A stretch of 64,000 nt of DNA from a virus: positions 62,001 through 126,000 of the IMG/VR virus record IMGVR_UViG_3300031521_000011; one strand, 5' to 3'. This document shows positions 1-64,000 of this stretch, one piece after another; position 1 is the stretch's first letter, and each line of letters starts with the position of its first letter. Below the pieces are notes generated by a model, which ran no database searches, was not told the origin of the DNA, and was given only the letters and a program-made list of their open reading frames with translations. The position numbers were made by a program, and so were the translations under genes.

Positions 1-531
1 AAGACATCCCTGGAAAGTTTCATTGAGGTCATCGCCAGCGATAATGAGATGGAGGCCAGCGAAAGGGCGCTCATAAGGCGACAGACTAACGATAGGATCA
101 GGGAGCTTGAGGATAGCATCAAAACATTGAACATGTTGTTCAGTGAGTCTGTAAATGGACAACTCCGCACTGAGAATGAATCTATAGAACAAATATTCCT
201 TGATGTACTGCATCGTACACACAACCGGTTCAAGCAACTTGATAGGAGTCAGGACCGCGACGTCGTGGAACCAATATTTAAGACAGTCAGGATTCTGGCT
301 ATGGCAGCAGATAAGCTGGAGGCTCTCAAAAAGCATGACGACTCTGGCAATGAAGACAAGCATTCACAGACAGAACTCTTGCAGCTATATAAGGCTCGTG
401 TGGATGAGGCTTATGACGAGCAAGATGTAAAGCTAGTCAATCCGCCCGGGGGCGATGAAGATGCTGAAGGAATCCTTGGATTGGATGAGATTGGTATGAT
501 TCCTGGAGGAGAAGAAGAGACAGACGAATGA
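1..531 (+). CDS. Unidentified phage protein, 5' end outside the window
   Basis: The reading frame is open from the first base of the window, so the gene starts upstream and only its last 176 residues are visible. An internal ATG at 49 has no good ribosome binding site and is not needed. The visible part is helical and strongly charged, with a repeated Glu/Arg/Lys pattern and a very acidic C-terminus ending GGEEETDE. I recognise no family. The gene ends 11 bases before a strong bidirectional terminator, so it is the last gene of a rightward operon. It faces the leftward gene at 572-799. Confidence 0.75.
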   Translation, partial: KTSLESFIEVIASDNEMEASERALIRRQTNDRIRELEDSIKTLNMLFSESVNGQLRTENESIEQIFLDVLHRTHNRFKQLDRSQDRDVVEPIFKTVRILAMAADKLEALKKHDDSGNEDKHSQTELLQLYKARVDEAYDEQDVKLVNPPGGDEDAEGILGLDEIGMIPGGEEETDE

Positions 532-541
532 ATAAAAAAGG

Positions 542-575
542 AATAGGGACCCCCATCCGGGGTCCCTATTTTTAT
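542..575. terminator. Bidirectional rho-independent terminator
   Basis: A perfect 12-bp stem (AATAGGGACCCC, 542-553, with GGGGTCCCTATT, 559-570) has a 5-base loop, with T-rich tracts on the right and A-rich tracts on the left. It lies between two convergent genes (ends at 531 and 572) and can stop transcription from both sides. Confidence 0.9.
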
Positions 576-799
576 TCATCACCTAGTGACTTTACTTCAC
601 GCGCAACTCTGATGTTGTCCACGGCCTTGGCCAACGATAGCGCTACGATGTCGATTGCTCCGCCCCTTATTTTAAGACGGGTAGTTCTTGACATAATTGA
701 ACCATCGATAATTATGTCATTGTCCTCGCTGCGAGCCTCAAGATTAATGTCTATAAGCTTCGCATCTTCAGGCGTGATAATAACCTCACTGTCTTGCAT
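572..799 (-). CDS. Small hypothetical protein, 75 aa
   Basis: I place the start at the ATG at 799 because AAAGGAGGG lies just upstream. The longer frame upstream has no ribosome binding site and runs inside the neighbouring gene. The 75-residue protein starts MQDSEVIITPEDAKLID. It has a beta-rich middle and an amphipathic helix near the C-terminus (IDIVALSLAKAVDNIRVA). The start overlaps the end of the upstream gene by 14 bases, so translation is probably coupled. I do not recognise a family. Confidence 0.75.
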   Translation of the reverse strand: MQDSEVIITPEDAKLIDINLEARSEDNDIIIDGSIMSRTTRLKIRGGAIDIVALSLAKAVDNIRVAREVKSLGDE

Positions 800-1616
800 A
801 TTGTCCCTCCTTTGCAGATTTATATGTTGCTCTCTCCGGAAGCTCCTCCCGGACATATGAATCAAGGAACTTAATAAAAGTGTCCCTGGTCCTTTCTTGA
901 TTGGTGACATCCACGATGAATTTGTGGTCGTTGGTAGCCCAATCCACGAAGCACTCCAGAAGATTCATATTCATGGCCATATGGGCGATCAGCCATTCAG
1001 GCGGATCTTCTTTGCAAAGCCCATTGCCCGTATCATATTTTGCGAATTCTTCCACATTGAAACTTCCTTCGATGTCCTCAAAGAGATATATTATTTCATG
1101 CCTTAGGCCAATTTCATAAGCCATAGCATACACCTTTTCGGCAGAGTAGAACATTACATTATCCCACTTCCAGCGCCGCTGCTCTTCTGTAATTGCATCC
1201 CTAATCTTATCAACATCAAATTCCGAACTGGCAATTGTACTCTCAAGGTTGAGTGGCATTCCCTTTACATACTTGATTGCTTCTGGGCAATCAGAATCAA
1301 TTGCTCTACTACCGAGAATTTCGCGGCCATCTTTTAATTCCGAGCAAAGTGCAAGTAATTCAGAAGAATCCGCACTCATTGCAATCCGACGAGCTTCTTC
1401 CTCATTTGCAGCCTCCACCGGTACAACTATGCAGCATGATATATCCATCAGATATAATGGCTTTGGCTTCTCATCTGGACGCCCTTCAATTACAACAAGA
1501 GGAACCTCGTCAAAGTTGCCATCACTGAGTTCACCGATTCCAAGGGTGCCGAGAAGACGAGCCTGTGCCTCGGGAGTGAGGTCACGCGCCATGACTTTGA
1601 ATTGCATATTTTTCAT
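786..1616 (-). CDS. Hypothetical protein, 276 aa
   Basis: ATG at 1616 follows a strong site (GGAGGGGAAAGC). A second ATG three codons later is also possible. The protein has a mixed alpha/beta N-terminal part with a hydrophobic strand that includes two adjacent cysteines (ISCCIVVPVEA), then an acidic helical half rich in Trp, Tyr and Met. There is no signal peptide or membrane segment. It belongs to the leftward cluster 572-3324, which also holds a polynucleotide kinase, so a takeover or nucleic-acid role is possible but unproven. Confidence 0.75.
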   Translation of the reverse strand: MKNMQFKVMARDLTPEAQARLLGTLGIGELSDGNFDEVPLVVIEGRPDEKPKPLYLMDISCCIVVPVEAANEEEARRIAMSADSSELLALCSELKDGREILGSRAIDSDCPEAIKYVKGMPLNLESTIASSEFDVDKIRDAITEEQRRWKWDNVMFYSAEKVYAMAYEIGLRHEIIYLFEDIEGSFNVEEFAKYDTGNGLCKEDPPEWLIAHMAMNMNLLECFVDWATNDHKFIVDVTNQERTRDTFIKFLDSYVREELPERATYKSAKEGQYARQ

Positions 1617-1637
1617 GCTTTCCCCTCCATAAAATTT

Positions 1638-1660
1638 AAGAGGAGCAATTTGCTCCTCTT
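1638..1660 (-). terminator. Hairpin between leftward genes (terminator or 5' hairpin)
   Basis: An 11-bp near-palindrome (AAGAGGAGCAA, 1638-1648, with TTGCTCCTCTT, 1650-1660) directly follows the stop of the 1661-1993 gene. The T-tract on the minus strand is only moderate (AAATTTTA). It also sits right after the GTATAAG-type element at 1659-1674, so it could instead form a hairpin at the 5' end of the next transcript. Confidence 0.6.
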
Positions 1661-1674
1661 TTATTCCTTATACC
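1659..1674 (-). promoter_or_regulatory. GTATAAG-type element, copy b
   Basis: The minus strand reads GGTATAAGGAATAAAA and matches the shared 16-bp consensus. It is about 45 bases upstream of the start at 1616, overlaps the stop codon of the preceding gene, and is immediately followed by a hairpin. It is a candidate phage-specific promoter. Confidence 0.5.
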
Positions 1675-1993
1675 GTTTTTTCTTCTTCTTTGGATAAAAC
1701 TTCTTATAGATTTCAAAATCCCCGTATAATACTTTGCTTAATCCTTGTTGTAATCGCCTTGGGTAATGGAATGGCCAACTATGTTCTCTGCCATTGACCA
1801 TTCTGGCGGCTCGTGTCGCAATCATCTTAGCTATTGAGAAGTCGTTATCACCAGGGATGTGACAATGATATATTTCTGGTGAAGGGGCATCTTCGGGTGG
1901 TTTAAGATTCACGACGGTCCAATAACAACCGCCGCTGTTTGGATTTCTTACAACAATGAAATCTCCTCTAGAGAATCTTATGTCTCTGGACAT
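1661..1993 (-). CDS. Small basic hypothetical protein, 110 aa
   Basis: ATG at 1993 follows AAAGAGG. The N-terminus (RFSRGDFIVVRNPNSGG) looks like a small SH3/PemK-like beta barrel, as in proteins that bind nucleic acids. This is only a pattern impression. The C-terminus is a lysine run (YPKKKKKRYKE) that suggests contact with DNA or RNA. It is 28 bases downstream of the polynucleotide kinase gene and probably shares its transcript. Its stop codon lies inside a copy of the GTATAAG element. Confidence 0.7.
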   Translation of the reverse strand: MSRDIRFSRGDFIVVRNPNSGGCYWTVVNLKPPEDAPSPEIYHCHIPGDNDFSIAKMIATRAARMVNGREHSWPFHYPRRLQQGLSKVLYGDFEIYKKFYPKKKKKRYKE

Positions 1994-2021
1994 AAAACCT
2001 CTTTCCGCCGTTTAGTACAGC

Positions 2022-2492
2022 TTATAAGTGTTTCCAGCTCCCTGTGCTGTCAACTCTTATTATATCACCAAACCCCTCGGATTTCATAGGCGATTCCAAT
2101 GCGATATACATACTTCTTATTACATCTTGTGGAACTTGCCTTTCACGATTGTGCTGCCGGGCAAATGCTTCTTTGTAATCGATATCCATATAGACAGCAG
2201 TAATGGATGCACCGTATTCTTTTGCGATAGCAATCCACTCATAACGCTGTGACTTCGTAAGGTTGCAATTATCGAGGATAATGAACTTTTTATCCTCGAG
2301 TGCTTTCCTGTACCTATCCAGCGCTATGATCTTTACCTGAACTTCAAATTGCTTATCAAACTCAACTCCAAATACTTGCATGCGGATCTCATCACGATTA
2401 ATCCGCACTGTATCTTGTTCCATCATATCTGCCGCCCAGGTGGACTTTCCAGATCCCGGGATACCAATCATCATTGTTACGTCGGATGCCAT
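2022..2492 (-). CDS. Polynucleotide kinase, T4 PseT kinase domain type
   Basis: This is a P-loop kinase expected to transfer the ATP gamma-phosphate to the 5' hydroxyl of DNA or RNA. Walker A is GIPGSGKST (residues 10-18). INRDEIR follows, with D34 and R37 matching the catalytic Asp and substrate-binding Arg of T4 kinase (INRDDYR). Later blocks NCNLTKSQRYEW, AKEYG and VPQDVIRSMY also match T4 PseT closely. At 156 residues it covers only the kinase half; the 3'-phosphatase domain of T4 is absent. I chose ATG 2492 over GTG 2501 because GAGGTGG sits six bases before it. In T4 this enzyme repairs tRNA cut by host defence nucleases. No RNA ligase is visible here, so its partner would be elsewhere. 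Confidence 0.88.
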   Translation of the reverse strand: MASDVTMMIGIPGSGKSTWAADMMEQDTVRINRDEIRMQVFGVEFDKQFEVQVKIIALDRYRKALEDKKFIILDNCNLTKSQRYEWIAIAKEYGASITAVYMDIDYKEAFARQHNRERQVPQDVIRSMYIALESPMKSEGFGDIIRVDSTGSWKHL

Positions 2493-2502
2493 AGATGCCA
2501 CC

Positions 2503-3012
2503 TCAGTTCAAAATTTCGATACCGGTAGGAATATCAATCTCTGGATAAACAGACACCTTTTTGCCATCCTCGTCAATAAAGAATGTGCTCACGACGGTGA
2601 CCTCTTCCGGCTGTCCCTGATCCCCGATCTTGATCATCGTAGTGGAGGACTGGCCATATGCGACTACTTTTTGAAGAATCCACACCTTGCTGTCACCCTG
2701 CGTGATGCGTACTGATTCTCCAAGTATGGATGTTGATGGTAGTTGGGTGTCTGTCTTTTTGGAAATATCTTCCATCCCAACAGAAGATATTTCCTTCATC
2801 AGGTTTTGAGACACTGACAGGATACGATCACGAGTTCTTGTTTCCGACTTCTCGATCTCATTCCGCAGCAAGAGACGCATGCGAGATTCAATACCCTTGT
2901 TGTTCCTATCGATAACCTTATCGACCTGCGACATTACAGTCGCTATGGCGTCATTGACATATTTTGTTATCTGAGCCATTAAAGTATACCTTGCGGTGGC
3001 AGTGAAAAACAT
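2503..3012 (-). CDS. Hypothetical protein with helical N-terminus, 169 aa
   Basis: ATG at 3012 follows GAGGGGG with good spacing. Residues 12-90 look like a long amphipathic helix or coiled coil (many Arg, Glu and Lys, e.g. RNEIEKSETRTRDRIL). The C-terminal half is beta-rich (VTVVSTFFIDEDGKKVSVYP). I do not recognise the family. It is the first gene of a leftward run that continues into the polynucleotide kinase 10 bases downstream. Confidence 0.75.
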   Translation of the reverse strand: MFFTATARYTLMAQITKYVNDAIATVMSQVDKVIDRNNKGIESRMRLLLRNEIEKSETRTRDRILSVSQNLMKEISSVGMEDISKKTDTQLPSTSILGESVRITQGDSKVWILQKVVAYGQSSTTMIKIGDQGQPEEVTVVSTFFIDEDGKKVSVYPEIDIPTGIEILN

Positions 3013-3051
3013 ATCGTAACCCCCTCAATATGAGCAGTGTTTTACCAATCA

Positions 3052-3080
3052 AATGTATATCATTATGAAGCCAATGTCAA
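3052..3080 (-). promoter_or_regulatory. Possible sigma-70 promoter for the leftward kinase operon
   Basis: The minus strand has a perfect -35 TTGACA (3075-3080). It is followed by TACATT at 17-base spacing (3052-3057) or TATACA at 15 (3054-3059). It lies upstream of the start at 3012. The -10 is weak, so this is tentative. Confidence 0.4.
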
Positions 3081-3085
3081 TAATA

Positions 3086-3108
3086 GACTGAAGGATTACC
3101 CTTCAGTC
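3086..3108 (-). terminator. Hairpin after the sigma-4-like gene
   Basis: A perfect 9-bp stem (GACTGAAGG with CCTTCAGTC) overlaps the stop codon of the 3103-3324 gene, followed on the minus strand by TATTATTG. It is a probable terminator separating that gene from the kinase operon. Confidence 0.7.
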
Positions 3109-3324
3109 TTGCACTCTTTTTAGTTTTGAAATTGCTGACGACAACAGATTCTCAGTAGTATAAAGAGGCAATCCAGCCTCATCTGATATTTTTTCGACAT
3201 CTGTGATTTTGTCACGATTGATTCCGAATACGATACAAATTACCTTTTTCTCTGCCTGTGTGAGCAAATCAAGATTTTTCATAACGGTTTCATATGGAAT
3301 ATCTATCTTGATTATCAACTGCAT
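3103..3324 (-). CDS. Small sigma-70 region-4-like protein, 73 aa
   Basis: The pattern LTQAEKKVICIVFGIN, a variable stretch, then VEKISDEAGLPLYTTENL and a final helix ending ISKLKRV matches the layout of sigma-70 region 4 (a Leu-x-x-x-Glu-Lys-x-Val-Ile helix, then helix-turn-helix, then a Leu-Lys/Arg C-terminal helix). There is no region 2, so it is not a complete sigma factor. It could bind DNA on its own, act as a split sigma piece, or be a transcription regulator. ATG 3324 is preceded by AAGGAGG, directly downstream of a GTATAAG element. It is divergent from the terminase gene. Confidence 0.55.
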   Translation of the reverse strand: MQLIIKIDIPYETVMKNLDLLTQAEKKVICIVFGINRDKITDVEKISDEAGLPLYTTENLLSSAISKLKRVQD

Positions 3325-3331
3325 TACCTCC

Positions 3332-3347
3332 TTTTCTTACTTATACT
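3332..3347 (-). promoter_or_regulatory. GTATAAG-type element, copy a
   Basis: The minus strand reads AGTATAAGTAAGAAAA, running straight into the AAGGAGG of the 3103-3324 gene. No minus-strand gene lies upstream, so it must act at a 5' end. This is evidence that the motif is a promoter or leader element rather than a 3' signal. Confidence 0.55.
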
Positions 3348-3375
3348 TGGATTGATTTTTACTTCATTGTATAAT
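3347..3375 (+). promoter_or_regulatory. Sigma-70-type promoter for the terminase operon
   Basis: TTGGAT (3347-3352), a 17-base spacer and a perfect TATAAT (3370-3375) end 22 bases before the terminase start. The leader is therefore very short. It partly overlaps the leftward element at 3332-3347, so the two directions may compete. Confidence 0.75.
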
Positions 3376-3397
3376 AAGTCTGGAAGAGGTGGCCTTC

Positions 3398-5224
3398 GTG
3401 AGTAAAAAAACCAAAGAATTCCTCGAAAAATACGCTGAAGAGGAATACCAGAGGATAAAAGAAGAAGAAGCTTTAAACCAGCAGGCGAATGAAGAAGCGC
3501 AAGCCATGGCTTCTAGTGCTGACGAGCAATACAGCGAATTGAAGTCAAAACGGGTCAATCAGAAATATGAAAACCAAAAGGACGGCAAGCCTCTTATGAG
3601 GAATGTTATCGTCCCTTCGATTTTTGCAGAAGCCACATATCTGCTGGACGGTAGGCCATTGCGGCTCAAAAATAGAAAATACTATCGCTTCATTCACGAT
3701 GCTGACATTACCAATGGCCTATTGAAGACGGCCCGCCAGGTTGAAAAGTCTACAACCTTTTCAGTTAAAATTGCAGACGATACGCTTCTCACGCCATTCG
3801 TTAGGAGTCTATATTATGCACCATTAAATGAACAGGTGAAGATGTTCTCCGAAGATAGACTCGGGCGCCTGTTTGTATATTCTCAGGCCGACGTTATCAA
3901 GAGAACATTCATCCGATCTGCAGACAAGCAGAATGTCTTCAATAAATCTTTCTCAAATGGATCATTGATATATCTTAGACACTGTTACGGCCTAGGCGAC
4001 AATATGCGTGGTCTTTCTGTCAACAACACATACGGAGATGAAATTCAGGATATTGATATCGATGCTATCCCTGTTGTCCAGGAGTGCCAGGCCCACGCAC
4101 ATGACCTAGGCCCCGGCATTATGTCCCGGTGGTTTGCCGGCACGCCAAAGACGTTCTCCAATACAATTCAGGAACTCTGGAATCGAAGCAATCAATGCGA
4201 GTGGATCATCCGCTGCCCGGCGTGTAACCGGGACCAGATTCTTGGATTAGAGAATATCACAGAGCATGCTTACCTATGCAGAAATTCAAAATGCAGAAAG
4301 CCGCTCACTGCTGAAATCATATCTGAGTTTGGACGTTGGTTCAAACTCAATGAATCTTCGGAGACATGGGGATTCCATATCAATCAGCTTATGTCTCCAG
4401 CCATGCCGGTGGAGGAAGTTTTTGCAAAGGTTAATACCTATGATAAGCAGAGGCTATTCAATGAGGTATTGGGTCTTAGTTATGAAAACGCAGAAAAGCC
4501 ATTCCCTCCGACATTACTTGCATATATTTCAGCAAATGATTTGAAAATGATGTCTCAGCCTCAAGGATATTTTAATAACGTTCCCATCTTTATGGGTGTT
4601 GACTGGGGCACTGGAGAGCGCTCCTACACAGTCGTTTATATTGGCGCATATAATAAGGAAGGGCAATGGCAACTTCTGTACACCCACAAGTATCACACTA
4701 AGGAAGAGAATGAGAGAGATTACCAGGTTCGCGACATTGCTCGCTTAATGACAATATTTCATGTCGGATATTGCATCGCTGACTATGGTCACGGCTTTCA
4801 GTCAAATCAGCAATTGAAGAATCTCTTTAAAGAGCGTTTTGATGCCATGTTCTATTCCAGTAGTCTTGGGCAACTCAGAATATATGATTCGCAGAAATCG
4901 CACTGGGTCGTCAACAGAACAAGAACCATTCATGAATACGTGACTGCCCATAAAGAAATGCGAGTTGTCTGGCCGGGTGCAAGCAAAGAGGAGATCGAAT
5001 TTCTTTATGAACACCATCTGGCTGAGCAGACGGAATATAAATCCATGCGTCCAAAAGCAGGACAAAATATCCTAATAACCAGAAGTGAAGAGATGTACTA
5101 CTCTCACCCTGCAAGTTCTCCGGATGATGGTATGCATGCTGGCGTGTATGCATATACGGCTTCTTTGATTAAGCCGGCCGGCGGCGCTTCACAATACGGT
5201 TTCGCCGGGGCCGTATCGAGGTAG
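3398..5224 (+). CDS. terL: Terminase large subunit
   Basis: This is the packaging motor ATPase and headful nuclease that pumps DNA through the portal. The ATPase domain has a deviant Walker A, TARQVEKST (111-119; Glu replaces the usual Gly), and Walker B YGDE (212-215). A zinc ribbon follows (C273, C276, C294, C299), as in lambda GpA-like terminases. The RNase-H nuclease domain starts at GVDWGTG (D402), with further candidate metal ligands D462 (IADYG) and D576/D577 (PDDGMHAG). The length, 608 residues, is normal. I chose GTG 3398 over GTG 3389 because GAGGTGG is correctly spaced before it. No small subunit is recognisable nearby. Confidence 0.93.
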   Translation: MSKKTKEFLEKYAEEEYQRIKEEEALNQQANEEAQAMASSADEQYSELKSKRVNQKYENQKDGKPLMRNVIVPSIFAEATYLLDGRPLRLKNRKYYRFIHDADITNGLLKTARQVEKSTTFSVKIADDTLLTPFVRSLYYAPLNEQVKMFSEDRLGRLFVYSQADVIKRTFIRSADKQNVFNKSFSNGSLIYLRHCYGLGDNMRGLSVNNTYGDEIQDIDIDAIPVVQECQAHAHDLGPGIMSRWFAGTPKTFSNTIQELWNRSNQCEWIIRCPACNRDQILGLENITEHAYLCRNSKCRKPLTAEIISEFGRWFKLNESSETWGFHINQLMSPAMPVEEVFAKVNTYDKQRLFNEVLGLSYENAEKPFPPTLLAYISANDLKMMSQPQGYFNNVPIFMGVDWGTGERSYTVVYIGAYNKEGQWQLLYTHKYHTKEENERDYQVRDIARLMTIFHVGYCIADYGHGFQSNQQLKNLFKERFDAMFYSSSLGQLRIYDSQKSHWVVNRTRTIHEYVTAHKEMRVVWPGASKEEIEFLYEHHLAEQTEYKSMRPKAGQNILITRSEEMYYSHPASSPDDGMHAGVYAYTASLIKPAGGASQYGFAGAVSR

Positions 5225-5230
5225 GCGCTA

Positions 5231-5259
5231 TTGCCTTTGCGGATAATTGACAGTATAAT
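5231..5259 (+). promoter_or_regulatory. Sigma-70-type promoter
   Basis: TTGCCT (5231-5236), 17-base spacer, TATAAT (5254-5259), just upstream of the gene starting at 5278. Confidence 0.65.
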
Positions 5260-5277
5260 TGATGAGAGGTGAGCGAA

Positions 5278-6318
5278 ATGCCATTATCTATGCTCGATGC
5301 TTTGAAAGATATGAAGGTACAGGATGTTTCTCCTGTCAGTGTTGACTCCCCCATGACTAAGTCAAAAATGAGGGGCGCTTTTGCTGCAAAGGTTGAGGCG
5401 TGGGCTAATCAGATTCTGAAGGATTATTTTGGTCACCAAATGGACCTCAATACATTAATTGCAAACATAGCTCAGAAGAACAATCTTTCATCCGAACAGA
5501 TCAGCCGTATCATTGAAGAAGTTAACAGCGAAGTTTACCTCACAGAATATGAGAAGTCAAAAGGCAAGCCGAATCGGGAGGTTAAGTTCGTTATCGCTGA
5601 ACTTCCCAAGATAAAAGACTTGATGGGCAACAACGCTAAAGCAAATCAGCAGCCGGTGAAGGAGCCTGACGTTGGAGGTGTAGAAACTAAAATGGACAAA
5701 AAAGCAAACATGTTTGAGGATGATGGTGACAAATTAAGCTTCCTCAATTACACGACACATGACACATCCGGACTCGCGGAAGACAAGAGAGTTCCACGGG
5801 AAGAGTATCTTCGCAGAACCCTCGCAGATAAAGTAGCGGCGGTTTACAGTGAATACGAAGCAGCTTTCCTTGAACATGGTTCAGACCTTGATTGCATGGC
5901 AGATGCCCTGATTGGGTATGAGAAGTTGGGCCATGATGCAGTTGAGATCTTCACAAAGATCTGCAACGATGCAGAGCTCCAGATCAAGTATCAGTACCCG
6001 ATTATCAAGGCCACCACTGAAAAGATCGCCAGCTTGGTTGAAGAGCGGCACCTGCATGAATCATTCTCCATTAACCTGCAGCCTGTGGATTTCTTGCAGC
6101 AAGAGAAGGGTCTTTCCCTTGGAAAACATTCACTTCTCAAGCAAGCGCGTGAGGATCAGAACAATTCCAACAAGGAACTACCGAATGTGAAGACGAACAA
6201 GAAGCTCATCAAGGGTTACAAGGATCTGGTTCAGATGGCGAAGAAAGTCCAGCAAAGTCAGAGCGCTGTAGAGGCGGCAACAGCGAAAAAAGAAAAGATT
6301 GCATCTATCCTTGAGTAG
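5278..6318 (+). CDS. Probable head or internal virion protein, 346 aa
   Basis: ATG 5278 is preceded by AGAGGTGAG; the GTG at 5269 would lie inside that site. The protein is helical and hydrophilic, with Lys-x-Ala motifs (DKKANMF, TEKIASL, KEKIASILE) like those in several other genes of this head cluster. There are no catalytic motifs and no membrane segment. Its place between terminase and portal suggests a virion or assembly role; I do not recognise the family. Confidence 0.75.
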   Translation: MPLSMLDALKDMKVQDVSPVSVDSPMTKSKMRGAFAAKVEAWANQILKDYFGHQMDLNTLIANIAQKNNLSSEQISRIIEEVNSEVYLTEYEKSKGKPNREVKFVIAELPKIKDLMGNNAKANQQPVKEPDVGGVETKMDKKANMFEDDGDKLSFLNYTTHDTSGLAEDKRVPREEYLRRTLADKVAAVYSEYEAAFLEHGSDLDCMADALIGYEKLGHDAVEIFTKICNDAELQIKYQYPIIKATTEKIASLVEERHLHESFSINLQPVDFLQQEKGLSLGKHSLLKQAREDQNNSNKELPNVKTNKKLIKGYKDLVQMAKKVQQSQSAVEAATAKKEKIASILE

Positions 6319-6329
6319 TTCTTGAGCAG

Positions 6330-6358
6330 TTGCATTTTCCTTTTTTCTGTTGTATCAT
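6330..6358 (+). promoter_or_regulatory. Sigma-70-type promoter
   Basis: TTGCAT (6330-6335), 17-base spacer, TATCAT (6353-6358), about 55 bases before the gene at 6414. Confidence 0.55.
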
Positions 6359-6413
6359 TGATGAAGTAAAGCAATGTCAATAAAATACCAAAATATCGAG
6401 GAGGAATAAAATC

Positions 6414-7208
6414 ATGGCTGGCAAATATGATGAACTTATCGAAAAGGTAGCTGGCAACATTTTGGCCGAAGCTGCTGAGGAAGATGATCAGGAAGATGAA
6501 GTTGCCGACGAATCTGATGAAGGTGATGAGGGCGACGAAGGCGAATACGAAGACGGCGCTGACGAAGACGGCGACGAGGACGAAGACGGCGACGAAGACG
6601 GTGACGATGAAGACATCAGCGCCGAAGCTGCTGCCATCGACGAAATGGTTATGGAAAAAATCGCGGGCATGGGCGCCGCTGATCGTGCTGCTTTCGCAGC
6701 GAAATATACAGCGCAGGATGCCATGGGCAGGGCAAAGGGTGTTCCCGCATGGGTTCGTGGCGGCGGTGTTAAGAGGACTGCTGGAAAGTATAAGGATGCT
6801 CTTCTTGGCAAGACCAAGGATGACATGGGCCGCACACTCGGCGAATACAAGGCAATAGCCAAGCAGACCAAGGCTGACCATCTGGCGAAGGCCCGCCCCA
6901 GAGCTGCCAAAGAGTCCCAGAAGAAAATGAATGAAAACTTCATCAACCCCCTTCGCAAGAAGGTTTGGGGCGCTCGCGGAGCTACTGCTGCAGCCGCAGC
7001 CGGCATCGGTGGTGGCACATATGCCGCTATCGCTGGATCCAAGAAAAAGCACAACAAGACCGCCAGTGAAATAGTGGGCCGCCTTGAGCAGTACCTGGAA
7101 GAGTCTGAAATGATGAAGCAGGCTGCCGATGAAGTCATGAACGAAGCAGCTGTCATCGAAGATGCGGTCCTGAAGGTCGCCATGGACCTGGGTCTCTTTG
7201 ACGAATAA
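6414..7208 (+). CDS. Very acidic/basic two-part probable virion protein, 264 aa
   Basis: GAGGAGG precedes ATG 6414. Residues 20-70 are almost entirely Asp, Glu and Gly with hardly any basic residue. Residues 100-190 are strongly basic and Ala-rich, with a short Gly/Ala hydrophobic stretch (AAAAAGIGGGTYAAIAG). Lys-x-Ala motifs recur (EKVAGN, EKIAGM, NKTASE, MKQAAD, LKVAMD). The charge split recalls scaffold or internal core proteins that fill the head before DNA enters, but I recognise no family. It probably has its own promoter at 6330-6358 and a hairpin after it at 7244-7277. Confidence 0.75.
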   Translation: MAGKYDELIEKVAGNILAEAAEEDDQEDEVADESDEGDEGDEGEYEDGADEDGDEDEDGDEDGDDEDISAEAAAIDEMVMEKIAGMGAADRAAFAAKYTAQDAMGRAKGVPAWVRGGGVKRTAGKYKDALLGKTKDDMGRTLGEYKAIAKQTKADHLAKARPRAAKESQKKMNENFINPLRKKVWGARGATAAAAAGIGGGTYAAIAGSKKKHNKTASEIVGRLEQYLEESEMMKQAADEVMNEAAVIEDAVLKVAMDLGLFDE

Positions 7209-7243
7209 TCCAGGCATATAGGTTATCAGCAGAATTCCTTTCT

Positions 7244-7277
7244 GAAAGGCGTTCCTTCTTAGGAGGGGACGCCTTTC
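7244..7277 (+). terminator. Possible terminator hairpin
   Basis: A 9-bp stem (GAAAGGCGT, 7244-7252, with ACGCCTTTC, 7269-7277) has a small inner stem but no T run after it. It may be a weak terminator or an mRNA processing or stability structure between 7208 and the next gene. Confidence 0.45.
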
Positions 7278-7302
7278 TAGATAAAATATGGGGGAAGAAA
7301 TA

Positions 7303-9096
7303 ATGACTCGAGAACTGTTGGATAAACTGAGGCAGGTAGAGAAAATATCTGCACCTGAGGAATATGAGGCGTACTGTGAGGAGATTCTAAAAGAAGCCGG
7401 AGTTGCTGGGAAACTTTTGAACGTCGCTATGTATGCTCCGGCTGGAATTGATGCAGCACAAACTGGTGTATCTAAGGCTAAGAGCATACTGAATAAGCCA
7501 ATCATGGTACCAAGTGTGAGACCAATCGAATCCATGAAGACACCCAATATTATAAAGCAAGCCGCATCTTTTTCTTCATATTCACGCGATAAAGACAAGG
7601 AGCGCGAAGAAAGAGAAAAGGATAAAGAGCTGGGTGTAATGAAGTACCTCCCATTTCTAGTTGGCGGAACAACACTTGGATTGGGCGCAAAAGCTGTGGC
7701 GAATAAAGGTTTTCGGCATGCAGGAAATGTTGCTTTCAAAGGTGCCGTGAAAGGCCTAACCCAAGTAGCCGGAAAACTTCCGCCTGTGAAATGGGCCCTT
7801 AATTCTCTTGAAAATGGTTTCAAGGGAAGCCTAAATCACTTTGAATCCAATATCCAGAAAGGCACCCTCTTGCCAACGAAGAAGTTAAACGATAGAGCCA
7901 GGCAAGCCCTTGCAAACGAAAATGATATTGCATTTAAGATTGCTAAGAAGTGGGGCGAGGATGTTAATAAATATTCCAATAAATACGAACAAAACTTCAA
8001 AGGCGCCTTCGACCAGTGGATGAAATATATTGGAAATGATATCAAAAAAACAAATCCAGAAGCATTCAACGCTAAAAGGGAAGATTTTGCGCGTAGATTT
8101 GCTAAAAACTATACTAAGGAAAATGTAATGCCCAAACCGCCAGATCGTGAAGAACTGCGCAAGGTATCTGAAAAGATGACTGAGGATTTAAAGAATCCAA
8201 AGCCAACTCCACAGAATGACTCCATCCACAATATTATCGGTGGTCTTGGTCAGGGACTTGCCTTCACAACAGGCGCATTTGGCATGCAATTGGCTGCCGA
8301 TGAATATTTCAGACGCAAGGATAATGACGAACTCAGACAAACATTGCGTAAATCCATGAACAAGGATAATTCAAACGATAGATCTGATGATAGGAACTAT
8401 ACTCCAAAGCAACTCGCAAATCGCATCGCTATCAAGCATATGGCCGATAATGACACCCATCGGCACGCAAGCGATGCCGATCTTGAGGCAGAGAAGCTTG
8501 CAAGGTCTCCATGGCATGAGCGCACCAAGATTCGCCAAGCTGTGACCAGATTCGTGAAAAGCCAAGAATTTCAGGATAATATCATTGGCTCTGCCAAACA
8601 GTCCATGATGAATGCAGCGATACCGGCTGGTATCGGTATCGCAATCAACAGGGACCTGAAGGGAGATCTCCATAAACTACGTGATCCGAACGGAAATGCA
8701 AAGCCAGGTCGCATTGTTATCGATATCCCAATTGAAGATAAGATGTCCAAGAGCGCTGCTCTCTCTGACAAAACAAGGGCGATCTTGGACAAGGATGGTC
8801 TGCAAGCCGCCATAAGAGCAGTGCGGGCACGGAAACCTAAAACTATGCCATCGAATCCAACCATCAACAAGTCCAGGGAAGCTCTGAAGGCGGAAGCTTG
8901 GAGAGCTGCAAAAGTTATTGCGTGGACACTCCCTCCGGCGGCCGTTGTTGCTTTAACTGGACGCAATGTACGTGGCAATTTCGAGAAGATGAACAAGCAG
9001 GATAAGCTGCAGCCAATAAAGCCAGGGATGGCCAGGGTGACTATCGAAACTGGTGACAAGCATTATAGCAATAACGATATGCAGCAGATGAGGTGA
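7303..9096 (+). CDS. Large probable head/internal virion protein, 597 aa
   Basis: I chose ATG 7303 because GGGGGAAG precedes it; the ATG at 7288 has no nearby ribosome binding site. The protein is basic, with Lys-x-Ala motifs (IKQAASF, MSKSAAL) and three Gly/Ala-rich hydrophobic stretches (about 115-135 YLPFLVGGTTLGLGA, about 310-330 LGQGLAFTTGAFGM, about 540-560 IAWTLPPAAVVAL). These could be membrane-active or packed helices, as in ejected internal proteins. I do not recognise a family. Its stop is 4 bases before the next start. Confidence 0.75.
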   Translation: MTRELLDKLRQVEKISAPEEYEAYCEEILKEAGVAGKLLNVAMYAPAGIDAAQTGVSKAKSILNKPIMVPSVRPIESMKTPNIIKQAASFSSYSRDKDKEREEREKDKELGVMKYLPFLVGGTTLGLGAKAVANKGFRHAGNVAFKGAVKGLTQVAGKLPPVKWALNSLENGFKGSLNHFESNIQKGTLLPTKKLNDRARQALANENDIAFKIAKKWGEDVNKYSNKYEQNFKGAFDQWMKYIGNDIKKTNPEAFNAKREDFARRFAKNYTKENVMPKPPDREELRKVSEKMTEDLKNPKPTPQNDSIHNIIGGLGQGLAFTTGAFGMQLAADEYFRRKDNDELRQTLRKSMNKDNSNDRSDDRNYTPKQLANRIAIKHMADNDTHRHASDADLEAEKLARSPWHERTKIRQAVTRFVKSQEFQDNIIGSAKQSMMNAAIPAGIGIAINRDLKGDLHKLRDPNGNAKPGRIVIDIPIEDKMSKSAALSDKTRAILDKDGLQAAIRAVRARKPKTMPSNPTINKSREALKAEAWRAAKVIAWTLPPAAVVALTGRNVRGNFEKMNKQDKLQPIKPGMARVTIETGDKHYSNNDMQQMR

Positions 9097-9100
9097 AAAC

Positions 9101-9361
9101 ATGGCCGGGACTCAAGCAAATAAAATTCTAGGGCCTATCCGCGAGGCGGCCCTATCCCAGAAGACAATCATACTCGAATACCGTGATGCCGATGGCAAGG
9201 TAACACAGCGGGAGGCGGAGCCTTACGAAATCAACGACAAGGGGCTCTATGCCTTTGCTTTGAATCGTGATGCGATTCGACTGTTCAAGATCGACAATAT
9301 TATCAGTGTTCGCAACACCGGACATCCTTTCATACCACGGTTCCCAATCAAAATCACATGA
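9101..9361 (+). CDS. WYL-domain-like small protein, 86 aa
   Basis: GAGGTGA overlaps the upstream stop, so the genes are coupled. The whole 86-residue protein resembles one WYL domain: a helix with Ala/Leu, a strand ILEYRDADGKVTQREAEPY, a central strand GLYAFALN, and the typical end IRLFKIDNIISV. WYL domains have an SH3-like fold and bind nucleic acid ligands or nucleotides, usually attached to a DNA-binding domain. Here none is attached. Located in the head cluster, it might be structural instead. The family match is by eye. Confidence 0.6.
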   Translation: MAGTQANKILGPIREAALSQKTIILEYRDADGKVTQREAEPYEINDKGLYAFALNRDAIRLFKIDNIISVRNTGHPFIPRFPIKIT

Positions 9362-9366
9362 GTTAG

Positions 9367-9395
9367 TTTGCAGTATACAATACTTATGTTATAAT
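9367..9395 (+). promoter_or_regulatory. Sigma-70-type promoter
   Basis: TTTGCA (9367-9372), 17-base spacer, perfect TATAAT (9390-9395), 22 bases before the small gene at 9418. Confidence 0.65.
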
Positions 9396-9417
9396 CGAAG
9401 CGATGGAGGTGGAAATT

Positions 9418-9576
9418 ATGAGTTTACCAAAAGGTGCCGAAGGTCATCCCGGATTCATAGCGTGGAAAGGCAAGACTGCTACCAAGGCTGAGTCAAGCCC
9501 TGAACCTGAAAAGAAAACCGAACCCGATAAGCAGGTGGAAGCCAAAAAGGATCCGCCAGCCGATGAAAAGAAATAA
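9418..9576 (+). CDS. Very small Lys/Pro/Glu-rich protein, 52 aa
   Basis: This short frame follows a good promoter (9367-9395) and a good site (GGAGGTGG, six bases before the ATG). It begins MSLPKGAEGHPGFIAWKGK, then becomes a disordered Lys/Glu/Pro tail (EPEKKTEPDKQVEAKKDPP). It has no known family. The promoter and ribosome binding site argue that it is real. A structured hairpin follows at 9617-9638. Confidence 0.65.
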   Translation: MSLPKGAEGHPGFIAWKGKTATKAESSPEPEKKTEPDKQVEAKKDPPADEKK

Positions 9577-9616
9577 CGGATCATCACGCCAAGGAATTGA
9601 ATCCAAGGGGGTGTAG

Positions 9617-9638
9617 GGCAGGGCTCATGGCCCTGCCC
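9617..9638 (+). terminator. GC-rich hairpin in the leader of the 9646 gene
   Basis: A perfect 8-bp stem (GGGCAGGG with CCCTGCCC) has a 6-base loop. There is no T run after it, so termination is uncertain. It may fold out to bring the GGGGGTG at 9608-9613 closer to the ATG at 9646, which otherwise has no ribosome binding site. Confidence 0.5.
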
Positions 9639-9645
9639 AATTCGC

Positions 9646-11493
9646 ATGAAGCATAGTATTAAAGACGAGGACATCATCAAGAAGTCCGTAGATGAACTCG
9701 AAACCGAATTCGGTTACAGGAACGCTGTTATCGATAAATATGCATTCGATATCACTATCAACCCAGCTACCATAATCGGTAATACGCTGGGTGGTTTAGT
9801 TGGTTCCTCAATTTCAGGCAAAATAAGGGCGAAGAATCAACTTCGCCAAAGTCTGGAAGAGAGTGGACCAGTAATAAGTATGGGGCGTGATCACGTTGAA
9901 GAGGTACAAAATATCTCAAACAACATTGAGATCATTTTTACCCCCATGAGTACACTGTATATGGTGAAACTGGGTACCAGGACTGTAACCCTGGACACCA
10001 TCAATACAGAAGAAATGGACGATGAAATGTACGACGCCTGGAGAAGGCGCGATGCGCAGTATTATAAAAATCTCATGCTGAACAAGATGATGTCTGAGAT
10101 GCAGCTTGTTGAGCAGATGTATGCCCGGCGCTTATTGCAAAAAAAGATGGATCTTGAGAATGCAATCAAGAAAAAGGCATCTGATGATTTTGAACCAGAA
10201 GAAACTGATTCAGAACTTGGAATCAACGAATTTTTCTCAGGCATCGTCTCTCTTAAGGAGGCTTGCGAGAAGAACAGCAAGATCACCGAGTTCTTGATGA
10301 AGGATGCTGATAACGAAGACGAAATGCTTCTCTCATGGGGATTGGATCGCCCGATTGCAAAGTACGCCGGTGCATTATCTGGTGCAATGCATTTCTTTGG
10401 AATGGATACATCCGCGCAAAAAATAAAGGATATCCAGAGCAAGTTTCTGAATCAGGACTATCTCTCAAAACATCTCAAAATTGTTTTCATGCCTGACCGG
10501 GTCATGTTTGTGGTCGATGATATAACGATGACCCAGATTTCCTCCTTAGATATGAACGAGGAGGGAATTAAGAATTTTAGGGAACAGAACCAGACGTATT
10601 TCCGCGCGATGTTCATGCAGCAAGCTAAAAAGGGCATTGCTGAACTAAAGCCCAAAATGGTCATCAGGAAAAAGGCATCACTCTCCGGTGACATATCCGA
10701 GATATTCAAAACCACCGAAGTTCACCCAATGATATATGCGAAGGTGCTTGATAAGAAATACAAGAACTGGACCAGTTACGATCCAGAGGTTCTTATCAGT
10801 GAAATCGAAAGAGACTTCGCCATTGAGGACACAGGCGTCAATGATCTCGTGCTGAACAAGATACTGACCATTCAGGCGCTGCGCAAAAGTGCAATGATGT
10901 TCAGCGATCCCTTATATTTTGAGAAATGTGTGCGCTCATTGACCGACAAGCCGGTTGATTTCGAGAGATGGCAGCCAGACAATACTGGTGAAGAAATCAT
11001 GTGGACACTCCAGATGATGGATTCGCTCACCCCGGGGCAGGATATCTTCGACAATCTCTCAGAAGATGTTGAGGATTATATCATCATGTGCCTGGTCAAC
11101 CAGGAATATCGGACGATGCTGGTAAAGCAGTCAATCATAAATTCAGAATACGAGCGCCAGTTCTTTGAAACTTTAAATGATGATCTTCTTTTAGAGTGGA
11201 ACAAGATGGGGTGCGAAAAAGCCATCAGCGACGCAGAAGTGGATGCCGTCACAGGCACGAATGAAAGCGTTATCGAAGTATCTAAAAAGGTGCTGCAGAT
11301 CATCCGTCAGAACAGCAAGATTGACTTCGCTGACGTTGGCTACATTGTGCAGCAGGCCGGGGACAAGGCGGGCCTGACCCAGATTATCATCAATGCCGTG
11401 AAAAAGAATGTACGGCTGAATCTCGGAGTCGATATGATGATCGATATGAATGATTCCGAGCTTCACGAGCAGACACAGTTATATAACCTGTAA
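9646..11493 (+). CDS. Probable head protein upstream of portal, 615 aa
   Basis: ATG 9646 has no directly adjacent ribosome binding site. The hairpin at 9617-9638 may act in initiation; no other in-frame ATG occurs for about 77 codons. The N-terminus has a Gly-rich stretch (IIGNTLGGLVGSSISGKI), and most of the protein is helical and acidic. Lys-x-Ala motifs occur (DKYAFD, KKKASDD, AKYAGAL, RKKASLS, RKSAMMF). The gene lies 14 bases before the portal gene and is probably co-translated with it. I recognise no enzyme motif; a portal-associated or internal head role is inferred from position only. Confidence 0.75.
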   Translation: MKHSIKDEDIIKKSVDELETEFGYRNAVIDKYAFDITINPATIIGNTLGGLVGSSISGKIRAKNQLRQSLEESGPVISMGRDHVEEVQNISNNIEIIFTPMSTLYMVKLGTRTVTLDTINTEEMDDEMYDAWRRRDAQYYKNLMLNKMMSEMQLVEQMYARRLLQKKMDLENAIKKKASDDFEPEETDSELGINEFFSGIVSLKEACEKNSKITEFLMKDADNEDEMLLSWGLDRPIAKYAGALSGAMHFFGMDTSAQKIKDIQSKFLNQDYLSKHLKIVFMPDRVMFVVDDITMTQISSLDMNEEGIKNFREQNQTYFRAMFMQQAKKGIAELKPKMVIRKKASLSGDISEIFKTTEVHPMIYAKVLDKKYKNWTSYDPEVLISEIERDFAIEDTGVNDLVLNKILTIQALRKSAMMFSDPLYFEKCVRSLTDKPVDFERWQPDNTGEEIMWTLQMMDSLTPGQDIFDNLSEDVEDYIIMCLVNQEYRTMLVKQSIINSEYERQFFETLNDDLLLEWNKMGCEKAISDAEVDAVTGTNESVIEVSKKVLQIIRQNSKIDFADVGYIVQQAGDKAGLTQIIINAVKKNVRLNLGVDMMIDMNDSELHEQTQLYNL

Positions 11494-11507
11494 AGGGGTG
11501 ATTCCTG

Positions 11508-13829
11508 ATGGATGTTAAGGAACCAACATTTAGAGCAATGAGCATGAGGGAATTCTCAGCAATCGATCCTCAAGCAAAATCGATTGTGGATTCTTATGGT
11601 GTGGCTGTACCTAAGTCTGCCGCCAGAGAAGAAGAAGGCATGAGCAAGTTTGCCTCATTCCGTCAGAACCTGGTACAGGACCCATACCCATCGCCATTCC
11701 TAAATCTTTCCGATACTAAAATTCCGAACAAGATGTCAGAGTTGTTTGAGCTCTGCCGTTATTTCTATATGTTCGACCCACTCATCGCCGGCGCCATCAA
11801 TTCTTTGGCGACGTTCCCGGTGACAAACCTATATCTCGATGAGAGCAAGATGGCCGACAAGGCCAAGGTGGGCGCTGATGGAAAGAAGACTGGCGTTAAG
11901 GACGATAGTCCGCAGCTTAAAACATATAAAAAGACGCTGTTTGAAAACATCAACCTCAACAAGTTGCTGATTGAGATCGGCATAGATTATTGGTTGTATG
12001 GCAACTGCTTCATTTTCGGCGAGTTCTGGACCAACCCAGATACCAAACAGAAGGAATGGCGGCATGTCGTGAGACTCGATCCGAGTCGCATGATTATCGA
12101 CCATAACGAAGCCACCCGTGAAATCAAGTATAAATGGATGATCCCTGAGAAAATCAGGCGCATCGTTACAATGAAGAAACCCATGAGCGAGTATGAAAAG
12201 ATACCCGATCTGGTAAAGCGTGCTGTCACAAAGAACGAAGCGCTGGTTATCAACCCAAACAATATTTTCCATTTTAGCCGTCCGACGGACAGTATGGGAG
12301 ATACGGTTTGGGGTACGCCGGTAATTGCTAATGTCATGAAACTTCTGATGTACAGAAACGTCATGAGGCAGGCCCAAGAGGCTATCGCTCGGGAGCATAT
12401 CGTTCCTTTCCGCATATATTACTTCGAGAGAAACGCTCAATCCGATCCGATGGTCAACTGGGGCGGCGTCACAGCTGATTTTGCAGCCGAGTTGAACAAA
12501 TCCTCAAAAGACCCAAATTACAAGGTCATCTCCCCTCTGCCGGTTAATGTATTGAACTTGGGCGGCAATGGCCGGGCGCTGATGCTTACACCGGAAATCG
12601 AGCAGGTCCAGGGTGAGATTCTGGCCGGCATGAACGTACCTAGAGAATTTATCTTTGGTGGAGTTACATGGTCGGGCAGCAGCATCTCCCTGAAGATTCT
12701 CGAAAATCAATTTATAACCTATAGGTTATTAATACAGGGATTCTTGAATTTCCTTGTCAAGAATATGGCCAAGGTACGGAATGAATGGCATTCAGAGGAA
12801 GACAACGATGCAATTCCGTCTATCCATATGCAAGATTTGAAAATGCAGGATGACGTTCAGCAGAAGCAGCTCATCGTTCAGATGAACCAAGCTAACAAAC
12901 TTCCTGATGAGCAGCTCTATAAGGCTATGGACATGGATCCTGAAAAAATTGTCGCAGGTCTTGAGGCTGAGGCAATAAAGAGGATAGAGACAGATAAGAA
13001 AATGCAGATCCTCAGGATTGATGCAAATGAGGAAGTGCAGGAAGCAGATATTACCGCGCAAGTAAAACTAGCTCTCTTCAAGGAGAGATTGAGAATTAAG
13101 ATGTCTCAATCTACAGATGAGGTGGAGCGAAACGTTGCAATGCAGATGTTCGGTATGGGGGCAACTCCACAGCCACAAGTTGACGCAATGGGCAATCCGA
13201 TACCCGGACCGGTAGGGCCCGGGGGAGCGCCGGGAGCGCCGCCGGCAGGCCCGGGTGGAGCTCCGGGTACAGACCCAACAGCGCCGCCCGCCGGCCCTGG
13301 ACAACCAATGGCTCCTACGGTAGCAATGGCAGACGCCGGTGATGTTCAAGACCCTGCCGCTGGAAAAGATAAGGCAAATGTGCCGGACCAAATAGATTCT
13401 GTGAATGTCGGCGACACCAAAGATATTGATGCTGAGATTCAAAGAATCTCAGCCATGCCAGATAAGCAAAGAGCTGCAGCTTTAACTCAACTTCCAGCCG
13501 CGCAACAAAAGGCAATTGCAATGAGGATGGAAGCCATGAAAAGCCGCGAGAATTATGGCAAGGGATATGCAGATGCCCAAGCCCTCGCAGAGCGCATCGT
13601 AGCAATGCCTGAGCGTCAACAGGAGGCTGCGCTGAACACTATCCCTGTACAGATGAGGGATCGTGTCATGGTCTTTGTAGAGCAGCTACAGATGCAACAG
13701 CAGGATGACCAAAAGGCACAGCAAGTACAGCAAGGCCAGGCACAGCAAGGCCAGGGCCCGGCGACAGTTGATATGCGTCCAATGCCTGAACAAAAACCAC
13801 CTCGAAGGAAGAGTTTGAACGGAGGTTGA
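11508..13829 (+). CDS. Portal protein with long low-complexity tail
   Basis: The portal is the ring at the capsid vertex through which DNA passes. Residues 60-470 carry the usual portal pattern: a membrane-like start (FMFDPLIAGAINSLATFPVTN type), DYWLYGNCFIFGE, RLDPSRMII, NIFHFSRP, GTPVIANVMKLLMYRN, then GMNVPREFIFGG. After the core is a Pro/Gly/Ala segment (about 570-610, GPGGAPGAPPAGPGG type). Two repeats follow that share the pattern RI-x-AMP-x-x-Q-x-x-AAL, then a Gln-rich tail ending in a basic RRKSLNGG. At 773 residues it is longer than most portals because of this tail. The ribosome binding site is AAGGGGTGA. Confidence 0.85.
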   Translation: MDVKEPTFRAMSMREFSAIDPQAKSIVDSYGVAVPKSAAREEEGMSKFASFRQNLVQDPYPSPFLNLSDTKIPNKMSELFELCRYFYMFDPLIAGAINSLATFPVTNLYLDESKMADKAKVGADGKKTGVKDDSPQLKTYKKTLFENINLNKLLIEIGIDYWLYGNCFIFGEFWTNPDTKQKEWRHVVRLDPSRMIIDHNEATREIKYKWMIPEKIRRIVTMKKPMSEYEKIPDLVKRAVTKNEALVINPNNIFHFSRPTDSMGDTVWGTPVIANVMKLLMYRNVMRQAQEAIAREHIVPFRIYYFERNAQSDPMVNWGGVTADFAAELNKSSKDPNYKVISPLPVNVLNLGGNGRALMLTPEIEQVQGEILAGMNVPREFIFGGVTWSGSSISLKILENQFITYRLLIQGFLNFLVKNMAKVRNEWHSEEDNDAIPSIHMQDLKMQDDVQQKQLIVQMNQANKLPDEQLYKAMDMDPEKIVAGLEAEAIKRIETDKKMQILRIDANEEVQEADITAQVKLALFKERLRIKMSQSTDEVERNVAMQMFGMGATPQPQVDAMGNPIPGPVGPGGAPGAPPAGPGGAPGTDPTAPPAGPGQPMAPTVAMADAGDVQDPAAGKDKANVPDQIDSVNVGDTKDIDAEIQRISAMPDKQRAAALTQLPAAQQKAIAMRMEAMKSRENYGKGYADAQALAERIVAMPERQQEAALNTIPVQMRDRVMVFVEQLQMQQQDDQKAQQVQQGQAQQGQGPATVDMRPMPEQKPPRRKSLNGG

Positions 13830-13836
13830 GGCTATT

Positions 13837-14232
13837 ATGGCCAGCCGCTTCCCAAAAAAGAATATAGCGTCCTTCCTATTGCCGGGTGAGGCCGCAAATG
13901 CTGAAGCAATATTGAATAGTGGTAACTGCATAGTTACCACTATTCGTCCGTATGCGAGTTGTCCAGACACATCGGTTATGCTCTATATCGAGTATGACCA
14001 ACTGGTGGAAAATATCACAGAAAATGACCTTCAAATGAATGACAAAAAAAGAAGGGTTCAGTGTTTTAACCTTAACTGGGGTAATAACCTTGGGAATGTA
14101 GATAGAATACTGAACGATCCAGAATGTAACATCATTCATAAGAAGGAGTTTCCTTGTGCAAAGGGCTCGTTTATATTATTATATATGTATTGGGAAGAAC
14201 CCTTTGCAACAGATGATGTAGAACCTTTTTAG
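13837..14232 (+). CDS. Hypothetical protein, 131 aa
   Basis: GGAGG lies upstream of ATG 13837 (spacing 11). The protein is a mixed alpha/beta 131-residue chain with four Cys and an acidic C-terminus; I recognise no family. Its coding region holds a perfect 14-bp inverted repeat at 13914-13945. It sits 7 bases after the portal gene and 21 bases before the RNA polymerase gene, so all three are probably one transcript. Confidence 0.7.
   Translation: MASRFPKKNIASFLLPGEAANAEAILNSGNCIVTTIRPYASCPDTSVMLYIEYDQLVENITENDLQMNDKKRRVQCFNLNWGNNLGNVDRILNDPECNIIHKKEFPCAKGSFILLYMYWEEPFATDDVEPF
13914..13945 (+). repeat. Perfect 14-bp inverted repeat inside a coding region
   Basis: GAATAGTGGTAACT (13914-13927), loop GCAT, AGTTACCACTATTC (13932-13945). 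A perfect 14-bp hairpin inside a gene is unlikely by chance. In mRNA it would be a very stable stem early in the 13837-14232 gene, about 300 bases before the RNA polymerase start. Confidence 0.85.
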
Positions 14233-14253
14233 TAAGTCGGGAGGAATAGCTTC

Positions 14254-17200
14254 ATGAATGAACAAGACAGAATAAGGCTGGACCGCGAAGCTTCTGAGAT
14301 GGAGTCCAAGGTCTTGGCGCTCGTCAAATCGAAGTTTCCAATGAAGCTTCAGGGCGGAATTCTGAATGTATCCGACCTGAAGATTGAGCGCCCGGCTGGT
14401 CTGTTTAATCTCACAGCTCAACATAATCTCAAGATGGACGACGGAAGCCTATACGGTGCTCTCCGTGGTCGCTTCAACTTGAGCAATGACAAGGGAAAAG
14501 TGATAAAGCAGACAAATGTGCAAGATATCATCAGCACAATTCCATACAAAACAGTCCGTGGCAGTTACATTGCCGGTGGAAATGAGCGCACAATCTCAGC
14601 TCAGATGCGCCAGGCACCCGGTATTTACACAGAGCGCAATGGAACTGAGGTCATAACCAAGATACGGTTTAATGCAACGAGTGAGTTATGGACCTCACCG
14701 ATCATGATGCATTATGATCAGTCGAAGTCCAAGTTCTTTCTGCGCTTTAAAATCGGAAATAAAACGCTCGATCTGAGCGGCATAACTTTCCTTACTGACA
14801 TCGCTGGCGCATCTATCGGTGAGGTCAAGAAAGCGCTTGGCTCCGAGGCGGTCTATATCGATGTTATGCAGAAGCATCCAACATTCAACGCTACGCTGGC
14901 TGATGTTTATGCCTTATATTTCAAGGATGAGAAGTATGACGGAACAGCCGAGCAGGTTGTGAAACTGCGCGACAGGATCATGGAGCAACCCAACTTTGGC
15001 AACTCTGGCGAAAAAAGAGTCGGAGCTACAGTCGGTGTTGCCTCCAATAAACTTGATAAAAATGTTGTATTGGCTTCAATCACTAAGCTATTTGCCGTAG
15101 CAAGAAATGATGCAGAAGAAGATTCTATCGACGATCTTCGCTTCAAGATCGTACTCAATGACCAGGACTTCATCCTGGGAGAACTGAGCGAAGGCATCGA
15201 CGAGTTTAAGAACAAGGTAAACTTCAGGAGCGGCGCAGACAACGAATTGAAGTTCATCGTTGCTTCTCCGCTTGATAATCTGGACAAGAAGATTGACAGG
15301 TTCATCAAAGCCGATACTAGAAATGCCCCTCAGTCCACCGGTATCGTGGAGGCCCCGGAGACAACAAACCCATTGAATCTGATTTCCTCCACGAAAAAGA
15401 TCACACAAAAGGGCGAGGGTGGCATCTCTGACGAGGCAGCCCGGAACGCTGACAGCGCCAGAAACCTTCAGCCCACTGCCATTACCCGCATCGACCCAGT
15501 TGAATCTCCTGAATCTCAGAAGATTGGATTGGTCCGCCAGCTCGCGCGAAACGCACGGGCTACGAATGGCACAATCGTATCGAAATTCTTTCCAGTAAAA
15601 AAGGGAACTGCCAACATTGATGAAGAGAATATTGTAGAGCTTGATCCGTTTGAGGAATATGACCATCATGTGGCTTTCTATACGCCATCTGAGATCACCA
15701 AGATCAATAACATGATTGCGTTTAAGAAGCCTCTGGTGACAGGCCGATTCAATGGAAAAGTTATGCAAATTCCGAGGGAAGAGATTGAGTATATCGATAC
15801 TTCCCCGAGTGACATCTTTGGCATCTCTGCTGCCCTGGTTCCGTTCGGTGACCACAACGACGGTAACCGTATGTTGATGGCCACAAATCAGCAAAAGCAA
15901 TCTCTGCTGCTGAAGAGCTCAGTGCGCCAGGCTCCCTATGTCCAGGTAGCCATAGATCAAGACAAGAAACAAACATTTGAAGGCCAAATTGGCGAAAACT
16001 CAAACGTTGTGCGTTCTCCTGAGAACGGCGTCGTTGAGTCAGTCGATGGCGGCCATATTGTAATTAAGGGCGAAAGCGGCAAAAGACATTCGCTTGATTA
16101 CTATGACCACTTTCCGATGAACCAGGATAATTTCGCTCATAACGAAGTTCTAGTGAAGCGCGGGGACGAGGTAAAGGCCGGCCAAATGGTGGCTGAAGGA
16201 TGGCACACTAAGGATGGCAAGCTTGCCCTTGGTCTCAATGCCCGTATCGCATATCTACCATATAAGGGTTGGAACTATGAAGACGGCGTGGTTATAAGCC
16301 GCGAATTCGCCGACAGGGTTCAGACTGATGAAATGGAATCCCGCGACATCATAGTATACAAGGATTTCATTGGCGGCCCAGGGAGCGGAGTCAGGGATAA
16401 ATTCATAGAAACTACAGCACAAAGCGCCGGCATGCAGAAGTTGGATAAGGATGGAATCATTATGCCTGGGCAAGAAGTTGGCCCCGGAGACATCCTTGTT
16501 GCCATGCTGAAGCCTAAGGCTCCGGACTATGACGCAATGCGTTCATTCTCCAAGATGATCATGAAGGGCGACGAAACCGAGTTTGAGGATGCCGCACAAA
16601 AAATCGGTGATGGCGAGTACATGCAGGGTAAAGTACTCGATGTACATGTGCTGCCCGGCGGCGGAGATCCCGATGTAAGAAATATAATCCGCATCCGTGT
16701 GAAAATGTCAAAGACACTCAAAATCGGAGATAAAATTTCTGGCCGTCACGGAAACAAAGGAACTATTACCAAAATACTTGGAACGAAGGAAATGCCTCAC
16801 ACTGAAGACGGGCGCTCAATTGACGTCCTGTTTTCTCCGCTGGTTGTTCCTTCTCGTAAAAATGTTGGCCAGCTTCTGGAAGTCAATGCTGGCTTAATTG
16901 CTGAGAAGACAGGTAAGCCATACACTGTTTACAATTTCGATCCAAAAGAAGTGGACAATGTCAAAAACGGGCTTATCAAAATCGGAGTACCAGACGGCAA
17001 AATGGCAGTAATCGATCCTAAAACTGGCAAGGCCTACGAGAACAAAGTCACTGTCGGAAATATGTATATACTGAAACTAAAGCACAAGGTTGATGAAAAA
17101 TTACAATCTCGCTCTTTTGAAGAAGGCGGATTCAACCAGAAATACCTGTCTCCAGAGAAATCCACCGGAGAGGCTGCAGGTGAAAAGGCCAACCCACAGC

Positions 17201-20200
17201 GCCTTGGTGAGATGGAGATGAGGGTGCTGCAGGCCAATCAGGTACCATTCAATATCCTTGAAACCACCACCCTTAAAGGTGATGGCGCTGGCTTTGCAAA
17301 GGATCGCCTTGATATCTTCAGGGCTATGATCAACGGCAGTCCAGAGCATCTCAATAAACTGCGGGACAAGTCCGGCGTACCGGAGTCCTTACGCATCCTG
17401 AAGGACAAGATGTTCGTTATGGGTATGGACGTTAAACCTCTCAATAGGGGCAAAACGGTTCATTCATTGAACGATACATTTAGTGAGCTGATGGTCCTTC
17501 CAACAAGGGATGAAGACATCCTGCGTACAATCGGAAAGAGCAAACGCGTTTATAGTTCAGAGACCTTCCAGTCCACAGACAGGCGGCACGAGAAGTCTGA
17601 TAAGGCTGTACCTGGCGGACTGTATGATCCGGACATCTTCGGAAAAGATGAAGACACGAAGAATGGCCAGGTTGCACGTGAAGCCAGGAGTAAATGGGGC
17701 TACATCGAGCTGGCTACCTATATGCCAAATCCTGTATTGATAGAACAGGCTCAGTATAATCCATATGCATCACTTCTCGGGATGGGTAAGGATAAACTCT
17801 TAAGCCTGATGTCAAAAGACTATGTACTCATCACAAACCCCGGCGATAGCGGTCTTGGTGCAAACACAATCGTTTCTTCAAAGTTAGCTACAGACCTTAT
17901 GATGAATGAGGACAAGCACTTTGAATACAAGGCTGGCGGAGAAGCCTTGATGTATCTTCTGTCAAAGATCAATGTGAACAAGGAACTTGTGGCTACCGAG
18001 GCTGCATTGAAAGCCGCGAAGCTCGACAAAAAAGATGCACTCTTTAAGAAATATTCAGTGCTCAAGATGCTGCAAAAGAACAACATGCAGCCCGGCGACC
18101 TGATGACAAAGATTGTTCCTGTCACACCAAAATACCTGCGCCCGCGCAATGCTCAGGGGCAACAGGTTATAGAGAATGGTCTGACTAAGGTCTACAGTAA
18201 CCTGGTTGATGTAAATGAAAACTCGCGCCTAGCCTTTGAGTCTGGTACGCCAGATATCAAGGCAGAACAAAGCAATGGCCTCTATCGTTCCATGAAATAT
18301 CTCTATGGCGGATTTAAAAATGATCGCTATGTTGATAAAAAGAAAAAGGAAGAATTGGGCGGCATCCTTGATCTCATCGGAAACAAAGAGGGCTTGGTTC
18401 GCGATAAGATGCTGGGCAAGCGCGTTGACTACTCTGGCCGCGCCGTAATCGGTGTCGATCCCACATTGAAGATCGATGAGATTGGTATCCCGGCTGACAT
18501 CGCAAAGACCACTTACAAGCCATTTATCATTAAAGAACTAATCCATCGCGGATATGTTCCAATGGGCGCTGATGGAGAGCGTATGGCGAGGGAAAAGATT
18601 CTTCGATTTGATGACGATGTCAAAAAAGTTCTCGATGACATTGTCAAAGATCGCCCAATCCTCGTAAACCGTGCGCCATCACTTCATAAGTTCGGCATAC
18701 AGGCTATGCGTCCGGTCATTCGCACGACGCAGGATGGACAAGTCGTCAGGAATATCCAACTTAACCCCATGGTCGTAACCGGCTTTGGCGCTGACTTTGA
18801 TGGAGACCAGATGGGTGTGCACGTTCCGCTGAGCGACAAGGCCGTCGAAGAAGCCAGAAACATGATGATGCCCAGCGATAATCTTATTAATCCAACCAAC
18901 GGCAAGATGATCCTTGAAATCCGTCATGAGATGACATTGGGTATATACTACCTGACAATGAATCCAGAACAGACAACTGGAAAGAACATCACCTACTCTA
19001 CATATAAACAGCTTCGCGCAGACTACGAATCCGGCAAGATCAAAACCCGTCAGGCTGTTACCCTTAATGGCAAAATGACCACGGCCGGTCAATGGCTGTT
19101 CTTTGGAATACCAGGGCTCCAGGCAAAGTATCGTAACAAGTATTTCGGACAGACAATGAGCGACAAGTCCCTGAAGGACATGCTACGCGAGATCTATGAC
19201 GACATTACATTTGGCCGCAATGAGACGATGGGCACAATTGATCTATCAAATCTGATGGATAACATCAAGGACCTTGGATTCATGGCATCTACTCGCTCCG
19301 GTCTTAGCATCGGAATCAAAGATCTGGAGTTCCCAGAGAAGTATCAGGATGATATTTTTGAAAGGGCTAGAAAGATCGATGAGCGCCTGAAGGGCGATGA
19401 GGCGGGACTCATTGGCGCATACCAAACACTGGAAGGTGAAGTTGAGAGCGAGCTCAAGGCTGGTGCCATGGGTAAGGATAATCCCGTTACTGCCATGCTG
19501 CAGTCTGGTGCCAGGGGCGACGCCGGCCAGATTCGCCGTATGGGTGGCCTTGTTGGTGTTGGCCGTGATATTGAAAATCATGCAGTCACACCAATTAGAT
19601 CTTCGCATATGACCGGCCTCTCTCCGGGTGAGTACTGGTTGCACAGCTACGACTCCCTGAAGGGCATGGCTGACCGCGCACTGAATACAGAAGCACCAGG
19701 CACGCTTACCAGGGAGCTCTGGTCCGCATATCAAGACAAGGTTATCTCAGAACCGGACTGTCATACAACAAAAGGAATCCTCATCAACAAGGAAGGCAAA
19801 ATTGTCGGACGCTATGCATCAAAAGACATTACAAGCGCCGATGGATCCATAACATACGTGAAGGCTGGACAACCAATCACACAGATAACGCAAACCGCTA
19901 TCGGCAGAGACAAGACCATCAAGTTTATCCAGATCCGCTCACCAGCCACCTGCGCAACCGTCAATGGTCTGTGCCAGAAGTGCTATGGCTGGGAGACCGG
20001 AAGGCCACAACCCCCGAAGCTTGGATACCCAGCCGGCGTTATTGCATCTCAGGCCATCGGCGAGCCGGTGACGCAGATGACGATGAAGACATTCCATGGC
20101 GGCGGCACGTCGTCCAACGTTACGCTTGGCCTGCCCAGAATCCTTGAGATGCTGCACCCTGAGTCATCCAACCTCAACAATATAGCGGTTCTGTCAAAGA

Positions 20201-21144
20201 ATACCGGCAGAGTTGAAGAGATTAAGGATACCGTCAGCGGCACTGATGTTGTTATTGGCAAAAAGAAATACCATATTCCGTTCGATGAGAACGGCAACCG
20301 TAAGCCATTAAGGGTAGTGGTTGGAGATAGTGTTGTTCAGGGTCAGTTCCTTACTGTAGGAAATCTTGATGACCTTGACGCTGCTCGTAAGGACAAGACA
20401 ATGACATCCATTACCAGCGCCCGCCCGGTAGAGATTATGAACTTCGCACCTGATAAGGAAGAAGGACTCAATCAGGCGCAGAATTACATGATTGGCGGCA
20501 TGCAGTACGCAATCGATACCTCCCTGAATAAACAGGACGCTGTTGACCGCCGCCACATCGAGCTGACAGTCGGAAAGCTCACAGAGAATGTCAAAATTAG
20601 CGACTCTGGCGACTCTCCATACATGGATGGCCAAGAAGTCAAACGCAACGTAGCTGACCGTTGGAATGCTGATAATGTGACAATGTCCATCGCCAAACTC
20701 ACGCCAACAGCCAGCATGGATAAGCTTCTTGGAGCTATTGCAGGTGAAACCGTCAAAGATAGAAGCGGACAGATACTTGTAAAGCAAGGTCAGAAGATTA
20801 CCAGAGATATGCTCGGCCCAATCATGCTGGCGACCAGAAACATCAAAGTTACGCCGAGGCCGATCATTTATGTGGCCGAGATGGATTCTCCACAGACGGC
20901 AGCCGATAAGGGCCATGATAACTGGTTCAGCAACCTTGGCCACCAAAACATCGGTAAGCAGCTCTCCAGGGGCGTATCATTCGGTCAAGTGGATAAGCTC
21001 GAAGACCCGCGTGCCCGCATGATGGCCGGCAAGCTCAGTAATATTGGTCAAGAGGGCCATAACTGGTGGGAGAAGTTCAAGAACGGCACAAGCGATTTCG
21101 CAAACACAATCAGTAACAGTCTTCTGGGAATGTTTCAGAAGTAG
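14254..21144 (+). CDS. Single-chain fused beta/beta-prime RNA polymerase
   Basis: This is one uninterrupted 2,296-residue frame. The beta part (about 1-1050) has GGNERTISAQMRQAPG, a rifampicin-region equivalent (TNPL, 371-374), IDPVESPESQKIGL, YEDGVVISR (675-683), catalytic lysines K827 and K835 in GDKISGRHGNKG, and PQRLGEMEMRVL. The beta-prime part (about 1060-2296) has GGLYDPDIFG (1120-1129), GKRVDYSGRAVIG, VNRAPSLHKFGIQA (1471 onward), the catalytic DFDGD (D1514, D1516, D1518), SGARG, a bridge helix, the second zinc site (C1836, C1900, C1907, C1910), and trigger loop GVIASQAIGEPVTQM (from about 1928). The first beta-prime zinc domain is missing. The length is close to bacterial beta plus beta-prime together. 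No alpha or omega is seen. It sits in the head gene cluster, so it may be packaged. Confidence 0.95.
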   Translation: MNEQDRIRLDREASEMESKVLALVKSKFPMKLQGGILNVSDLKIERPAGLFNLTAQHNLKMDDGSLYGALRGRFNLSNDKGKVIKQTNVQDIISTIPYKTVRGSYIAGGNERTISAQMRQAPGIYTERNGTEVITKIRFNATSELWTSPIMMHYDQSKSKFFLRFKIGNKTLDLSGITFLTDIAGASIGEVKKALGSEAVYIDVMQKHPTFNATLADVYALYFKDEKYDGTAEQVVKLRDRIMEQPNFGNSGEKRVGATVGVASNKLDKNVVLASITKLFAVARNDAEEDSIDDLRFKIVLNDQDFILGELSEGIDEFKNKVNFRSGADNELKFIVASPLDNLDKKIDRFIKADTRNAPQSTGIVEAPETTNPLNLISSTKKITQKGEGGISDEAARNADSARNLQPTAITRIDPVESPESQKIGLVRQLARNARATNGTIVSKFFPVKKGTANIDEENIVELDPFEEYDHHVAFYTPSEITKINNMIAFKKPLVTGRFNGKVMQIPREEIEYIDTSPSDIFGISAALVPFGDHNDGNRMLMATNQQKQSLLLKSSVRQAPYVQVAIDQDKKQTFEGQIGENSNVVRSPENGVVESVDGGHIVIKGESGKRHSLDYYDHFPMNQDNFAHNEVLVKRGDEVKAGQMVAEGWHTKDGKLALGLNARIAYLPYKGWNYEDGVVISREFADRVQTDEMESRDIIVYKDFIGGPGSGVRDKFIETTAQSAGMQKLDKDGIIMPGQEVGPGDILVAMLKPKAPDYDAMRSFSKMIMKGDETEFEDAAQKIGDGEYMQGKVLDVHVLPGGGDPDVRNIIRIRVKMSKTLKIGDKISGRHGNKGTITKILGTKEMPHTEDGRSIDVLFSPLVVPSRKNVGQLLEVNAGLIAEKTGKPYTVYNFDPKEVDNVKNGLIKIGVPDGKMAVIDPKTGKAYENKVTVGNMYILKLKHKVDEKLQSRSFEEGGFNQKYLSPEKSTGEAAGEKANPQRLGEMEMRVLQANQVPFNILETTTLKGDGAGFAKDRLDIFRAMINGSPEHLNKLRDKSGVPESLRILKDKMFVMGMDVKPLNRGKTVHSLNDTFSELMVLPTRDEDILRTIGKSKRVYSSETFQSTDRRHEKSDKAVPGGLYDPDIFGKDEDTKNGQVAREARSKWGYIELATYMPNPVLIEQAQYNPYASLLGMGKDKLLSLMSKDYVLITNPGDSGLGANTIVSSKLATDLMMNEDKHFEYKAGGEALMYLLSKINVNKELVATEAALKAAKLDKKDALFKKYSVLKMLQKNNMQPGDLMTKIVPVTPKYLRPRNAQGQQVIENGLTKVYSNLVDVNENSRLAFESGTPDIKAEQSNGLYRSMKYLYGGFKNDRYVDKKKKEELGGILDLIGNKEGLVRDKMLGKRVDYSGRAVIGVDPTLKIDEIGIPADIAKTTYKPFIIKELIHRGYVPMGADGERMAREKILRFDDDVKKVLDDIVKDRPILVNRAPSLHKFGIQAMRPVIRTTQDGQVVRNIQLNPMVVTGFGADFDGDQMGVHVPLSDKAVEEARNMMMPSDNLINPTNGKMILEIRHEMTLGIYYLTMNPEQTTGKNITYSTYKQLRADYESGKIKTRQAVTLNGKMTTAGQWLFFGIPGLQAKYRNKYFGQTMSDKSLKDMLREIYDDITFGRNETMGTIDLSNLMDNIKDLGFMASTRSGLSIGIKDLEFPEKYQDDIFERARKIDERLKGDEAGLIGAYQTLEGEVESELKAGAMGKDNPVTAMLQSGARGDAGQIRRMGGLVGVGRDIENHAVTPIRSSHMTGLSPGEYWLHSYDSLKGMADRALNTEAPGTLTRELWSAYQDKVISEPDCHTTKGILINKEGKIVGRYASKDITSADGSITYVKAGQPITQITQTAIGRDKTIKFIQIRSPATCATVNGLCQKCYGWETGRPQPPKLGYPAGVIASQAIGEPVTQMTMKTFHGGGTSSNVTLGLPRILEMLHPESSNLNNIAVLSKNTGRVEEIKDTVSGTDVVIGKKKYHIPFDENGNRKPLRVVVGDSVVQGQFLTVGNLDDLDAARKDKTMTSITSARPVEIMNFAPDKEEGLNQAQNYMIGGMQYAIDTSLNKQDAVDRRHIELTVGKLTENVKISDSGDSPYMDGQEVKRNVADRWNADNVTMSIAKLTPTASMDKLLGAIAGETVKDRSGQILVKQGQKITRDMLGPIMLATRNIKVTPRPIIYVAEMDSPQTAADKGHDNWFSNLGHQNIGKQLSRGVSFGQVDKLEDPRARMMAGKLSNIGQEGHNWWEKFKNGTSDFANTISNSLLGMFQK

Positions 21145-21150
21145 AATCAA

Positions 21151-21185
21151 TGCTGTGGCCAAATAGATTGACTTTGGCCACAGCA
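21151..21185 (+). terminator. Rho-independent terminator after the RNA polymerase gene
   Basis: A perfect 13-bp stem (TGCTGTGGCCAAA with TTTGGCCACAGCA) has a 9-base loop, followed by TCTTGTATTAT. It starts six bases after the polymerase stop codon. Confidence 0.8.
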
Positions 21186-21196
21186 TCTTGTATTAT
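21168..21196 (+). promoter_or_regulatory. Sigma-70-type promoter overlapping the terminator
   Basis: TTGACT (21168-21173) lies in the terminator loop and right arm; a 17-base spacer leads to TATTAT (21191-21196). It would drive the structured leader at 21230-21343 and the HU-like gene. Confidence 0.6.
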
Positions 21197-21229
21197 AATA
21201 ACAAATGTATCAGGGTATGAGTCAAGTTT

Positions 21230-21343
21230 GCGCTGCTGTGACAATCCAGACGTTCCTTAAGAAAGCGCTGGGCATTGCCCGACAAGGAACCTGCTCCTAA
21301 TGCGGCCGCTAGGGATCATAGCTAGAGGGTGTCGCAGCAGCGC
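21230..21343 (+). ncRNA. Candidate structured RNA or leader element
   Basis: A 14-bp closing stem joins 21230-21243 (GCGCTGCTGTGACA) to 21330-21343 (TGTCGCAGCAGCGC), with only one G-U pair. Inside are a hairpin with stem GTTCCTT/AAGGAAC (21252-21258 with 21284-21290) that encloses GGGC-ATT-GCCC (21270-21280), and a smaller GCTA/TAGC hairpin (21308-21322). The roughly 114-base fold has no coding frame, follows a promoter, and ends 31 bases before the HU-like gene. It resembles no RNA class I know. It could be a free small RNA or a regulatory leader. Confidence 0.5.
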
Positions 21344-21374
21344 CTTATATTTTACGAAACGGTGAGGGCGGTAT

Positions 21375-21671
21375 ATGGACAAGGTGGTAAACAATAAGAA
21401 CGATCTTATCCGAGAGGTGGCCGCCTCTACAGGGATCTCCATCCGCCAGGCGGAAGAGATCATCAATACGTTTCTTGGTATGATGCAACAGAAGGTCTTA
21501 GCTGGACAGGCGATTTCAATCAAAGGTTTCTTTGGCATGAGGTATCTCCGGGCAAGATCCAAAGCTGTTCGTGACTTCGAGAATGGAATTCAGAAGCAAT
21601 CAGGAGATCATCTCCGCCCAAAATGTAAATTCAGTGAAAGTTTTGTGCAAAAAATAAAGGAAAAAGGGTGA
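21375..21671 (+). CDS. HU/IHF-like DNA-binding protein (divergent)
   Basis: The 98-residue protein fits the HU family. It has the N-terminal helices KNDLIREVAASTGISIRQAEEIINTF-type, then the strand pattern GQAISIKGFFGMRYLRARSKAVRDF, and a final helix after a long beta arm. The usual arm tip (RNPxTGE) is missing, replaced by a basic stretch, so DNA bending may differ. It is the only + strand gene after the polymerase, behind its own promoter and the structured element. GGTGAGGGCGGT precedes the ATG. A possible role is packing DNA or helping initiation by the phage polymerase. Confidence 0.82.
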   Translation: MDKVVNNKNDLIREVAASTGISIRQAEEIINTFLGMMQQKVLAGQAISIKGFFGMRYLRARSKAVRDFENGIQKQSGDHLRPKCKFSESFVQKIKEKG

Positions 21672-21695
21672 CGCAAAAGCGTCACCCTTTTGTTT
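21662..21695. terminator. Bidirectional rho-independent terminator
   Basis: A 13-bp stem (AAAAGGGTGACGC with GCGTCACCCTTTT) has an AAAA loop, a T run on one side and an A run on the other. It sits between convergent genes ending at 21671 and 21682 and overlaps the stop of the HU-like gene. Confidence 0.9.
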
Positions 21696-21978
21696 TACGT
21701 GAAACATTCAAATGAAGAACTATTTGCTCATTGAATCTCTTAAGCACATTCTCAAGAGTCACATTCCATACATAATGGTTAATTAACTCCTGCTTGTCGT
21801 CCTGCATTTTGAATAACAAGTAGGCGTCACATGTAGTGTCATGGGATTCCTTTTTTGCAACATCCATCATATCATCCCACTTTAAAAATGCATTATCTTC
21901 ATCCAGCATTTCGATTCTGGTCATGATTAATGGGGCATTGTATCTACGATAATGATACAGGATGTAATTATTTTCCAT
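21682..21978 (-). CDS. Hypothetical protein, 98 aa
   Basis: I set the start at ATG 21978, correctly spaced behind AAGGAGGAG; the ATG two codons upstream touches that site. The protein starts MENNYILYHYRRYNAPLIMTR, is alpha/beta and slightly acidic, and ends in a basic tail (NVSRKTKG). No known family. It follows the helicase gene by 13 bases in the same leftward operon. Confidence 0.72.
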   Translation of the reverse strand: MENNYILYHYRRYNAPLIMTRIEMLDEDNAFLKWDDMMDVAKKESHDTTCDAYLLFKMQDDKQELINHYVWNVTLENVLKRFNEQIVLHLNVSRKTKG

Positions 21979-21991
21979 AGGCATCTCCTCC

Positions 21992-24097
21992 TTAAAATGG
22001 CATATCATCTTCTCTTCCGAGAAACTTTTCCACCACGCTCAGGCTCCTTGTTATTGTCTTTTCGTAATTGAAGCTGTTCATGATGCGCGACGCATACTTC
22101 GCCGACTTGATTCTCCCATCACCGAATGCTATTACGCATTTATCGGTGGTGGTTCTGACGCCACGCCCCACAGCCTGCTTGAGAGCGATTATCATGCTTG
22201 GTATGGAATATTTCCAGAAAGCCCCGGCCTCTTGTGCAAGAACCTTGGCCACCGGGTCCTCTGGGCTGGCGAAGGGTAGTTTATCGAGGAATACACAGCG
22301 TAGACTATCACCGGCAACGTCTACACCCTCAAATAGGGATCTTGTGCCAATTAAGACAGAGTTTGTGTCGTGGGCAAAATCCTTCAGGAGTTTATCCTGT
22401 GGAGCGTCGCCCTGCATAAACACCGTCAGATTCGTTGATTGCCTCAGGCGCACTGCTGCTGCTTTCATATTGTAGACGCTGGTGAATAGACCAAGGACAC
22501 CACCCCCACAGGATCGCACGAGGTCCAGAAAGTTGGAAAGCATGTTGGGCAGGAAGTTTGGCGCATTGCCGTCCAGCGCCCCTTCTGGAAGATACCAAAG
22601 CTGTTGATACTCCAGGTCAAACGGTGAATCAGCAATCATCTCTCTGGCAAAATCCACACCCAACTCAGTCTTGATGTAATTGAATGATTGGCCGGCGGCC
22701 AGAGTAGCTGATGTAAGAATTGTGGTCAGATCTCCATGCTTATCATCCGTTTTAGCATTGCGCATAAAGAAATTCTGACGCATGTAATCATCGACCTTAA
22801 CCGGTTTCGCTCGCAAGGAAATCATGTTGTTGTTTTCCATCTGAACATAGAATGCTGAATTTTTACCTGTCTGAGTACAGATGGCTCTAATATTGCTTAC
22901 GGCCTCAATACCTCGCATAAGGACGCCATTAAGAATTGCACCGACAGCACGCTCGTCGGAATGACTATCCGCAGGCTCACCAAACTCTTCATCATCATCA
23001 GTGAAAAATTCTGGAGAAATCTCATTCTTCATCTCATTGATCTCATTCACAAATACTCTTAATTCATAGAGGAAGTATTCATGCTCCAAAGGAATCGAGA
23101 GGGTTACGGTTCTGGTCGTTGCGGATAATTGAGTATTATTTTGCATGTAATCTGTGAGGTTTAGGAAGAAGGCCTCTGATTTCTTTACCAGATTCCGAAT
23201 TCCCGTCCTATCAACCTTGAAAATATTGGGGTACTTGTTTTCCGCTGCAGACAGCCGGCGCATGAAATTCAGGAACAGATAGTGAGATACTTTCTTTTCT
23301 TGGAAATTTCGGCTTATCTCGGCGATGTTGTGCGCCTCATCACATATCAGCAAATCATAAGGCGGAAGAATTTTTCCTTCTGTCTCAATGTCGGCGAAGA
23401 GGAGATGGTAGTTCGTGATGATAACGTCTGCACCCCGGCATACTCTTTTGGCTCTGGTGTGAAAGCATTCGTTCTGGAATTCACATGACCGGCCGAGGCA
23501 TTCTTCACTATCCGAGCAAGAGAAATTATTCCAGATATCAAAGTTCGGCTTGAAGCTAAGTTCTGCCATGTCTCCGGTTTTGGTATCGATGGCCCATTTC
23601 ACGATGAGGGACATTTCCACCTTATTTTCCGTAAATGACATTTGAACACCGTCAAAGTTGTTTGCGACGGTATCCTGGAGTCTGTGTTTGCATAGGTAGT
23701 TTTGTTTTCCTTTCATATATGCAACACGGACAGGCGCATCTATAACCTTCTCTATGATTTGCGCAATCAACGGCGCGTCTTTGTGGTAGAGCTGTCCCTG
23801 GAGTGCGATTCCGTTGGTAGAGATGACGGCTGTGCGCCCGTGGGTCTTAGCAAAATACATGACAGAGAAAAGATACACGAACGTTTTTCCGAATCCACAA
23901 GGACCTTCAAGCAAGAAGGGTTCACCGTCCTGCAGAGCTTCCATTGCCTTCCTAACCCCTACTATTTGCTCAGGGCGTTCCTTATAATCCATTTTATATT
24001 CGTAGATAATGCCCTCATGCCCAAATACCTTGTCGACAATTGTATCTATGTCATCCGCGTCGCTGACGACTCTCACGTCGTCTGGAAGTACTTCCAT
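21992..24097 (-). CDS. XPD/DinG-type superfamily 2 helicase
   Basis: This is an ATP-driven 5'-3' helicase of the iron-sulfur XPD/DinG type, expected to unwind DNA in replication or repair. Motif I is EGPCGFGKT (about 64-72). Between motifs I and II are the cysteines of a 4Fe-4S domain (YLC, FSC, ECLGRSCEF, NEC). Motif II is ICDEAHN. The C-terminal half has LTSATL, GTRSLFEGVD and QAVGRGVR (motif VI). No exonuclease domain precedes it. The start is ATG 24097, behind GGGAGGG; the longer frame upstream lies inside the nuclease gene. The start overlaps the RuvC-like gene by 47 bases. Confidence 0.88.
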   Translation of the reverse strand: MEVLPDDVRVVSDADDIDTIVDKVFGHEGIIYEYKMDYKERPEQIVGVRKAMEALQDGEPFLLEGPCGFGKTFVYLFSVMYFAKTHGRTAVISTNGIALQGQLYHKDAPLIAQIIEKVIDAPVRVAYMKGKQNYLCKHRLQDTVANNFDGVQMSFTENKVEMSLIVKWAIDTKTGDMAELSFKPNFDIWNNFSCSDSEECLGRSCEFQNECFHTRAKRVCRGADVIITNYHLLFADIETEGKILPPYDLLICDEAHNIAEISRNFQEKKVSHYLFLNFMRRLSAAENKYPNIFKVDRTGIRNLVKKSEAFFLNLTDYMQNNTQLSATTRTVTLSIPLEHEYFLYELRVFVNEINEMKNEISPEFFTDDDEEFGEPADSHSDERAVGAILNGVLMRGIEAVSNIRAICTQTGKNSAFYVQMENNNMISLRAKPVKVDDYMRQNFFMRNAKTDDKHGDLTTILTSATLAAGQSFNYIKTELGVDFAREMIADSPFDLEYQQLWYLPEGALDGNAPNFLPNMLSNFLDLVRSCGGGVLGLFTSVYNMKAAAVRLRQSTNLTVFMQGDAPQDKLLKDFAHDTNSVLIGTRSLFEGVDVAGDSLRCVFLDKLPFASPEDPVAKVLAQEAGAFWKYSIPSMIIALKQAVGRGVRTTTDKCVIAFGDGRIKSAKYASRIMNSFNYEKTITRSLSVVEKFLGREDDMPF

Positions 24098-24797
24098 TAT
24101 TAACCCTCCCTGGTTCATTCCTTTTTTTGTAGATTTGTTCAAACCAATAGTCAAATACGACGCACGAATCTCCTTCGTCGTCTGTTTGTGGAGCGAAACC
24201 ATACGCTCCATACTTCGCTACCATCTTTTCCCTAAGAGCTGCTTTAGCTACATCTGGGAGCGCCCTTAATTCACTCTCGGTATGGCGTGAGGCATATTCC
24301 ATCACCAACCGGCTGGTATTGTGAGGCGCCCGGGCCACCTGAACATCATATTTCAAAACAGGTATCCCATATGTGCCAGCGACTCCCTCAAGGATCCCCA
24401 TGATTTCACCAAGCAACACAGATGTGAGTATCCCATGAAATATCTTATTCTTTTCTGCGATAACCAATTCAGGCACAACGTTTTGAATAAAAGAAGATAT
24501 CTGCCTGCTTATATCATCTTTTATGAAATTGTTCCTGGCTGTCCGGACCTCAACATCGCGTCTTTCCTTTTCAGACTTTGAGATGCTGGTCTCGCCCTCC
24601 ATCCAATAAGTATTTAACAGTGTACCATCACGGCCTGCAGGTAAATACTTCTGGGAGTGCATATATCCAAGCTCTGTTGGTGAATAGTTTGGCGGCATAA
24701 TAGGAGCACTTAAAACTCTAATAATAGTTTCTCCATCAATTTCAGAAACCGTTACGCCTATACACGCCGAAGATAAGTCAAAAGATATGATTTTCAT
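24051..24797 (-). CDS. RuvC-like Holliday junction nuclease
   Basis: It begins with the RNase-H-fold signature IISFDLSSACIGVT (first catalytic Asp, residue 7). Further candidate ligands are the Glu in LVIAEKNKI (about residue 115) and the Asp residues in DDEGDSCVVFDYWF (about 205-216). This order (Asp, Glu, Asp, Asp) fits RuvC-type resolvases used by phages to clear branched DNA before packaging. It is 248 residues, longer than RuvC, with a basic Ser/Arg tail. GGGGGA precedes ATG 24797. Its end overlaps the helicase start, so the two are coupled. Confidence 0.75.
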   Translation of the reverse strand: MKIISFDLSSACIGVTVSEIDGETIIRVLSAPIMPPNYSPTELGYMHSQKYLPAGRDGTLLNTYWMEGETSISKSEKERRDVEVRTARNNFIKDDISRQISSFIQNVVPELVIAEKNKIFHGILTSVLLGEIMGILEGVAGTYGIPVLKYDVQVARAPHNTSRLVMEYASRHTESELRALPDVAKAALREKMVAKYGAYGFAPQTDDEGDSCVVFDYWFEQIYKKRNEPGRVNNGSTSRRRESRQRRG

Positions 24798-24833
24798 AAG
24801 AATCCCCCGTCATGTAGTAAAATAAAAAATGGA

Positions 24834-24862
24834 ATGAGGATGGACATAATGTCCATCCTCAT
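24834..24862 (-). terminator. Rho-independent terminator (leftward)
   Basis: A 14-bp perfect stem (ATGAGGATGGACAT with ATGTCCATCCTCAT) is followed on the minus strand by TCCATTTTTTATTTT. It lies after the 24880-25788 gene. Confidence 0.85.
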
Positions 24863-24879
24863 AAAACAAATGATTCGGT

Positions 24880-25788
24880 TTAGAACAAGCCTTTGGCCTT
24901 TGTACCATCCGGGTTCGCGGCAGCGGCGTTGTCGGGATCGACTTCGCCAGCAGCCTCTTCGTCCTCGTGAGCCATCTCGTTCATGATATCCTGCTCCATC
25001 GCGCGGCTGAACAGTGCGCTGACGGATGAAGTGAGCGCTTCACGACGAAGAGCTTCCTCGGTGCTGCAGGTGCCGTAATCGCCTTCCATGACGTCATAAT
25101 CCAAAACGAAGTAACTGCCGGAGGCATTGGCTTCGGGTTTGGCTTTCAGCTCAAGGTTGAAGCAGAATTGGGGGATGCCCTCCACGAGGCATTTGTAGAT
25201 GAAGCCTTTGGTCGGCCTGACGGATTTGCCGGAGACGATGAAGCGGAACAACTGCTGTTCGCCGCTCTCAGACAAAACCAAGCCCAGCCAGCTATAGCCC
25301 ATATTGCAATCAGGTTTATTTTTACCTTCAGCCTTCGCCTTGTCCCAATTCTGGTAGGGGCATGTGGCGCAGTTGATTTTGCGGCCATTGGTGTCCGTGC
25401 CAGTTTTGCCATCGATGGACCAGCACAGGGGCATGTCGCCACGCTTGAACTTTTCGGGCCAGCGGGTTCTGCGTTTGCCGAGAGCAAGCAGTGTGCATTT
25501 CAGAGAGTCTTCACTCTTCTCTGTCACTGAGTTATAGAACTGGCCTGGCTTTGATTTCTGTCCAGCAACTTCAGCTGATGTATACTGAACCATCTTGATT
25601 TTGGGCAGTTGAATATCAGTCTGATCAACGACTTCCATTCCGGTGAAGTGGCCATCTTCATGTTTGAACTGTGCCCGGAGAGCAGCGGAACGTTCTGCGG
25701 CGCGGAGAGCAACTTCTTTACTATCCTCTGCAGTGGTGGCGGTGGCGGCGGTGGTATCGGCGGTAGCTGCGGGTTTTTTGTCTGCCAT
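24880..25788 (-). CDS. Probable phage single-stranded DNA-binding protein
   Basis: The 302-residue protein has an Ala/Thr-rich disordered start and a beta-rich core. The core includes KPGQFYNSVTEKSEDSLKC, W-x-x-KFKRGDMPLCWS and a Cys group (CATCPY with a later C), and the tail is acidic. This layout resembles proteins often labelled phage ssDNA-binding proteins, in which a Cys cluster and an acidic tail recur. The match is by memory of the pattern, not a search. I chose ATG 25788, which follows GGAGG by ten bases. The ATG at 25824 has no ribosome binding site. It looks GC-rich in third positions, suggesting high expression. It has its own promoter (25823-25831) and terminator (24834-24862). 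Confidence 0.5.
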   Translation of the reverse strand: MADKKPAATADTTAATATTAEDSKEVALRAAERSAALRAQFKHEDGHFTGMEVVDQTDIQLPKIKMVQYTSAEVAGQKSKPGQFYNSVTEKSEDSLKCTLLALGKRRTRWPEKFKRGDMPLCWSIDGKTGTDTNGRKINCATCPYQNWDKAKAEGKNKPDCNMGYSWLGLVLSESGEQQLFRFIVSGKSVRPTKGFIYKCLVEGIPQFCFNLELKAKPEANASGSYFVLDYDVMEGDYGTCSTEEALRREALTSSVSALFSRAMEQDIMNEMAHEDEEAAGEVDPDNAAAANPDGTKAKGLF

Positions 25789-25822
25789 TTTTCGGAGGCC
25801 TCCTAAGTTTATTTGGGTCTTC

Positions 25823-25831
25823 ATTATACCA
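25823..25831 (-). promoter_or_regulatory. Extended -10 promoter
   Basis: The minus strand reads TGGTATAAT, an extended -10 (TGn-TATAAT), 35 bases before ATG 25788. No good -35 is seen. Confidence 0.5.
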
Positions 25832-25842
25832 CGATTTTGTTG

Positions 25843-26124
25843 TTATTTCAGCAAATCTTTAAAAGGTTTGCTGGGTTTGAATGCCGGCGATTGATGAGCG
25901 GGGACGTTGATTTTTTCTCCAGTATGAGGGTTCCGGCTGTCACGCGCTTTTCTTTCGGCGCCTCTGAATGTGCCCAACCCGGCCAAGGTTACAATGTCGC
26001 CTGACTTAACATGACTCTGTATTGCATCATCGGTTGCCTTGAATACATCTTTGACACAAGCTTGAGAAAATCCTGTCTTGTCAGCAACCTCCTTCGCAAG
26101 GTCTGCGCTGCTGATCTTTTCCAT
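25843..26124 (-). CDS. HU-family histone-like DNA-binding protein
   Basis: This is a canonical HU: helices ISSADLAKEVADKTGFSQ type, beta sheet GDIVTLAGLGTFRG, and the arm with RNPHTGEKINV, then AFKPSKPFKDLL. It is 93 residues, the usual length. The start at ATG 26124 is behind AAAGGAGGTGAG; the longer frame has no ribosome binding site. HU dimers bend and coat DNA. As it lies in the replication/regulation block, it probably helps replication or chromosome packing. It is the second HU-type gene in the window. Confidence 0.92.
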   Translation of the reverse strand: MEKISSADLAKEVADKTGFSQACVKDVFKATDDAIQSHVKSGDIVTLAGLGTFRGAERKARDSRNPHTGEKINVPAHQSPAFKPSKPFKDLLK

Positions 26125-26148
26125 ATACTCACCTCCTTTACTAAATAT

Positions 26149-26168
26149 AAATGCTTCCGGAAGCATTT
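26149..26168. repeat. 10-bp perfect palindrome upstream of HU
   Basis: AAATGCTTCC and GGAAGCATTT meet with no spacer (effective stem 8 bp, loop CCGG). It overlaps the GTATAAG element at 26166-26181 and lies upstream of the HU start. It could be an operator, a 5' hairpin or a weak terminator. Confidence 0.6.
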
Positions 26169-26181
26169 TATTTCTTATACG
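26166..26181 (-). promoter_or_regulatory. GTATAAG-type element, copy c
   Basis: The minus strand reads CGTATAAGAAATAAAA, followed at once by the palindrome at 26149-26168 and then, about 46 bases on, the HU start. Confidence 0.55.
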
Positions 26182-26232
26182 AAATGTGAAAAAAACTCCA
26201 TATTTTCCTATTTTAAACAACACATATGTCAA

Positions 26233-26652
26233 TCAAAAATTTTCTTTGATGTGGTCGATACAGTTTTCACACACCTTGTTGTTTTGGACAGGATGGAGTT
26301 CTGTATCATTTCGACCACATAGGCAGCACTTGAGCTGGAGTACACGAAGCCCTATTGCAATCTCACCATTAAAGATGAGAATGTCCATTTGGCTACCCTC
26401 TCTGATGTTCATACGGGTTCGTATTGCTGAAGGTAGAACAAAACGATTTAAAGAATCAACTTTGTGAATGTACTGAATTTCCTGCATGAACTTTTGCAGT
26501 GATGTATTTACAACCTTGAGTTTGACAATTTCCTCATCTTCATAGAAGGTGATACTGACTTCTTCGCGACGAAAATCTCGCACACCCAGAGGAATAGCAA
26601 TCCGTCCAAGATTATCAATTCCCTTGGAAACCCCTATTGATCTATAATCCAT
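26233..26652 (-). CDS. Tandem AbrB/SpoVT-domain regulator with zinc ribbon
   Basis: The protein has two swapped-hairpin AbrB domains: residues about 5-48 (GVSKGIDNLGRIAIPLGV, then a beta hairpin) and about 62-105 (YIHKVDSLNRFVLPSAI type, then SQMDILIFNGEIAIGL). A C-terminal zinc ribbon follows (CCLCGRND and CENCI). AbrB proteins are DNA-binding transition-state regulators in Bacillota, usually with one domain per chain and active as a dimer. Two domains in one chain plus a zinc ribbon is uncommon. The start is ATG 26652 behind GGGGGTGGAG, directly downstream of GTATAAG element d. Confidence 0.78.
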   Translation of the reverse strand: MDYRSIGVSKGIDNLGRIAIPLGVRDFRREEVSITFYEDEEIVKLKVVNTSLQKFMQEIQYIHKVDSLNRFVLPSAIRTRMNIREGSQMDILIFNGEIAIGLRVLQLKCCLCGRNDTELHPVQNNKVCENCIDHIKENF

Positions 26653-26667
26653 ACTCCACCCCCGTAA

Positions 26668-26683
26668 TTTTATTACTTATACG
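26668..26683 (-). promoter_or_regulatory. GTATAAG-type element, copy d
   Basis: The minus strand reads CGTATAAGTAATAAAA, 16 bases before the ATG of the AbrB-like gene and just after the terminator at 26691-26718. This is the expected place for a promoter. Confidence 0.6.
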
Positions 26684-26690
26684 AAGTGCA

Positions 26691-26718
26691 AAAAAAGAGG
26701 GGGATCCCCCTCTTTTTT
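26691..26718 (-). terminator. Rho-independent terminator (leftward)
   Basis: A perfect 28-base palindrome (AAAAAAGAGGGGGA and its complement) stands six bases after the stop of the 26725-27333 gene. Its T side gives a U tract on the minus strand. Confidence 0.88.
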
Positions 26719-26724
26719 AAAATT

Positions 26725-27333
26725 CTATTCCCCAACGTGCTTCATCTTTGACGTAGCACACTTTGGACAATACATGTCGTTATTCTCATTATAATACATA
26801 TCCGGTATGTCATTTTTGGCAATCTCGGAATGCTTACAGTTGACGCACGTATAGCGTATATTTGTATTTAATGGTCCTTTTGTTAAGAGATTTGATGGAG
26901 ACTCAGCGAATACAGCCAAAAGATTCTCATTTGTATAATACCAAATGAAGCATGCTTCATTGATAAGTTTCTTGAATCCATTTGTGTATTCCACTGCCAG
27001 CTTATCCATCTCTGATTCTTGGCCAGATATCAGAGACTCGAAATAATCCTTTTTTTCATGTGACAATATAGGATTCTGAAGCATAGATTCATATGTAATC
27101 CTAAGAGTTATTTGCTCTACTACCTCACATGGAACTGCAATCAAAGTGAAATCAAACGGTAAATTAATATAATTGTGATTACTGATAAATGTCCATTTAA
27201 GTGCGTCTGGTATTCTCGGAAGAATACTTGATTCTTTTTCTTTCTTCTCAAGATCGATAGACGCTTCTGTCCAGAACATACTTTGAAGTATATCCATCTT
27301 GTCATAGTATAGCATCCCTTGTTGTATTATCAT
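26725..27333 (-). CDS. Zinc-ribbon hypothetical protein, 202 aa
   Basis: The start is ATG 27333 (GAGGAAGTGAGG upstream); the GTG at 27342 is part of that site. The body is alpha/beta and shows no known catalytic motif. The C-terminus is a four-Cys zinc ribbon (CVNCKHSE and YCPKCA), as in proteins that bind nucleic acids or partner proteins. It is one of three zinc-ribbon proteins in this leftward block, suggesting a set of regulators. Confidence 0.72.
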   Translation of the reverse strand: MIIQQGMLYYDKMDILQSMFWTEASIDLEKKEKESSILPRIPDALKWTFISNHNYINLPFDFTLIAVPCEVVEQITLRITYESMLQNPILSHEKKDYFESLISGQESEMDKLAVEYTNGFKKLINEACFIWYYTNENLLAVFAESPSNLLTKGPLNTNIRYTCVNCKHSEIAKNDIPDMYYNENNDMYCPKCATSKMKHVGE

Positions 27334-27348
27334 ATTCCTCACTTCCTC

Positions 27349-27374
27349 AAAAAAGAGGAGTCTTGCGACTCCTC
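27349..27374 (-). terminator. Rho-independent terminator with GNRA loop (leftward)
   Basis: An 8-bp stem (GAGGAGTC with GACTCCTC) closes a GCAA tetraloop on the minus strand, followed by TTTTTT. It lies between the 27399-28163 and 26725-27333 genes, downstream of the GTATAAG element at 27380-27395. Confidence 0.85.
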
Positions 27375-27379
27375 CATTA

Positions 27380-27395
27380 TTTTATCACTTATACC
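27380..27395 (-). promoter_or_regulatory. GTATAAG-type element, copy e
   Basis: The minus strand reads GGTATAAGTGATAAAA. It starts four bases after the stop of the upstream gene and precedes a strong terminator hairpin, about 47 bases before the start at 27333. If it is a promoter, the transcript opens with a terminator-like hairpin. Confidence 0.5.
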
Positions 27396-27398
27396 ATC

Positions 27399-28163
27399 CT
27401 AGGCCATTGGCGGCATTTTTGGAACGGGTTTGAGATACAGATCCCTGTCCTCCTTCAGCATTAAGAATGTCCAAACCATTTTCATAGCCTCTGGGCGATT
27501 CTCTTCCATGACGGCGGCATACTGCGACCAGAACTTATCCATATCATACTTTGGAAGGCAATCCTTGCAGAGAGCAACGTTAGATTCGTACACTCCGAAT
27601 TCGTTGTTGCATGACGGGCAGCGCAGGATGTGCATCCTATCTGTCAAGAATGAGCGGACCTGCTTTGTGGACCACCAGTCCATTGCATCAATAAATTTAT
27701 TTATTCCGATGCGCTCGATTTCGTCCTGACCAAATCCGCTCATCTTCTCAAACTTGATAAGGCCCCGGCGAAGGAAAGCCTTCCATATGACGTCATATTG
27801 CTGACTTGATCGATGATGGAGCTTTACGACATCGGACTTTATGAGTCCGTCGAGCGGACCACCCTCAAGCCCTGTTGGCTCCTTTGGCGACTCTGGCAGC
27901 GTGCTGATATTGGCCATCTTTTTATTGGCTTCAGCCAGATCAGATCTTTTGATATTATACCTGGGTATATGATCCTCAGGCCGCTTGATCCTATGGACAT
28001 TCTTGGCATCAATTTCAGATATGCCTTCTACGAGGTCTGCAGCTTCAGTGCCAATAAATGAAAGATCATCTTCCACTATAACCTTACTGTCACTAGGAGC
28101 GCTATATGCTTGAACATCAGGAGATTCTTCACCGGCGTCCTTCATAAGTTCATCTGTTTCCAT
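27399..28163 (-). CDS. Zinc-ribbon hypothetical protein, 254 aa
   Basis: ATG 28163 follows GAGGAGGG. The first 100 residues are acidic and probably disordered. The middle is helical (KAFLRRGLIKFEKMSGFGQDE). A four-Cys zinc site follows (CPSCNNEFG and CKDC), then a helical end. I recognise no family. The mix of acidic linker, helices and zinc site fits a DNA- or protein-binding adaptor. The region upstream (28164-28247) shows no clear promoter. Confidence 0.7.
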   Translation of the reverse strand: METDELMKDAGEESPDVQAYSAPSDSKVIVEDDLSFIGTEAADLVEGISEIDAKNVHRIKRPEDHIPRYNIKRSDLAEANKKMANISTLPESPKEPTGLEGGPLDGLIKSDVVKLHHRSSQQYDVIWKAFLRRGLIKFEKMSGFGQDEIERIGINKFIDAMDWWSTKQVRSFLTDRMHILRCPSCNNEFGVYESNVALCKDCLPKYDMDKFWSQYAAVMEENRPEAMKMVWTFLMLKEDRDLYLKPVPKMPPMA

Positions 28164-28209
28164 TCTCAAACCCTCCTCATTACGTGGTGTTTACAGTTTA
28201 CCATAATTC

Positions 28210-28240
28210 AAAAAAAAGACAAGGGGCGCTTTCGCGCCCC
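28210..28240 (-). terminator. Rho-independent terminator with GNRA loop (leftward)
   Basis: A 7-bp GC stem (GGGGCGC with GCGCCCC) closes a GAAA loop on the minus strand and is followed by TTGTCTTTTTTTT. It stands after the stop at 28248. Confidence 0.9.
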
Positions 28241-28247
28241 AGTTGTT

Positions 28248-28721
28248 TTATTTGTCCGCCGGCACATTCCCGAGGTTCTGATCAATCTCATTCAATGCAG
28301 CTTCAGTTTCAGCTGCGATTGCCTTGTCTTCCTCGAGGACAGATACCTGGGCGGGTTTACGACGACCACCCTTGGGAGCGGCGGGAGCGGCGGGAGCTAC
28401 CGGAACTTCAACCACAGGAACTGTGGCGGGAGCAGCGGCTGGAGCTTCAACAACTGTAGCTGTAACAGGAACCGCAGCGGGAGCTACAGGGGTAGCGGGA
28501 GCTGCTACCGGAGCGGGAGCTGCTTTAGCAGCGACCTTTGCAGCATCCGCTGCCTTCTTGGCTTTGTATGCGTCGAGTCTGCTCTGGAGACCCTTGGAGA
28601 TTCCGCCATTCCGGACAATCTTGCCTTCAGCATAGGCATTCCCTGAAACACAACCGAGACCGAAACCGACCAGAGCGGATCCACCAGCAATGAGACCGAC
28701 AACCAACTTAGGATTCAACAT
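28248..28721 (-). CDS. Membrane-anchored Ala/Pro/Val-rich protein, 157 aa
   Basis: After MLNPK comes one hydrophobic segment (about 6-28, LVVGLIAGGSALVGFGLGCV), a signal anchor or possibly a lipoprotein signal ending GLGC. Residues 60-125 are an Ala/Pro/Val repeat ([15 protein letters not shown] type), which would be a stiff linker. The end is acidic. It probably sits in the host membrane with the linker outside or inside the cell; function unknown. AAGGAGGGTC precedes the ATG, and a GTATAAG element is 24 bases upstream. Confidence 0.75.
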   Translation of the reverse strand: MLNPKLVVGLIAGGSALVGFGLGCVSGNAYAEGKIVRNGGISKGLQSRLDAYKAKKAADAAKVAAKAAPAPVAAPATPVAPAAVPVTATVVEAPAAAPATVPVVEVPVAPAAPAAPKGGRRKPAQVSVLEEDKAIAAETEAALNEIDQNLGNVPADK

Positions 28722-28745
28722 GACAAAGACCCTCCTTAGATAATT

Positions 28746-28761
28746 TTTTATATCTTATACC
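28746..28761 (-). promoter_or_regulatory. GTATAAG-type element, copy f
   Basis: The minus strand reads GGTATAAGATATAAAA, 24 bases upstream of ATG 28721. No gene lies upstream on this strand; the origin-like region follows. It is therefore a 5' element. Confidence 0.6.
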
Positions 28762-28786
28762 TGCAATATAAGCCTTTTGAAAATGG

Positions 28787-28817
28787 TCTCTTGGCACGAT
28801 ACCCCCCTCTCTTGGCA
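28787..28817 (+). repeat. 31-bp inverted repeat, left arm
   Basis: Exactly complementary to 29162-29192, 344 bases away. It contains two iterons and a GATACCCCCC spacer. Confidence 0.9.
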
Positions 28818-29000
28818 GCAAAAGTGCCTCTCTTGGCAGCAAAAGTGCCTCTCTTGGCAGACTCTTGGCAGACAAATAATTTTGAAACTTTTAAAGCAAA
28901 AGGCTGTACGTGCCATTAGGACTAGCTTCTATATATATATAATATAATATAATAATAATATATAGTATACTATAGAGTGTTTCTGCCAACAGTTTTACCG

Positions 29001-29087
29001 GAAAAGGTATGGGGGGGTATATTTTTATTTTTTTTAATATTTTTTTTCATTTCAAAAAAAAAATATTTATCCCCCCGGTACCTTTTC
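29001..29087. repeat. Imperfect dyad around an AT-rich core
   Basis: GAAAAGGTA (29001-29009) and GGGGGGG (29011-29017) are mirrored by CCCCCC (29071-29076) and TACCTTTTC (29079-29087). Long T- and A-rich tracts lie between them. It could extrude as a large hairpin or mark an initiation point. Confidence 0.6.
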
Positions 29088-29161
29088 TGAGAATTTCGTG
29101 TCTCTTGGCAGAGAAATACCCTCAAACCCGCATGAATCCTCACTTTACCAGTTTTTGCCTG

Positions 29162-29192
29162 TGCCAAGAGAGGGGGGTATCGTGCCAAGAGA
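29162..29192 (-). repeat. 31-bp inverted repeat, right arm
   Basis: The exact reverse complement of 28787-28817. A third TGCCAACAG-type unit continues the 21-base spacing at 29204. Confidence 0.9.
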
Positions 29193-29234
29193 GGGGCATG
29201 TCGTGCCAACAGTTACTATTGATACTCCTGAAGA

Positions 29235-29263
29235 TTGTCATAGCACCTTATTGGTGGTATACT
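29235..29263 (+). promoter_or_regulatory. Sigma-70-type promoter for the capsid operon
   Basis: TTGTCA (29235-29240), 17-base spacer, TATACT (29258-29263), 28 bases before the ATG at 29291. Confidence 0.65.
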
Positions 29264-29290
29264 TTTTTAAGAAGGAGCGTGACTTAAGCT

Positions 29291-31939
29291 ATGCTCGAAA
29301 AGATGACTACATTCAGAATTAAATTTTCTGACATCGAGATAATCGACGGCGAGTTTATAAAACAGGCGTCGGACAATTTCCTGCCCGAAGGGCATATGTA
29401 TGACCCTGATTTCCTTTACATGAAAGTTCGTGCTGTGTCGGCTGGTGAGTACTGGGGCCCGAATAAGAATGCTGACTTCTTCCCTGAAGCAGAACTTGTC
29501 AAATTCTACAAGACGTTCCTTGATGCTCATGCATTTAAGAACCATGAGAATAAAGATGTCGCCAATGCAATTGGTGATGTTATTTCCGCAATCTGGAATG
29601 ACGAGATGAAGTACGTCGAGCTGTTAATCCGGATTGAGCGCTCTCTGGCTCCGACGATTGTACGTGGCTTTGAAAAAGGCTTCATGACAGATGTGAGTAT
29701 GGGATGCAAAATTTCACATAGCATCTGCTCGAAGTGCGGCAATATTGCAAAGATTCCTTCGCAATATTGCGATCATATAAAGTATCAGAAGCACCATGTT
29801 TCTGACGATGGTGTGCGTATTTACGAAATCAACATCGGTCCTAAGTTCCATGATATCAGCGCCGTGCTGAGTGGAGCCGATAGAACAGCGAAGATGACGG
29901 GGTTGTATATTATGGGAGATAAAGTTGCCTTCACCGAATGGTCAGAGATGTCAAAGACGGCATCCATGGTAGACTCGTTTGCTTCGGAAGAATTTGGCCC
30001 CGGCAATCCTTTCTACAAGGTCGCCTCCGCCAAAGAGATCGAAAACTTCAGCATCAATGCTATTGAGTTCAAAATGGGTGATGATACCTTTAGTAAGGTC
30101 GCCGGCACGAAGCAAGGCCTTATGGACAAGGTTGCTGAGATCAAGAAAGAGATCCAGGCAAAGATCATGTCTGTTGCTCGCGGCGATGCAATGAAAACTG
30201 AAGGGCTCGATGAAGTCATTGATCTTTTTAAGATGTTTTACACAGAATTCCTTACACGCGAACAGTGTGTTGAGATTGGGAAGAAAATCAGCAGCATCGC
30301 CCGCAGGGAACAGATGCCGACTTCGGATGTTTTCAATACCCTGATAGGCATGCTGGAAGTGGCCGGCATAGAATTATCTTCTCTTGAGTTTGATCGCATC
30401 ACAAGCCAGTTTATGGATGGCGATGGTGACAGTGATTGCTGCTCTGGCGCTGATGGCTTCCGTCCTGAAAATTACAATGGGATCAAGCAAGAATCAGATG
30501 ACGCCATATCTGAATTTGGTATGGACGGCGGGCTACCGGCGGCGCTTAAATTACTGAGCATCATCCGTAATGCCCAACATAGAGGTCAGCCTATTCCTTT
30601 AAGTGAAAATCAGAACATGGGCACAAATATGCGCGTTATTATTTCACGCATCAACGCTCCGCAGCCGCCAATACATAATCCTTTGCTGGGCGACGAGATG
30701 ATGGATATGATTCGGCCAATGATTCCAGGCCGCAGTATGTATCGCCAGCATCTCATTCCTCGTGTGCTTCGTATTTCAAAAATGGCATCAACTCCAAACA
30801 TACGCAACCTGGAACATTTCATTGGACCGCGCATTCTGAAGACAGCTGCACAGAAAGATCTCAGCTATGACGCTGCCGGCGCAGCCTCGATGTATGCATA
30901 TGCCCAGTATCAGAAACTTCGCGAGAAGCTTGCGTTCAGCAATTGGCTGGATGATGAGTTTGCAAAATATGCTCACGAATTTGGTGCTGAGGGCATCGTG
31001 AATGAAATCGACAGCCTCGGCTCAATGGAGAAGGTAGCCCTTCTTGGTAAGGGATATACTGTTCGCAAAGCCATGCTGATCGGTGCGCCGCTGACATTCG
31101 GATATTCCGCCGCCCAGCGTGCACGCATGAGAAATGGTGAGAATGTTTCTGGCTTTAACCGCTATATTGCAGAGAATCCGGCAAATGCATTTATGATCCA
31201 GGCTCTTATGGGTCCTGCAGCATGGAAGGGCGGAAAAGCCTTAGCCGCCAAGCTTGGTGGGAAAGCAGCTGTTGCTGGTAAAAATGTTGGTGCATCTCCG
31301 GCAGTACATAATACCAAGAATGTTTGGCGCAATAGTAAGCTACTGGCTGACATCAAGGCTGACCCAACCCTCCAGAGGTGGCACGACTTCTTCACGAAGT
31401 ATTCTGAGGATAGCTCTTATATTCTAACCAAAGAAGCGAGTGAAGCTTTCGAGCACTATGACTCCACTGAAGGTGTGGATATATTCAAGAACGAACAGAT
31501 TGACAAAACTGCCATGGAGAAATTTTCATTGACACAGGTACAGGTGGATTCCATTAAGATGTCGATGATCATGGAATGCATGGAGAAGAGTGCAGCCAGC
31601 TCTGGAATTCTGAGGCAAAATTCTCTCACGAGAAATGATGTCTCAAATTTCATTAAGGTTTGTGCTGAATATCTCTCAGGTGAGGTCACAAAAGAAGCTG
31701 GCGATCTTAAAGATGTGATGATGAACACGGGAAGCGAAATGCTGTTTGCGAATCACAATCTGTCAATGCTACCGATTATGCCTGGAGCAGTTATTGACAA
31801 CGTTATATTCCAGGGGATTTTCAAGGCTTTGGAGAAGGCGGGAGCTAAAGGCAAAAGCAAAGGCGAGGTGGCTACGAACCTCGGGCAGAGCGCAATAAAG
31901 CAAATTCAGCAACCGGCAATTCCACCTATAAAGCCATAA
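29291..31939 (+). CDS. Prohead-protease-like protein fused to a long Lys-x-Ala-rich region
   Basis: The first 200 residues resemble phage head-maturation proteases of the HK97/S78 serine type. GEYWGPNKNADFF is followed by KNHENKD with candidate catalytic H85, IGDVISAIW, and DVSMGC with candidate S136. The His-Ser distance (51) is close to HK97 (49). A zinc finger (CSKCGN and YCDHIK) is inserted after the serine, then FHDISAVLSGADRTA. The remaining 680 residues are helical and hold over ten Lys-x-Ala motifs (IKQASD, SKTASM, YKVASA, SKVAGT, LKTAAQ, EKVALL, DKTAME, EKSAAS), plus a Gly/Ala hydrophobic part. It may be a protease-scaffold fusion that cuts itself and other head proteins. AAGAAGGAG lies 13 bases before ATG 29291, a long spacing. 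Confidence 0.65.
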   Translation: MLEKMTTFRIKFSDIEIIDGEFIKQASDNFLPEGHMYDPDFLYMKVRAVSAGEYWGPNKNADFFPEAELVKFYKTFLDAHAFKNHENKDVANAIGDVISAIWNDEMKYVELLIRIERSLAPTIVRGFEKGFMTDVSMGCKISHSICSKCGNIAKIPSQYCDHIKYQKHHVSDDGVRIYEINIGPKFHDISAVLSGADRTAKMTGLYIMGDKVAFTEWSEMSKTASMVDSFASEEFGPGNPFYKVASAKEIENFSINAIEFKMGDDTFSKVAGTKQGLMDKVAEIKKEIQAKIMSVARGDAMKTEGLDEVIDLFKMFYTEFLTREQCVEIGKKISSIARREQMPTSDVFNTLIGMLEVAGIELSSLEFDRITSQFMDGDGDSDCCSGADGFRPENYNGIKQESDDAISEFGMDGGLPAALKLLSIIRNAQHRGQPIPLSENQNMGTNMRVIISRINAPQPPIHNPLLGDEMMDMIRPMIPGRSMYRQHLIPRVLRISKMASTPNIRNLEHFIGPRILKTAAQKDLSYDAAGAASMYAYAQYQKLREKLAFSNWLDDEFAKYAHEFGAEGIVNEIDSLGSMEKVALLGKGYTVRKAMLIGAPLTFGYSAAQRARMRNGENVSGFNRYIAENPANAFMIQALMGPAAWKGGKALAAKLGGKAAVAGKNVGASPAVHNTKNVWRNSKLLADIKADPTLQRWHDFFTKYSEDSSYILTKEASEAFEHYDSTEGVDIFKNEQIDKTAMEKFSLTQVQVDSIKMSMIMECMEKSAASSGILRQNSLTRNDVSNFIKVCAEYLSGEVTKEAGDLKDVMMNTGSEMLFANHNLSMLPIMPGAVIDNVIFQGIFKALEKAGAKGKSKGEVATNLGQSAIKQIQQPAIPPIKP

Positions 31940-31954
31940 TCTTTACCCGAATAC

Positions 31955-31984
31955 TTTGCCAAACGTAATTGGATGTAGTATTAT
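31955..31984 (+). promoter_or_regulatory. Possible sigma-70-type promoter
   Basis: TTTGCC (31955-31960), 18-base spacer, TATTAT (31979-31984), about 37 bases before the gene at 32021. A TATAAA at 31985-31990 is an alternative -10. Confidence 0.45.
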
Positions 31985-32020
31985 TATAAAGAGCTTTACT
32001 CTAAAAGGAGGCAGAATATA

Positions 32021-32611
32021 ATGCAAGGTTTTTATGATGCATGCAAGGACAATGGTTTCTTTAACGGCAAAACAAAGATTGCCAGCAATGAAGACGCCAA
32101 AAATGCCCTTAACGGTCTGGATCAAGAGCAAATCGACACTCTGGCACAGGCTTTGGGTGTATTTGGCAAGCAGGCTTCCGACGCAGCCGAGGAAAAGTCT
32201 GTCGAGGATAAAGTGACAGATGCCGCAAAGGCCAAGGCTGAAAAAACAGATAAGCCTGATGACAAAAAGGGCCAGGACAAGAAGGACGCCAAGGCTGACG
32301 AAGAGAAGGCCGACCCCGCCACCAGCGAAACTTCTGAGAAAAAGGCATCAGAAGTGCTGCGTGAAATTCTGACTGAGGGTGCAGAGATGGAAGCACAGAT
32401 TGAAAAAGATGCTTTCGAGCGCGCTGGTGAGATGCTTAAGCAGGCCGGGTACAGCGTGGCCCAGTATGTTTACGGCTTTATTGAAGACGAGAAGATCGCC
32501 ACTGTGATCGCCGATGAGGCTGAGAAGATCGCTTCCGAGGAAGACATGCCGGTCCTGCAGGTCGCACGTGATATCGTTACGGAAATCCTTAGCTCCATTA
32601 CTTCCGAATAA
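32021..32611 (+). CDS. Probable scaffold-like head protein, 196 aa
   Basis: AAAAGGAGG precedes ATG 32021. Residues 60-110 are almost only Lys, Asp, Glu and Ala (low complexity, as in scaffolds), flanked by helical ends. Lys-x-Ala motifs are dense (TKIASN, GKQASD, EKKASE, LKQAGY, EKIATV, EKIASEE). It lies between the protease-like protein and the capsid, the usual place for a scaffold. No sequence family is recognised. Confidence 0.68.
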   Translation: MQGFYDACKDNGFFNGKTKIASNEDAKNALNGLDQEQIDTLAQALGVFGKQASDAAEEKSVEDKVTDAAKAKAEKTDKPDDKKGQDKKDAKADEEKADPATSETSEKKASEVLREILTEGAEMEAQIEKDAFERAGEMLKQAGYSVAQYVYGFIEDEKIATVIADEAEKIASEEDMPVLQVARDIVTEILSSITSE

Positions 32612-32628
32612 TATTCGGAGGTAATGAG

Positions 32629-33675
32629 ATGAGGCGTATGGAGAAGACAGCGGCTTTAAGGGCAAGAAGCATTTCGCAGCTTGCTGATTTCTTGCGCCGT
32701 GACGCCCGGGGTGTTGAAGGTGGCGATGTCGCCAAGGCAATACGGGGTATGTATAGCAAGGAAGGTGAGACTGGGTCTCTCTTCGTAGACGGAGCGAAAT
32801 GGCTTCTGAACAAAACACCCGGAGTTAAGAAACTGAAGCTTGGGCAGAAAATAGACGATGCCACGAGCCGGTACAAAGATTTTGTTATCAAGCATGATCT
32901 TAAGACCGGAAACTACATGGCAGACAAGCTGAAGAATACCAAACTCAAAAATGTATTTGTCGACAAGCGCCAAGTCAAGATGAATTCAGCGCCAAATGAA
33001 CCGGTTGTAAATTATGAGGTTGAAACGCCAAGTCTCCTCTCTCCGGTCCATAAGGCTAAGAAAGCTATTCTACCATTTGCTGGCGCAATGGCAATTTCAG
33101 ATCTTGGGTACAAAGCTATGAACAAAGAGAAGAGCGGTGAGAACATGCCAGGTGATAATGTGAAAAGTGCCAGCCTCATTAATCGGATTGTGGAAGTCGC
33201 AATGGATAAGACGGCTGACGACGCAGGATCCGTATCTAAGCAGGGCGTGGATTCAGACACGTTGCGCGAATTTGCAAAACTCGCTTTTGAGGCTAGTGAG
33301 ATGCTTAAGCAGGCTTCTGCACAGATCAATGCACAAAAGGTGGAGATCAGCAAGTTGGCCCATGAAAGCGGCATGATGGAACTAGCTTTAATTGCAAAAA
33401 CACGCTCCGGCAGGTCTATCGAGCTGGCTGATGATATGCTCGATAAAGGAATCATTAAGGTCGCCGATTATGAGGACAAAATCGACGATATCATGGAGAT
33501 GGATGACAACGCTTTTGGTGTCCTCAATCAAACAGTAGCCTGTATTAAAAAAGAATCTTCTGACAATTACGGCGTTACTGATTTGACTTTTCTCGAAAGA
33601 GATGATACCATAATTACAGAGAAACCAACGATGCAAGAGAGCATCTCTCAGGAAGCTCGTAAAATCAACAGGTGA
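32629..33675 (+). CDS. Probable head/internal protein, 348 aa
   Basis: GGAGG lies seven bases before ATG 32629. The protein starts MRRMEKTAALRARS, is helical and basic in the first half, and has Lys-x-Ala motifs (EKTAAL, VKSASL, DKTADD, LKQASA, SKLAHE, IKVADY). The second half is acidic. It lies in the block just before the capsid genes, probably internal or scaffold-related. No enzyme motif is seen. Confidence 0.68.
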   Translation: MRRMEKTAALRARSISQLADFLRRDARGVEGGDVAKAIRGMYSKEGETGSLFVDGAKWLLNKTPGVKKLKLGQKIDDATSRYKDFVIKHDLKTGNYMADKLKNTKLKNVFVDKRQVKMNSAPNEPVVNYEVETPSLLSPVHKAKKAILPFAGAMAISDLGYKAMNKEKSGENMPGDNVKSASLINRIVEVAMDKTADDAGSVSKQGVDSDTLREFAKLAFEASEMLKQASAQINAQKVEISKLAHESGMMELALIAKTRSGRSIELADDMLDKGIIKVADYEDKIDDIMEMDDNAFGVLNQTVACIKKESSDNYGVTDLTFLERDDTIITEKPTMQESISQEARKINR

Positions 33676-33697
33676 ATATAAAGAGGAGGGTTCAACA

Positions 33698-34198
33698 ATG
33701 GCTATCAGAAATTCGGCTCGTTTCGACGAATACGCATATCGTATCGCCAACGCCAGCCTTGCTGCGGCAGTAGTAACGTCTGGAATCGAGGAAGGCCAGT
33801 GGGTCACATATGATACCGATGGCAACCTTGTAGTCGCAGGCGCTGCATCCGTAAAGGCCTTCATCGCAATCGGTTCCAAGCGTACCGGTCGCGACCAGGT
33901 TTCCGGTAAGGCAATTTCAAAAATCGCATACCTGCACGGTGCTTTCGTGCTGGAGACAAGCAAGTATGACACCAACGGCACATACACCGCTGCCATGACT
34001 CCTTTGAAGCTGGCATCCGGCGGCATCCTGACGCCATGCCTCAGTGTCAATAAGACAGTTGCAAAGACCGGTGTGGCAGGCACAGTTACCGGCGCCGCAT
34101 CTGCAACAGATATCCCTGCTCTTGACATTGAACATGTCGTGGCTTATGCCATCGGTGCCCCATCCACTGACGGTTACCTCAAAATCATCTCGGCGTAA
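33698..34198 (+). CDS. Probable capsid decoration protein, 166 aa
   Basis: AGAGGAGGG precedes ATG 33698. It is a small beta-rich protein (VVTSGIEEGQWVTYD, FIAIGSKRTGRDQV, TAAMTPLKLASGG) with Gly/Thr/Ala composition, typical of head decoration or stabilisation proteins encoded next to the capsid gene. Position, just before the major capsid gene, supports this; the family match is by pattern only. Confidence 0.6.
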   Translation: MAIRNSARFDEYAYRIANASLAAAVVTSGIEEGQWVTYDTDGNLVVAGAASVKAFIAIGSKRTGRDQVSGKAISKIAYLHGAFVLETSKYDTNGTYTAAMTPLKLASGGILTPCLSVNKTVAKTGVAGTVTGAASATDIPALDIEHVVAYAIGAPSTDGYLKIISA

Positions 34199-34242
34199 TA
34201 GCCGAAACAGCAAGTAAAATATTTGAAGAGGAGTGAAAAACC

Positions 34243-35241
34243 ATGGCAGGACTTATGAGAATCAAAACGGCTGCTGAGACATCAGAGGCTGATTATAATC
34301 TGGCCAAGCTGCTGGATATGCCCGGTGGGCTGGAAAAAATCGCCCTTGAAAAGCTGCCGCCCTTCATTCGCGAGACCCGCGACTACGAGGCATTCGGCCG
34401 CAAAATCCTTCTGGTGCACAACGTCACATCTGAGGAACTGCACCTGATCAACGGCGAGCCATACATGTACTACAACAAGGACATGAACTCGCACGCCGCG
34501 TTCTACGGCGACGATGGTCAGGCCCCCAGGCTGCAGATCGAAGGCGACGGCGTGAACGTCGGTATCATGACAATCATGTCCGATGACACGACCATCCACC
34601 TGAAGCGGCTGCTCGTGCAGAAATTCAACTACCTTGAGCGTGTCCGTGAGCTTTCAGCCCAGGCCATGTCTAAGGCTGAGGACAGCAAAATCATCGAGCT
34701 GGTTGAGCGCCTGTTGCTCGGCAATGGCTCCACCACAGCGCCCCAGTTCACTGATCAGGTCGTCACCACAAATGACGATGCGCTGCTCAAGTCCCATCTG
34801 GTTGCGCTGAAAAAGACACAGTCCCAGTGGAACGTGCCGACAGCCTGTTTCGTAATGCATCAGAGCCGCATTGAAGACATCCTGCTGTGGGCCGCAACCG
34901 AAATCGATCAGCTCACCCAGCGCGAGATGCTCGAATCCGGCGTGAAGTATCAACTGTGGGGTTCCGTGAAGCTTATCACTTCTCCGATCATTCCTAAGGA
35001 TACCGTGTATTCCTTCTCCGAGCCTGAGTTCGTCGGCCGCATGCCCATCCTGAAGGACCTGACCATCCGCCTGACCGAGGTCACCAACAAACTCGAAAAG
35101 GGCCTGTTCATGTTTGAAAAAGCCGTCGGCAAGCTCATCCTCGACTTCGACCACAAGTCCAGCATCAAGATCGCCATCGTAGTTGCCGACAGCGTGGTAG
35201 CCCGCGACGTCAGCGCATCTGGCTCATACGGCGCTCTGTAA
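34243..35241 (+). CDS. Major capsid protein (HK97 fold, by position and pattern)
   Basis: The 332-residue protein starts MAGLMRIKTAAETSEA, with a Lys-x-Ala motif near the N-terminus that may be a processing site, and EKIALEKLPPF follows. The rest fits a phage capsid protein: an acidic helical part, LHLINGEPYMYYN, a P-domain-like stretch (FVMHQSRIEDILLWAATEID) and the end KLILDFDHKSSIKIAIVVADSVVARDVS. Codons in this gene are richer in GC at third positions than its neighbours, suggesting high expression. It follows the decoration protein and is followed by a terminator and a new promoter, as expected for the most abundant product. Confidence 0.8.
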   Translation: MAGLMRIKTAAETSEADYNLAKLLDMPGGLEKIALEKLPPFIRETRDYEAFGRKILLVHNVTSEELHLINGEPYMYYNKDMNSHAAFYGDDGQAPRLQIEGDGVNVGIMTIMSDDTTIHLKRLLVQKFNYLERVRELSAQAMSKAEDSKIIELVERLLLGNGSTTAPQFTDQVVTTNDDALLKSHLVALKKTQSQWNVPTACFVMHQSRIEDILLWAATEIDQLTQREMLESGVKYQLWGSVKLITSPIIPKDTVYSFSEPEFVGRMPILKDLTIRLTEVTNKLEKGLFMFEKAVGKLILDFDHKSSIKIAIVVADSVVARDVSASGSYGAL

Positions 35242-35261
35242 TCCATAGCGAAACGCCTTTT

Positions 35262-35293
35262 AGGGGTAGGGTAGTTAGTACCCTGCCCCTTTA
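35262..35293 (+). terminator. Hairpin after the major capsid gene
   Basis: A 12-bp stem (AGGGGTAGGGTA with TACCCTGCCCCT, one G-U) is followed by a short TTTA. It would stop or reduce transcription after the capsid gene, giving it extra mRNA relative to the downstream neck genes. Confidence 0.7.
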
Positions 35294-35302
35294 GAGTATA
35301 AT
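35275..35302 (+). promoter_or_regulatory. Promoter-like -10 with weak -35
   Basis: Perfect TATAAT at 35297-35302 with TTAGTA (35275-35280) 16 bases upstream, 15 bases before ATG 35317. The -35 overlaps the hairpin. Confidence 0.5.
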
Positions 35303-35316
35303 GAGGAGGAAATGTC

Positions 35317-35973
35317 ATGGACCAGATTATCGAGATCTTCATTGAGAACCTTACGGACAATGTACATATTATTCTCGGTAAGCATATGTACAATAAGAAC
35401 AAGGTGTACCGGATCCTCATCACTGAGCGGCAGTATAAATGGTTACTTGAGCAGAACCTTATAAGCGTGCGGCTTATTTCTGCGCAGAATCTCAAGACCA
35501 AGAAGCTTCTCTTCCCAACGCAGGCCCTGTTGACAGCGCCAACGTCGATAGAGGAATTTGTTGAGCAGCTTGGTGACTTCGAGGTTGTTGACCGCACTGA
35601 GACCATCGACCCGGCGCACATCGTAGAAGATTGCAGCATGGAATATGTCCCTGATGCATCACAGGACGCTATCACCGAGCACAGCAAAGGCACAGAGTCG
35701 CCAGAGGCGCCAGCAACCTCCAATGACACTACTGAGATCGTAGAGGCTCCTGAGGGCTCACAGAGCGTCACAGAGGATGTAGAGTCCGAGCATCAGGAAG
35801 AAATCATAGATACGCCTCCGGCTACTGAACCAGTCGGCGAGGAAAAACCGCTTGATTCAGCAGCCGATTTACCGGAAGTCAAAACAAAAAGGGAGTATCA
35901 TAGAGGAACTCCTGAAGAAATTGCAGCCAAGAAAGCTGCCAAGGCTGCCAAGGAAACCGTTAAGGCTGAGTAA
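35317..35973 (+). CDS. Probable neck/head protein with acidic disordered tail, 218 aa
   Basis: GAGGAGG precedes ATG 35317. Residues 1-85 are folded (IIEIFIENLTDNVHIILGK, KVYRILITERQYKWLLEQ). From 85 on it is acidic and Pro/Ser/Thr-rich, ending in a basic Lys/Ala helix (EEIAAKKAAKAAKETVKAE). Position after the capsid suggests a head or neck role. No family recognised. Confidence 0.68.
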   Translation: MDQIIEIFIENLTDNVHIILGKHMYNKNKVYRILITERQYKWLLEQNLISVRLISAQNLKTKKLLFPTQALLTAPTSIEEFVEQLGDFEVVDRTETIDPAHIVEDCSMEYVPDASQDAITEHSKGTESPEAPATSNDTTEIVEAPEGSQSVTEDVESEHQEEIIDTPPATEPVGEEKPLDSAADLPEVKTKREYHRGTPEEIAAKKAAKAAKETVKAE

Positions 35974-35993
35974 TGTGATTGGGGGCGAGCGTC

Positions 35994-36512
35994 ATGGCTG
36001 ATGAATTTTGGGACAGATTCGATGACATTCAGAAAGCGCGGCTTACGAATGATGATAAGACCGGCTTGATAGATATGTTCCGCGTTCAGATCTTTGACTT
36101 TGATGCGACTCTAAATATTCTCAACGGAAAGAAGTTGGAATTCACCGATGCTGCCGTGAAGATGTTTCTTGACCGCGCGATTAGAGATATCAACAAAGGC
36201 TCTCCGCCAACCAAATATACAATATTCGATTTTCCTGCAGACCAGGATGGCCTGCTGATATCTGGCGCCGCAATGTTTTCTTTAATGGCAGATGGTATCC
36301 TTCAGCTCAGGAATCAATATCAAGCGCAGGATTCTGGGTTGACGATGGGTATGTTCCAAAAGAGCGGCCAATACCAGCAATGGGCAGCCTTTCTACTGCA
36401 GCCGTACTTTGAGGATCGCGCTGAGTTCAAGCGCGGCATAATTATGAGAAGTGCCGGCTCTGGCTTCGTTGGCATCGGGTCCGAGTTTGGGTACAGAAAC
36501 GGCGGGTATTAA
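35994..36512 (+). CDS. Probable head-tail connector protein, 172 aa
   Basis: I chose ATG 35994, behind GGGGGCGAG; the upstream TTG lies inside that site. The protein is helical and acidic, with FPADQDGLLISGAAMFSLM and a hydrophobic helix, then a Gly-rich C-terminus (SGFVGIGSEFGYRNGGY). Proteins of this size at this position in myoviruses form the connector between portal and tail. The next gene starts one base after its stop. Confidence 0.62.
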   Translation: MADEFWDRFDDIQKARLTNDDKTGLIDMFRVQIFDFDATLNILNGKKLEFTDAAVKMFLDRAIRDINKGSPPTKYTIFDFPADQDGLLISGAAMFSLMADGILQLRNQYQAQDSGLTMGMFQKSGQYQQWAAFLLQPYFEDRAEFKRGIIMRSAGSGFVGIGSEFGYRNGGY

Positions 36513-36513
36513 A

Positions 36514-37299
36514 ATGCTGAGTATAGCAAGTATTTCCGTTTTCAATACTCTCAGCACGGATTTCCTGCTCGTTAAGTTCGATATTACACCAACACAGGAA
36601 TCGGTGAATGACTATACCTTCAATATCTACAGGTCTCTGAGTCCAGAAGATACTTCCATGTTCTTCTGCATTGCTCACAACATAACAGAGACGCAGTATG
36701 AAGATCATGGCGTTAACCTAATGCGATTCGATACGAATTATTACTATAAGGTTAGAGCCAACAATGTCAACACTGGTGAGTCCGTCATGAGCAATTGTTA
36801 CGGTCACCTTTATCACACGGAGCCGGATAATTTGGCATTTATCATGCTCTATGAAAACCAGAGGCTCCTGGAGCTCATCAATAATGATCCGGTATCTGTG
36901 CTCTTAAAGAGGAGACTTGGCGTAAGATGCAGCAACTGCTGGGACTCAGTCAGGAAACAAGCAAGGCTTGCGGATTGCCCTGTATGTTATGGAACAGGAG
37001 TTGTTGGCGGATATTCCGCAGCGATATCAATAAGGATTGGATATCTCACTCCATTTCCTGGGCAGCAGATGGGTATCAACACAGACCGCGTAAGTGTGGA
37101 AGAGGCTCCCGTAACTGCATGGACTACAAATTATCCGATTCTTCAGCCAGATGATGTAATCGTTGACTCCACGCATAATTATCGATTTGAAATTGATGAT
37201 ATGCGGCCAATTTATAAGAATCAGAAAATGCTGATTCGCCAGACATTCACGATGCATCGTGTACCGGCAACCGATGTGATATTCACATTACCGGTATAG
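36514..37299 (+). CDS. Neck/tail protein with fibronectin-III-like domain and zinc site, 261 aa
   Basis: The true start is ATG 36514, one base after the previous stop; GGCGGG is seven bases upstream. Residues 1-100 have a fibronectin-III-like pattern (FLLVKFDITPTQES, YTFNIYRSLS, YYYKVRANNVNTGE). A zinc site follows (CSNCWDSV and CPVCYGTG). The rest is beta-rich. Such Ig-like plus zinc proteins are common structural parts of myovirus necks; the exact role is not known. Confidence 0.65.
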   Translation: MLSIASISVFNTLSTDFLLVKFDITPTQESVNDYTFNIYRSLSPEDTSMFFCIAHNITETQYEDHGVNLMRFDTNYYYKVRANNVNTGESVMSNCYGHLYHTEPDNLAFIMLYENQRLLELINNDPVSVLLKRRLGVRCSNCWDSVRKQARLADCPVCYGTGVVGGYSAAISIRIGYLTPFPGQQMGINTDRVSVEEAPVTAWTTNYPILQPDDVIVDSTHNYRFEIDDMRPIYKNQKMLIRQTFTMHRVPATDVIFTLPV

Positions 37300-37310
37300 G
37301 AGGAGGCCAC

Positions 37311-37925
37311 ATGCCAAATACACCAGTTCAAACTGTTCACGGCAAAAGTGTTGATATAGAATATTATATCGAGCAGTCATTCGTTCTATCTTTGCGGGAA
37401 ATTTTCAAAAACATGGATTTAGATTTTCCGTATGATGACGATGATGTTCTTACCCAGGTTTTGATAAGCTCTAATTTTCCGGAAGGTGAAGTACCCCTGA
37501 AGCTGCCCAATATCATTGTTGAGGGTATCTCTTATGAATTTTCGGAAACGAGTTTGAATAACAACTACTTGGATGATATAATGGAGGCAGGAGTGGTTGT
37601 AGGGTGGCGTTATGCCACATACATTCTGTTTAGCGCAACCATTACATGCATTGCGGAAAAGGACGGTGCAGCGAAGAATCTTGCAAATAAGGTTCTGAAC
37701 TACATAAAGTTCGACGCAAGAGAAATTTTTTCAGATGCATGCGCAATGGATATCAAGTCAGCGAGAAAGAGTCCAGGCGGATACAGAAGGAATTTACCGC
37801 AGAATTCATTCTCCCACTCAGTAAGTCTCTCTGGAGTTCTGCCATGGATTGGTGAAATCAGACCAATCAACCCAATTATCCTTGGTAAGATTTCAGTGAC
37901 AATTAAGGCAAGTCTGCCAACATGA
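37311..37925 (+). CDS. Probable neck/tail-terminator protein, 204 aa
   Basis: GGAGGAGG precedes ATG 37311. The protein is mixed alpha/beta with long acidic start (FPYDDDD) and the stretch YATYILFSATITCIAEKDGAAKNLANKVLNY, typical of tail terminator or neck proteins just before the sheath gene. The assignment is by position and pattern. Confidence 0.6.
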   Translation: MPNTPVQTVHGKSVDIEYYIEQSFVLSLREIFKNMDLDFPYDDDDVLTQVLISSNFPEGEVPLKLPNIIVEGISYEFSETSLNNNYLDDIMEAGVVVGWRYATYILFSATITCIAEKDGAAKNLANKVLNYIKFDAREIFSDACAMDIKSARKSPGGYRRNLPQNSFSHSVSLSGVLPWIGEIRPINPIILGKISVTIKASLPT

Positions 37926-37948
37926 CCAAATAAAGAGAGGTGCGAAAA

Positions 37949-39520
37949 ATGTATAGGGAACCTGCAGTACGTTTGCGCCAGAAGCTTAACCCCGAGTATG
38001 TCCTGGGATCCAGCCCGAATTTGATCCCCGTCATCATGGGTTCAGGCGCTACGCAGTTCAAGAAAACCCAAGCGATGAAAAGGGGTAGCGATCTTTATGA
38101 CGTACTTCCTTCTGATGCTGTAGTCTCCATGCTGACTGTCGGTAACTCAAGTGGTGTTGCCGATTACTCTTCATCGAATGACTTTACCAAGGTGACGCCA
38201 AACATCTTGCATTGGGGCAAGCTGGCAACAAGCGGAACAGTCGTATCCGCCACAGATACAACAGTTGTCCTCGCCACGACTGATTCAGCCGTAGATGACT
38301 TCTATAATGACAAAAAAATTGTCATTGTGAATGGCGTTGGCGCAGGCCAGACAAGGGTAATCACCAATTATGTCGGATCGACAAAGGCCGCCACCGTCGT
38401 CGCCTGGACCGTGAATCCTGATGCTACATCGGAGTATGAAATCTGGACTAACTCGGTGAAGGAACCTGAAATGGGAGATGTTTACTATGTCACATATGTG
38501 GCCGGTCCTGAATCCGACCAGTATGAGCCAAAGTTCGTCTCCAGCCCAGAAGAAGTAGAGGAGTTGTACGGTCCGGAGCTCAAATACGAAAACGGACTGA
38601 TCAATCCTGTTGTAGTTGGAGCAAAGTGCGCTCTCGCAAATCGTGCAAGCATTATCTGCATATTGCAGGTGGCCCTTGCCGGTTCCACAGTGGCCGTCAC
38701 TGACTATGAAAAGGCCTTCACGGAATATCTGGCTCATATGACATACGCATATCGCATAATTCCCATGGACCTCAGCACTACCATAGGCGAAGCCGCAGTG
38801 GCGTATGTTCGCCAGATGTCTGATCCGGAAGAGAAGATGGAATGCAAGACCATGATAGGCGTTGTTCATTCATCTACAACACATGCCGAGCTTATGACAA
38901 ACATCGGCGCTTACGCTGCAGCCTTTGGCGAGAAGCGTCTGATGATTCCTTATCCAGACAAGGCTACGAAGAAGCTCAGCGATGGCAACATATATGAACT
39001 TCCGGCCCCATACCTGCTTGCGGCTTATGCCGGCAAACAGTCTTCTCAGCCAATCGAGCAATCGATGACGAACAGTACGCTCGACGGCTTCATCACCCTT
39101 AAGGGTGTTAAGATGTCTCGTGCGCAAAAGAACCTTCTCGCAGAAAAAGGTGTTATGCTGCTGGAGCAGGCATCTCCCGGATTCCCAATCACGGTGCGCG
39201 ATGCATTGACGACAGACATGTCCAGCATCCAGACGCGCCAGGATATGGTTGTGTCCATCGTAGACTTTGCCAGCAAGTATATCCGTGATGTACTCGCTCC
39301 GTATATCGGCCCGACGAATACAACGACAGAAACCATCACCCGTATGAGAGGTTCTGTCAACACCGCTATCGCAGTGCTCGTGAGCATGCAAGTCCTGACG
39401 GGTGGCAGGATCACAGATATCTACCGGGATAGCCTGAGTCCAGACACCATCATTGTGAAGATCTCGGTTGATGTTCCATACCCCTGCAACTATATCGATG
39501 TTGACCTGTTCGTCAACTAA
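37949..39520 (+). CDS. Contractile tail sheath protein
   Basis: The outer tail sheath contracts on infection. The 523-residue protein has a sheath layout: an N-terminal part (PAVRLRQKLNPEYVLGSS, YVTYVAGPES), a central alpha/beta domain (PEEVEELYGPELKYENG, ILQVALAG), and the C-terminal assembly part (QTRQDMVVSIVDFASKYIRDVLAPYIG, RMRGSVNTAIAVLVSM, IIVKISVDVPYPCNYI). The start is ATG 37949, behind GAGAGGTG; the GTG at 37940 is in that site. It is followed by the tail tube gene. Confidence 0.87.
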   Translation: MYREPAVRLRQKLNPEYVLGSSPNLIPVIMGSGATQFKKTQAMKRGSDLYDVLPSDAVVSMLTVGNSSGVADYSSSNDFTKVTPNILHWGKLATSGTVVSATDTTVVLATTDSAVDDFYNDKKIVIVNGVGAGQTRVITNYVGSTKAATVVAWTVNPDATSEYEIWTNSVKEPEMGDVYYVTYVAGPESDQYEPKFVSSPEEVEELYGPELKYENGLINPVVVGAKCALANRASIICILQVALAGSTVAVTDYEKAFTEYLAHMTYAYRIIPMDLSTTIGEAAVAYVRQMSDPEEKMECKTMIGVVHSSTTHAELMTNIGAYAAAFGEKRLMIPYPDKATKKLSDGNIYELPAPYLLAAYAGKQSSQPIEQSMTNSTLDGFITLKGVKMSRAQKNLLAEKGVMLLEQASPGFPITVRDALTTDMSSIQTRQDMVVSIVDFASKYIRDVLAPYIGPTNTTTETITRMRGSVNTAIAVLVSMQVLTGGRITDIYRDSLSPDTIIVKISVDVPYPCNYIDVDLFVN

Positions 39521-39548
39521 TAAAAACAACTGGAAGGCGGTTTTATAA

Positions 39549-40199
39549 ATGGGTTTAGAGCAAGGTACAGTAATGCCCTCAGTACCCGGAAGCAATGGTC
39601 TTAATGTCGGAAGCACATCTTATGGTGCTGGTATAAATAACTGGGCTTTCAAGAATTCACATGTTCCCGACCCGAATGTGAATCCAAGCCGATTCATGTC
39701 AGCTGGACGCTGCGTGGTATACGCTCAAACATCATCAGGGCGGACAGCCGGAAAGACTCCTGAACTGGGATCGTTCGTTCCGATCGGTTTGATTCAAGCC
39801 TATTCGTGGACTGAACAACGCCAGATCGACATGCTGTTCGAGCTTGGCTCCGAACTGCCATACCTCGTCCCTGGTCGTACAACCGGCCAGATTGCCATCA
39901 CCAGAATGCTGATGCACGGCCGCGACCTTGCCAACGTTCTGTATGGCGCAACAGATCAGCTCAGCAAGAATACCTGGATCAGGTCCCTAAAGGATATCGC
40001 TACTCCTCTGAACCTGATGTTTGCGGCTTTTGCCAACTCCACAACGCAGGATACGGCAGCCAACGGCGTATTCTCCAGGGTATTCTCACATGCCTGGATC
40101 AATTCGCGCAGTGAGCAAATCGGCGCAGGTCAGACGGTTATCGGCGAAAACTGCAGTCTGATCTATGAAGATATCCTCAGCGTTGAGCTCTTCAAATAA
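39549..40199 (+). CDS. Tail tube protein
   Basis: The 216-residue protein stands directly after the sheath and before a strong terminator, as in all contractile phages. It has the beta pattern of tube proteins (RCVVYAQTSSG, AYSWTEQRQIDMLFEL, GQTVIGENCSLIYEDILSVEL). It forms the rigid inner tube around which the sheath sits. AAGGCGG precedes ATG 39549. Confidence 0.8.
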   Translation: MGLEQGTVMPSVPGSNGLNVGSTSYGAGINNWAFKNSHVPDPNVNPSRFMSAGRCVVYAQTSSGRTAGKTPELGSFVPIGLIQAYSWTEQRQIDMLFELGSELPYLVPGRTTGQIAITRMLMHGRDLANVLYGATDQLSKNTWIRSLKDIATPLNLMFAAFANSTTQDTAANGVFSRVFSHAWINSRSEQIGAGQTVIGENCSLIYEDILSVELFK

Positions 40200-40217
40200 C
40201 ATTCAATCCGATTTGAA

Positions 40218-40248
40218 AAGGGATGCGGAAAGACCGCATCCCTTTTTT
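40218..40248 (+). terminator. Rho-independent terminator after the tail tube gene
   Basis: An 11-bp stem (AAGGGATGCGG with CCGCATCCCTT) with a 5-base loop ends in a run of T. Confidence 0.9.
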
Positions 40249-40251
40249 GTG

Positions 40252-40280
40252 TTGTACAAAAAAAATGTATACTATATAAT
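40252..40280 (+). promoter_or_regulatory. Sigma-70-type promoter for the tail operon
   Basis: TTGTAC (40252-40257), 17-base spacer, perfect TATAAT (40275-40280), just after the tube terminator and 30 bases before the chaperone gene. Confidence 0.7.
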
Positions 40281-40310
40281 GAGTATCGAAACTAAGATGG
40301 AGGTACTACA

Positions 40311-40763
40311 ATGGAAAAAGACAATATCGTCCCGATTGAAAGGAAACCGATCACAAGTGACCTAGATGCTATATTCGATGCCCTCATCCTGAAAGGTACG
40401 CTGGAGATGGAGGAAACGATTTTCCCCGGCTTTCTCTTGAAGGTGAAACCATTGGATGCAGCGGAAACATTGGCTGCCGAATCAGCCATAACTTTTGTGG
40501 ACTCCGCTCGTGATATCGTATTTCGGGCGCGTATGGTCAGCGTTCTTGCCCGTGCAACCATTTCCATTAATAGCAATCCTATCGAGCTTCCGAATTTGGA
40601 TGAAAAAGAAAATGACACCCGACGTCGTGAACTTCATATAAAATTCATGAAGCTGCCGCCGAATCGTGTCGAGGACTGCTATTCTTTCTACAGGAGAGTT
40701 CAAATCAAGCAGGATGAGATTTACAGCGCTCCTGTGATTGCGGAACAAGTCAAAAATTTTTAG
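40311..40763 (+). CDS. Tail assembly chaperone (short form)
   Basis: The 150-residue protein lies between tail tube and tape measure, the standard place for the chaperone pair that coats the tape measure before tube polymerisation. GGAGG precedes ATG 40311. It is acidic in the first half and ends SAPVIAEQVKNF. The last codons form a slippery site (40754-40760), and the next frame (-1) is open without a break, so some ribosomes should extend it into the downstream frame. Confidence 0.75.
   Translation: MEKDNIVPIERKPITSDLDAIFDALILKGTLEMEETIFPGFLLKVKPLDAAETLAAESAITFVDSARDIVFRARMVSVLARATISINSNPIELPNLDEKENDTRRRELHIKFMKLPPNRVEDCYSFYRRVQIKQDEIYSAPVIAEQVKNF
40754..40760 (+). promoter_or_regulatory. 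Programmed -1 ribosomal frameshift site
   Basis: A-AAT-TTT (heptamer AAATTTT) is read in frame just before the TAG stop of the short chaperone. A shift back by one base gives AAA-TTT and continues through 40793-41176 without a stop. Downstream is CCCCTTGGGG (40767-40776) and a 6-bp hairpin GAGCAC-A-GTGCTC (40786-40798). The fusion would be 288 residues. Confidence 0.75.
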
Positions 40764-40792
40764 GCACCCCTTGGGGCATAATAAAGAGCACA

Positions 40793-41176
40793 GTGCTCAA
40801 CGCCAAGCAAGGGGTCATTACAGAAAAGCGCTTCAAGGATATGACGTCAATCCAATGGTACTTTCATTACCTTGAAGTATTGCAAGCCAATGAGAAAAAA
40901 GACAAAGCGACTATGGAATATATCGAACTTTTGACTATGTTTGTGAATCCTGAACTGGCAACTAAATGGCGTGAGATGAAGGCGCTCAAAGAAGCCAAGG
41001 AAGAAATTACGCCAGAGTCGTTCCCTGAAGTCTGGGCCAATATTAAATCGCAGATACCCGATATCGTTACAGTCCGATATTTGGATGCCAAGGCAAAAGA
41101 TCTGCTGCCCACATACCAACGTCCAAAGAAGAAGGAATATAAGACTCCTGGTATACAAATCAATAATTCCAAGTAG
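40793..41176 (+). CDS. Tail assembly chaperone, frameshift extension
   Basis: This frame is -1 relative to the 40311 gene and is open all the way from the slippery site. Its only nearby start is a GTG at 40793 with no ribosome binding site, so I expect it to be made mainly as the C-terminal part of a fusion, like lambda gpG-T. The sequence is Lys/Glu-rich and helical (EKRFKDMTSIQWYFHYLE) and ends in a basic tail. The pair lies directly before the tape measure gene. Confidence 0.7.
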   Translation: MLNAKQGVITEKRFKDMTSIQWYFHYLEVLQANEKKDKATMEYIELLTMFVNPELATKWREMKALKEAKEEITPESFPEVWANIKSQIPDIVTVRYLDAKAKDLLPTYQRPKKKEYKTPGIQINNSK

Positions 41177-41195
41177 AGTAATGGTGGTGAGAGTT

Positions 41196-44100
41196 GTGGA
41201 ACAAGGTAATTCGATGGATGGTGCACTGCTCAGTGTACAGCAACAACAGCTCGATGAGTTAAGGAGCATTCGTGCACAGACGGCATCCGGTCCATTTGTC
41301 GCCGGCAGAGAGCAGACATCCTTCTCCCAATACTCGATGAATACCGGGGCGGCGCAGCAACAAGCGTCCGCCCAGGGTTTATTTATGCCGACGCCAAACG
41401 TTGGAGGAATCCCACTCTCTCCATTTACTCAAAATATGGGTAACTCCGCCGCAACATACATGCAGCAGGCAAATTTAAAACAGGCATTATTTAGCTATGA
41501 CCGCAATAGGGTATCCCGAGAGAACAGGGACTTAACCGGTATGCAGGCTGGTCAGAATATTTTTCAGGCTGGCTTGGCCGGGGCTGGTGCACTGGGCGGT
41601 CTCGGAGGAGATGCCCTTGGTACATCTATATTTGGTGGACTGGGATTAGCTGGCGGATTTGCCGGCGGCGCTATCGGCGGTGCTATTGGCGGTGCCGTAT
41701 TCGCATCTGCAGCGCAAGAGATGGGAGTGCAGTCCGGATATAGCAATTACTTGTTTCAGAATTCACAGCGCTTTATTAACCCATACGAATCTACAAATCG
41801 CAGATATGGTATGGGTTTCAATAACGATGAAAGGTCTGGCGCATCGTCATACTTGAGGTCATTATCGACAAGTAGAAATATTAGCGATACCGACATGAGT
41901 GGTATATTGAGCGGTGCAGTTGATCAAAACCTCCTGAAGGATGTTACAAATCTCAAGACATTCAAGGAAAAAATGGCTAAATTAACCGACAGCGTTAAGA
42001 CATCCGCCCTCTTGCTGAATGAAACATATCAGAACGTCACAAAGATGATGGGCGAACTTGAACGCGCGGGTGTATCAACCGGAAATTTCGATTACATGAT
42101 GGGAAAAATGAAGACACTGGGATCATTCACCGGCATGAATACGATGGAGGCCACAAATTCAACTTTGACCGTATCTGGCTCAAAAACCGGTACGGCATGG
42201 AATTCCGAGAGGCAGATCGAGAACTCCGCTTTGGATCTCAGGGTTATGCAGGTACTCAAAAATGGCGCTGATAAGAATCCAAATGGAACTCTTGGATTTA
42301 TAACGAATTTATATAATAATACCGAAGGCAGCACGGACGCAGAAAAACTGAGCAATCTTACAGTAAGGGCAAACCGAACCATGCAGGAAGTCATGGGAAA
42401 TCAAACCTTCCAATCAGCATATTCCGGATTGTTCAATTATAATGATGCCAGTGGTAAGTTTGAGCTTGACCAGAGTGCATATGATAGGTTTACTAGCGGG
42501 AATATGTCATATGCCGACATAATGGGTGAATCATCAAAGAAGATGACTGCATGGAGCGCGGATGGAAAGCATACCGGATTCCAGTGGCAGCAAATGGCTA
42601 ACGATACCTTTATGGATCTTACGGATGTACAGAAAGGAAAACTTCAAGGAACATTCTTTTCCACTGTTGGCCGTGATACGATGTTTGGTGAGACTGACCA
42701 ATCTACAATCATGGCAGGCCTTGGCATAGGCTCAACTGACGCTGATAGGAAATTGTTCACTCAACTTTACGGTACCCTTGGATCTAAAGGCAATATTTAT
42801 CAGAATGAGATGTCTCAAGAGGGATTCAATCAGACTATGCAGGCGAAAATAGATTCTGAATCTGAAGGTCTGTGGCAGTCAATCAAAAAAGTCTTTAACA
42901 CCATGTCTGATAAAATCGGAGATGCGGTTGAGCCTATGCGCAAAAGCATGGAAGAGGCTGGTGTTACATGGAAAGATATTTGGAACGGAACGCATCCAAC
43001 AAATCGCGTACAGTTTCAGGATCCATTAAATTTCACTGACTCAGGCGCTACCGGATCAGCAGAATCGATATCCAAGTCGATGAATGCATATATCTCAGAC
43101 TATCAAAAGTATGGTGGTACGACTAAGGATCTCGAATTGCTTGACCCTAAAGGACAACTCAGTGTGACTGGCGGAGGCGTTGATCAATATGGATCAAAGA
43201 TGACCGGTATCATGAAAATAGAAGATATCGACTATCTTAATAACGTCATGAACTCGAAAGCTAAAAGTACCTTCGAGCAGCATGGTGCCCTTATCCCAGC
43301 GCTTACTGTTGATGATATTGCCGCCTCAATGAATTTAACTTTCAATGAAGGGGACGACAAGCAGTCAATAACTCAAGAGGCGATGCTCCGTAAATATTCA
43401 AAAATGATACAACAGCTTCAGGGCGGAAAGGCCAGTGGCCTCAATGACTATGAGATCGTTGCAGGTAATCAGGCCCTTTCCACTATGTCGGATGCGCTTA
43501 AATGGATGGGCGTTGATGTGGCGCCTGTTAATAATCTAGGATACTCTAAAGAAATGCTTGCAACACTCCAAAATCAATATGGTGGAAAGACCACAGATTA
43601 CTATGGAGCCCTTAAAACACAAGCGGAGAAGTCTGCTAAATTAGATCTTACGAATAATGGATCAGATGCTACACGAAATGCAATAAATAGCCTAACGGCC
43701 GATGTAGCTGCGACAGGAGTAGCTCAAAGTAAAGCTGAATCTGATATTATGGCGGCCATGTCTGGATATTCAGATGCTGATTCGATTGCTGCCAGGGATC
43801 AGATTTCTAAACTTATGGACTCTATTCGCTCCGGAGATTTGGCTCCTGAAGATGCCAGAGCTCAATTTAATGCATTAAAATCATCAGGAAAAGCCAGTAG
43901 TCTTTATAGTGAAGTGTCAGACAAGTTCAACTTAGTAGCAGACAAAGCTATGGCAAAATCTTCAGGTGAAGCAATTCTCAAGACACGTAGTGAGGATAGT
44001 AGCAGGATTCTCGGGGCAATTAAAGCAGGAGGAAGTGTTGCCAGCCTCATTGGTGGAGATGCTGCATATAATAAATTACTGAGTGGTGCTACAGTTTCAA

Positions 44101-44678
44101 CAGATAGAAACCTTGGTGATATAGCAAAGGATACTACTCAGGGTTGGTGGATGCTTGGTGGAGGTCTTGGCTATATTGCTGGAGCAATCTTCAATTCAAA
44201 CACAAAGAAGACCAAAAAACTAAATGAACTGAGTCAAGAGCAGCTTTCTGCTCTCACCGATAAGGACATGAGTGGACTTGGCGGGGAAGATCTTATCGAA
44301 AATCTAAGGAGCGGTCTTCGTAATCAATTTATTGGCAATACTGTTAATCCCACAGCATGGCTACAGGACGATAAAATCAAGGCCCTACTACCAAACGCAA
44401 ATGAGTTATTGAATATTGCTAACGGCGATGGTAATAAAGCCTGGTCCACCTCAGAAATAGATTCACTCGTTTCAAAAATAATGGAAGATATCTCTGCTGG
44501 CGGCGCCGGCAAAGCAGAAGACGAAAAGCAAAAAGTAGACAGTGGATCTGTAAAATCCCAAGATGATGCAATGGTTACTCTTGGACAAGAGCATCAGAAG
44601 GCACTGAGCAAATACATGGATACAGTACGTCAAGAGTTCACTGACATACAGGGACAGATAAGCATACTTTCAAAATAA
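41196..44678 (+). CDS. Tape measure protein
   Basis: The 1,160-residue protein sets tail length. It starts MEQGNSMDGALLSVQQQQLDELRSIR type and contains a Gly/Ala hydrophobic segment (about residues 125-185: GLAGAGALGGLGGDALG, IGGAIGGAVFA). Most of the rest is helical, low in Cys, with a second Gly-rich hydrophobic stretch near 980. Such internal membrane-prone segments are typical of tape measures. I set the start at GTG 41196 behind GGTGGTGAG. ATG 41181 and ATG 41214 are alternatives. It overlaps nothing and lies after the chaperone pair. Confidence 0.8.
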   Translation: MEQGNSMDGALLSVQQQQLDELRSIRAQTASGPFVAGREQTSFSQYSMNTGAAQQQASAQGLFMPTPNVGGIPLSPFTQNMGNSAATYMQQANLKQALFSYDRNRVSRENRDLTGMQAGQNIFQAGLAGAGALGGLGGDALGTSIFGGLGLAGGFAGGAIGGAIGGAVFASAAQEMGVQSGYSNYLFQNSQRFINPYESTNRRYGMGFNNDERSGASSYLRSLSTSRNISDTDMSGILSGAVDQNLLKDVTNLKTFKEKMAKLTDSVKTSALLLNETYQNVTKMMGELERAGVSTGNFDYMMGKMKTLGSFTGMNTMEATNSTLTVSGSKTGTAWNSERQIENSALDLRVMQVLKNGADKNPNGTLGFITNLYNNTEGSTDAEKLSNLTVRANRTMQEVMGNQTFQSAYSGLFNYNDASGKFELDQSAYDRFTSGNMSYADIMGESSKKMTAWSADGKHTGFQWQQMANDTFMDLTDVQKGKLQGTFFSTVGRDTMFGETDQSTIMAGLGIGSTDADRKLFTQLYGTLGSKGNIYQNEMSQEGFNQTMQAKIDSESEGLWQSIKKVFNTMSDKIGDAVEPMRKSMEEAGVTWKDIWNGTHPTNRVQFQDPLNFTDSGATGSAESISKSMNAYISDYQKYGGTTKDLELLDPKGQLSVTGGGVDQYGSKMTGIMKIEDIDYLNNVMNSKAKSTFEQHGALIPALTVDDIAASMNLTFNEGDDKQSITQEAMLRKYSKMIQQLQGGKASGLNDYEIVAGNQALSTMSDALKWMGVDVAPVNNLGYSKEMLATLQNQYGGKTTDYYGALKTQAEKSAKLDLTNNGSDATRNAINSLTADVAATGVAQSKAESDIMAAMSGYSDADSIAARDQISKLMDSIRSGDLAPEDARAQFNALKSSGKASSLYSEVSDKFNLVADKAMAKSSGEAILKTRSEDSSRILGAIKAGGSVASLIGGDAAYNKLLSGATVSTDRNLGDIAKDTTQGWWMLGGGLGYIAGAIFNSNTKKTKKLNELSQEQLSALTDKDMSGLGGEDLIENLRSGLRNQFIGNTVNPTAWLQDDKIKALLPNANELLNIANGDGNKAWSTSEIDSLVSKIMEDISAGGAGKAEDEKQKVDSGSVKSQDDAMVTLGQEHQKALSKYMDTVRQEFTDIQGQISILSK

Positions 44679-44694
44679 GCCGAGGTGATATAAT

Positions 44695-45027
44695 ATGACA
44701 CCGGAAAGAATAATGGTCAGTCTCGCTAAATTATCAGCAGAATCCGAATCTTACAATGATGAGATACAGGGTCTGCTGAATTCAGCATACGCAAATACTA
44801 ATCGGAATACTATTTCAGATCCAGTTTCCGGAGCAAAGGTGTTGTCGGAAGAGTACATCTTTACAGTATCAAATCAGGATTTCCTAAACAATATTGATAG
44901 AATAGAGTATCTGCAGTCGAAAGTACTGGAAAACTGTGCCACAGTGAAGCAGCTAATTGCTTCACTGTCAGTAACACAGTTTACGCCGGTTCAGGCTGCC
45001 GCACTATATACTTCAATCGGCGCATAG
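44695..45027 (+). CDS. Small tail protein, 110 aa
   Basis: GAGGTG precedes ATG 44695. It is a helical 110-residue protein (ERIMVSLAKLSAESESYND; NIDRIEYLQSKVLENCATVKQLI) between tape measure and baseplate hub. No family recognised; a tail-tip or adaptor role is likely from position. Confidence 0.65.
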   Translation: MTPERIMVSLAKLSAESESYNDEIQGLLNSAYANTNRNTISDPVSGAKVLSEEYIFTVSNQDFLNNIDRIEYLQSKVLENCATVKQLIASLSVTQFTPVQAAALYTSIGA

Positions 45028-45041
45028 CATGGAGGTATGAC

Positions 45042-46964
45042 ATGATTTCCTATACAACGGATGTTGATGGAGCTAAATTAGAAGCCAGAATCGTAAACGG
45101 AGAACTTATAATCGTGCAAATGCTCGGATCGGTTGAAACTCCATTCACGAACCCAAATGCATATGCAATGATAACACCTATACCAGGATGTTCGACCTTG
45201 ACATGGGGTGATTTTGCAAGCCCGGCATGTATCAAGGGATGTCTCAAGACACCCGTTTCCACAAACGCCGGCATTCGGGCCAATATAACAATATTGGCTC
45301 AATCGATTGAGGCTCTCGGTAAGAAGTTGGGAGCTACTCCAGTTATTGTTCTTGGGTGGATTACTACTGCTCATTCAAAGCACATATCATCTGATAGCGC
45401 CCAGCTGAATGATCACTTTAATGGTCTGGCTGCGGATGTGAGATTTCTTGATTCAACCGGTAAAGATGTTGATATTAGGATGTTTTATGGTGCAGCCGTA
45501 ACAATAGGTCACTACGACACCTCATCTATAGTGCCAAGTGAACCAGGTACTTTCGTAAGGCCATTCTCGGCAATACTAATTCAGTCATCATTTGTGCATT
45601 TGTCAATAAGCAGCACGGCATCAAGTCAAGCTCCAGTTGCACCTCAATACAAAGGGAGCTTTGCATCCGATTGGGCTGAAGCCATTAACGGTAAATTACT
45701 CTCCGTACCATCTGGAGTGGCAATCCCGACTTCTACAAATGCTAATGTCTCGAAGTTGGATACCCTTGGTAGATTTGGAACATTGGGTGATATTTCAAAA
45801 TATCTCAAGGTAGATGCTGCAACGTTGTATTATATGAATTTCGGACATGCTTGCCCCATAGATACTGATCCAGCTACAGTGTCTGCAGTGCCTCTAACAT
45901 CTGTTTATTATCCGAATACACCAGCCAATGCGTTCTTGCTTGGTGCAGAGACTCACCAGGCTCTTGCAGCAAACAGTGATACTATAAAGGGTGGAATTAT
46001 CGCAGAGTATGCTGCTTCAAAAAGCGCCATGATGGTCATAAGTAGTGATATGGATAAATATGTTGCAGATGGCATGACATTGGCACAAGCAGCAAATGCA
46101 GAGGCTATAGCTGAAGTTTCTTCATTGAAAGGAACAGATGATAGCTATAAATCCGCAAGGACATATGTTCGCACACATGCACTGAAGTCTGTACCATATG
46201 AGCGTGCCTGTTTGGTTGTGACTACCCAAACAAAAACTACATACATAGATTTTGTGCTTAATCCAAACTCGCTCAATATTGGATACTCCAATGTCGTTAC
46301 CCCACAAAAGACTAGCGCTGGTTGGTTTCTGTCAAGACAAGGAGGAAATCTTATCAGCATCTCATTTACCGGAAATCTATTTGATGCAGTGAATATTGAA
46401 GAAAAGCATCTATTCTTAGAGGCGTACAAGCAAAATTGTGTTGACCAGAAAACAATGAGCGACGAGTATGTAAACGAATCTATTGTATATCTGTATATCG
46501 AAGGCGTGAAGTATACAGGATATGTTAGTTCCATAAATCTAGTGAAATCTACACAGCAGCAGGTTACCTATTCCTATTCTCTTTCCTTTATCGGTGTAGA
46601 TGACACATATATGCAGTATAAAATGAAAAATGGAGATTCTACTTCTAGTGATTCTTACTTTACTGGGGATAAGAATACAGATGATGATACTGATCCGTCG
46701 CCATCTGGACATTCCACGGGGGATGTAATTATCAATCCGCCTCCGCCGTCCCATAATCCAGATCCTGTAGTTAAATTCAAAACAGCCAAGGTTACAGCTT
46801 CTTCGCTAAATGTGAGATCTGGTCCCGGGACGAATTATAAAGTCGTAAGTAGCAAGCGCAAAAATGACTCAATAACCATATACGGCACAAAAAAGCCGTG
46901 GCTTAAGATTGACAAAACAAAGAATTTGTGGCTACATGGTTCCTATACGACTTATAAATTCTGA
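45042..46964 (+). CDS. Baseplate protein with M15-type peptidase and SH3b domains
   Basis: ATG 45042 follows GGAGG. Residues about 85-190 match zinc D,D-carboxypeptidase-like (M15) enzymes: ITTAHSKHISSDSAQLND, then DHFNGLAADVRF with zinc ligands H125 and D132, and FVHLSIS with H186. A LysM-like piece (about 230-275) and a tail-hub domain (about 400-540: NPNSLNIGYSN, FTGNLFDAVNIEEKH) follow. After a Pro/Asp linker comes a C-terminal SH3b domain (about 585-640, LNVRSGPGTNYKVV). It would cut and bind peptidoglycan during DNA injection. Confidence 0.78.
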   Translation: MISYTTDVDGAKLEARIVNGELIIVQMLGSVETPFTNPNAYAMITPIPGCSTLTWGDFASPACIKGCLKTPVSTNAGIRANITILAQSIEALGKKLGATPVIVLGWITTAHSKHISSDSAQLNDHFNGLAADVRFLDSTGKDVDIRMFYGAAVTIGHYDTSSIVPSEPGTFVRPFSAILIQSSFVHLSISSTASSQAPVAPQYKGSFASDWAEAINGKLLSVPSGVAIPTSTNANVSKLDTLGRFGTLGDISKYLKVDAATLYYMNFGHACPIDTDPATVSAVPLTSVYYPNTPANAFLLGAETHQALAANSDTIKGGIIAEYAASKSAMMVISSDMDKYVADGMTLAQAANAEAIAEVSSLKGTDDSYKSARTYVRTHALKSVPYERACLVVTTQTKTTYIDFVLNPNSLNIGYSNVVTPQKTSAGWFLSRQGGNLISISFTGNLFDAVNIEEKHLFLEAYKQNCVDQKTMSDEYVNESIVYLYIEGVKYTGYVSSINLVKSTQQQVTYSYSLSFIGVDDTYMQYKMKNGDSTSSDSYFTGDKNTDDDTDPSPSGHSTGDVIINPPPPSHNPDPVVKFKTAKVTASSLNVRSGPGTNYKVVSSKRKNDSITIYGTKKPWLKIDKTKNLWLHGSYTTYKF

Positions 46965-46978
46965 TAGGAGATTTGTCA

Positions 46979-49900
46979 ATGAGAACCATCGAGGCAATTC
47001 CTGGATACTTAATCTTCTTTGACGATATTAGGGTGGACCAGTTCGTTAAAAGCTTCAGTGTGAATTTATCTACTGATGGCGCAATGGGACAGGCCAGTTT
47101 TGATATGCTCTATTTGCCAGATCTAGCGTCGCAAGATTTTCGCGGTGTGGATGATGAGCTTTATAAAGTAATTGACACCATAGACAATATGACAAATGCG
47201 AAGGTGTTTATTAAAAATATCTTTTCAAACAAATATATGCAAGTATTTGACGGCAATATAAAGGGAAAGTCAGTAACTCGGTCACCGAATGGAAACACAT
47301 TGGTGTATAGCGCCATTGACTACATGGGGTGGCTTAATCGTACAATCGTTCCACTCCAAATACCAGTGGCGCAGAGAAAATTCAACCTGGATACTCTGCG
47401 TTGGAACGCAAATGGTGTGGACATCAATAAGGTGTGGTTGATGTCTAATGATGCAACTCTTGGATTTAAGGGCAAGAATGTTAAGCAGATGATGGCGATT
47501 ATCTCCAATCAGGCTCTTGCCAGCAACAAACTTTATTCACAAGACGGAAGTGTTGCGGTATGGGATAATGCCATTGGCCGTATTGATATAATGGGTGATA
47601 TTGATGCGCGTTGGCGCAATCCTGGCATTTTGGATTTCGTTATTAATCCACAACTTCAGAGCGTTCAGTCTTTCTATGTTTTTGCCAACGACCTGGTAAG
47701 CAAATTAATGTTTGAATTCTATCAGGATCGAGATGGAAAAATTCGCATCAAGCCTCCATTCTGGAATCAGCCAGTAATGAAAAGCCATATCATAGATGCC
47801 TCCATGATATTTGAAATATCTGAAAGATGTGATTGGACTCAGGGCAAAACCAGGGTCATTACCACCGGTGGAATTGAGGACATATATACTACAACAGGAA
47901 ATGTTGCCGCTCAAACAATCGTTACTCCAATCAATGTGTATGTTGGCGGAGGTTTTGGTGGTAAGGCATACACTATGTCTAATGTATTTCAGGAAAATCT
48001 GTTTTCAACAGATGGTGGTACTAAGGTTATAGATGGCGGTGGAGATTCTGTTTTCAAGAGTGTCAAGGAAAGCTTTTCATCATTAACCCTTGGTGCGCGA
48101 GCTCATGTTCAAAGGCTTGCGCTCTATAGTCGCGGAAAAATATTGAGCAGCGCTAAAATCGTTGATAATGGATATGCTGCCATCAAGAATAGCCCAACCG
48201 CAGGTCAGACAAAAAAATGGTCTGACATAAATAGTATATGGTTCTCAGATGGCGGAGTCGATACTGGAGCCAATGGACAATATTCAAAGAATATTGTCGA
48301 TACATTTAACTCCATGAAGTTAATTTCGTATATAGCTGGACAAACCGGGCCTTATGACTCAGTCGATACAACTCCATCCGGATATGATGTTGAAATTATT
48401 CCAGCCTCCGGAGACTTTACTAGCAATGGTGCGACTACACAGCAGATCGTTCAATATATTAGAAATAAGACTAATGGATTTGAGTCCATTAGTCTACCTC
48501 GTGTTGATGGAAAGAATCCGTGGTCCACCAAAGAGGCATTTGTGACGGATTTTGTTTCACAGTATATAATTGAGGCTATAGCGGAAAAAATGACACCGGG
48601 ACTCGTTATCGCCCAGGCTCTCGTATCCACCATGACCTTAACGAGTATCGATGTAACGGGTGGTCTTAAGATTATGGGAGACAGCAAGGTTGGTAGTCAA
48701 CCAGAGAGAAAGCTTATCGATGGCGATATGAACTTTGCTTTCCTATATTATATAGTAGAAAATAAAACCGGGGATACTGGCGATACTGGCGATACTGGCA
48801 ATACTGGCGATACCGGAAATACAACCCCAAACAACACCAATAAAGATGTATTCACAAGCGACGGTAGCCCGAGTTCCGCCGGAGCAATGCTTGGAGCTAT
48901 AATAAAATCAAGAGTTGGTGGCGGATATGTATATGCGACAGGATATAATGCAGTCAAGGGTAGAGCTGGAACAATTTGTACTGAATCAGTTATCCAGACG
49001 GCTGCACATAATCATCCCGTGGCATTTGCTGAAGTAATAAAGAAAGGAAAATGGAAAGGCAAGACGATCTTAGAGGTTGCTAGACAGTGGCTTGGATATG
49101 AAACATGGGATTGTTCTGGCTTGGTTACATGGGCTTGCGTACAGATTGGTATACCCAGATCACTCGTTGGGAATTGCAATGCCATATTCCACGTAAATGG
49201 AAAGCATCCTGGTGTTTTAAAAATAATGAAGAATGCCGGTATGGGTGGGCGTATTTCAAATACTGAGCCCGTACAGGTGGGAGACTTACTGTTCTGTCTT
49301 AGTTCTAGTAGTGAATCTCACCACATTGGTATGGTTTCAGATATACAAGGATCCGTTAAATATGTTACTGAGGCATCCAGTACTACGTCCGGAGTTGTTC
49401 ATGGTCCAATGAAGTCTACAAAATGGAGGGTATGGGCCAGATGGGACTTTACCCATACTGCAATGCGTGGCGATGCTGGAAGAGCGTATGCCCCCCCAAC
49501 CAGGCTTGAAATTCCCGCGCTTACAAAGGGCGGTAAAACTGGTACTGGCAATTCGACAGATATAGGTGATACTGGAGATACTGGAGATACAACTCCTGAT
49601 GAAGAAGATGTTAGCAATGTTGCCAATCTCAGTCAATTATTGAAGTGTTCACAAGAAGAACTTCGATATGGCGCTAACGTACTTGAGGTATCTCAGCCGC
49701 TTATTCGGTTCAGTACAATGAATGCTACAGCAGTCAGTGTACAGGGAGCAGATAGTAAATCCATGAGTGCGCTTGCTGCGTATAGTAGGTTTATGTATTT
49801 TTTATCAAATTCAATGACGAGAACTGCATCAGTTAGTATGATTGGTGCTCCATGGTTGCGCCCTGGGTTTAATGCCTGGGTGGATCCAACTCATACTGAT

Positions 49901-51205
49901 AAAATCTATTACATAAATACTGTTTCTCATAGTGGAAACCCACACAGCGGAGTGACAACATCACTCGGCTTAGTAATGGGCAGAACGAGAAATGATTTCG
50001 TTAGCGATAATGCCGATGTGTTTGGGCGTTTGTCTAAGGATAAAACCGACATTGTATTTGTTAATGAAATTTCTAAAACCGCATCAGAATTCGGCCCTGT
50101 TATAGACTCGGCTGCTGCATTCGAGTCTGTAAGGAAAAATCTGGTATCATTTCACAAGGGTGATTCTGCTGTTATAAAGGCGGATAGATGCTCAATCGCA
50201 TCTTTATACATCAATGATAATAATGACTCGACTATCGATAACCAGAACACCAATGGTTACGTTGCCGATATAAGAGGAGTATCTGGAACATTGGAATCTG
50301 GAGATTATTACATTCCGGACTTTACGTCATTAAAGAGGGGCAACTCGGGTGCGTCCGTGAAGTGGGTGCAAGAGGTTCTATCGAAAACAGGATATGATAT
50401 TGGAACCATTGATGGGGTGTTCGATGAGCAGTTAGAGAAGGCAGTAAAAAGTTTCCAGAAAACATTCTCCGTAGGCACATATACTGGAATCGTTGATACA
50501 AAAACAAAAAATGCCCTACTTGGACAGTTGGCTACATACGCTATGCTCGCATTTCCTGAACTTGGAAATGTTTATAATGTTTTCTCTAAAGACTTAAAAC
50601 TTGGCGATTATCTTATTGCCGTAACAACTCTGTGCAGAATAATCAATAGGTATTTCTATAATCTATGGGGCGGCGCCAGTGAAGAAGACTCTAGTTGGCC
50701 AGATCCAGATCCCAAATACCCAAGTGCGAGACTGCCATTACCAATGCCTGATGTACCAAATCCTAATGGCCCACCAAATTCAAAGACAGGCGAAGTACCA
50801 AGTGTTTTTGATGCTATAGTAGGAGATACCTTGAGTCATTATATTCAAGATTTCTTCCTAAATATTCCAATAACAGGGAAACTTGATTATAAAACAAGGG
50901 CCGCTATGTTGGTGGCTATATGTTATATTGGAAATCTCGATATAAGCCGCAGGATATCAAATGAAACCGTAGATCCCAATGTGGCACCTGAGAAGATATC
51001 GGTTCCTACCGGCGCAAAGGTTACGGCAGCATACCTCGGCGGCATGCATTCCCTGGATGATATCCAGAAGACATTGACGGCAATCTATAAGCAATCAGGC
51101 ATGGGTAAGGTTATTAAGGATCGAGGTACCATTATTCGCGCCGGTTTAAGCCTCTGCAAGAAGAATGCATACAAGTATTACATCATGTCATTGAAGGGAG
51201 GATAA
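46979..51205 (+). CDS. Baseplate hub with NlpC/P60 peptidase and peptidoglycan-binding domains
   Basis: The 1,408-residue protein starts at ATG 46979, behind TAGGAGA. The N-terminal half looks like a tail hub (IPGYLIFFDDIRVDQF). An NlpC/P60 peptidase sits in the middle: C712 in WDCSGL, then GDLLFC and H782 in HHIGMV. It is flanked by Thr-Gly-Asp repeat linkers (GDTGDTGDTGNTGDTGN around 595; GDTGDTGDTTP around 863). A peptidoglycan-binding domain follows (about 1115-1185, LKRGNSGASVKWVQEVL and IDGVFDEQLEKAVKSFQ). It likely punctures the Gram-positive cell wall together with the M15 protein upstream. Confidence 0.82.
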   Translation: MRTIEAIPGYLIFFDDIRVDQFVKSFSVNLSTDGAMGQASFDMLYLPDLASQDFRGVDDELYKVIDTIDNMTNAKVFIKNIFSNKYMQVFDGNIKGKSVTRSPNGNTLVYSAIDYMGWLNRTIVPLQIPVAQRKFNLDTLRWNANGVDINKVWLMSNDATLGFKGKNVKQMMAIISNQALASNKLYSQDGSVAVWDNAIGRIDIMGDIDARWRNPGILDFVINPQLQSVQSFYVFANDLVSKLMFEFYQDRDGKIRIKPPFWNQPVMKSHIIDASMIFEISERCDWTQGKTRVITTGGIEDIYTTTGNVAAQTIVTPINVYVGGGFGGKAYTMSNVFQENLFSTDGGTKVIDGGGDSVFKSVKESFSSLTLGARAHVQRLALYSRGKILSSAKIVDNGYAAIKNSPTAGQTKKWSDINSIWFSDGGVDTGANGQYSKNIVDTFNSMKLISYIAGQTGPYDSVDTTPSGYDVEIIPASGDFTSNGATTQQIVQYIRNKTNGFESISLPRVDGKNPWSTKEAFVTDFVSQYIIEAIAEKMTPGLVIAQALVSTMTLTSIDVTGGLKIMGDSKVGSQPERKLIDGDMNFAFLYYIVENKTGDTGDTGDTGNTGDTGNTTPNNTNKDVFTSDGSPSSAGAMLGAIIKSRVGGGYVYATGYNAVKGRAGTICTESVIQTAAHNHPVAFAEVIKKGKWKGKTILEVARQWLGYETWDCSGLVTWACVQIGIPRSLVGNCNAIFHVNGKHPGVLKIMKNAGMGGRISNTEPVQVGDLLFCLSSSSESHHIGMVSDIQGSVKYVTEASSTTSGVVHGPMKSTKWRVWARWDFTHTAMRGDAGRAYAPPTRLEIPALTKGGKTGTGNSTDIGDTGDTGDTTPDEEDVSNVANLSQLLKCSQEELRYGANVLEVSQPLIRFSTMNATAVSVQGADSKSMSALAAYSRFMYFLSNSMTRTASVSMIGAPWLRPGFNAWVDPTHTDKIYYINTVSHSGNPHSGVTTSLGLVMGRTRNDFVSDNADVFGRLSKDKTDIVFVNEISKTASEFGPVIDSAAAFESVRKNLVSFHKGDSAVIKADRCSIASLYINDNNDSTIDNQNTNGYVADIRGVSGTLESGDYYIPDFTSLKRGNSGASVKWVQEVLSKTGYDIGTIDGVFDEQLEKAVKSFQKTFSVGTYTGIVDTKTKNALLGQLATYAMLAFPELGNVYNVFSKDLKLGDYLIAVTTLCRIINRYFYNLWGGASEEDSSWPDPDPKYPSARLPLPMPDVPNPNGPPNSKTGEVPSVFDAIVGDTLSHYIQDFFLNIPITGKLDYKTRAAMLVAICYIGNLDISRRISNETVDPNVAPEKISVPTGAKVTAAYLGGMHSLDDIQKTLTAIYKQSGMGKVIKDRGTIIRAGLSLCKKNAYKYYIMSLKGG

Positions 51206-51209
51206 ATTA

Positions 51210-52124
51210 TTGGGTATATATAATAAGCAACAATTTGAGAATACCCAAAGGATTCGGAATATTGAAGGAACAACATTTGTTGATCTGGAGATTTGTCGGG
51301 TTGAGGAAATTGATTCTGAAGCTATGACACTTACCGTATCTCGTCTCTCTAACAGCACGATGCTTCGCAATATACGATTCTGTACTCCAATGAGATACCT
51401 GGATAACGGAATATTTATCATGCCCGAGGTAGGTACATTATGTGTATTGGCAACAACACGCCGGCAAGAGCTGTTTGTCATCAGTTTTTTATCGTACTCC
51501 ACTCTAAAGGATACAGGTGAGGTCCTTGAACCCGGCGAGATAATGCTTCAGTCAGTCGGAGAGGGATTCATCAAACTTGATGGATCGGGGAGAGTCGTCA
51601 TTTCCTCCAGTTCTGGTAGCTTCATTCGATTCGATAAAGATGTCATAGTCGAGGATAGCCTTGCTTTGACATCCAGAACAGCCGCGCGTGAAATACTCAG
51701 CGGCAGCATCGATGGCGTCATCCAGGACATTGAAAAATATTACAATGCCAGCGTCTCGAGCGATGTCAGCCTGGACCAACTCGTTGGAAAAATTCTCTCC
51801 GGATATGATGTTGATGTGGATGTACCCACCCCGGTGCTCATTATTAAGAAGGGAAATGTGCTAAAGGATAATGGGGATCCGGACAGTTTGACGTCTCCGG
51901 CGCTGCCGGCTCCCGTAAATGCATGCTGGTCTTTGGAGGTTTTCAATACAAGCACAGGAATTAGTGCATGTAAATTAATGATTGGCGTAGATGGCTCTAT
52001 CCAATTGGTCGCAAATCGAGTATTATTGAAGTGTAATGAAATGGACCTTACGGAAGTTGTGGCTATGAAGCCGGATTTCTCTAAGTGGGATTCTTACGAC
52101 GATACTTATGAGGGCACCCATTAA
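51210..52124 (+). CDS. Baseplate spike protein (gpV/gp5-type OB fold)
   Basis: The start is a TTG at 51210, with GGAGG nine bases upstream at 51196. The protein has an OB-fold-like barrel (VDLEICRVEEIDSEAMTLTVSRL, GIFIMPEVGTLCVLATTRRQELFVISFL), then the repetitive beta strands of a spike (EIMLQSVGEGFIKLDGSGRVVISSSSG, with a Ser-rich stretch). This fits the gpV-type baseplate spike. It follows the hub and precedes a sigma factor. Confidence 0.72.
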   Translation: MGIYNKQQFENTQRIRNIEGTTFVDLEICRVEEIDSEAMTLTVSRLSNSTMLRNIRFCTPMRYLDNGIFIMPEVGTLCVLATTRRQELFVISFLSYSTLKDTGEVLEPGEIMLQSVGEGFIKLDGSGRVVISSSSGSFIRFDKDVIVEDSLALTSRTAAREILSGSIDGVIQDIEKYYNASVSSDVSLDQLVGKILSGYDVDVDVPTPVLIIKKGNVLKDNGDPDSLTSPALPAPVNACWSLEVFNTSTGISACKLMIGVDGSIQLVANRVLLKCNEMDLTEVVAMKPDFSKWDSYDDTYEGTH

Positions 52125-52136
52125 GGAGGATTAGCT

Positions 52137-52979
52137 ATGCACTACAAAGAATATGAGATCGAAAAATTGGCATTGGCCAAAAAAAAATACGACACAGATA
52201 AGGAAAAGGATCTAATAAAGAGATACAAGGATACTAAGGATCCTTTTCTTTTTACTAAAATTCTCTATGAATTCAAGCCTGTAATAGACACGGCCATTCG
52301 CAAGTCTGGAAATCAGGATGTTGGGGATTCTGCTGCAGTTAGAGGCCGGGCATATGAGGCCGTGAAGAGCGCGGTTGAGAGTTATAATCCCAATATGAAC
52401 CGCAAGCCAAGCAGTCACATTCATGATACGATCTACTATGCCCTTAAGAAGGCTGGATATCGTGCACAGAACGAAGCTCGTATGGGCGAGCAGGACACAA
52501 TTGACAGTGGGTATATAAACATCGCAGAAAATGTTCTGAAAAGAGAACACACTCCGATCAATACTGTCTCAATTTTAAATGAAGTCACGAAAATGAAGGG
52601 CAGCAAGGGCTTAAAGAAGATTACCACAGACCAGATCGAGAGAGTAAAGGGCATGCAGCGCCGCAGCCTATCTGGGGGAAGAATTGTCTCTGGAGAAGGA
52701 GAAGATATTCGGCTTGAGGATATTTTCAACACCGGTGGAACACGCACTACGGATATCGTCGAGGATGAATACGACAAGGACATTGTGCAGGGATTCCTTG
52801 CCAGACTCTCTCCTACAGAACGCGGTGTTGTCAAAGATAGACATGGCCTTGGGCCAAATACTCAGCCTGAGATGTCATGGAACTATGTTGCGCTGAATAA
52901 TAATCTGTCAAGTTCCTACATGGCGAAGAGGGTCTATGCAGATGCAATTCGCAAACTTAAAGATATGAGGCGTACATAA
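52137..52979 (+). CDS. Complete sigma-70-family factor within the baseplate cluster
   Basis: TAAGGAGG precedes ATG 52137. The 280-residue protein has region 2 (about 26-117: DLIKRYKDTKDPFLF, VRGRAYEAVKSAVESYNP, IHDTIYYALKKAGYRAQN), a region-3-like helix (about 145-175) and region 4 (about 216-280: LSPTERGVVKDRHGLGP, then a helix-turn-helix and AIRKLKDM). It would direct RNA polymerase to phage promoters. It lies in one operon with the spike and baseplate genes, an unusual place. It could partner the phage beta/beta-prime enzyme and be packaged, or be a late sigma. Confidence 0.82.
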   Translation: MHYKEYEIEKLALAKKKYDTDKEKDLIKRYKDTKDPFLFTKILYEFKPVIDTAIRKSGNQDVGDSAAVRGRAYEAVKSAVESYNPNMNRKPSSHIHDTIYYALKKAGYRAQNEARMGEQDTIDSGYINIAENVLKREHTPINTVSILNEVTKMKGSKGLKKITTDQIERVKGMQRRSLSGGRIVSGEGEDIRLEDIFNTGGTRTTDIVEDEYDKDIVQGFLARLSPTERGVVKDRHGLGPNTQPEMSWNYVALNNNLSSSYMAKRVYADAIRKLKDMRRT

Positions 52980-53762
52980 ATGAGTTATCCAGGTTTGGAG
53001 GCCGGGGAAGTAGCCCCAAATTCTGTCGTTTTTAATATTGCAAGCACGCTGAATAATCAGAATATTCAGTCGGCTTTGTCTTTACTAAATACATGGAATC
53101 CTTCAGACATGGCAAAGCAGAGAGCCGTATTGGCAAGCTACATTGCATCAATTGATACTGAGCTCCAGGGTAAAAAGGAAATCTTACTGCGAATGATATA
53201 TGTACAACATTTGGAGAAAGATTCGTTTGGGACAGTTAATCAGTGGGTGCCGGCTATCTTGCCGCAACTCCAGCAGCAATTTGCCAAAGTAGCATCAAAT
53301 GCTGAGGAGCAGAGATTGCAGCTCGTTCAGATGGGTATGAATATATCACCTGGAAAGACTCCAGATCAATCAGTGACCACATCTACACTCCAGGCGAGGG
53401 AAGTTCTAAATCGCTACACCTTTACTATGAATTACTACAAGGAATTTTCTGTATTCATAACAGACTGCGCCAGTATTATGAAAGAGGTAAACACCCAACG
53501 GGAGTCAAATAGTGCGATTCTGTCCAAGATCAATAAATTAACAGCGTCCACAGCGCAAGCGATAAAAAATATTTTAGATAATCGCTCCAAAGTGGACAAT
53601 AAATTAGCTATAATATCTATGTGCAATGCGATTATCTCAAGACTAAGTGTAGACGGCAAAACAACGCAGTGGCTATGTGAAAAAAGTTTGGATGAAGCGA
53701 AGGTGTGGCTCGATGGCGCAAACATTAAAGTTGATTCATTCCTGTCCCCATATGCAGGCTAA
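52980..53762 (+). CDS. Helical baseplate-region protein, 260 aa
   Basis: The ATG follows the sigma stop with no gap. A weak AGGCG is about ten bases before it, so translation is probably coupled. The protein is almost wholly helical (LNNQNIQSALSLLNTWN; LQQQFAKVASNAEEQRLQLV; KLTASTAQAIKNILDNR). No family recognised. Its position suggests a baseplate or assembly role, or a partner for the sigma factor. Confidence 0.68.
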   Translation: MSYPGLEAGEVAPNSVVFNIASTLNNQNIQSALSLLNTWNPSDMAKQRAVLASYIASIDTELQGKKEILLRMIYVQHLEKDSFGTVNQWVPAILPQLQQQFAKVASNAEEQRLQLVQMGMNISPGKTPDQSVTTSTLQAREVLNRYTFTMNYYKEFSVFITDCASIMKEVNTQRESNSAILSKINKLTASTAQAIKNILDNRSKVDNKLAIISMCNAIISRLSVDGKTTQWLCEKSLDEAKVWLDGANIKVDSFLSPYAG

Positions 53763-53790
53763 GACTACAGATACATGGGTGGAGAAGCTT

Positions 53791-54441
53791 GTGACCAGGG
53801 GAAATTTGGAATATGACATAATTGACAGCAGGAGGGTTTCTAAAATCCTCTTGGTATGTCAGAATCCAATACCCAGCACGATTCATATATATGAGAGCGG
53901 ACCCGACTTTATGCTTTACACGCACAACAAGATACGCTGGATTGGAAATGATAAGCCGACGGAATCAAGCCAGTATAGTATCATATATATTGTTCAGGAC
54001 GTTTCTAACCAGCAGTATAATATAGATAACTGTCCTGTATGTGGCGGCAATGGGTGGTATGCAGGGATCATAGATGAGGTTACTGGCAAGTTTGAAATTG
54101 TTTCAGGAATTGATAAACTGACTCAAGATGTAATTAAGTTTATCCTTACAGTCCAAAAGGGAAACTATGGAACAACGCTTAAGTCTATCATAGGAAAAAA
54201 TATGTCTAATGAAAGTGCGCTGCGAGAGCAAATTACATCTACCATCTCCATAATGGAGCAACAATACAAAGAGACTCAGGCAAGCGCCATCATGGAAGGC
54301 ATGGAGGTTTCAGACAGCGAACTTCTTGATTATATTTATGTCTCGGAGCTGGAAATCGACAGTGAAGCGGCATCGGTGTATATAACAATACATGCATATA
54401 GCGTGTCTCGAGAGAGCGCAAAAGTAACGTTAAAGGTATGA
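53791..54441 (+). CDS. Baseplate-region protein with CxxC motif, 216 aa
   Basis: I chose GTG 53791 because GGTGGAG lies six bases upstream. ATG 53752, inside the previous gene, is an alternative without a ribosome binding site. The protein has a CPVCGG motif in an alpha/beta domain (SKILLVCQNPIPSTIHIYES) and ends in a beta strand (VYITIHAYSVS). Its place before the J protein fits a gp25-like or wedge protein, but this is not established. Confidence 0.62.
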   Translation: MTRGNLEYDIIDSRRVSKILLVCQNPIPSTIHIYESGPDFMLYTHNKIRWIGNDKPTESSQYSIIYIVQDVSNQQYNIDNCPVCGGNGWYAGIIDEVTGKFEIVSGIDKLTQDVIKFILTVQKGNYGTTLKSIIGKNMSNESALREQITSTISIMEQQYKETQASAIMEGMEVSDSELLDYIYVSELEIDSEAASVYITIHAYSVSRESAKVTLKV

Positions 54442-54452
54442 GGTGATAGATC

Positions 54453-56231
54453 ATGGCAGATGTTTCGTTGAGAATTACCGATGTCATTGAGATGATGGCA
54501 GGTTATATGAGAAGTAGGGTCAGGGCTGAGTATCCCGATATTGATGTATCGGATGGCAGTCCATTCGACGATATCTTCATAGCTCCTATGAAAGAAATCT
54601 TTTCCCCATTTGTGACTATCGTTAATGAGATTGAAATTCGTAACGATACTCCGAATGCTGCCGCATTGCCAAAGGCGATGCTTGATGAGCTTGGACAAGG
54701 AAGTTACTTTATGGTGCGCAGGGCCGGATCAAAGGCCACCGGTGAGGTAATATTTTCTTTCAAATCCATATCAGACACTCTCAACCTGATAATCCCAAAG
54801 GGGGTTATGCTCAGCACGAATGATGGATACTCCTATCAGGTATTTACTAGATTAGAGCTCTCACCGTTAGAGCTGTATGCGATGTATAACACCACAACCT
54901 TTATGTATGATATTCCCGTGCCAGTCGAAGCTCTCGATTTTGGCGAAGAATACAACGTAAATGCATACAGAGTTACCACCGTCGACACTGTATTTAGCAC
55001 AAGTCTTGCTTATGTTAAAAACATATCTCCAATGACCGGAGGAGCTTCAGAGGAATCCAATGAAGAATATTGGGATAGAATCAAATCCTTTTATATCTCC
55101 AGGCAACTTGGTACGATCCCGGGGTATAAACAGTTCATTTTTGAAAACTTCCCAGAGATTGATGAGATATATGTATCCGGCCTCGGTGATAAGTATATGA
55201 CCAGAGACACTATTGAATATACAGATGATGGCGTAAATAAGACCGTGACTGCTGGCGGTAAAATTGATATATATTTAAGGGGTGGTTCCTATAGCTCAGT
55301 AAAGAGTCAGGGCATAGCTAGAAACCTGAATCTACTGATTCAGGGAGCTATATATAGTACCATCGATATTACAGGAATTTCCGTATACAGGCTTGCTGAT
55401 GGACCTGGACATCCAAAAGGGCGCACCGTAACTGAGTTCAGTCCGGGGACCGGACTTTCAACGCAGGCGCTTGTTGTTGTTGCAAGCACAGGCATATCTG
55501 TAGGAGATACTCTATGTGTTAGCTATTCCTATAGTCTTGATGGCGGCACTACCACGCTTACATCAACAGAAACATTTCCAATAAAGCTGTTAACGATACC
55601 GCTCTCTTGTCCTTTTGAGGATATTATATCGATTCGTAATCTGACCCAGAATTACTACGTTGACATCTCCAACAATGCAAACTACAACATTACCACTATC
55701 AGTGATTTAGATTATGAGAATACTTCCAAGGAAGAAAAGACCATCACGATAACTGATGCCGGCAGGCATAATGGGGATGTTATGGAGGTTGTCTATTCCT
55801 ACAACCAGACAATAAACGTTCTAAATAACTTCTTCAACATAGAAGAGAATAGGATCGTAACAACAGACATTCTGCTCAAAGAAGCGCTTATTAAGTATAT
55901 TAACATCTCCATGGTAATACACATGGGACCCGATTATACATATACCTCTGACATTGCCACAAGCCTCAGAAACTCAGCAGAGCAATATTTTGGACAATTG
56001 ACCATGGGGCAATCTGTACAAGAGCCTGACTTGATCAACGCACTATATACCAATGAAAATGTTGGCGGAGCGATCGCCTACATCAACTTCCCATTGCAGG
56101 CTATGTATGTGGCAGTAGATCCTGATGCAGAGATTAGCTATAGTGCCAGGGTAGGCACATCACCAATAATCATTACGACTGAAGAAAGACAGTACGCACT
56201 GCTGAATAAAGTCGAAATTGAGGTTGTGTAA
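54453..56231 (+). CDS. Baseplate J-like protein
   Basis: The 592-residue protein has the J-type layout: an N-terminal helical part (YPDIDVSDGSPFDDIF), a beta-rich body (GEVIFSFKSISDTL, NLIIPKGVMLSTNDG), MTGGASEESNEEYWDRI, then RQLGTIPGYKQFIFENFPEIDEIYVSG, and an end with long helices (DYTYTSDIATSLRNS). J proteins form the wedges of the baseplate. The ribosome binding site is GAGGTGA. It overlaps nothing and is followed by the next gene at 56233. Confidence 0.82.
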   Translation: MADVSLRITDVIEMMAGYMRSRVRAEYPDIDVSDGSPFDDIFIAPMKEIFSPFVTIVNEIEIRNDTPNAAALPKAMLDELGQGSYFMVRRAGSKATGEVIFSFKSISDTLNLIIPKGVMLSTNDGYSYQVFTRLELSPLELYAMYNTTTFMYDIPVPVEALDFGEEYNVNAYRVTTVDTVFSTSLAYVKNISPMTGGASEESNEEYWDRIKSFYISRQLGTIPGYKQFIFENFPEIDEIYVSGLGDKYMTRDTIEYTDDGVNKTVTAGGKIDIYLRGGSYSSVKSQGIARNLNLLIQGAIYSTIDITGISVYRLADGPGHPKGRTVTEFSPGTGLSTQALVVVASTGISVGDTLCVSYSYSLDGGTTTLTSTETFPIKLLTIPLSCPFEDIISIRNLTQNYYVDISNNANYNITTISDLDYENTSKEEKTITITDAGRHNGDVMEVVYSYNQTINVLNNFFNIEENRIVTTDILLKEALIKYINISMVIHMGPDYTYTSDIATSLRNSAEQYFGQLTMGQSVQEPDLINALYTNENVGGAIAYINFPLQAMYVAVDPDAEISYSARVGTSPIIITTEERQYALLNKVEIEVV

Positions 56232-56232
56232 T

Positions 56233-57789
56233 ATGGACATAAAGGCGGTTTCAGATCAGTTATCCAATTTCTACAAAGACTATAGTGGAAATCCAGAAAC
56301 CATGAATAGGTTTTTTGAGATATTCGCCGGAGCTGTAGATGTTGGATGCTCCTATATGAAGGGTATCAAGAGGAACAGTATACTGAGCACCATCGAGACA
56401 TATCGCAAGGTGCCTTATTTCGCTATGAATATCTCTTCGATATCCTATTCTCTAACCAGCCTTTTAGCGAATCCATACACGGAAAAAGGTTTAGGATTAA
56501 CTCGGTCTACATTATCCTCGAGGATTGAGCATTGGAATGCGACAGCAACAGTAGATCAAAAAGTAACGATATTAGATCAGGCATGGCTATACTGCACATT
56601 AAGGTTAGATCTTGAAGATGACGTTCAGGATGAGGGCCAGAAAATATATGGATCTGACGGCGTAATTATTGATTTAAAGGTGGAAACCGTTGGTGGGATC
56701 GTTCTGCATCCTGAAAAGGACTATGTTCTCAGGGACCATAGATTCTATTTACTGAATGATATCGGAAAAATAGATGATGCTAAAGACATGATTGTACTTA
56801 AGGATATTTTGATTGACTACAATATTTCATATAATAGGCTTGGCCTGTTTCTCAATGCCCCGTATCAAAATATAATTTCAAAGCCTGAATACACAGCAAT
56901 CAATAAGGTATTTTTGCAAGCTGCGCTGAAGGGTTCTACAATTAAAAATATCAAGGAAGCGATTGCTGCAGCGTTCGGTTGGAAATCCGCGCAGGTATAC
57001 GACATGGAATCTAACCTTACTGCCGTGCAGCAGGCATACTGGACATCTGGGGCTTACAGTCCGTATCACTTCATTATCAGCATGCCGGTTGAGTATTATT
57101 CAGATAGCGCAAAAATTGCAATGCTGGACTTCTATCTGTCGGTAATTACGCCGGCATATACAAAGCATGTCATCCAGTGGTCGGATTTGGCGTTTGAGAC
57201 TATGGGCATTGCGGAAACTCAATCATTCAAGTTGACGCATCCGCCAGTCAATGATACTATGATACTTAGAGATGCAGTAGTTCCAAAAGCGTATGCTTTG
57301 GTGGAAAAAATAGAAACTGTAATATATCAGGAATTATCTGGATTTGACTCCAATGTCATTATCGGTGTTGATGGAGCCGTTCAGTCAGATCAAGATGAGC
57401 CGGTGCATGTCCTTCTTGAAGGGGAGACGACCGATCCGGGTCCTGGTATTATCGAAGCGGGAGAGTGGACAGATACGGTTGGGGTTAACCTAATCACTTT
57501 TCCTCAGATACCTCTCTTGGTTTCATGTACGGTAAATGGTACCATCGCAAGCATAAAATTCAAGAATATATGTGTTGGAATTGCCTACTACCAAATCTTA
57601 AAAAATGGTATTGAGACAGGCAGAGTAACCCCAGATATCCCTGGATCAGGTGAACAACTTGAGTATCAAGAGTCTCCAGGTCATGGAACATTCAGATATT
57701 CCATTAGGGCGGCGTGGATACCATTCCCAACAAGGCCTACCGATGTACAATATTCGCTTGAGTGCCCAAAAACAACACTTACATTATAA
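56233..57789 (+). CDS. Baseplate/tail protein with Ig-like C-terminus, 518 aa
   Basis: The start is ATG 56233, one base after the J stop, with GAGGTTGTG upstream. The N-terminal 330 residues are alpha/beta (KAVSDQLSNFYKDYSGN; RFFEIFAGAVDVG). The C-terminal 120 residues look Ig- or fibronectin-like (IPLLVSCTVNGTIAS, GTFRYSIRAAWIP). This order fits a tail-protein-I-type baseplate component linking J to fibres, but the family is not proven. Confidence 0.62.
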   Translation: MDIKAVSDQLSNFYKDYSGNPETMNRFFEIFAGAVDVGCSYMKGIKRNSILSTIETYRKVPYFAMNISSISYSLTSLLANPYTEKGLGLTRSTLSSRIEHWNATATVDQKVTILDQAWLYCTLRLDLEDDVQDEGQKIYGSDGVIIDLKVETVGGIVLHPEKDYVLRDHRFYLLNDIGKIDDAKDMIVLKDILIDYNISYNRLGLFLNAPYQNIISKPEYTAINKVFLQAALKGSTIKNIKEAIAAAFGWKSAQVYDMESNLTAVQQAYWTSGAYSPYHFIISMPVEYYSDSAKIAMLDFYLSVITPAYTKHVIQWSDLAFETMGIAETQSFKLTHPPVNDTMILRDAVVPKAYALVEKIETVIYQELSGFDSNVIIGVDGAVQSDQDEPVHVLLEGETTDPGPGIIEAGEWTDTVGVNLITFPQIPLLVSCTVNGTIASIKFKNICVGIAYYQILKNGIETGRVTPDIPGSGEQLEYQESPGHGTFRYSIRAAWIPFPTRPTDVQYSLECPKTTLTL

Positions 57790-57801
57790 GGAGAAAGATG
57801 T

Positions 57802-58308
57802 ATGAATACTTTTGAAGAAACATTCCCGATGAGGGGCAGCGTATCAAAAATTCTAAGGGATAGAGACTGGAACGTTGTTGAGCAACATATTGAGCATAAC
57901 GTTATTCTCAATATTGGAAAAAACTTTATCCTGAAAGTTTTGACGGGAGAAATGGCTGGTAGGTTTATCGCAACGATGGAGGTCGGCACCGGCGGTGTTG
58001 ATCCAGCTCATCCATTTGTTGCCCTTGAAGCAAACTCCACCAATATCGGATTAGCCATTCCAATAGCTGGCGGTAAAGGAGAAAAGTCCATCGATTCCTT
58101 TACCTATAATGGTACATCTCCGGAGCAATCAGTAACATTTCGCGCTGTGTTTCTCAGTTCCACTGTGGATGCAACCGTATCGGAAGTTATTTTGAAATTC
58201 AATTCTGCAGGCAGCACGCCAGCAGCGCGACATACATTCCCCTCCATGTACATGGAGGATATTTCAGGATATTCACTCGAGATTTCATGGACATTAACAT
58301 TTGCATAA
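57802..58308 (+). CDS. Tail/baseplate protein, 168 aa
   Basis: AAGGAG precedes ATG 57802. The protein is beta-rich (FIATMEVGTGGVDPAHP, SVTFRAVFLSSTVD, SGYSLEISWTLTFA) and lies between baseplate and fibre genes. It probably connects fibres to the baseplate. No family recognised. Confidence 0.6.
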   Translation: MNTFEETFPMRGSVSKILRDRDWNVVEQHIEHNVILNIGKNFILKVLTGEMAGRFIATMEVGTGGVDPAHPFVALEANSTNIGLAIPIAGGKGEKSIDSFTYNGTSPEQSVTFRAVFLSSTVDATVSEVILKFNSAGSTPAARHTFPSMYMEDISGYSLEISWTLTFA

Positions 58309-58332
58309 TGTATCTACAGGGAGGACTTGACG

Positions 58333-59757
58333 ATGTCAGCTATAATTGATGTAAAATATAAGGCACAAATCACCAGCCTTACTTTCAACAGTAAGCTGGA
58401 TGCGCTATACGGTGCATCCGGTATCGTGGAAGGTATGGCTGTTACTCCCGATACTGGATTAAGAGTCGTAATTGGCGCCGGCCACTATATTATCGGTGGA
58501 GTTTCCTTATATGAAAATGGGACGATTAGTCCTGGAAACCCATTTCTTTTGGCGAGTTCACCGCCACTCGTTACGACGGTATATTACGTCATTGCTACTT
58601 ATGACCATCTGCTCTCCACTGTAGAATATGCTATAACAACCAATGCTGGCCTACTTGGCAATCCTAAAATAATCAAACTGGCTACTGTGACGTTGGCGCC
58701 CGGCGCTGCCTCTGTGACCAGCGGGAACATCGTCAAAGGATACGTCTTACTGAGAATTAAGGAACTGTCAGATCGCATGTACAATAAGCTGGATGCCATC
58801 GCTGCGAGTGATGACACATCAAGCGATACGGCGCTGACGAAATTGGTGTCCGATGCTCAGATGAAAAAATTGACCACCCTATCTCCGCATCCGGTATTCG
58901 CGGCATATTCCCAGGTAGATGATGGTACCGGTATCACGTTCTATACGGATATCAATGTAAATACGAACGGACATGTTATTGGCGGGCACCGGAAAACAAT
59001 CACAAAGCTGGATATTACAAATCTAGGCATTCCAGGTAGTAATACCACATATGCCGGATTTACTGACGACTCCACTAATGCTACCAGAAGCAAACTAGTC
59101 AGTGATCTTGAGATGAAGAATCTGGCTGACTTAATGAATGACGCGCTCACCTCAGTTCCGATAGCTTCAGCCAGCGACGTTGGCGGTGTGAAAATAGCTG
59201 CGCCTATGGCAATTGCCAATGGTATATTGAGCTTGGCCGGCTATAGCTCAGCAACAAAGGTTGTAGATAGCGCCACTGGCCACAAGCATTTGCTGGCAGA
59301 GTCAGACATTACCAATCTGGTTAACGACCTATCGGCGAAAGCAACAACCGCCTATGTTGACCAGAAGGTCGGTGAAATCTCCAGCGGCCTGGTATGGAAA
59401 GATCCAGTCACAAACTACGCCAACATTGCTACGACATACCCATCACCTCAGGATGGATGGGTTGTTTCCGTAACAAGCACGGGTAACACCTATAGGTACA
59501 GCGGAACGACTTCGACATGGGTGTTATTTAACCTGGTAAGCATCCCACTTTCCTCCGCCACGGTAGATGGATTGATGGCGAAAGCACACTATACCGCGAT
59601 GACCGAACTGATCAGTGGATTGAATTTGAACGCAGCCCGATTCCATAAACACAGCTGGGATCAGCTTACATCGGTTCCAACGACATTTACACCGGCAGCC
59701 CATGGACATTCTGATCCTGACACGGCTGGCAGGTTGGTATATGCTGTTTATGCGTAA
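58333..59757 (+). CDS. Tail fibre or receptor-binding protein, 474 aa
   Basis: I chose ATG 58333, behind GGGAGGA; the upstream TTG is near that site. The protein has a Gly/Ala/Thr-rich beta body and, near the C-terminus, two copies of a short pattern (DSTNATRSKLVSDLEMKNL and an earlier DTALTKLVSDAQMKKL), a fibre-like repeat. It ends HKHSWDQLTSVPTTFTPAAHGHS, common at the ends of fibres. It precedes the large collagen-like fibre. Confidence 0.68.
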   Translation: MSAIIDVKYKAQITSLTFNSKLDALYGASGIVEGMAVTPDTGLRVVIGAGHYIIGGVSLYENGTISPGNPFLLASSPPLVTTVYYVIATYDHLLSTVEYAITTNAGLLGNPKIIKLATVTLAPGAASVTSGNIVKGYVLLRIKELSDRMYNKLDAIAASDDTSSDTALTKLVSDAQMKKLTTLSPHPVFAAYSQVDDGTGITFYTDINVNTNGHVIGGHRKTITKLDITNLGIPGSNTTYAGFTDDSTNATRSKLVSDLEMKNLADLMNDALTSVPIASASDVGGVKIAAPMAIANGILSLAGYSSATKVVDSATGHKHLLAESDITNLVNDLSAKATTAYVDQKVGEISSGLVWKDPVTNYANIATTYPSPQDGWVVSVTSTGNTYRYSGTTSTWVLFNLVSIPLSSATVDGLMAKAHYTAMTELISGLNLNAARFHKHSWDQLTSVPTTFTPAAHGHSDPDTAGRLVYAVYA

Positions 59758-59775
59758 ATCTGGAGAGGTATAGGT

Positions 59776-62724
<2,949 letters not shown>

Positions 62725-62761
62725 TATATCGAATATCAAAGAATTAAATGGGGAGGAAATA

Positions 62762-63343
62762 ATGAAATCTGAATGGGAACAAGCAACAGATTGGGAAAGG
62801 GAATGGCACGGAAACTGTGTCAACTCATACCAAGAGGAGACTAAACAGATTGAATACGCAAAACGAATGGGTCTGGTTATCGAAGGTAGAGATGGAAGAT
62901 ACCCTATTATCGATTTCCATGACAAATCTGTTATCGACGTTGGAGGTGGACCATATTCATTGCTACTCAAGGGAATCAATCTGCATGGAACCGTGCTTGA
63001 TCCTTGTAAATACCCTCAATGGGTATACCAAAGATATGCGGCGGCCGGAATCCATATCATCGAGATGAAGGCTGAGGACTACTGCAATCCACGCTATGAC
63101 ATTGGGCTTCTGTATAACTGTCTGCAGCATACAGAAAATCCAAAGAAGATCATTGAAAATATGAAAAAGATGTGCGACTTGATTTATATCCATGAATGGC
63201 TAGATACACCAATATCGGATGGCCACATACAGACAATCCGGGAAGCGGATCTTAATGAGTGGTTAGAAGGAATTGGAATGATTGGATATGAACGCTGGAG
63301 CGACACTGTTGTAACGCCGTACTACTACGGATTGTTTATATAG
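62762..63343 (+). CDS. SAM-dependent methyltransferase, 193 aa
   Basis: The start is ATG 62762 behind GGGGAGG; the longer frame upstream runs into the fibre gene. Motif I is SVIDVGGGPYSLLL (a Gly-rich SAM loop), then VLDPCKYPQW and YDIGLLYNCLQHTENPKKII, as in class I methyltransferases acting on small molecules or sugars. It sits between the fibre and a glycosyltransferase, so it may modify a glycan on the fibre or the host surface. Confidence 0.78.
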   Translation: MKSEWEQATDWEREWHGNCVNSYQEETKQIEYAKRMGLVIEGRDGRYPIIDFHDKSVIDVGGGPYSLLLKGINLHGTVLDPCKYPQWVYQRYAAAGIHIIEMKAEDYCNPRYDIGLLYNCLQHTENPKKIIENMKKMCDLIYIHEWLDTPISDGHIQTIREADLNEWLEGIGMIGYERWSDTVVTPYYYGLFI

Positions 63344-63361
63344 AAAGAAGGAGTAAGCAGA

Positions 63362-64000
63362 ATGGAGAAACCAACAATTCATGTTATAGGGATGCCGCAT
63401 ATTCAAACCTCAAAAGCATATTGCAGAGATGCTTATGGAATGAAGATACTTCATTTTTGCCAAATGATGCATAAAGAAGGATACAAAATCATGCTTTATG
63501 CCAGTGAGGATAATGAGACGCCTGCCGAATTATTCACATGCATCACTAAAGCTCAGCAAGCCAAGCTGGGTTTTGAAGGCCCTGAAGACTATCTGAACAT
63601 ACAGTTCGATGTCACCAAGCCTATCTGGCAGATATTTCAGTCCAGAGTGACTTATTTTCTGAATAAAAATGTAAGTCCCGGAGACATCATTGGTACATTC
63701 TCTGGGCTTTGCGACAAATCCATTGCTGACGCCTTTCCGCAATGCTATTTTGTAGAACTCGGGATCGGGTATTCTGGCGTATTTTCTGGCTTCCGCATCT
63801 TTGAATCTTATGCCTGGATGCATACGATTTACGGAGCATCCACCGGAAACGCATCTGCAACAGACGGCAAATTCTACGATACTGTGATCCCGAATTATTT
63901 TAATCCCGATGATTTTCCATTTAAAAGCGAAAAGGAAGATTATTTCCTATTCGTCGGGAGAATGATCTATCGGAAAGGAATTGTCATCATCAACGACATG
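63362..64000 (+). CDS. Glycosyltransferase, 3' end outside the window
   Basis: AGAAGGAG precedes ATG 63362. The frame is open to the window end, so at least 213 residues are coded and the gene continues beyond. It starts EKPTIHVIGMPHIQTS. Its later part has YFLFVGRMIYRKGI, the pattern at the start of the nucleotide-sugar-binding domain of GT4-type enzymes. A DDFPF stretch precedes it. With the methyltransferase it forms a glycan-modifying pair after the fibre gene. Confidence 0.75.
   Translation, partial: MEKPTIHVIGMPHIQTSKAYCRDAYGMKILHFCQMMHKEGYKIMLYASEDNETPAELFTCITKAQQAKLGFEGPEDYLNIQFDVTKPIWQIFQSRVTYFLNKNVSPGDIIGTFSGLCDKSIADAFPQCYFVELGIGYSGVFSGFRIFESYAWMHTIYGASTGNASATDGKFYDTVIPNYFNPDDFPFKSEKEDYFLFVGRMIYRKGIVIINDM

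What the first reader, a model, noticed from the sequence alone, without database searches (positions are those of the whole stretch)
14254..21144. Full-length beta/beta-prime RNA polymerase fused into one phage gene
A 2,296-residue frame carries nearly all conserved beta motifs, then nearly all conserved beta-prime motifs, including DFDGD, bridge helix and trigger loop. Most phage multisubunit polymerases I know (phiKZ or PBS1/AR9 type) are split into several smaller genes. Fused rpoB-rpoC is known from Helicobacter and Wolbachia chromosomes. A near-complete fused enzyme within phage head genes is unusual, and its location suggests it may be packaged and injected.
Basis: partly seen in the sequence, partly recalled or inferred. 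Interest (0 to 1): 0.97.

Follow-up and report, generated by a model that had tools for sequence, protein, structure and literature searches.

The report
One-chain bacterial-type polymerase in phages
A virus of bacteria carries a complete bacterial-style RNA-making enzyme fused into one giant protein, and a relative's particles contain this enzyme and its helper, so the virus probably brings its own transcription machine into the cell and starts it at its own set of genetic switches.

Summary
ORF 14254-21144 (+, 2,296 aa) is an intact beta-beta' RNA polymerase in one chain. Every catalytic residue checked is kept except Asn458 (Gly) and bridge-helix Arg780 (Leu); the first zinc finger is lost. 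It is not an artefact: phages in two other metagenomes carry the same one-gene enzyme (2,276 and 2,301 aa, 40-45% identity) in similar gene order, and a fourth has it interrupted by an intein. A tree puts it outside the five bacterial enzymes sampled, in a phage clade with two-gene versions (beta-beta'N + beta'C; Salmonella phage Arash) and three-gene versions. Full fusion is paraphyletic, so it was probably ancestral and later split.

Arash has the same portal - small ORF - RNAP order. Published proteomics found its RNAP protein the most-detected protein of purified particles, with the beta' remainder and a sigma factor; the window encodes a homologue of that sigma.

New here: a promoter-like motif, GTATAAGNNATAAAA, precedes many replication-strand genes. 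Its core is shared by Arash and most relatives, nearly always on the strand opposite the RNAP gene. Best reading: a single-chain virion RNAP with its own sigma, injected to transcribe early genes. Virion location and promoter use are inferred for this phage. New variant of a known kind.

The parts
14254..21144 (+). Single-chain beta-beta' RNA polymerase, 2,296 aa
14254..17457 (+). beta part (residues 1-1068); model matches bacterial beta chains over its whole length
16726..16761 (+). beta active-site lysines, GDKISGRHGNKG (K1065/K1073 equivalents)
17458..21141 (+). beta' part (residues 1069-2296), joined to beta by a short linker; N-terminal zinc finger absent
18787..18807 (+). catalytic Mg2+ loop GADFDGD (N458 replaced by G); relatives carry an intein directly after this loop
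19759..19983 (+). second zinc site, four Cys kept
20062..20106 (+). start of trigger loop, EPVTQMTMKTFHGGG
52137..52979 (+). sigma-like protein, 280 aa, homologue of Arash virion protein Gp10; conserved in RNAP relatives
11508..13829 (+). portal protein, upstream neighbour (Arash gp204)
13837..14232 (+). small ORF between portal and RNAP; a small ORF holds the same place in Arash (gp205)
3389..5224 (+). terminase large subunit (Arash gp1)
29291..31939 (+). prohead protease-like protein (Arash gp222)
34243..35241 (+). major capsid protein (Arash gp226)
37940..39520 (+). tail sheath (Arash gp236): contractile tail
1660..1672 (-). promoter-like motif TATAAGGAATAAA, before minus-strand gene 786-1616
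26167..26179 (-). promoter-like motif TATAAGAAATAAA
26669..26681 (-). promoter-like motif TATAAGTAATAAA (exact 15-mer with flanks)
27381..27393 (-). promoter-like motif TATAAGTGATAAA, before minus-strand gene 26725-27342
28747..28759 (-). promoter-like motif TATAAGATATAAA
21992..24211 (-). helicase (DEAD_2/Helicase_C_2), in the minus-strand block after the RNAP

Best explanation
The gene encodes a catalytically competent, single-polypeptide version of the bacterial RNA polymerase core (beta joined to beta'). It is expressed late with the structural genes and packaged in the particle. With a packaged, phage-encoded sigma-like protein it enters the next host cell and starts early transcription from GTATAAG-type promoters on the opposite strand, which carries replication and metabolism genes. 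Fusing the two large subunits would remove the need for the alpha dimer as assembly platform and keep the enzyme together during packaging and injection. Shown here: intact gene, conserved active site, conserved position, a co-conserved sigma-like gene, and a strand-specific motif before genes, shared across the family. Shown by others for the relative Arash: RNAP and sigma proteins in purified particles. Inferred: packaging in this phage, injection, and recognition of the motif by this enzyme.
For: (1) Intact ORF and active-site residues; only one RNAP of this type in the record. (2) Same one-gene enzyme in two other metagenomes. (3) The tree separates these phage enzymes from the five sampled bacteria. 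(4) Portal - small ORF - RNAP order shared with Arash, with homologous terminase, portal, protease, capsid, sheath and sigma genes. (5) Arash particles: Gp206 3,516 spectra (most of all), Gp216 1,210, sigma Gp10 467, capsid 1,333 (PMC10585845). (6) Sigma-like gene found in 8 of 10 records searched, including all four one-gene phages; Arash Gp10 matches Pfam Sigma70_r3 at E=9e-9. (7) TATAAGNNATAAA: 28, 13 and 29 sites in the three closest one-gene phages against 0.6, 1.0 and 0.2 expected, with a ribosome-binding site and start codon within 70 nt at 26/28, 9/13 and 27/29. (8) Core GGTATAAG: 1/30 (forward/reverse) in Arash and 22-33 on one strand against 1 on the other in six more two- or three-gene phages, always opposite the RNAP strand. 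(9) Large genes on that strand in this phage include DNA polymerase III alpha, a primase-like Toprim protein, ligase, thymidylate synthase and dCMP deaminase.
Against: No proteomics or transcription data for this phage. The Arash authors themselves say the enzymes may be carry-over from high expression. The sigma homology of the window protein is weak (PHROG E=5e-4; hhalign of its family to a true sigma E=0.005, probability 7%). The motif is not enriched in L053, L029 or Vibrio D69, which also have these RNAPs. In G002 the RNAP and most motif sites are on the same strand. Asn458, which contacts the NTP ribose (own knowledge), is replaced by Gly.
Confidence: 0.55

Rival explanations
1. Non-virion enzyme. 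The RNAP is made during infection and transcribes late genes; its abundance in Arash particles is carry-over. The GTATAAG motif is read by host RNAP, perhaps with a phage sigma.
For: The Arash authors raise carry-over, and 116 proteins were detected in those particles. The motif resembles an extended -10 element apart from its last base.
Against: In Arash, Gp206 exceeds the capsid protein in spectra, more than carry-over easily explains. The motif core is shared by phages whose RNAPs are about 25% identical and lies opposite the RNAP strand. In 114 kb of Arash, GGTATAAG occurs 15 times (2.0 expected) but the sigma70-like GGTATAAT only once (1.2 expected).
Confidence: 0.3
2. The motif is a transcript or operator element (repressor site, RNA processing site), not the promoter of this RNAP; the RNAP uses other sites.
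For: No start sites are mapped. The motif is absent from some phages with the same enzyme family.
Against: Position just before the ribosome-binding site, often directly after a terminator of the previous gene, with a TATAA-like core and strand bias, is what a short promoter looks like.
Confidence: 0.12
3. Artefact or decayed gene: assembly join of separate rpoB and rpoC, or an inactive relic.
For: None beyond loss of Asn458, R780 and zinc finger 1.
Against: Same architecture in two further metagenomes; not bacterial in the tree; active-site aspartates and lysines kept; frame open over 6.9 kb.
Confidence: 0.03

Closest known systems
Salmonella phage Arash RNAP (Gp206 + Gp216) with sigma Gp10 (PMC10585845)
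   Same: Homologous enzyme, same place after portal and a small ORF, homologous sigma and structural genes, same promoter-like core
   Different: Two genes: beta plus N half of beta' in Gp206, C half of beta' in Gp216; about 28% identity; the literature calls Gp206 'beta subunit' and does not mention a fusion
[quoted passage not shown]
   Same: Bacterial-like beta and beta' in tailed phages, separate from cellular enzymes in trees
   Different: No fusion reported. Selection needed NADxDGD and at least 800 aa for each subunit; the window has GADFDGD. Capsid family PF07068 and TerL family PF03237 were not found in the window
phiKZ/AR9-type jumbo phage virion and non-virion RNAPs (PMC7598289, PMC13282480)
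   Same: Phage multisubunit RNAP homologues, one set packaged and injected
   Different: Split into 4-5 polypeptides; classical sigma not found
crAss-like phage gp66, YonO and Thermus phage P23-45 single-chain RNAPs (PMC10770324)
   Same: Two barrels in one chain; P23-45 gp96 is a virion enzyme
   Different: Minimal, highly diverged enzymes; the window chain is a near-complete bacterial core with standard Pfam domains
Fused rpoB-rpoC of Helicobacter and Wolbachia (own knowledge)
   Same: beta C-terminus joined to beta' N-terminus
   Different: Cellular enzymes; the window enzyme groups with phages, outside the sampled bacteria

Membership tests
Double-psi-barrel (two-barrel) multisubunit-type RNAP | Both barrels with beta lysines and beta' DxDxD | tested here: met
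Arash-type phage RNAP group | Homologous RNAP placed after portal + small ORF, with homologous structural genes | tested here: met
Arash-type phage RNAP group | Phage-encoded sigma homologous to Gp10 | tested here: met
   E=2.8e-8, 25% identity
Arash-type phage RNAP group | Gene break between beta' N and C parts | tested here: not met
   one uninterrupted ORF
mReC (2020) | NADxDGD motif in beta' | tested here: not met
   GADFDGD; relatives L021 and L073 do have NADFDGD
mReC (2020) | Capsid protein of PF07068 and TerL of PF03237 | tested here: not met
   no Pfam match for the capsid protein at E<=1; TerL matches PF05876
mReC (2020) | RNAP clade separate from cellular RNAPs | tested here: met
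   but only five bacteria and no direct mReC reference sequences
phiKZ-type RNAP | beta and beta' split into four or five polypeptides | tested here: not met
Virion RNAP | Protein present inside the particle | not testable with these tools
   only by analogy with Arash proteomics
Cellular fused rpoBC (Helicobacter/Wolbachia) | Falls within those bacterial lineages | not tested
   no Campylobacterota or Rickettsiales sampled; five other bacteria are excluded

The most novel reading that the evidence does not exclude
A phage lineage whose ancestor carried a complete bacterial-type RNAP core as one chain, packaged with its own sigma and injected as a host-independent transcription machine for GTATAAG promoters; the two- and three-gene phage enzymes are later fissions of this single-chain ancestor.
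Probability: 0.45. Interest if true: 0.88.

Novelty: new variant of a known kind. Interest (0 to 1): 0.78.

Why it matters
To my knowledge it would be the first described phage enzyme to hold a near-complete bacterial RNAP core in one polypeptide, and the family around it shows one-, two- and three-gene versions of the same enzyme side by side. That makes questions about how RNAP subunits fuse and split, and how an enzyme this large could be packaged and injected, directly testable. A single-chain, sigma-dependent RNAP with a short defined promoter, predicted to be rifampicin-resistant, could also be a simple model for transcription without alpha and omega.

Tried and rejected
A viral-contig search with the single protein found nothing; alignment queries worked. 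The genome-contig scan returned haloarchaeal RNAPs through one shared peptide, with no prophage or host hint. Pfam sigma region 2 and 4 searches of the genome gave no clear hit; the sigma-like gene was found through Arash instead. The 'intein' hit in this genome is a Cys/Gly-rich repeat protein. YerA41-type enzymes (beta' before beta) were left out of the final tree because of long branches. No shared motif was seen upstream of the plus-strand genes on reading. Expected motif counts come from third-order Markov simulations and reversed-pattern controls.

Full report
What is there. ORF 14254-21144 (+) is intact: ATG, good ribosome-binding site, 2,296 codons. Pfam reads Rpb2 domains 3 and 6 followed by Rpb1 domains 1 to 5 in a single chain. 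The closest solved chains are ordinary bacterial beta' subunits. Alignment to Salmonella RpoB/RpoC shows the catalytic residues in place: beta K1065, K1073, R1106, H1237; beta' R425, the three Asp of DFDGD, R731, the four Cys of the second zinc site, and trigger-loop M932 and H936. Missing are the first zinc finger of beta', Asn458 (now Gly) and bridge-helix R780 (now Leu). The four main rifampicin contacts differ, so rifampicin resistance is predicted. beta and beta' are joined by a linker of roughly 10-15 residues.

Surroundings. The window is positions 62001-126000 of a 168,244-base IMG/VR record. Terminase, portal, protease-like, capsid and sheath genes identify a contractile-tailed phage. 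The RNAP follows the portal gene and a small ORF. No second RNAP of this type is in the record. Structural genes, RNAP and the sigma-like gene are on the plus strand. Large minus-strand genes include DNA polymerase III alpha, a Toprim (primase-like) protein, NAD-dependent ligase, helicases, thymidylate synthase and dCMP deaminase.

Relatives. Salmonella phage Arash and Vibrio phages D69 and D181 carry the enzyme as beta plus the N half of beta' fused, with the C half of beta' separate (in D181 the first gene is further interrupted). Alignment searches of IMG/VR found two one-gene enzymes close to the window (L021, 2,276 aa; L073, 2,301 aa), a third with a 514-residue intein (L053), about ten two-gene versions and about twenty three-gene versions. 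In a 17-sequence tree under a mixture model, phages separate from five bacteria with 100/100 support; window, L021 and L073 form one clade (100/100); L053 is sister to the two- and three-gene forms (100/100); and a single clade of all one-gene forms is rejected (AU p = 0.00014). Under parsimony the fused form is the older state within this group and fissions followed, although the root rests on few bacteria and deep branches are long.

Packaging. In Arash, LC-MS of purified particles detected Gp206 with 3,516 spectra and 128 unique peptides (more spectra than any other protein), Gp216 with 1,210, sigma Gp10 with 467 and the capsid protein with 1,333 (PMC10585845). The authors offer early transcription or carry-over as explanations. 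The window encodes a Gp10 homologue (52137-52979; E = 2.8e-8), and homologues occur in most relatives searched, including all four one-gene phages. Gp10 itself matches sigma-70 region 3 at E = 9e-9; the window protein's own sigma signal is weak.

Promoters. Upstream k-mers revealed GTATAAGNNATAAAA. TATAAGNNATAAA occurs 28 times in this record, all on the minus strand; 13 times in G002; and 29 times in G003, all on the strand opposite its RNAP; the reversed pattern gives none, and Markov simulations expect 0.2 to 1.0. A ribosome-binding site and start codon follow within 70 nt at 26/28, 9/13 and 27/29 sites. Arash has a related form, GGTATAAG then a GTGTAAACA-like stretch then the start region; whole-record counts of GGTATAAG are 1 forward and 30 reverse in Arash and similarly one-sided in six further two- or three-gene phages, opposite the RNAP strand each time. 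It is not enriched in L053, L029 or Vibrio D69, and in G002 most sites share the RNAP strand. A motif core that persists while the polymerases diverge to about 25% identity points to recognition by the phage's own enzyme and sigma.

Mechanism. The most likely course is: late synthesis with structural proteins, packaging of core and sigma-like protein, injection, and initiation at GTATAAG promoters on the opposite strand. Enzyme integrity, gene order, sigma-like gene and motif are shown here; presence in particles is shown by others for Arash only; injection and promoter recognition are inferred.

Known or new. Phage multisubunit RNAPs, virion RNAPs, and minimal single-chain RNAPs (crAss-like gp66, P23-45) are known (PMC7598289, PMC10770324). 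A 2026 review of jumbo phages describes only split multisubunit enzymes, and the 2020 survey of phage beta/beta' does not report fusion; its NADxDGD filter would exclude the window enzyme. I found no description of a near-complete bacterial-type core in a single phage polypeptide in the library searched, which lacks most subscription papers. I therefore class it as a new variant of a known kind.

Noticed in passing
L022 9944-14071 and L154 1-1887 (minus): Apparent naturally split intein in a relative: beta-beta'N ends NADFDGD + SVAGDTYVIVQD...KDVE*, and a separate ORF carries a C-intein (Intein_splicing, E=4.7e-7) joined to TMQVHVPV... of beta'. Trans-splicing would be needed to complete the catalytic region.
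   Followed up: partly
L053 9980-17815: Fused RNAP with a 514-residue LAGLIDADG intein at the same site, directly after NADYDGD.
   Followed up: partly
L004 2956-8470: In Vibrio phage D181 the fused beta gene is split by a stretch that includes a homing endonuclease.
   Followed up: no
G000:C1:56188-57573 (-), outside the window (L012 16188-17573): Phage-encoded WGR - PARP regulatory - PARP catalytic protein, 461 aa.
   Followed up: no
G000:C1:235-2621 (-), outside the window (L010): Adjacent nicotinate/nicotinamide phosphoribosyltransferase-like and PRPP-synthetase-like genes, resembling the NARP1 NAD+ reconstitution pair (Namat/Adps).
   Followed up: no
window 3117-3272 (-): Small ORF (77 aa) with a weak sigma region 4/HTH match (E=0.002), just downstream of a one-mismatch GTATAAG site at 3332.
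   Followed up: no
G000:C1:128230-130572 region, outside the window (L161): Long Cys/Gly-rich repeat frame (CSGQCSSACAGGCHGC...), 338 aa or more, function unknown.
   Followed up: no
window 59776-62724: Tail collar protein with several collagen-like repeats.
   Followed up: no
L155 1000-1659: Relative G003 encodes a clearer second sigma factor (219 aa; region 4 E=8.6e-13) besides the Gp10-like one.
   Followed up: no
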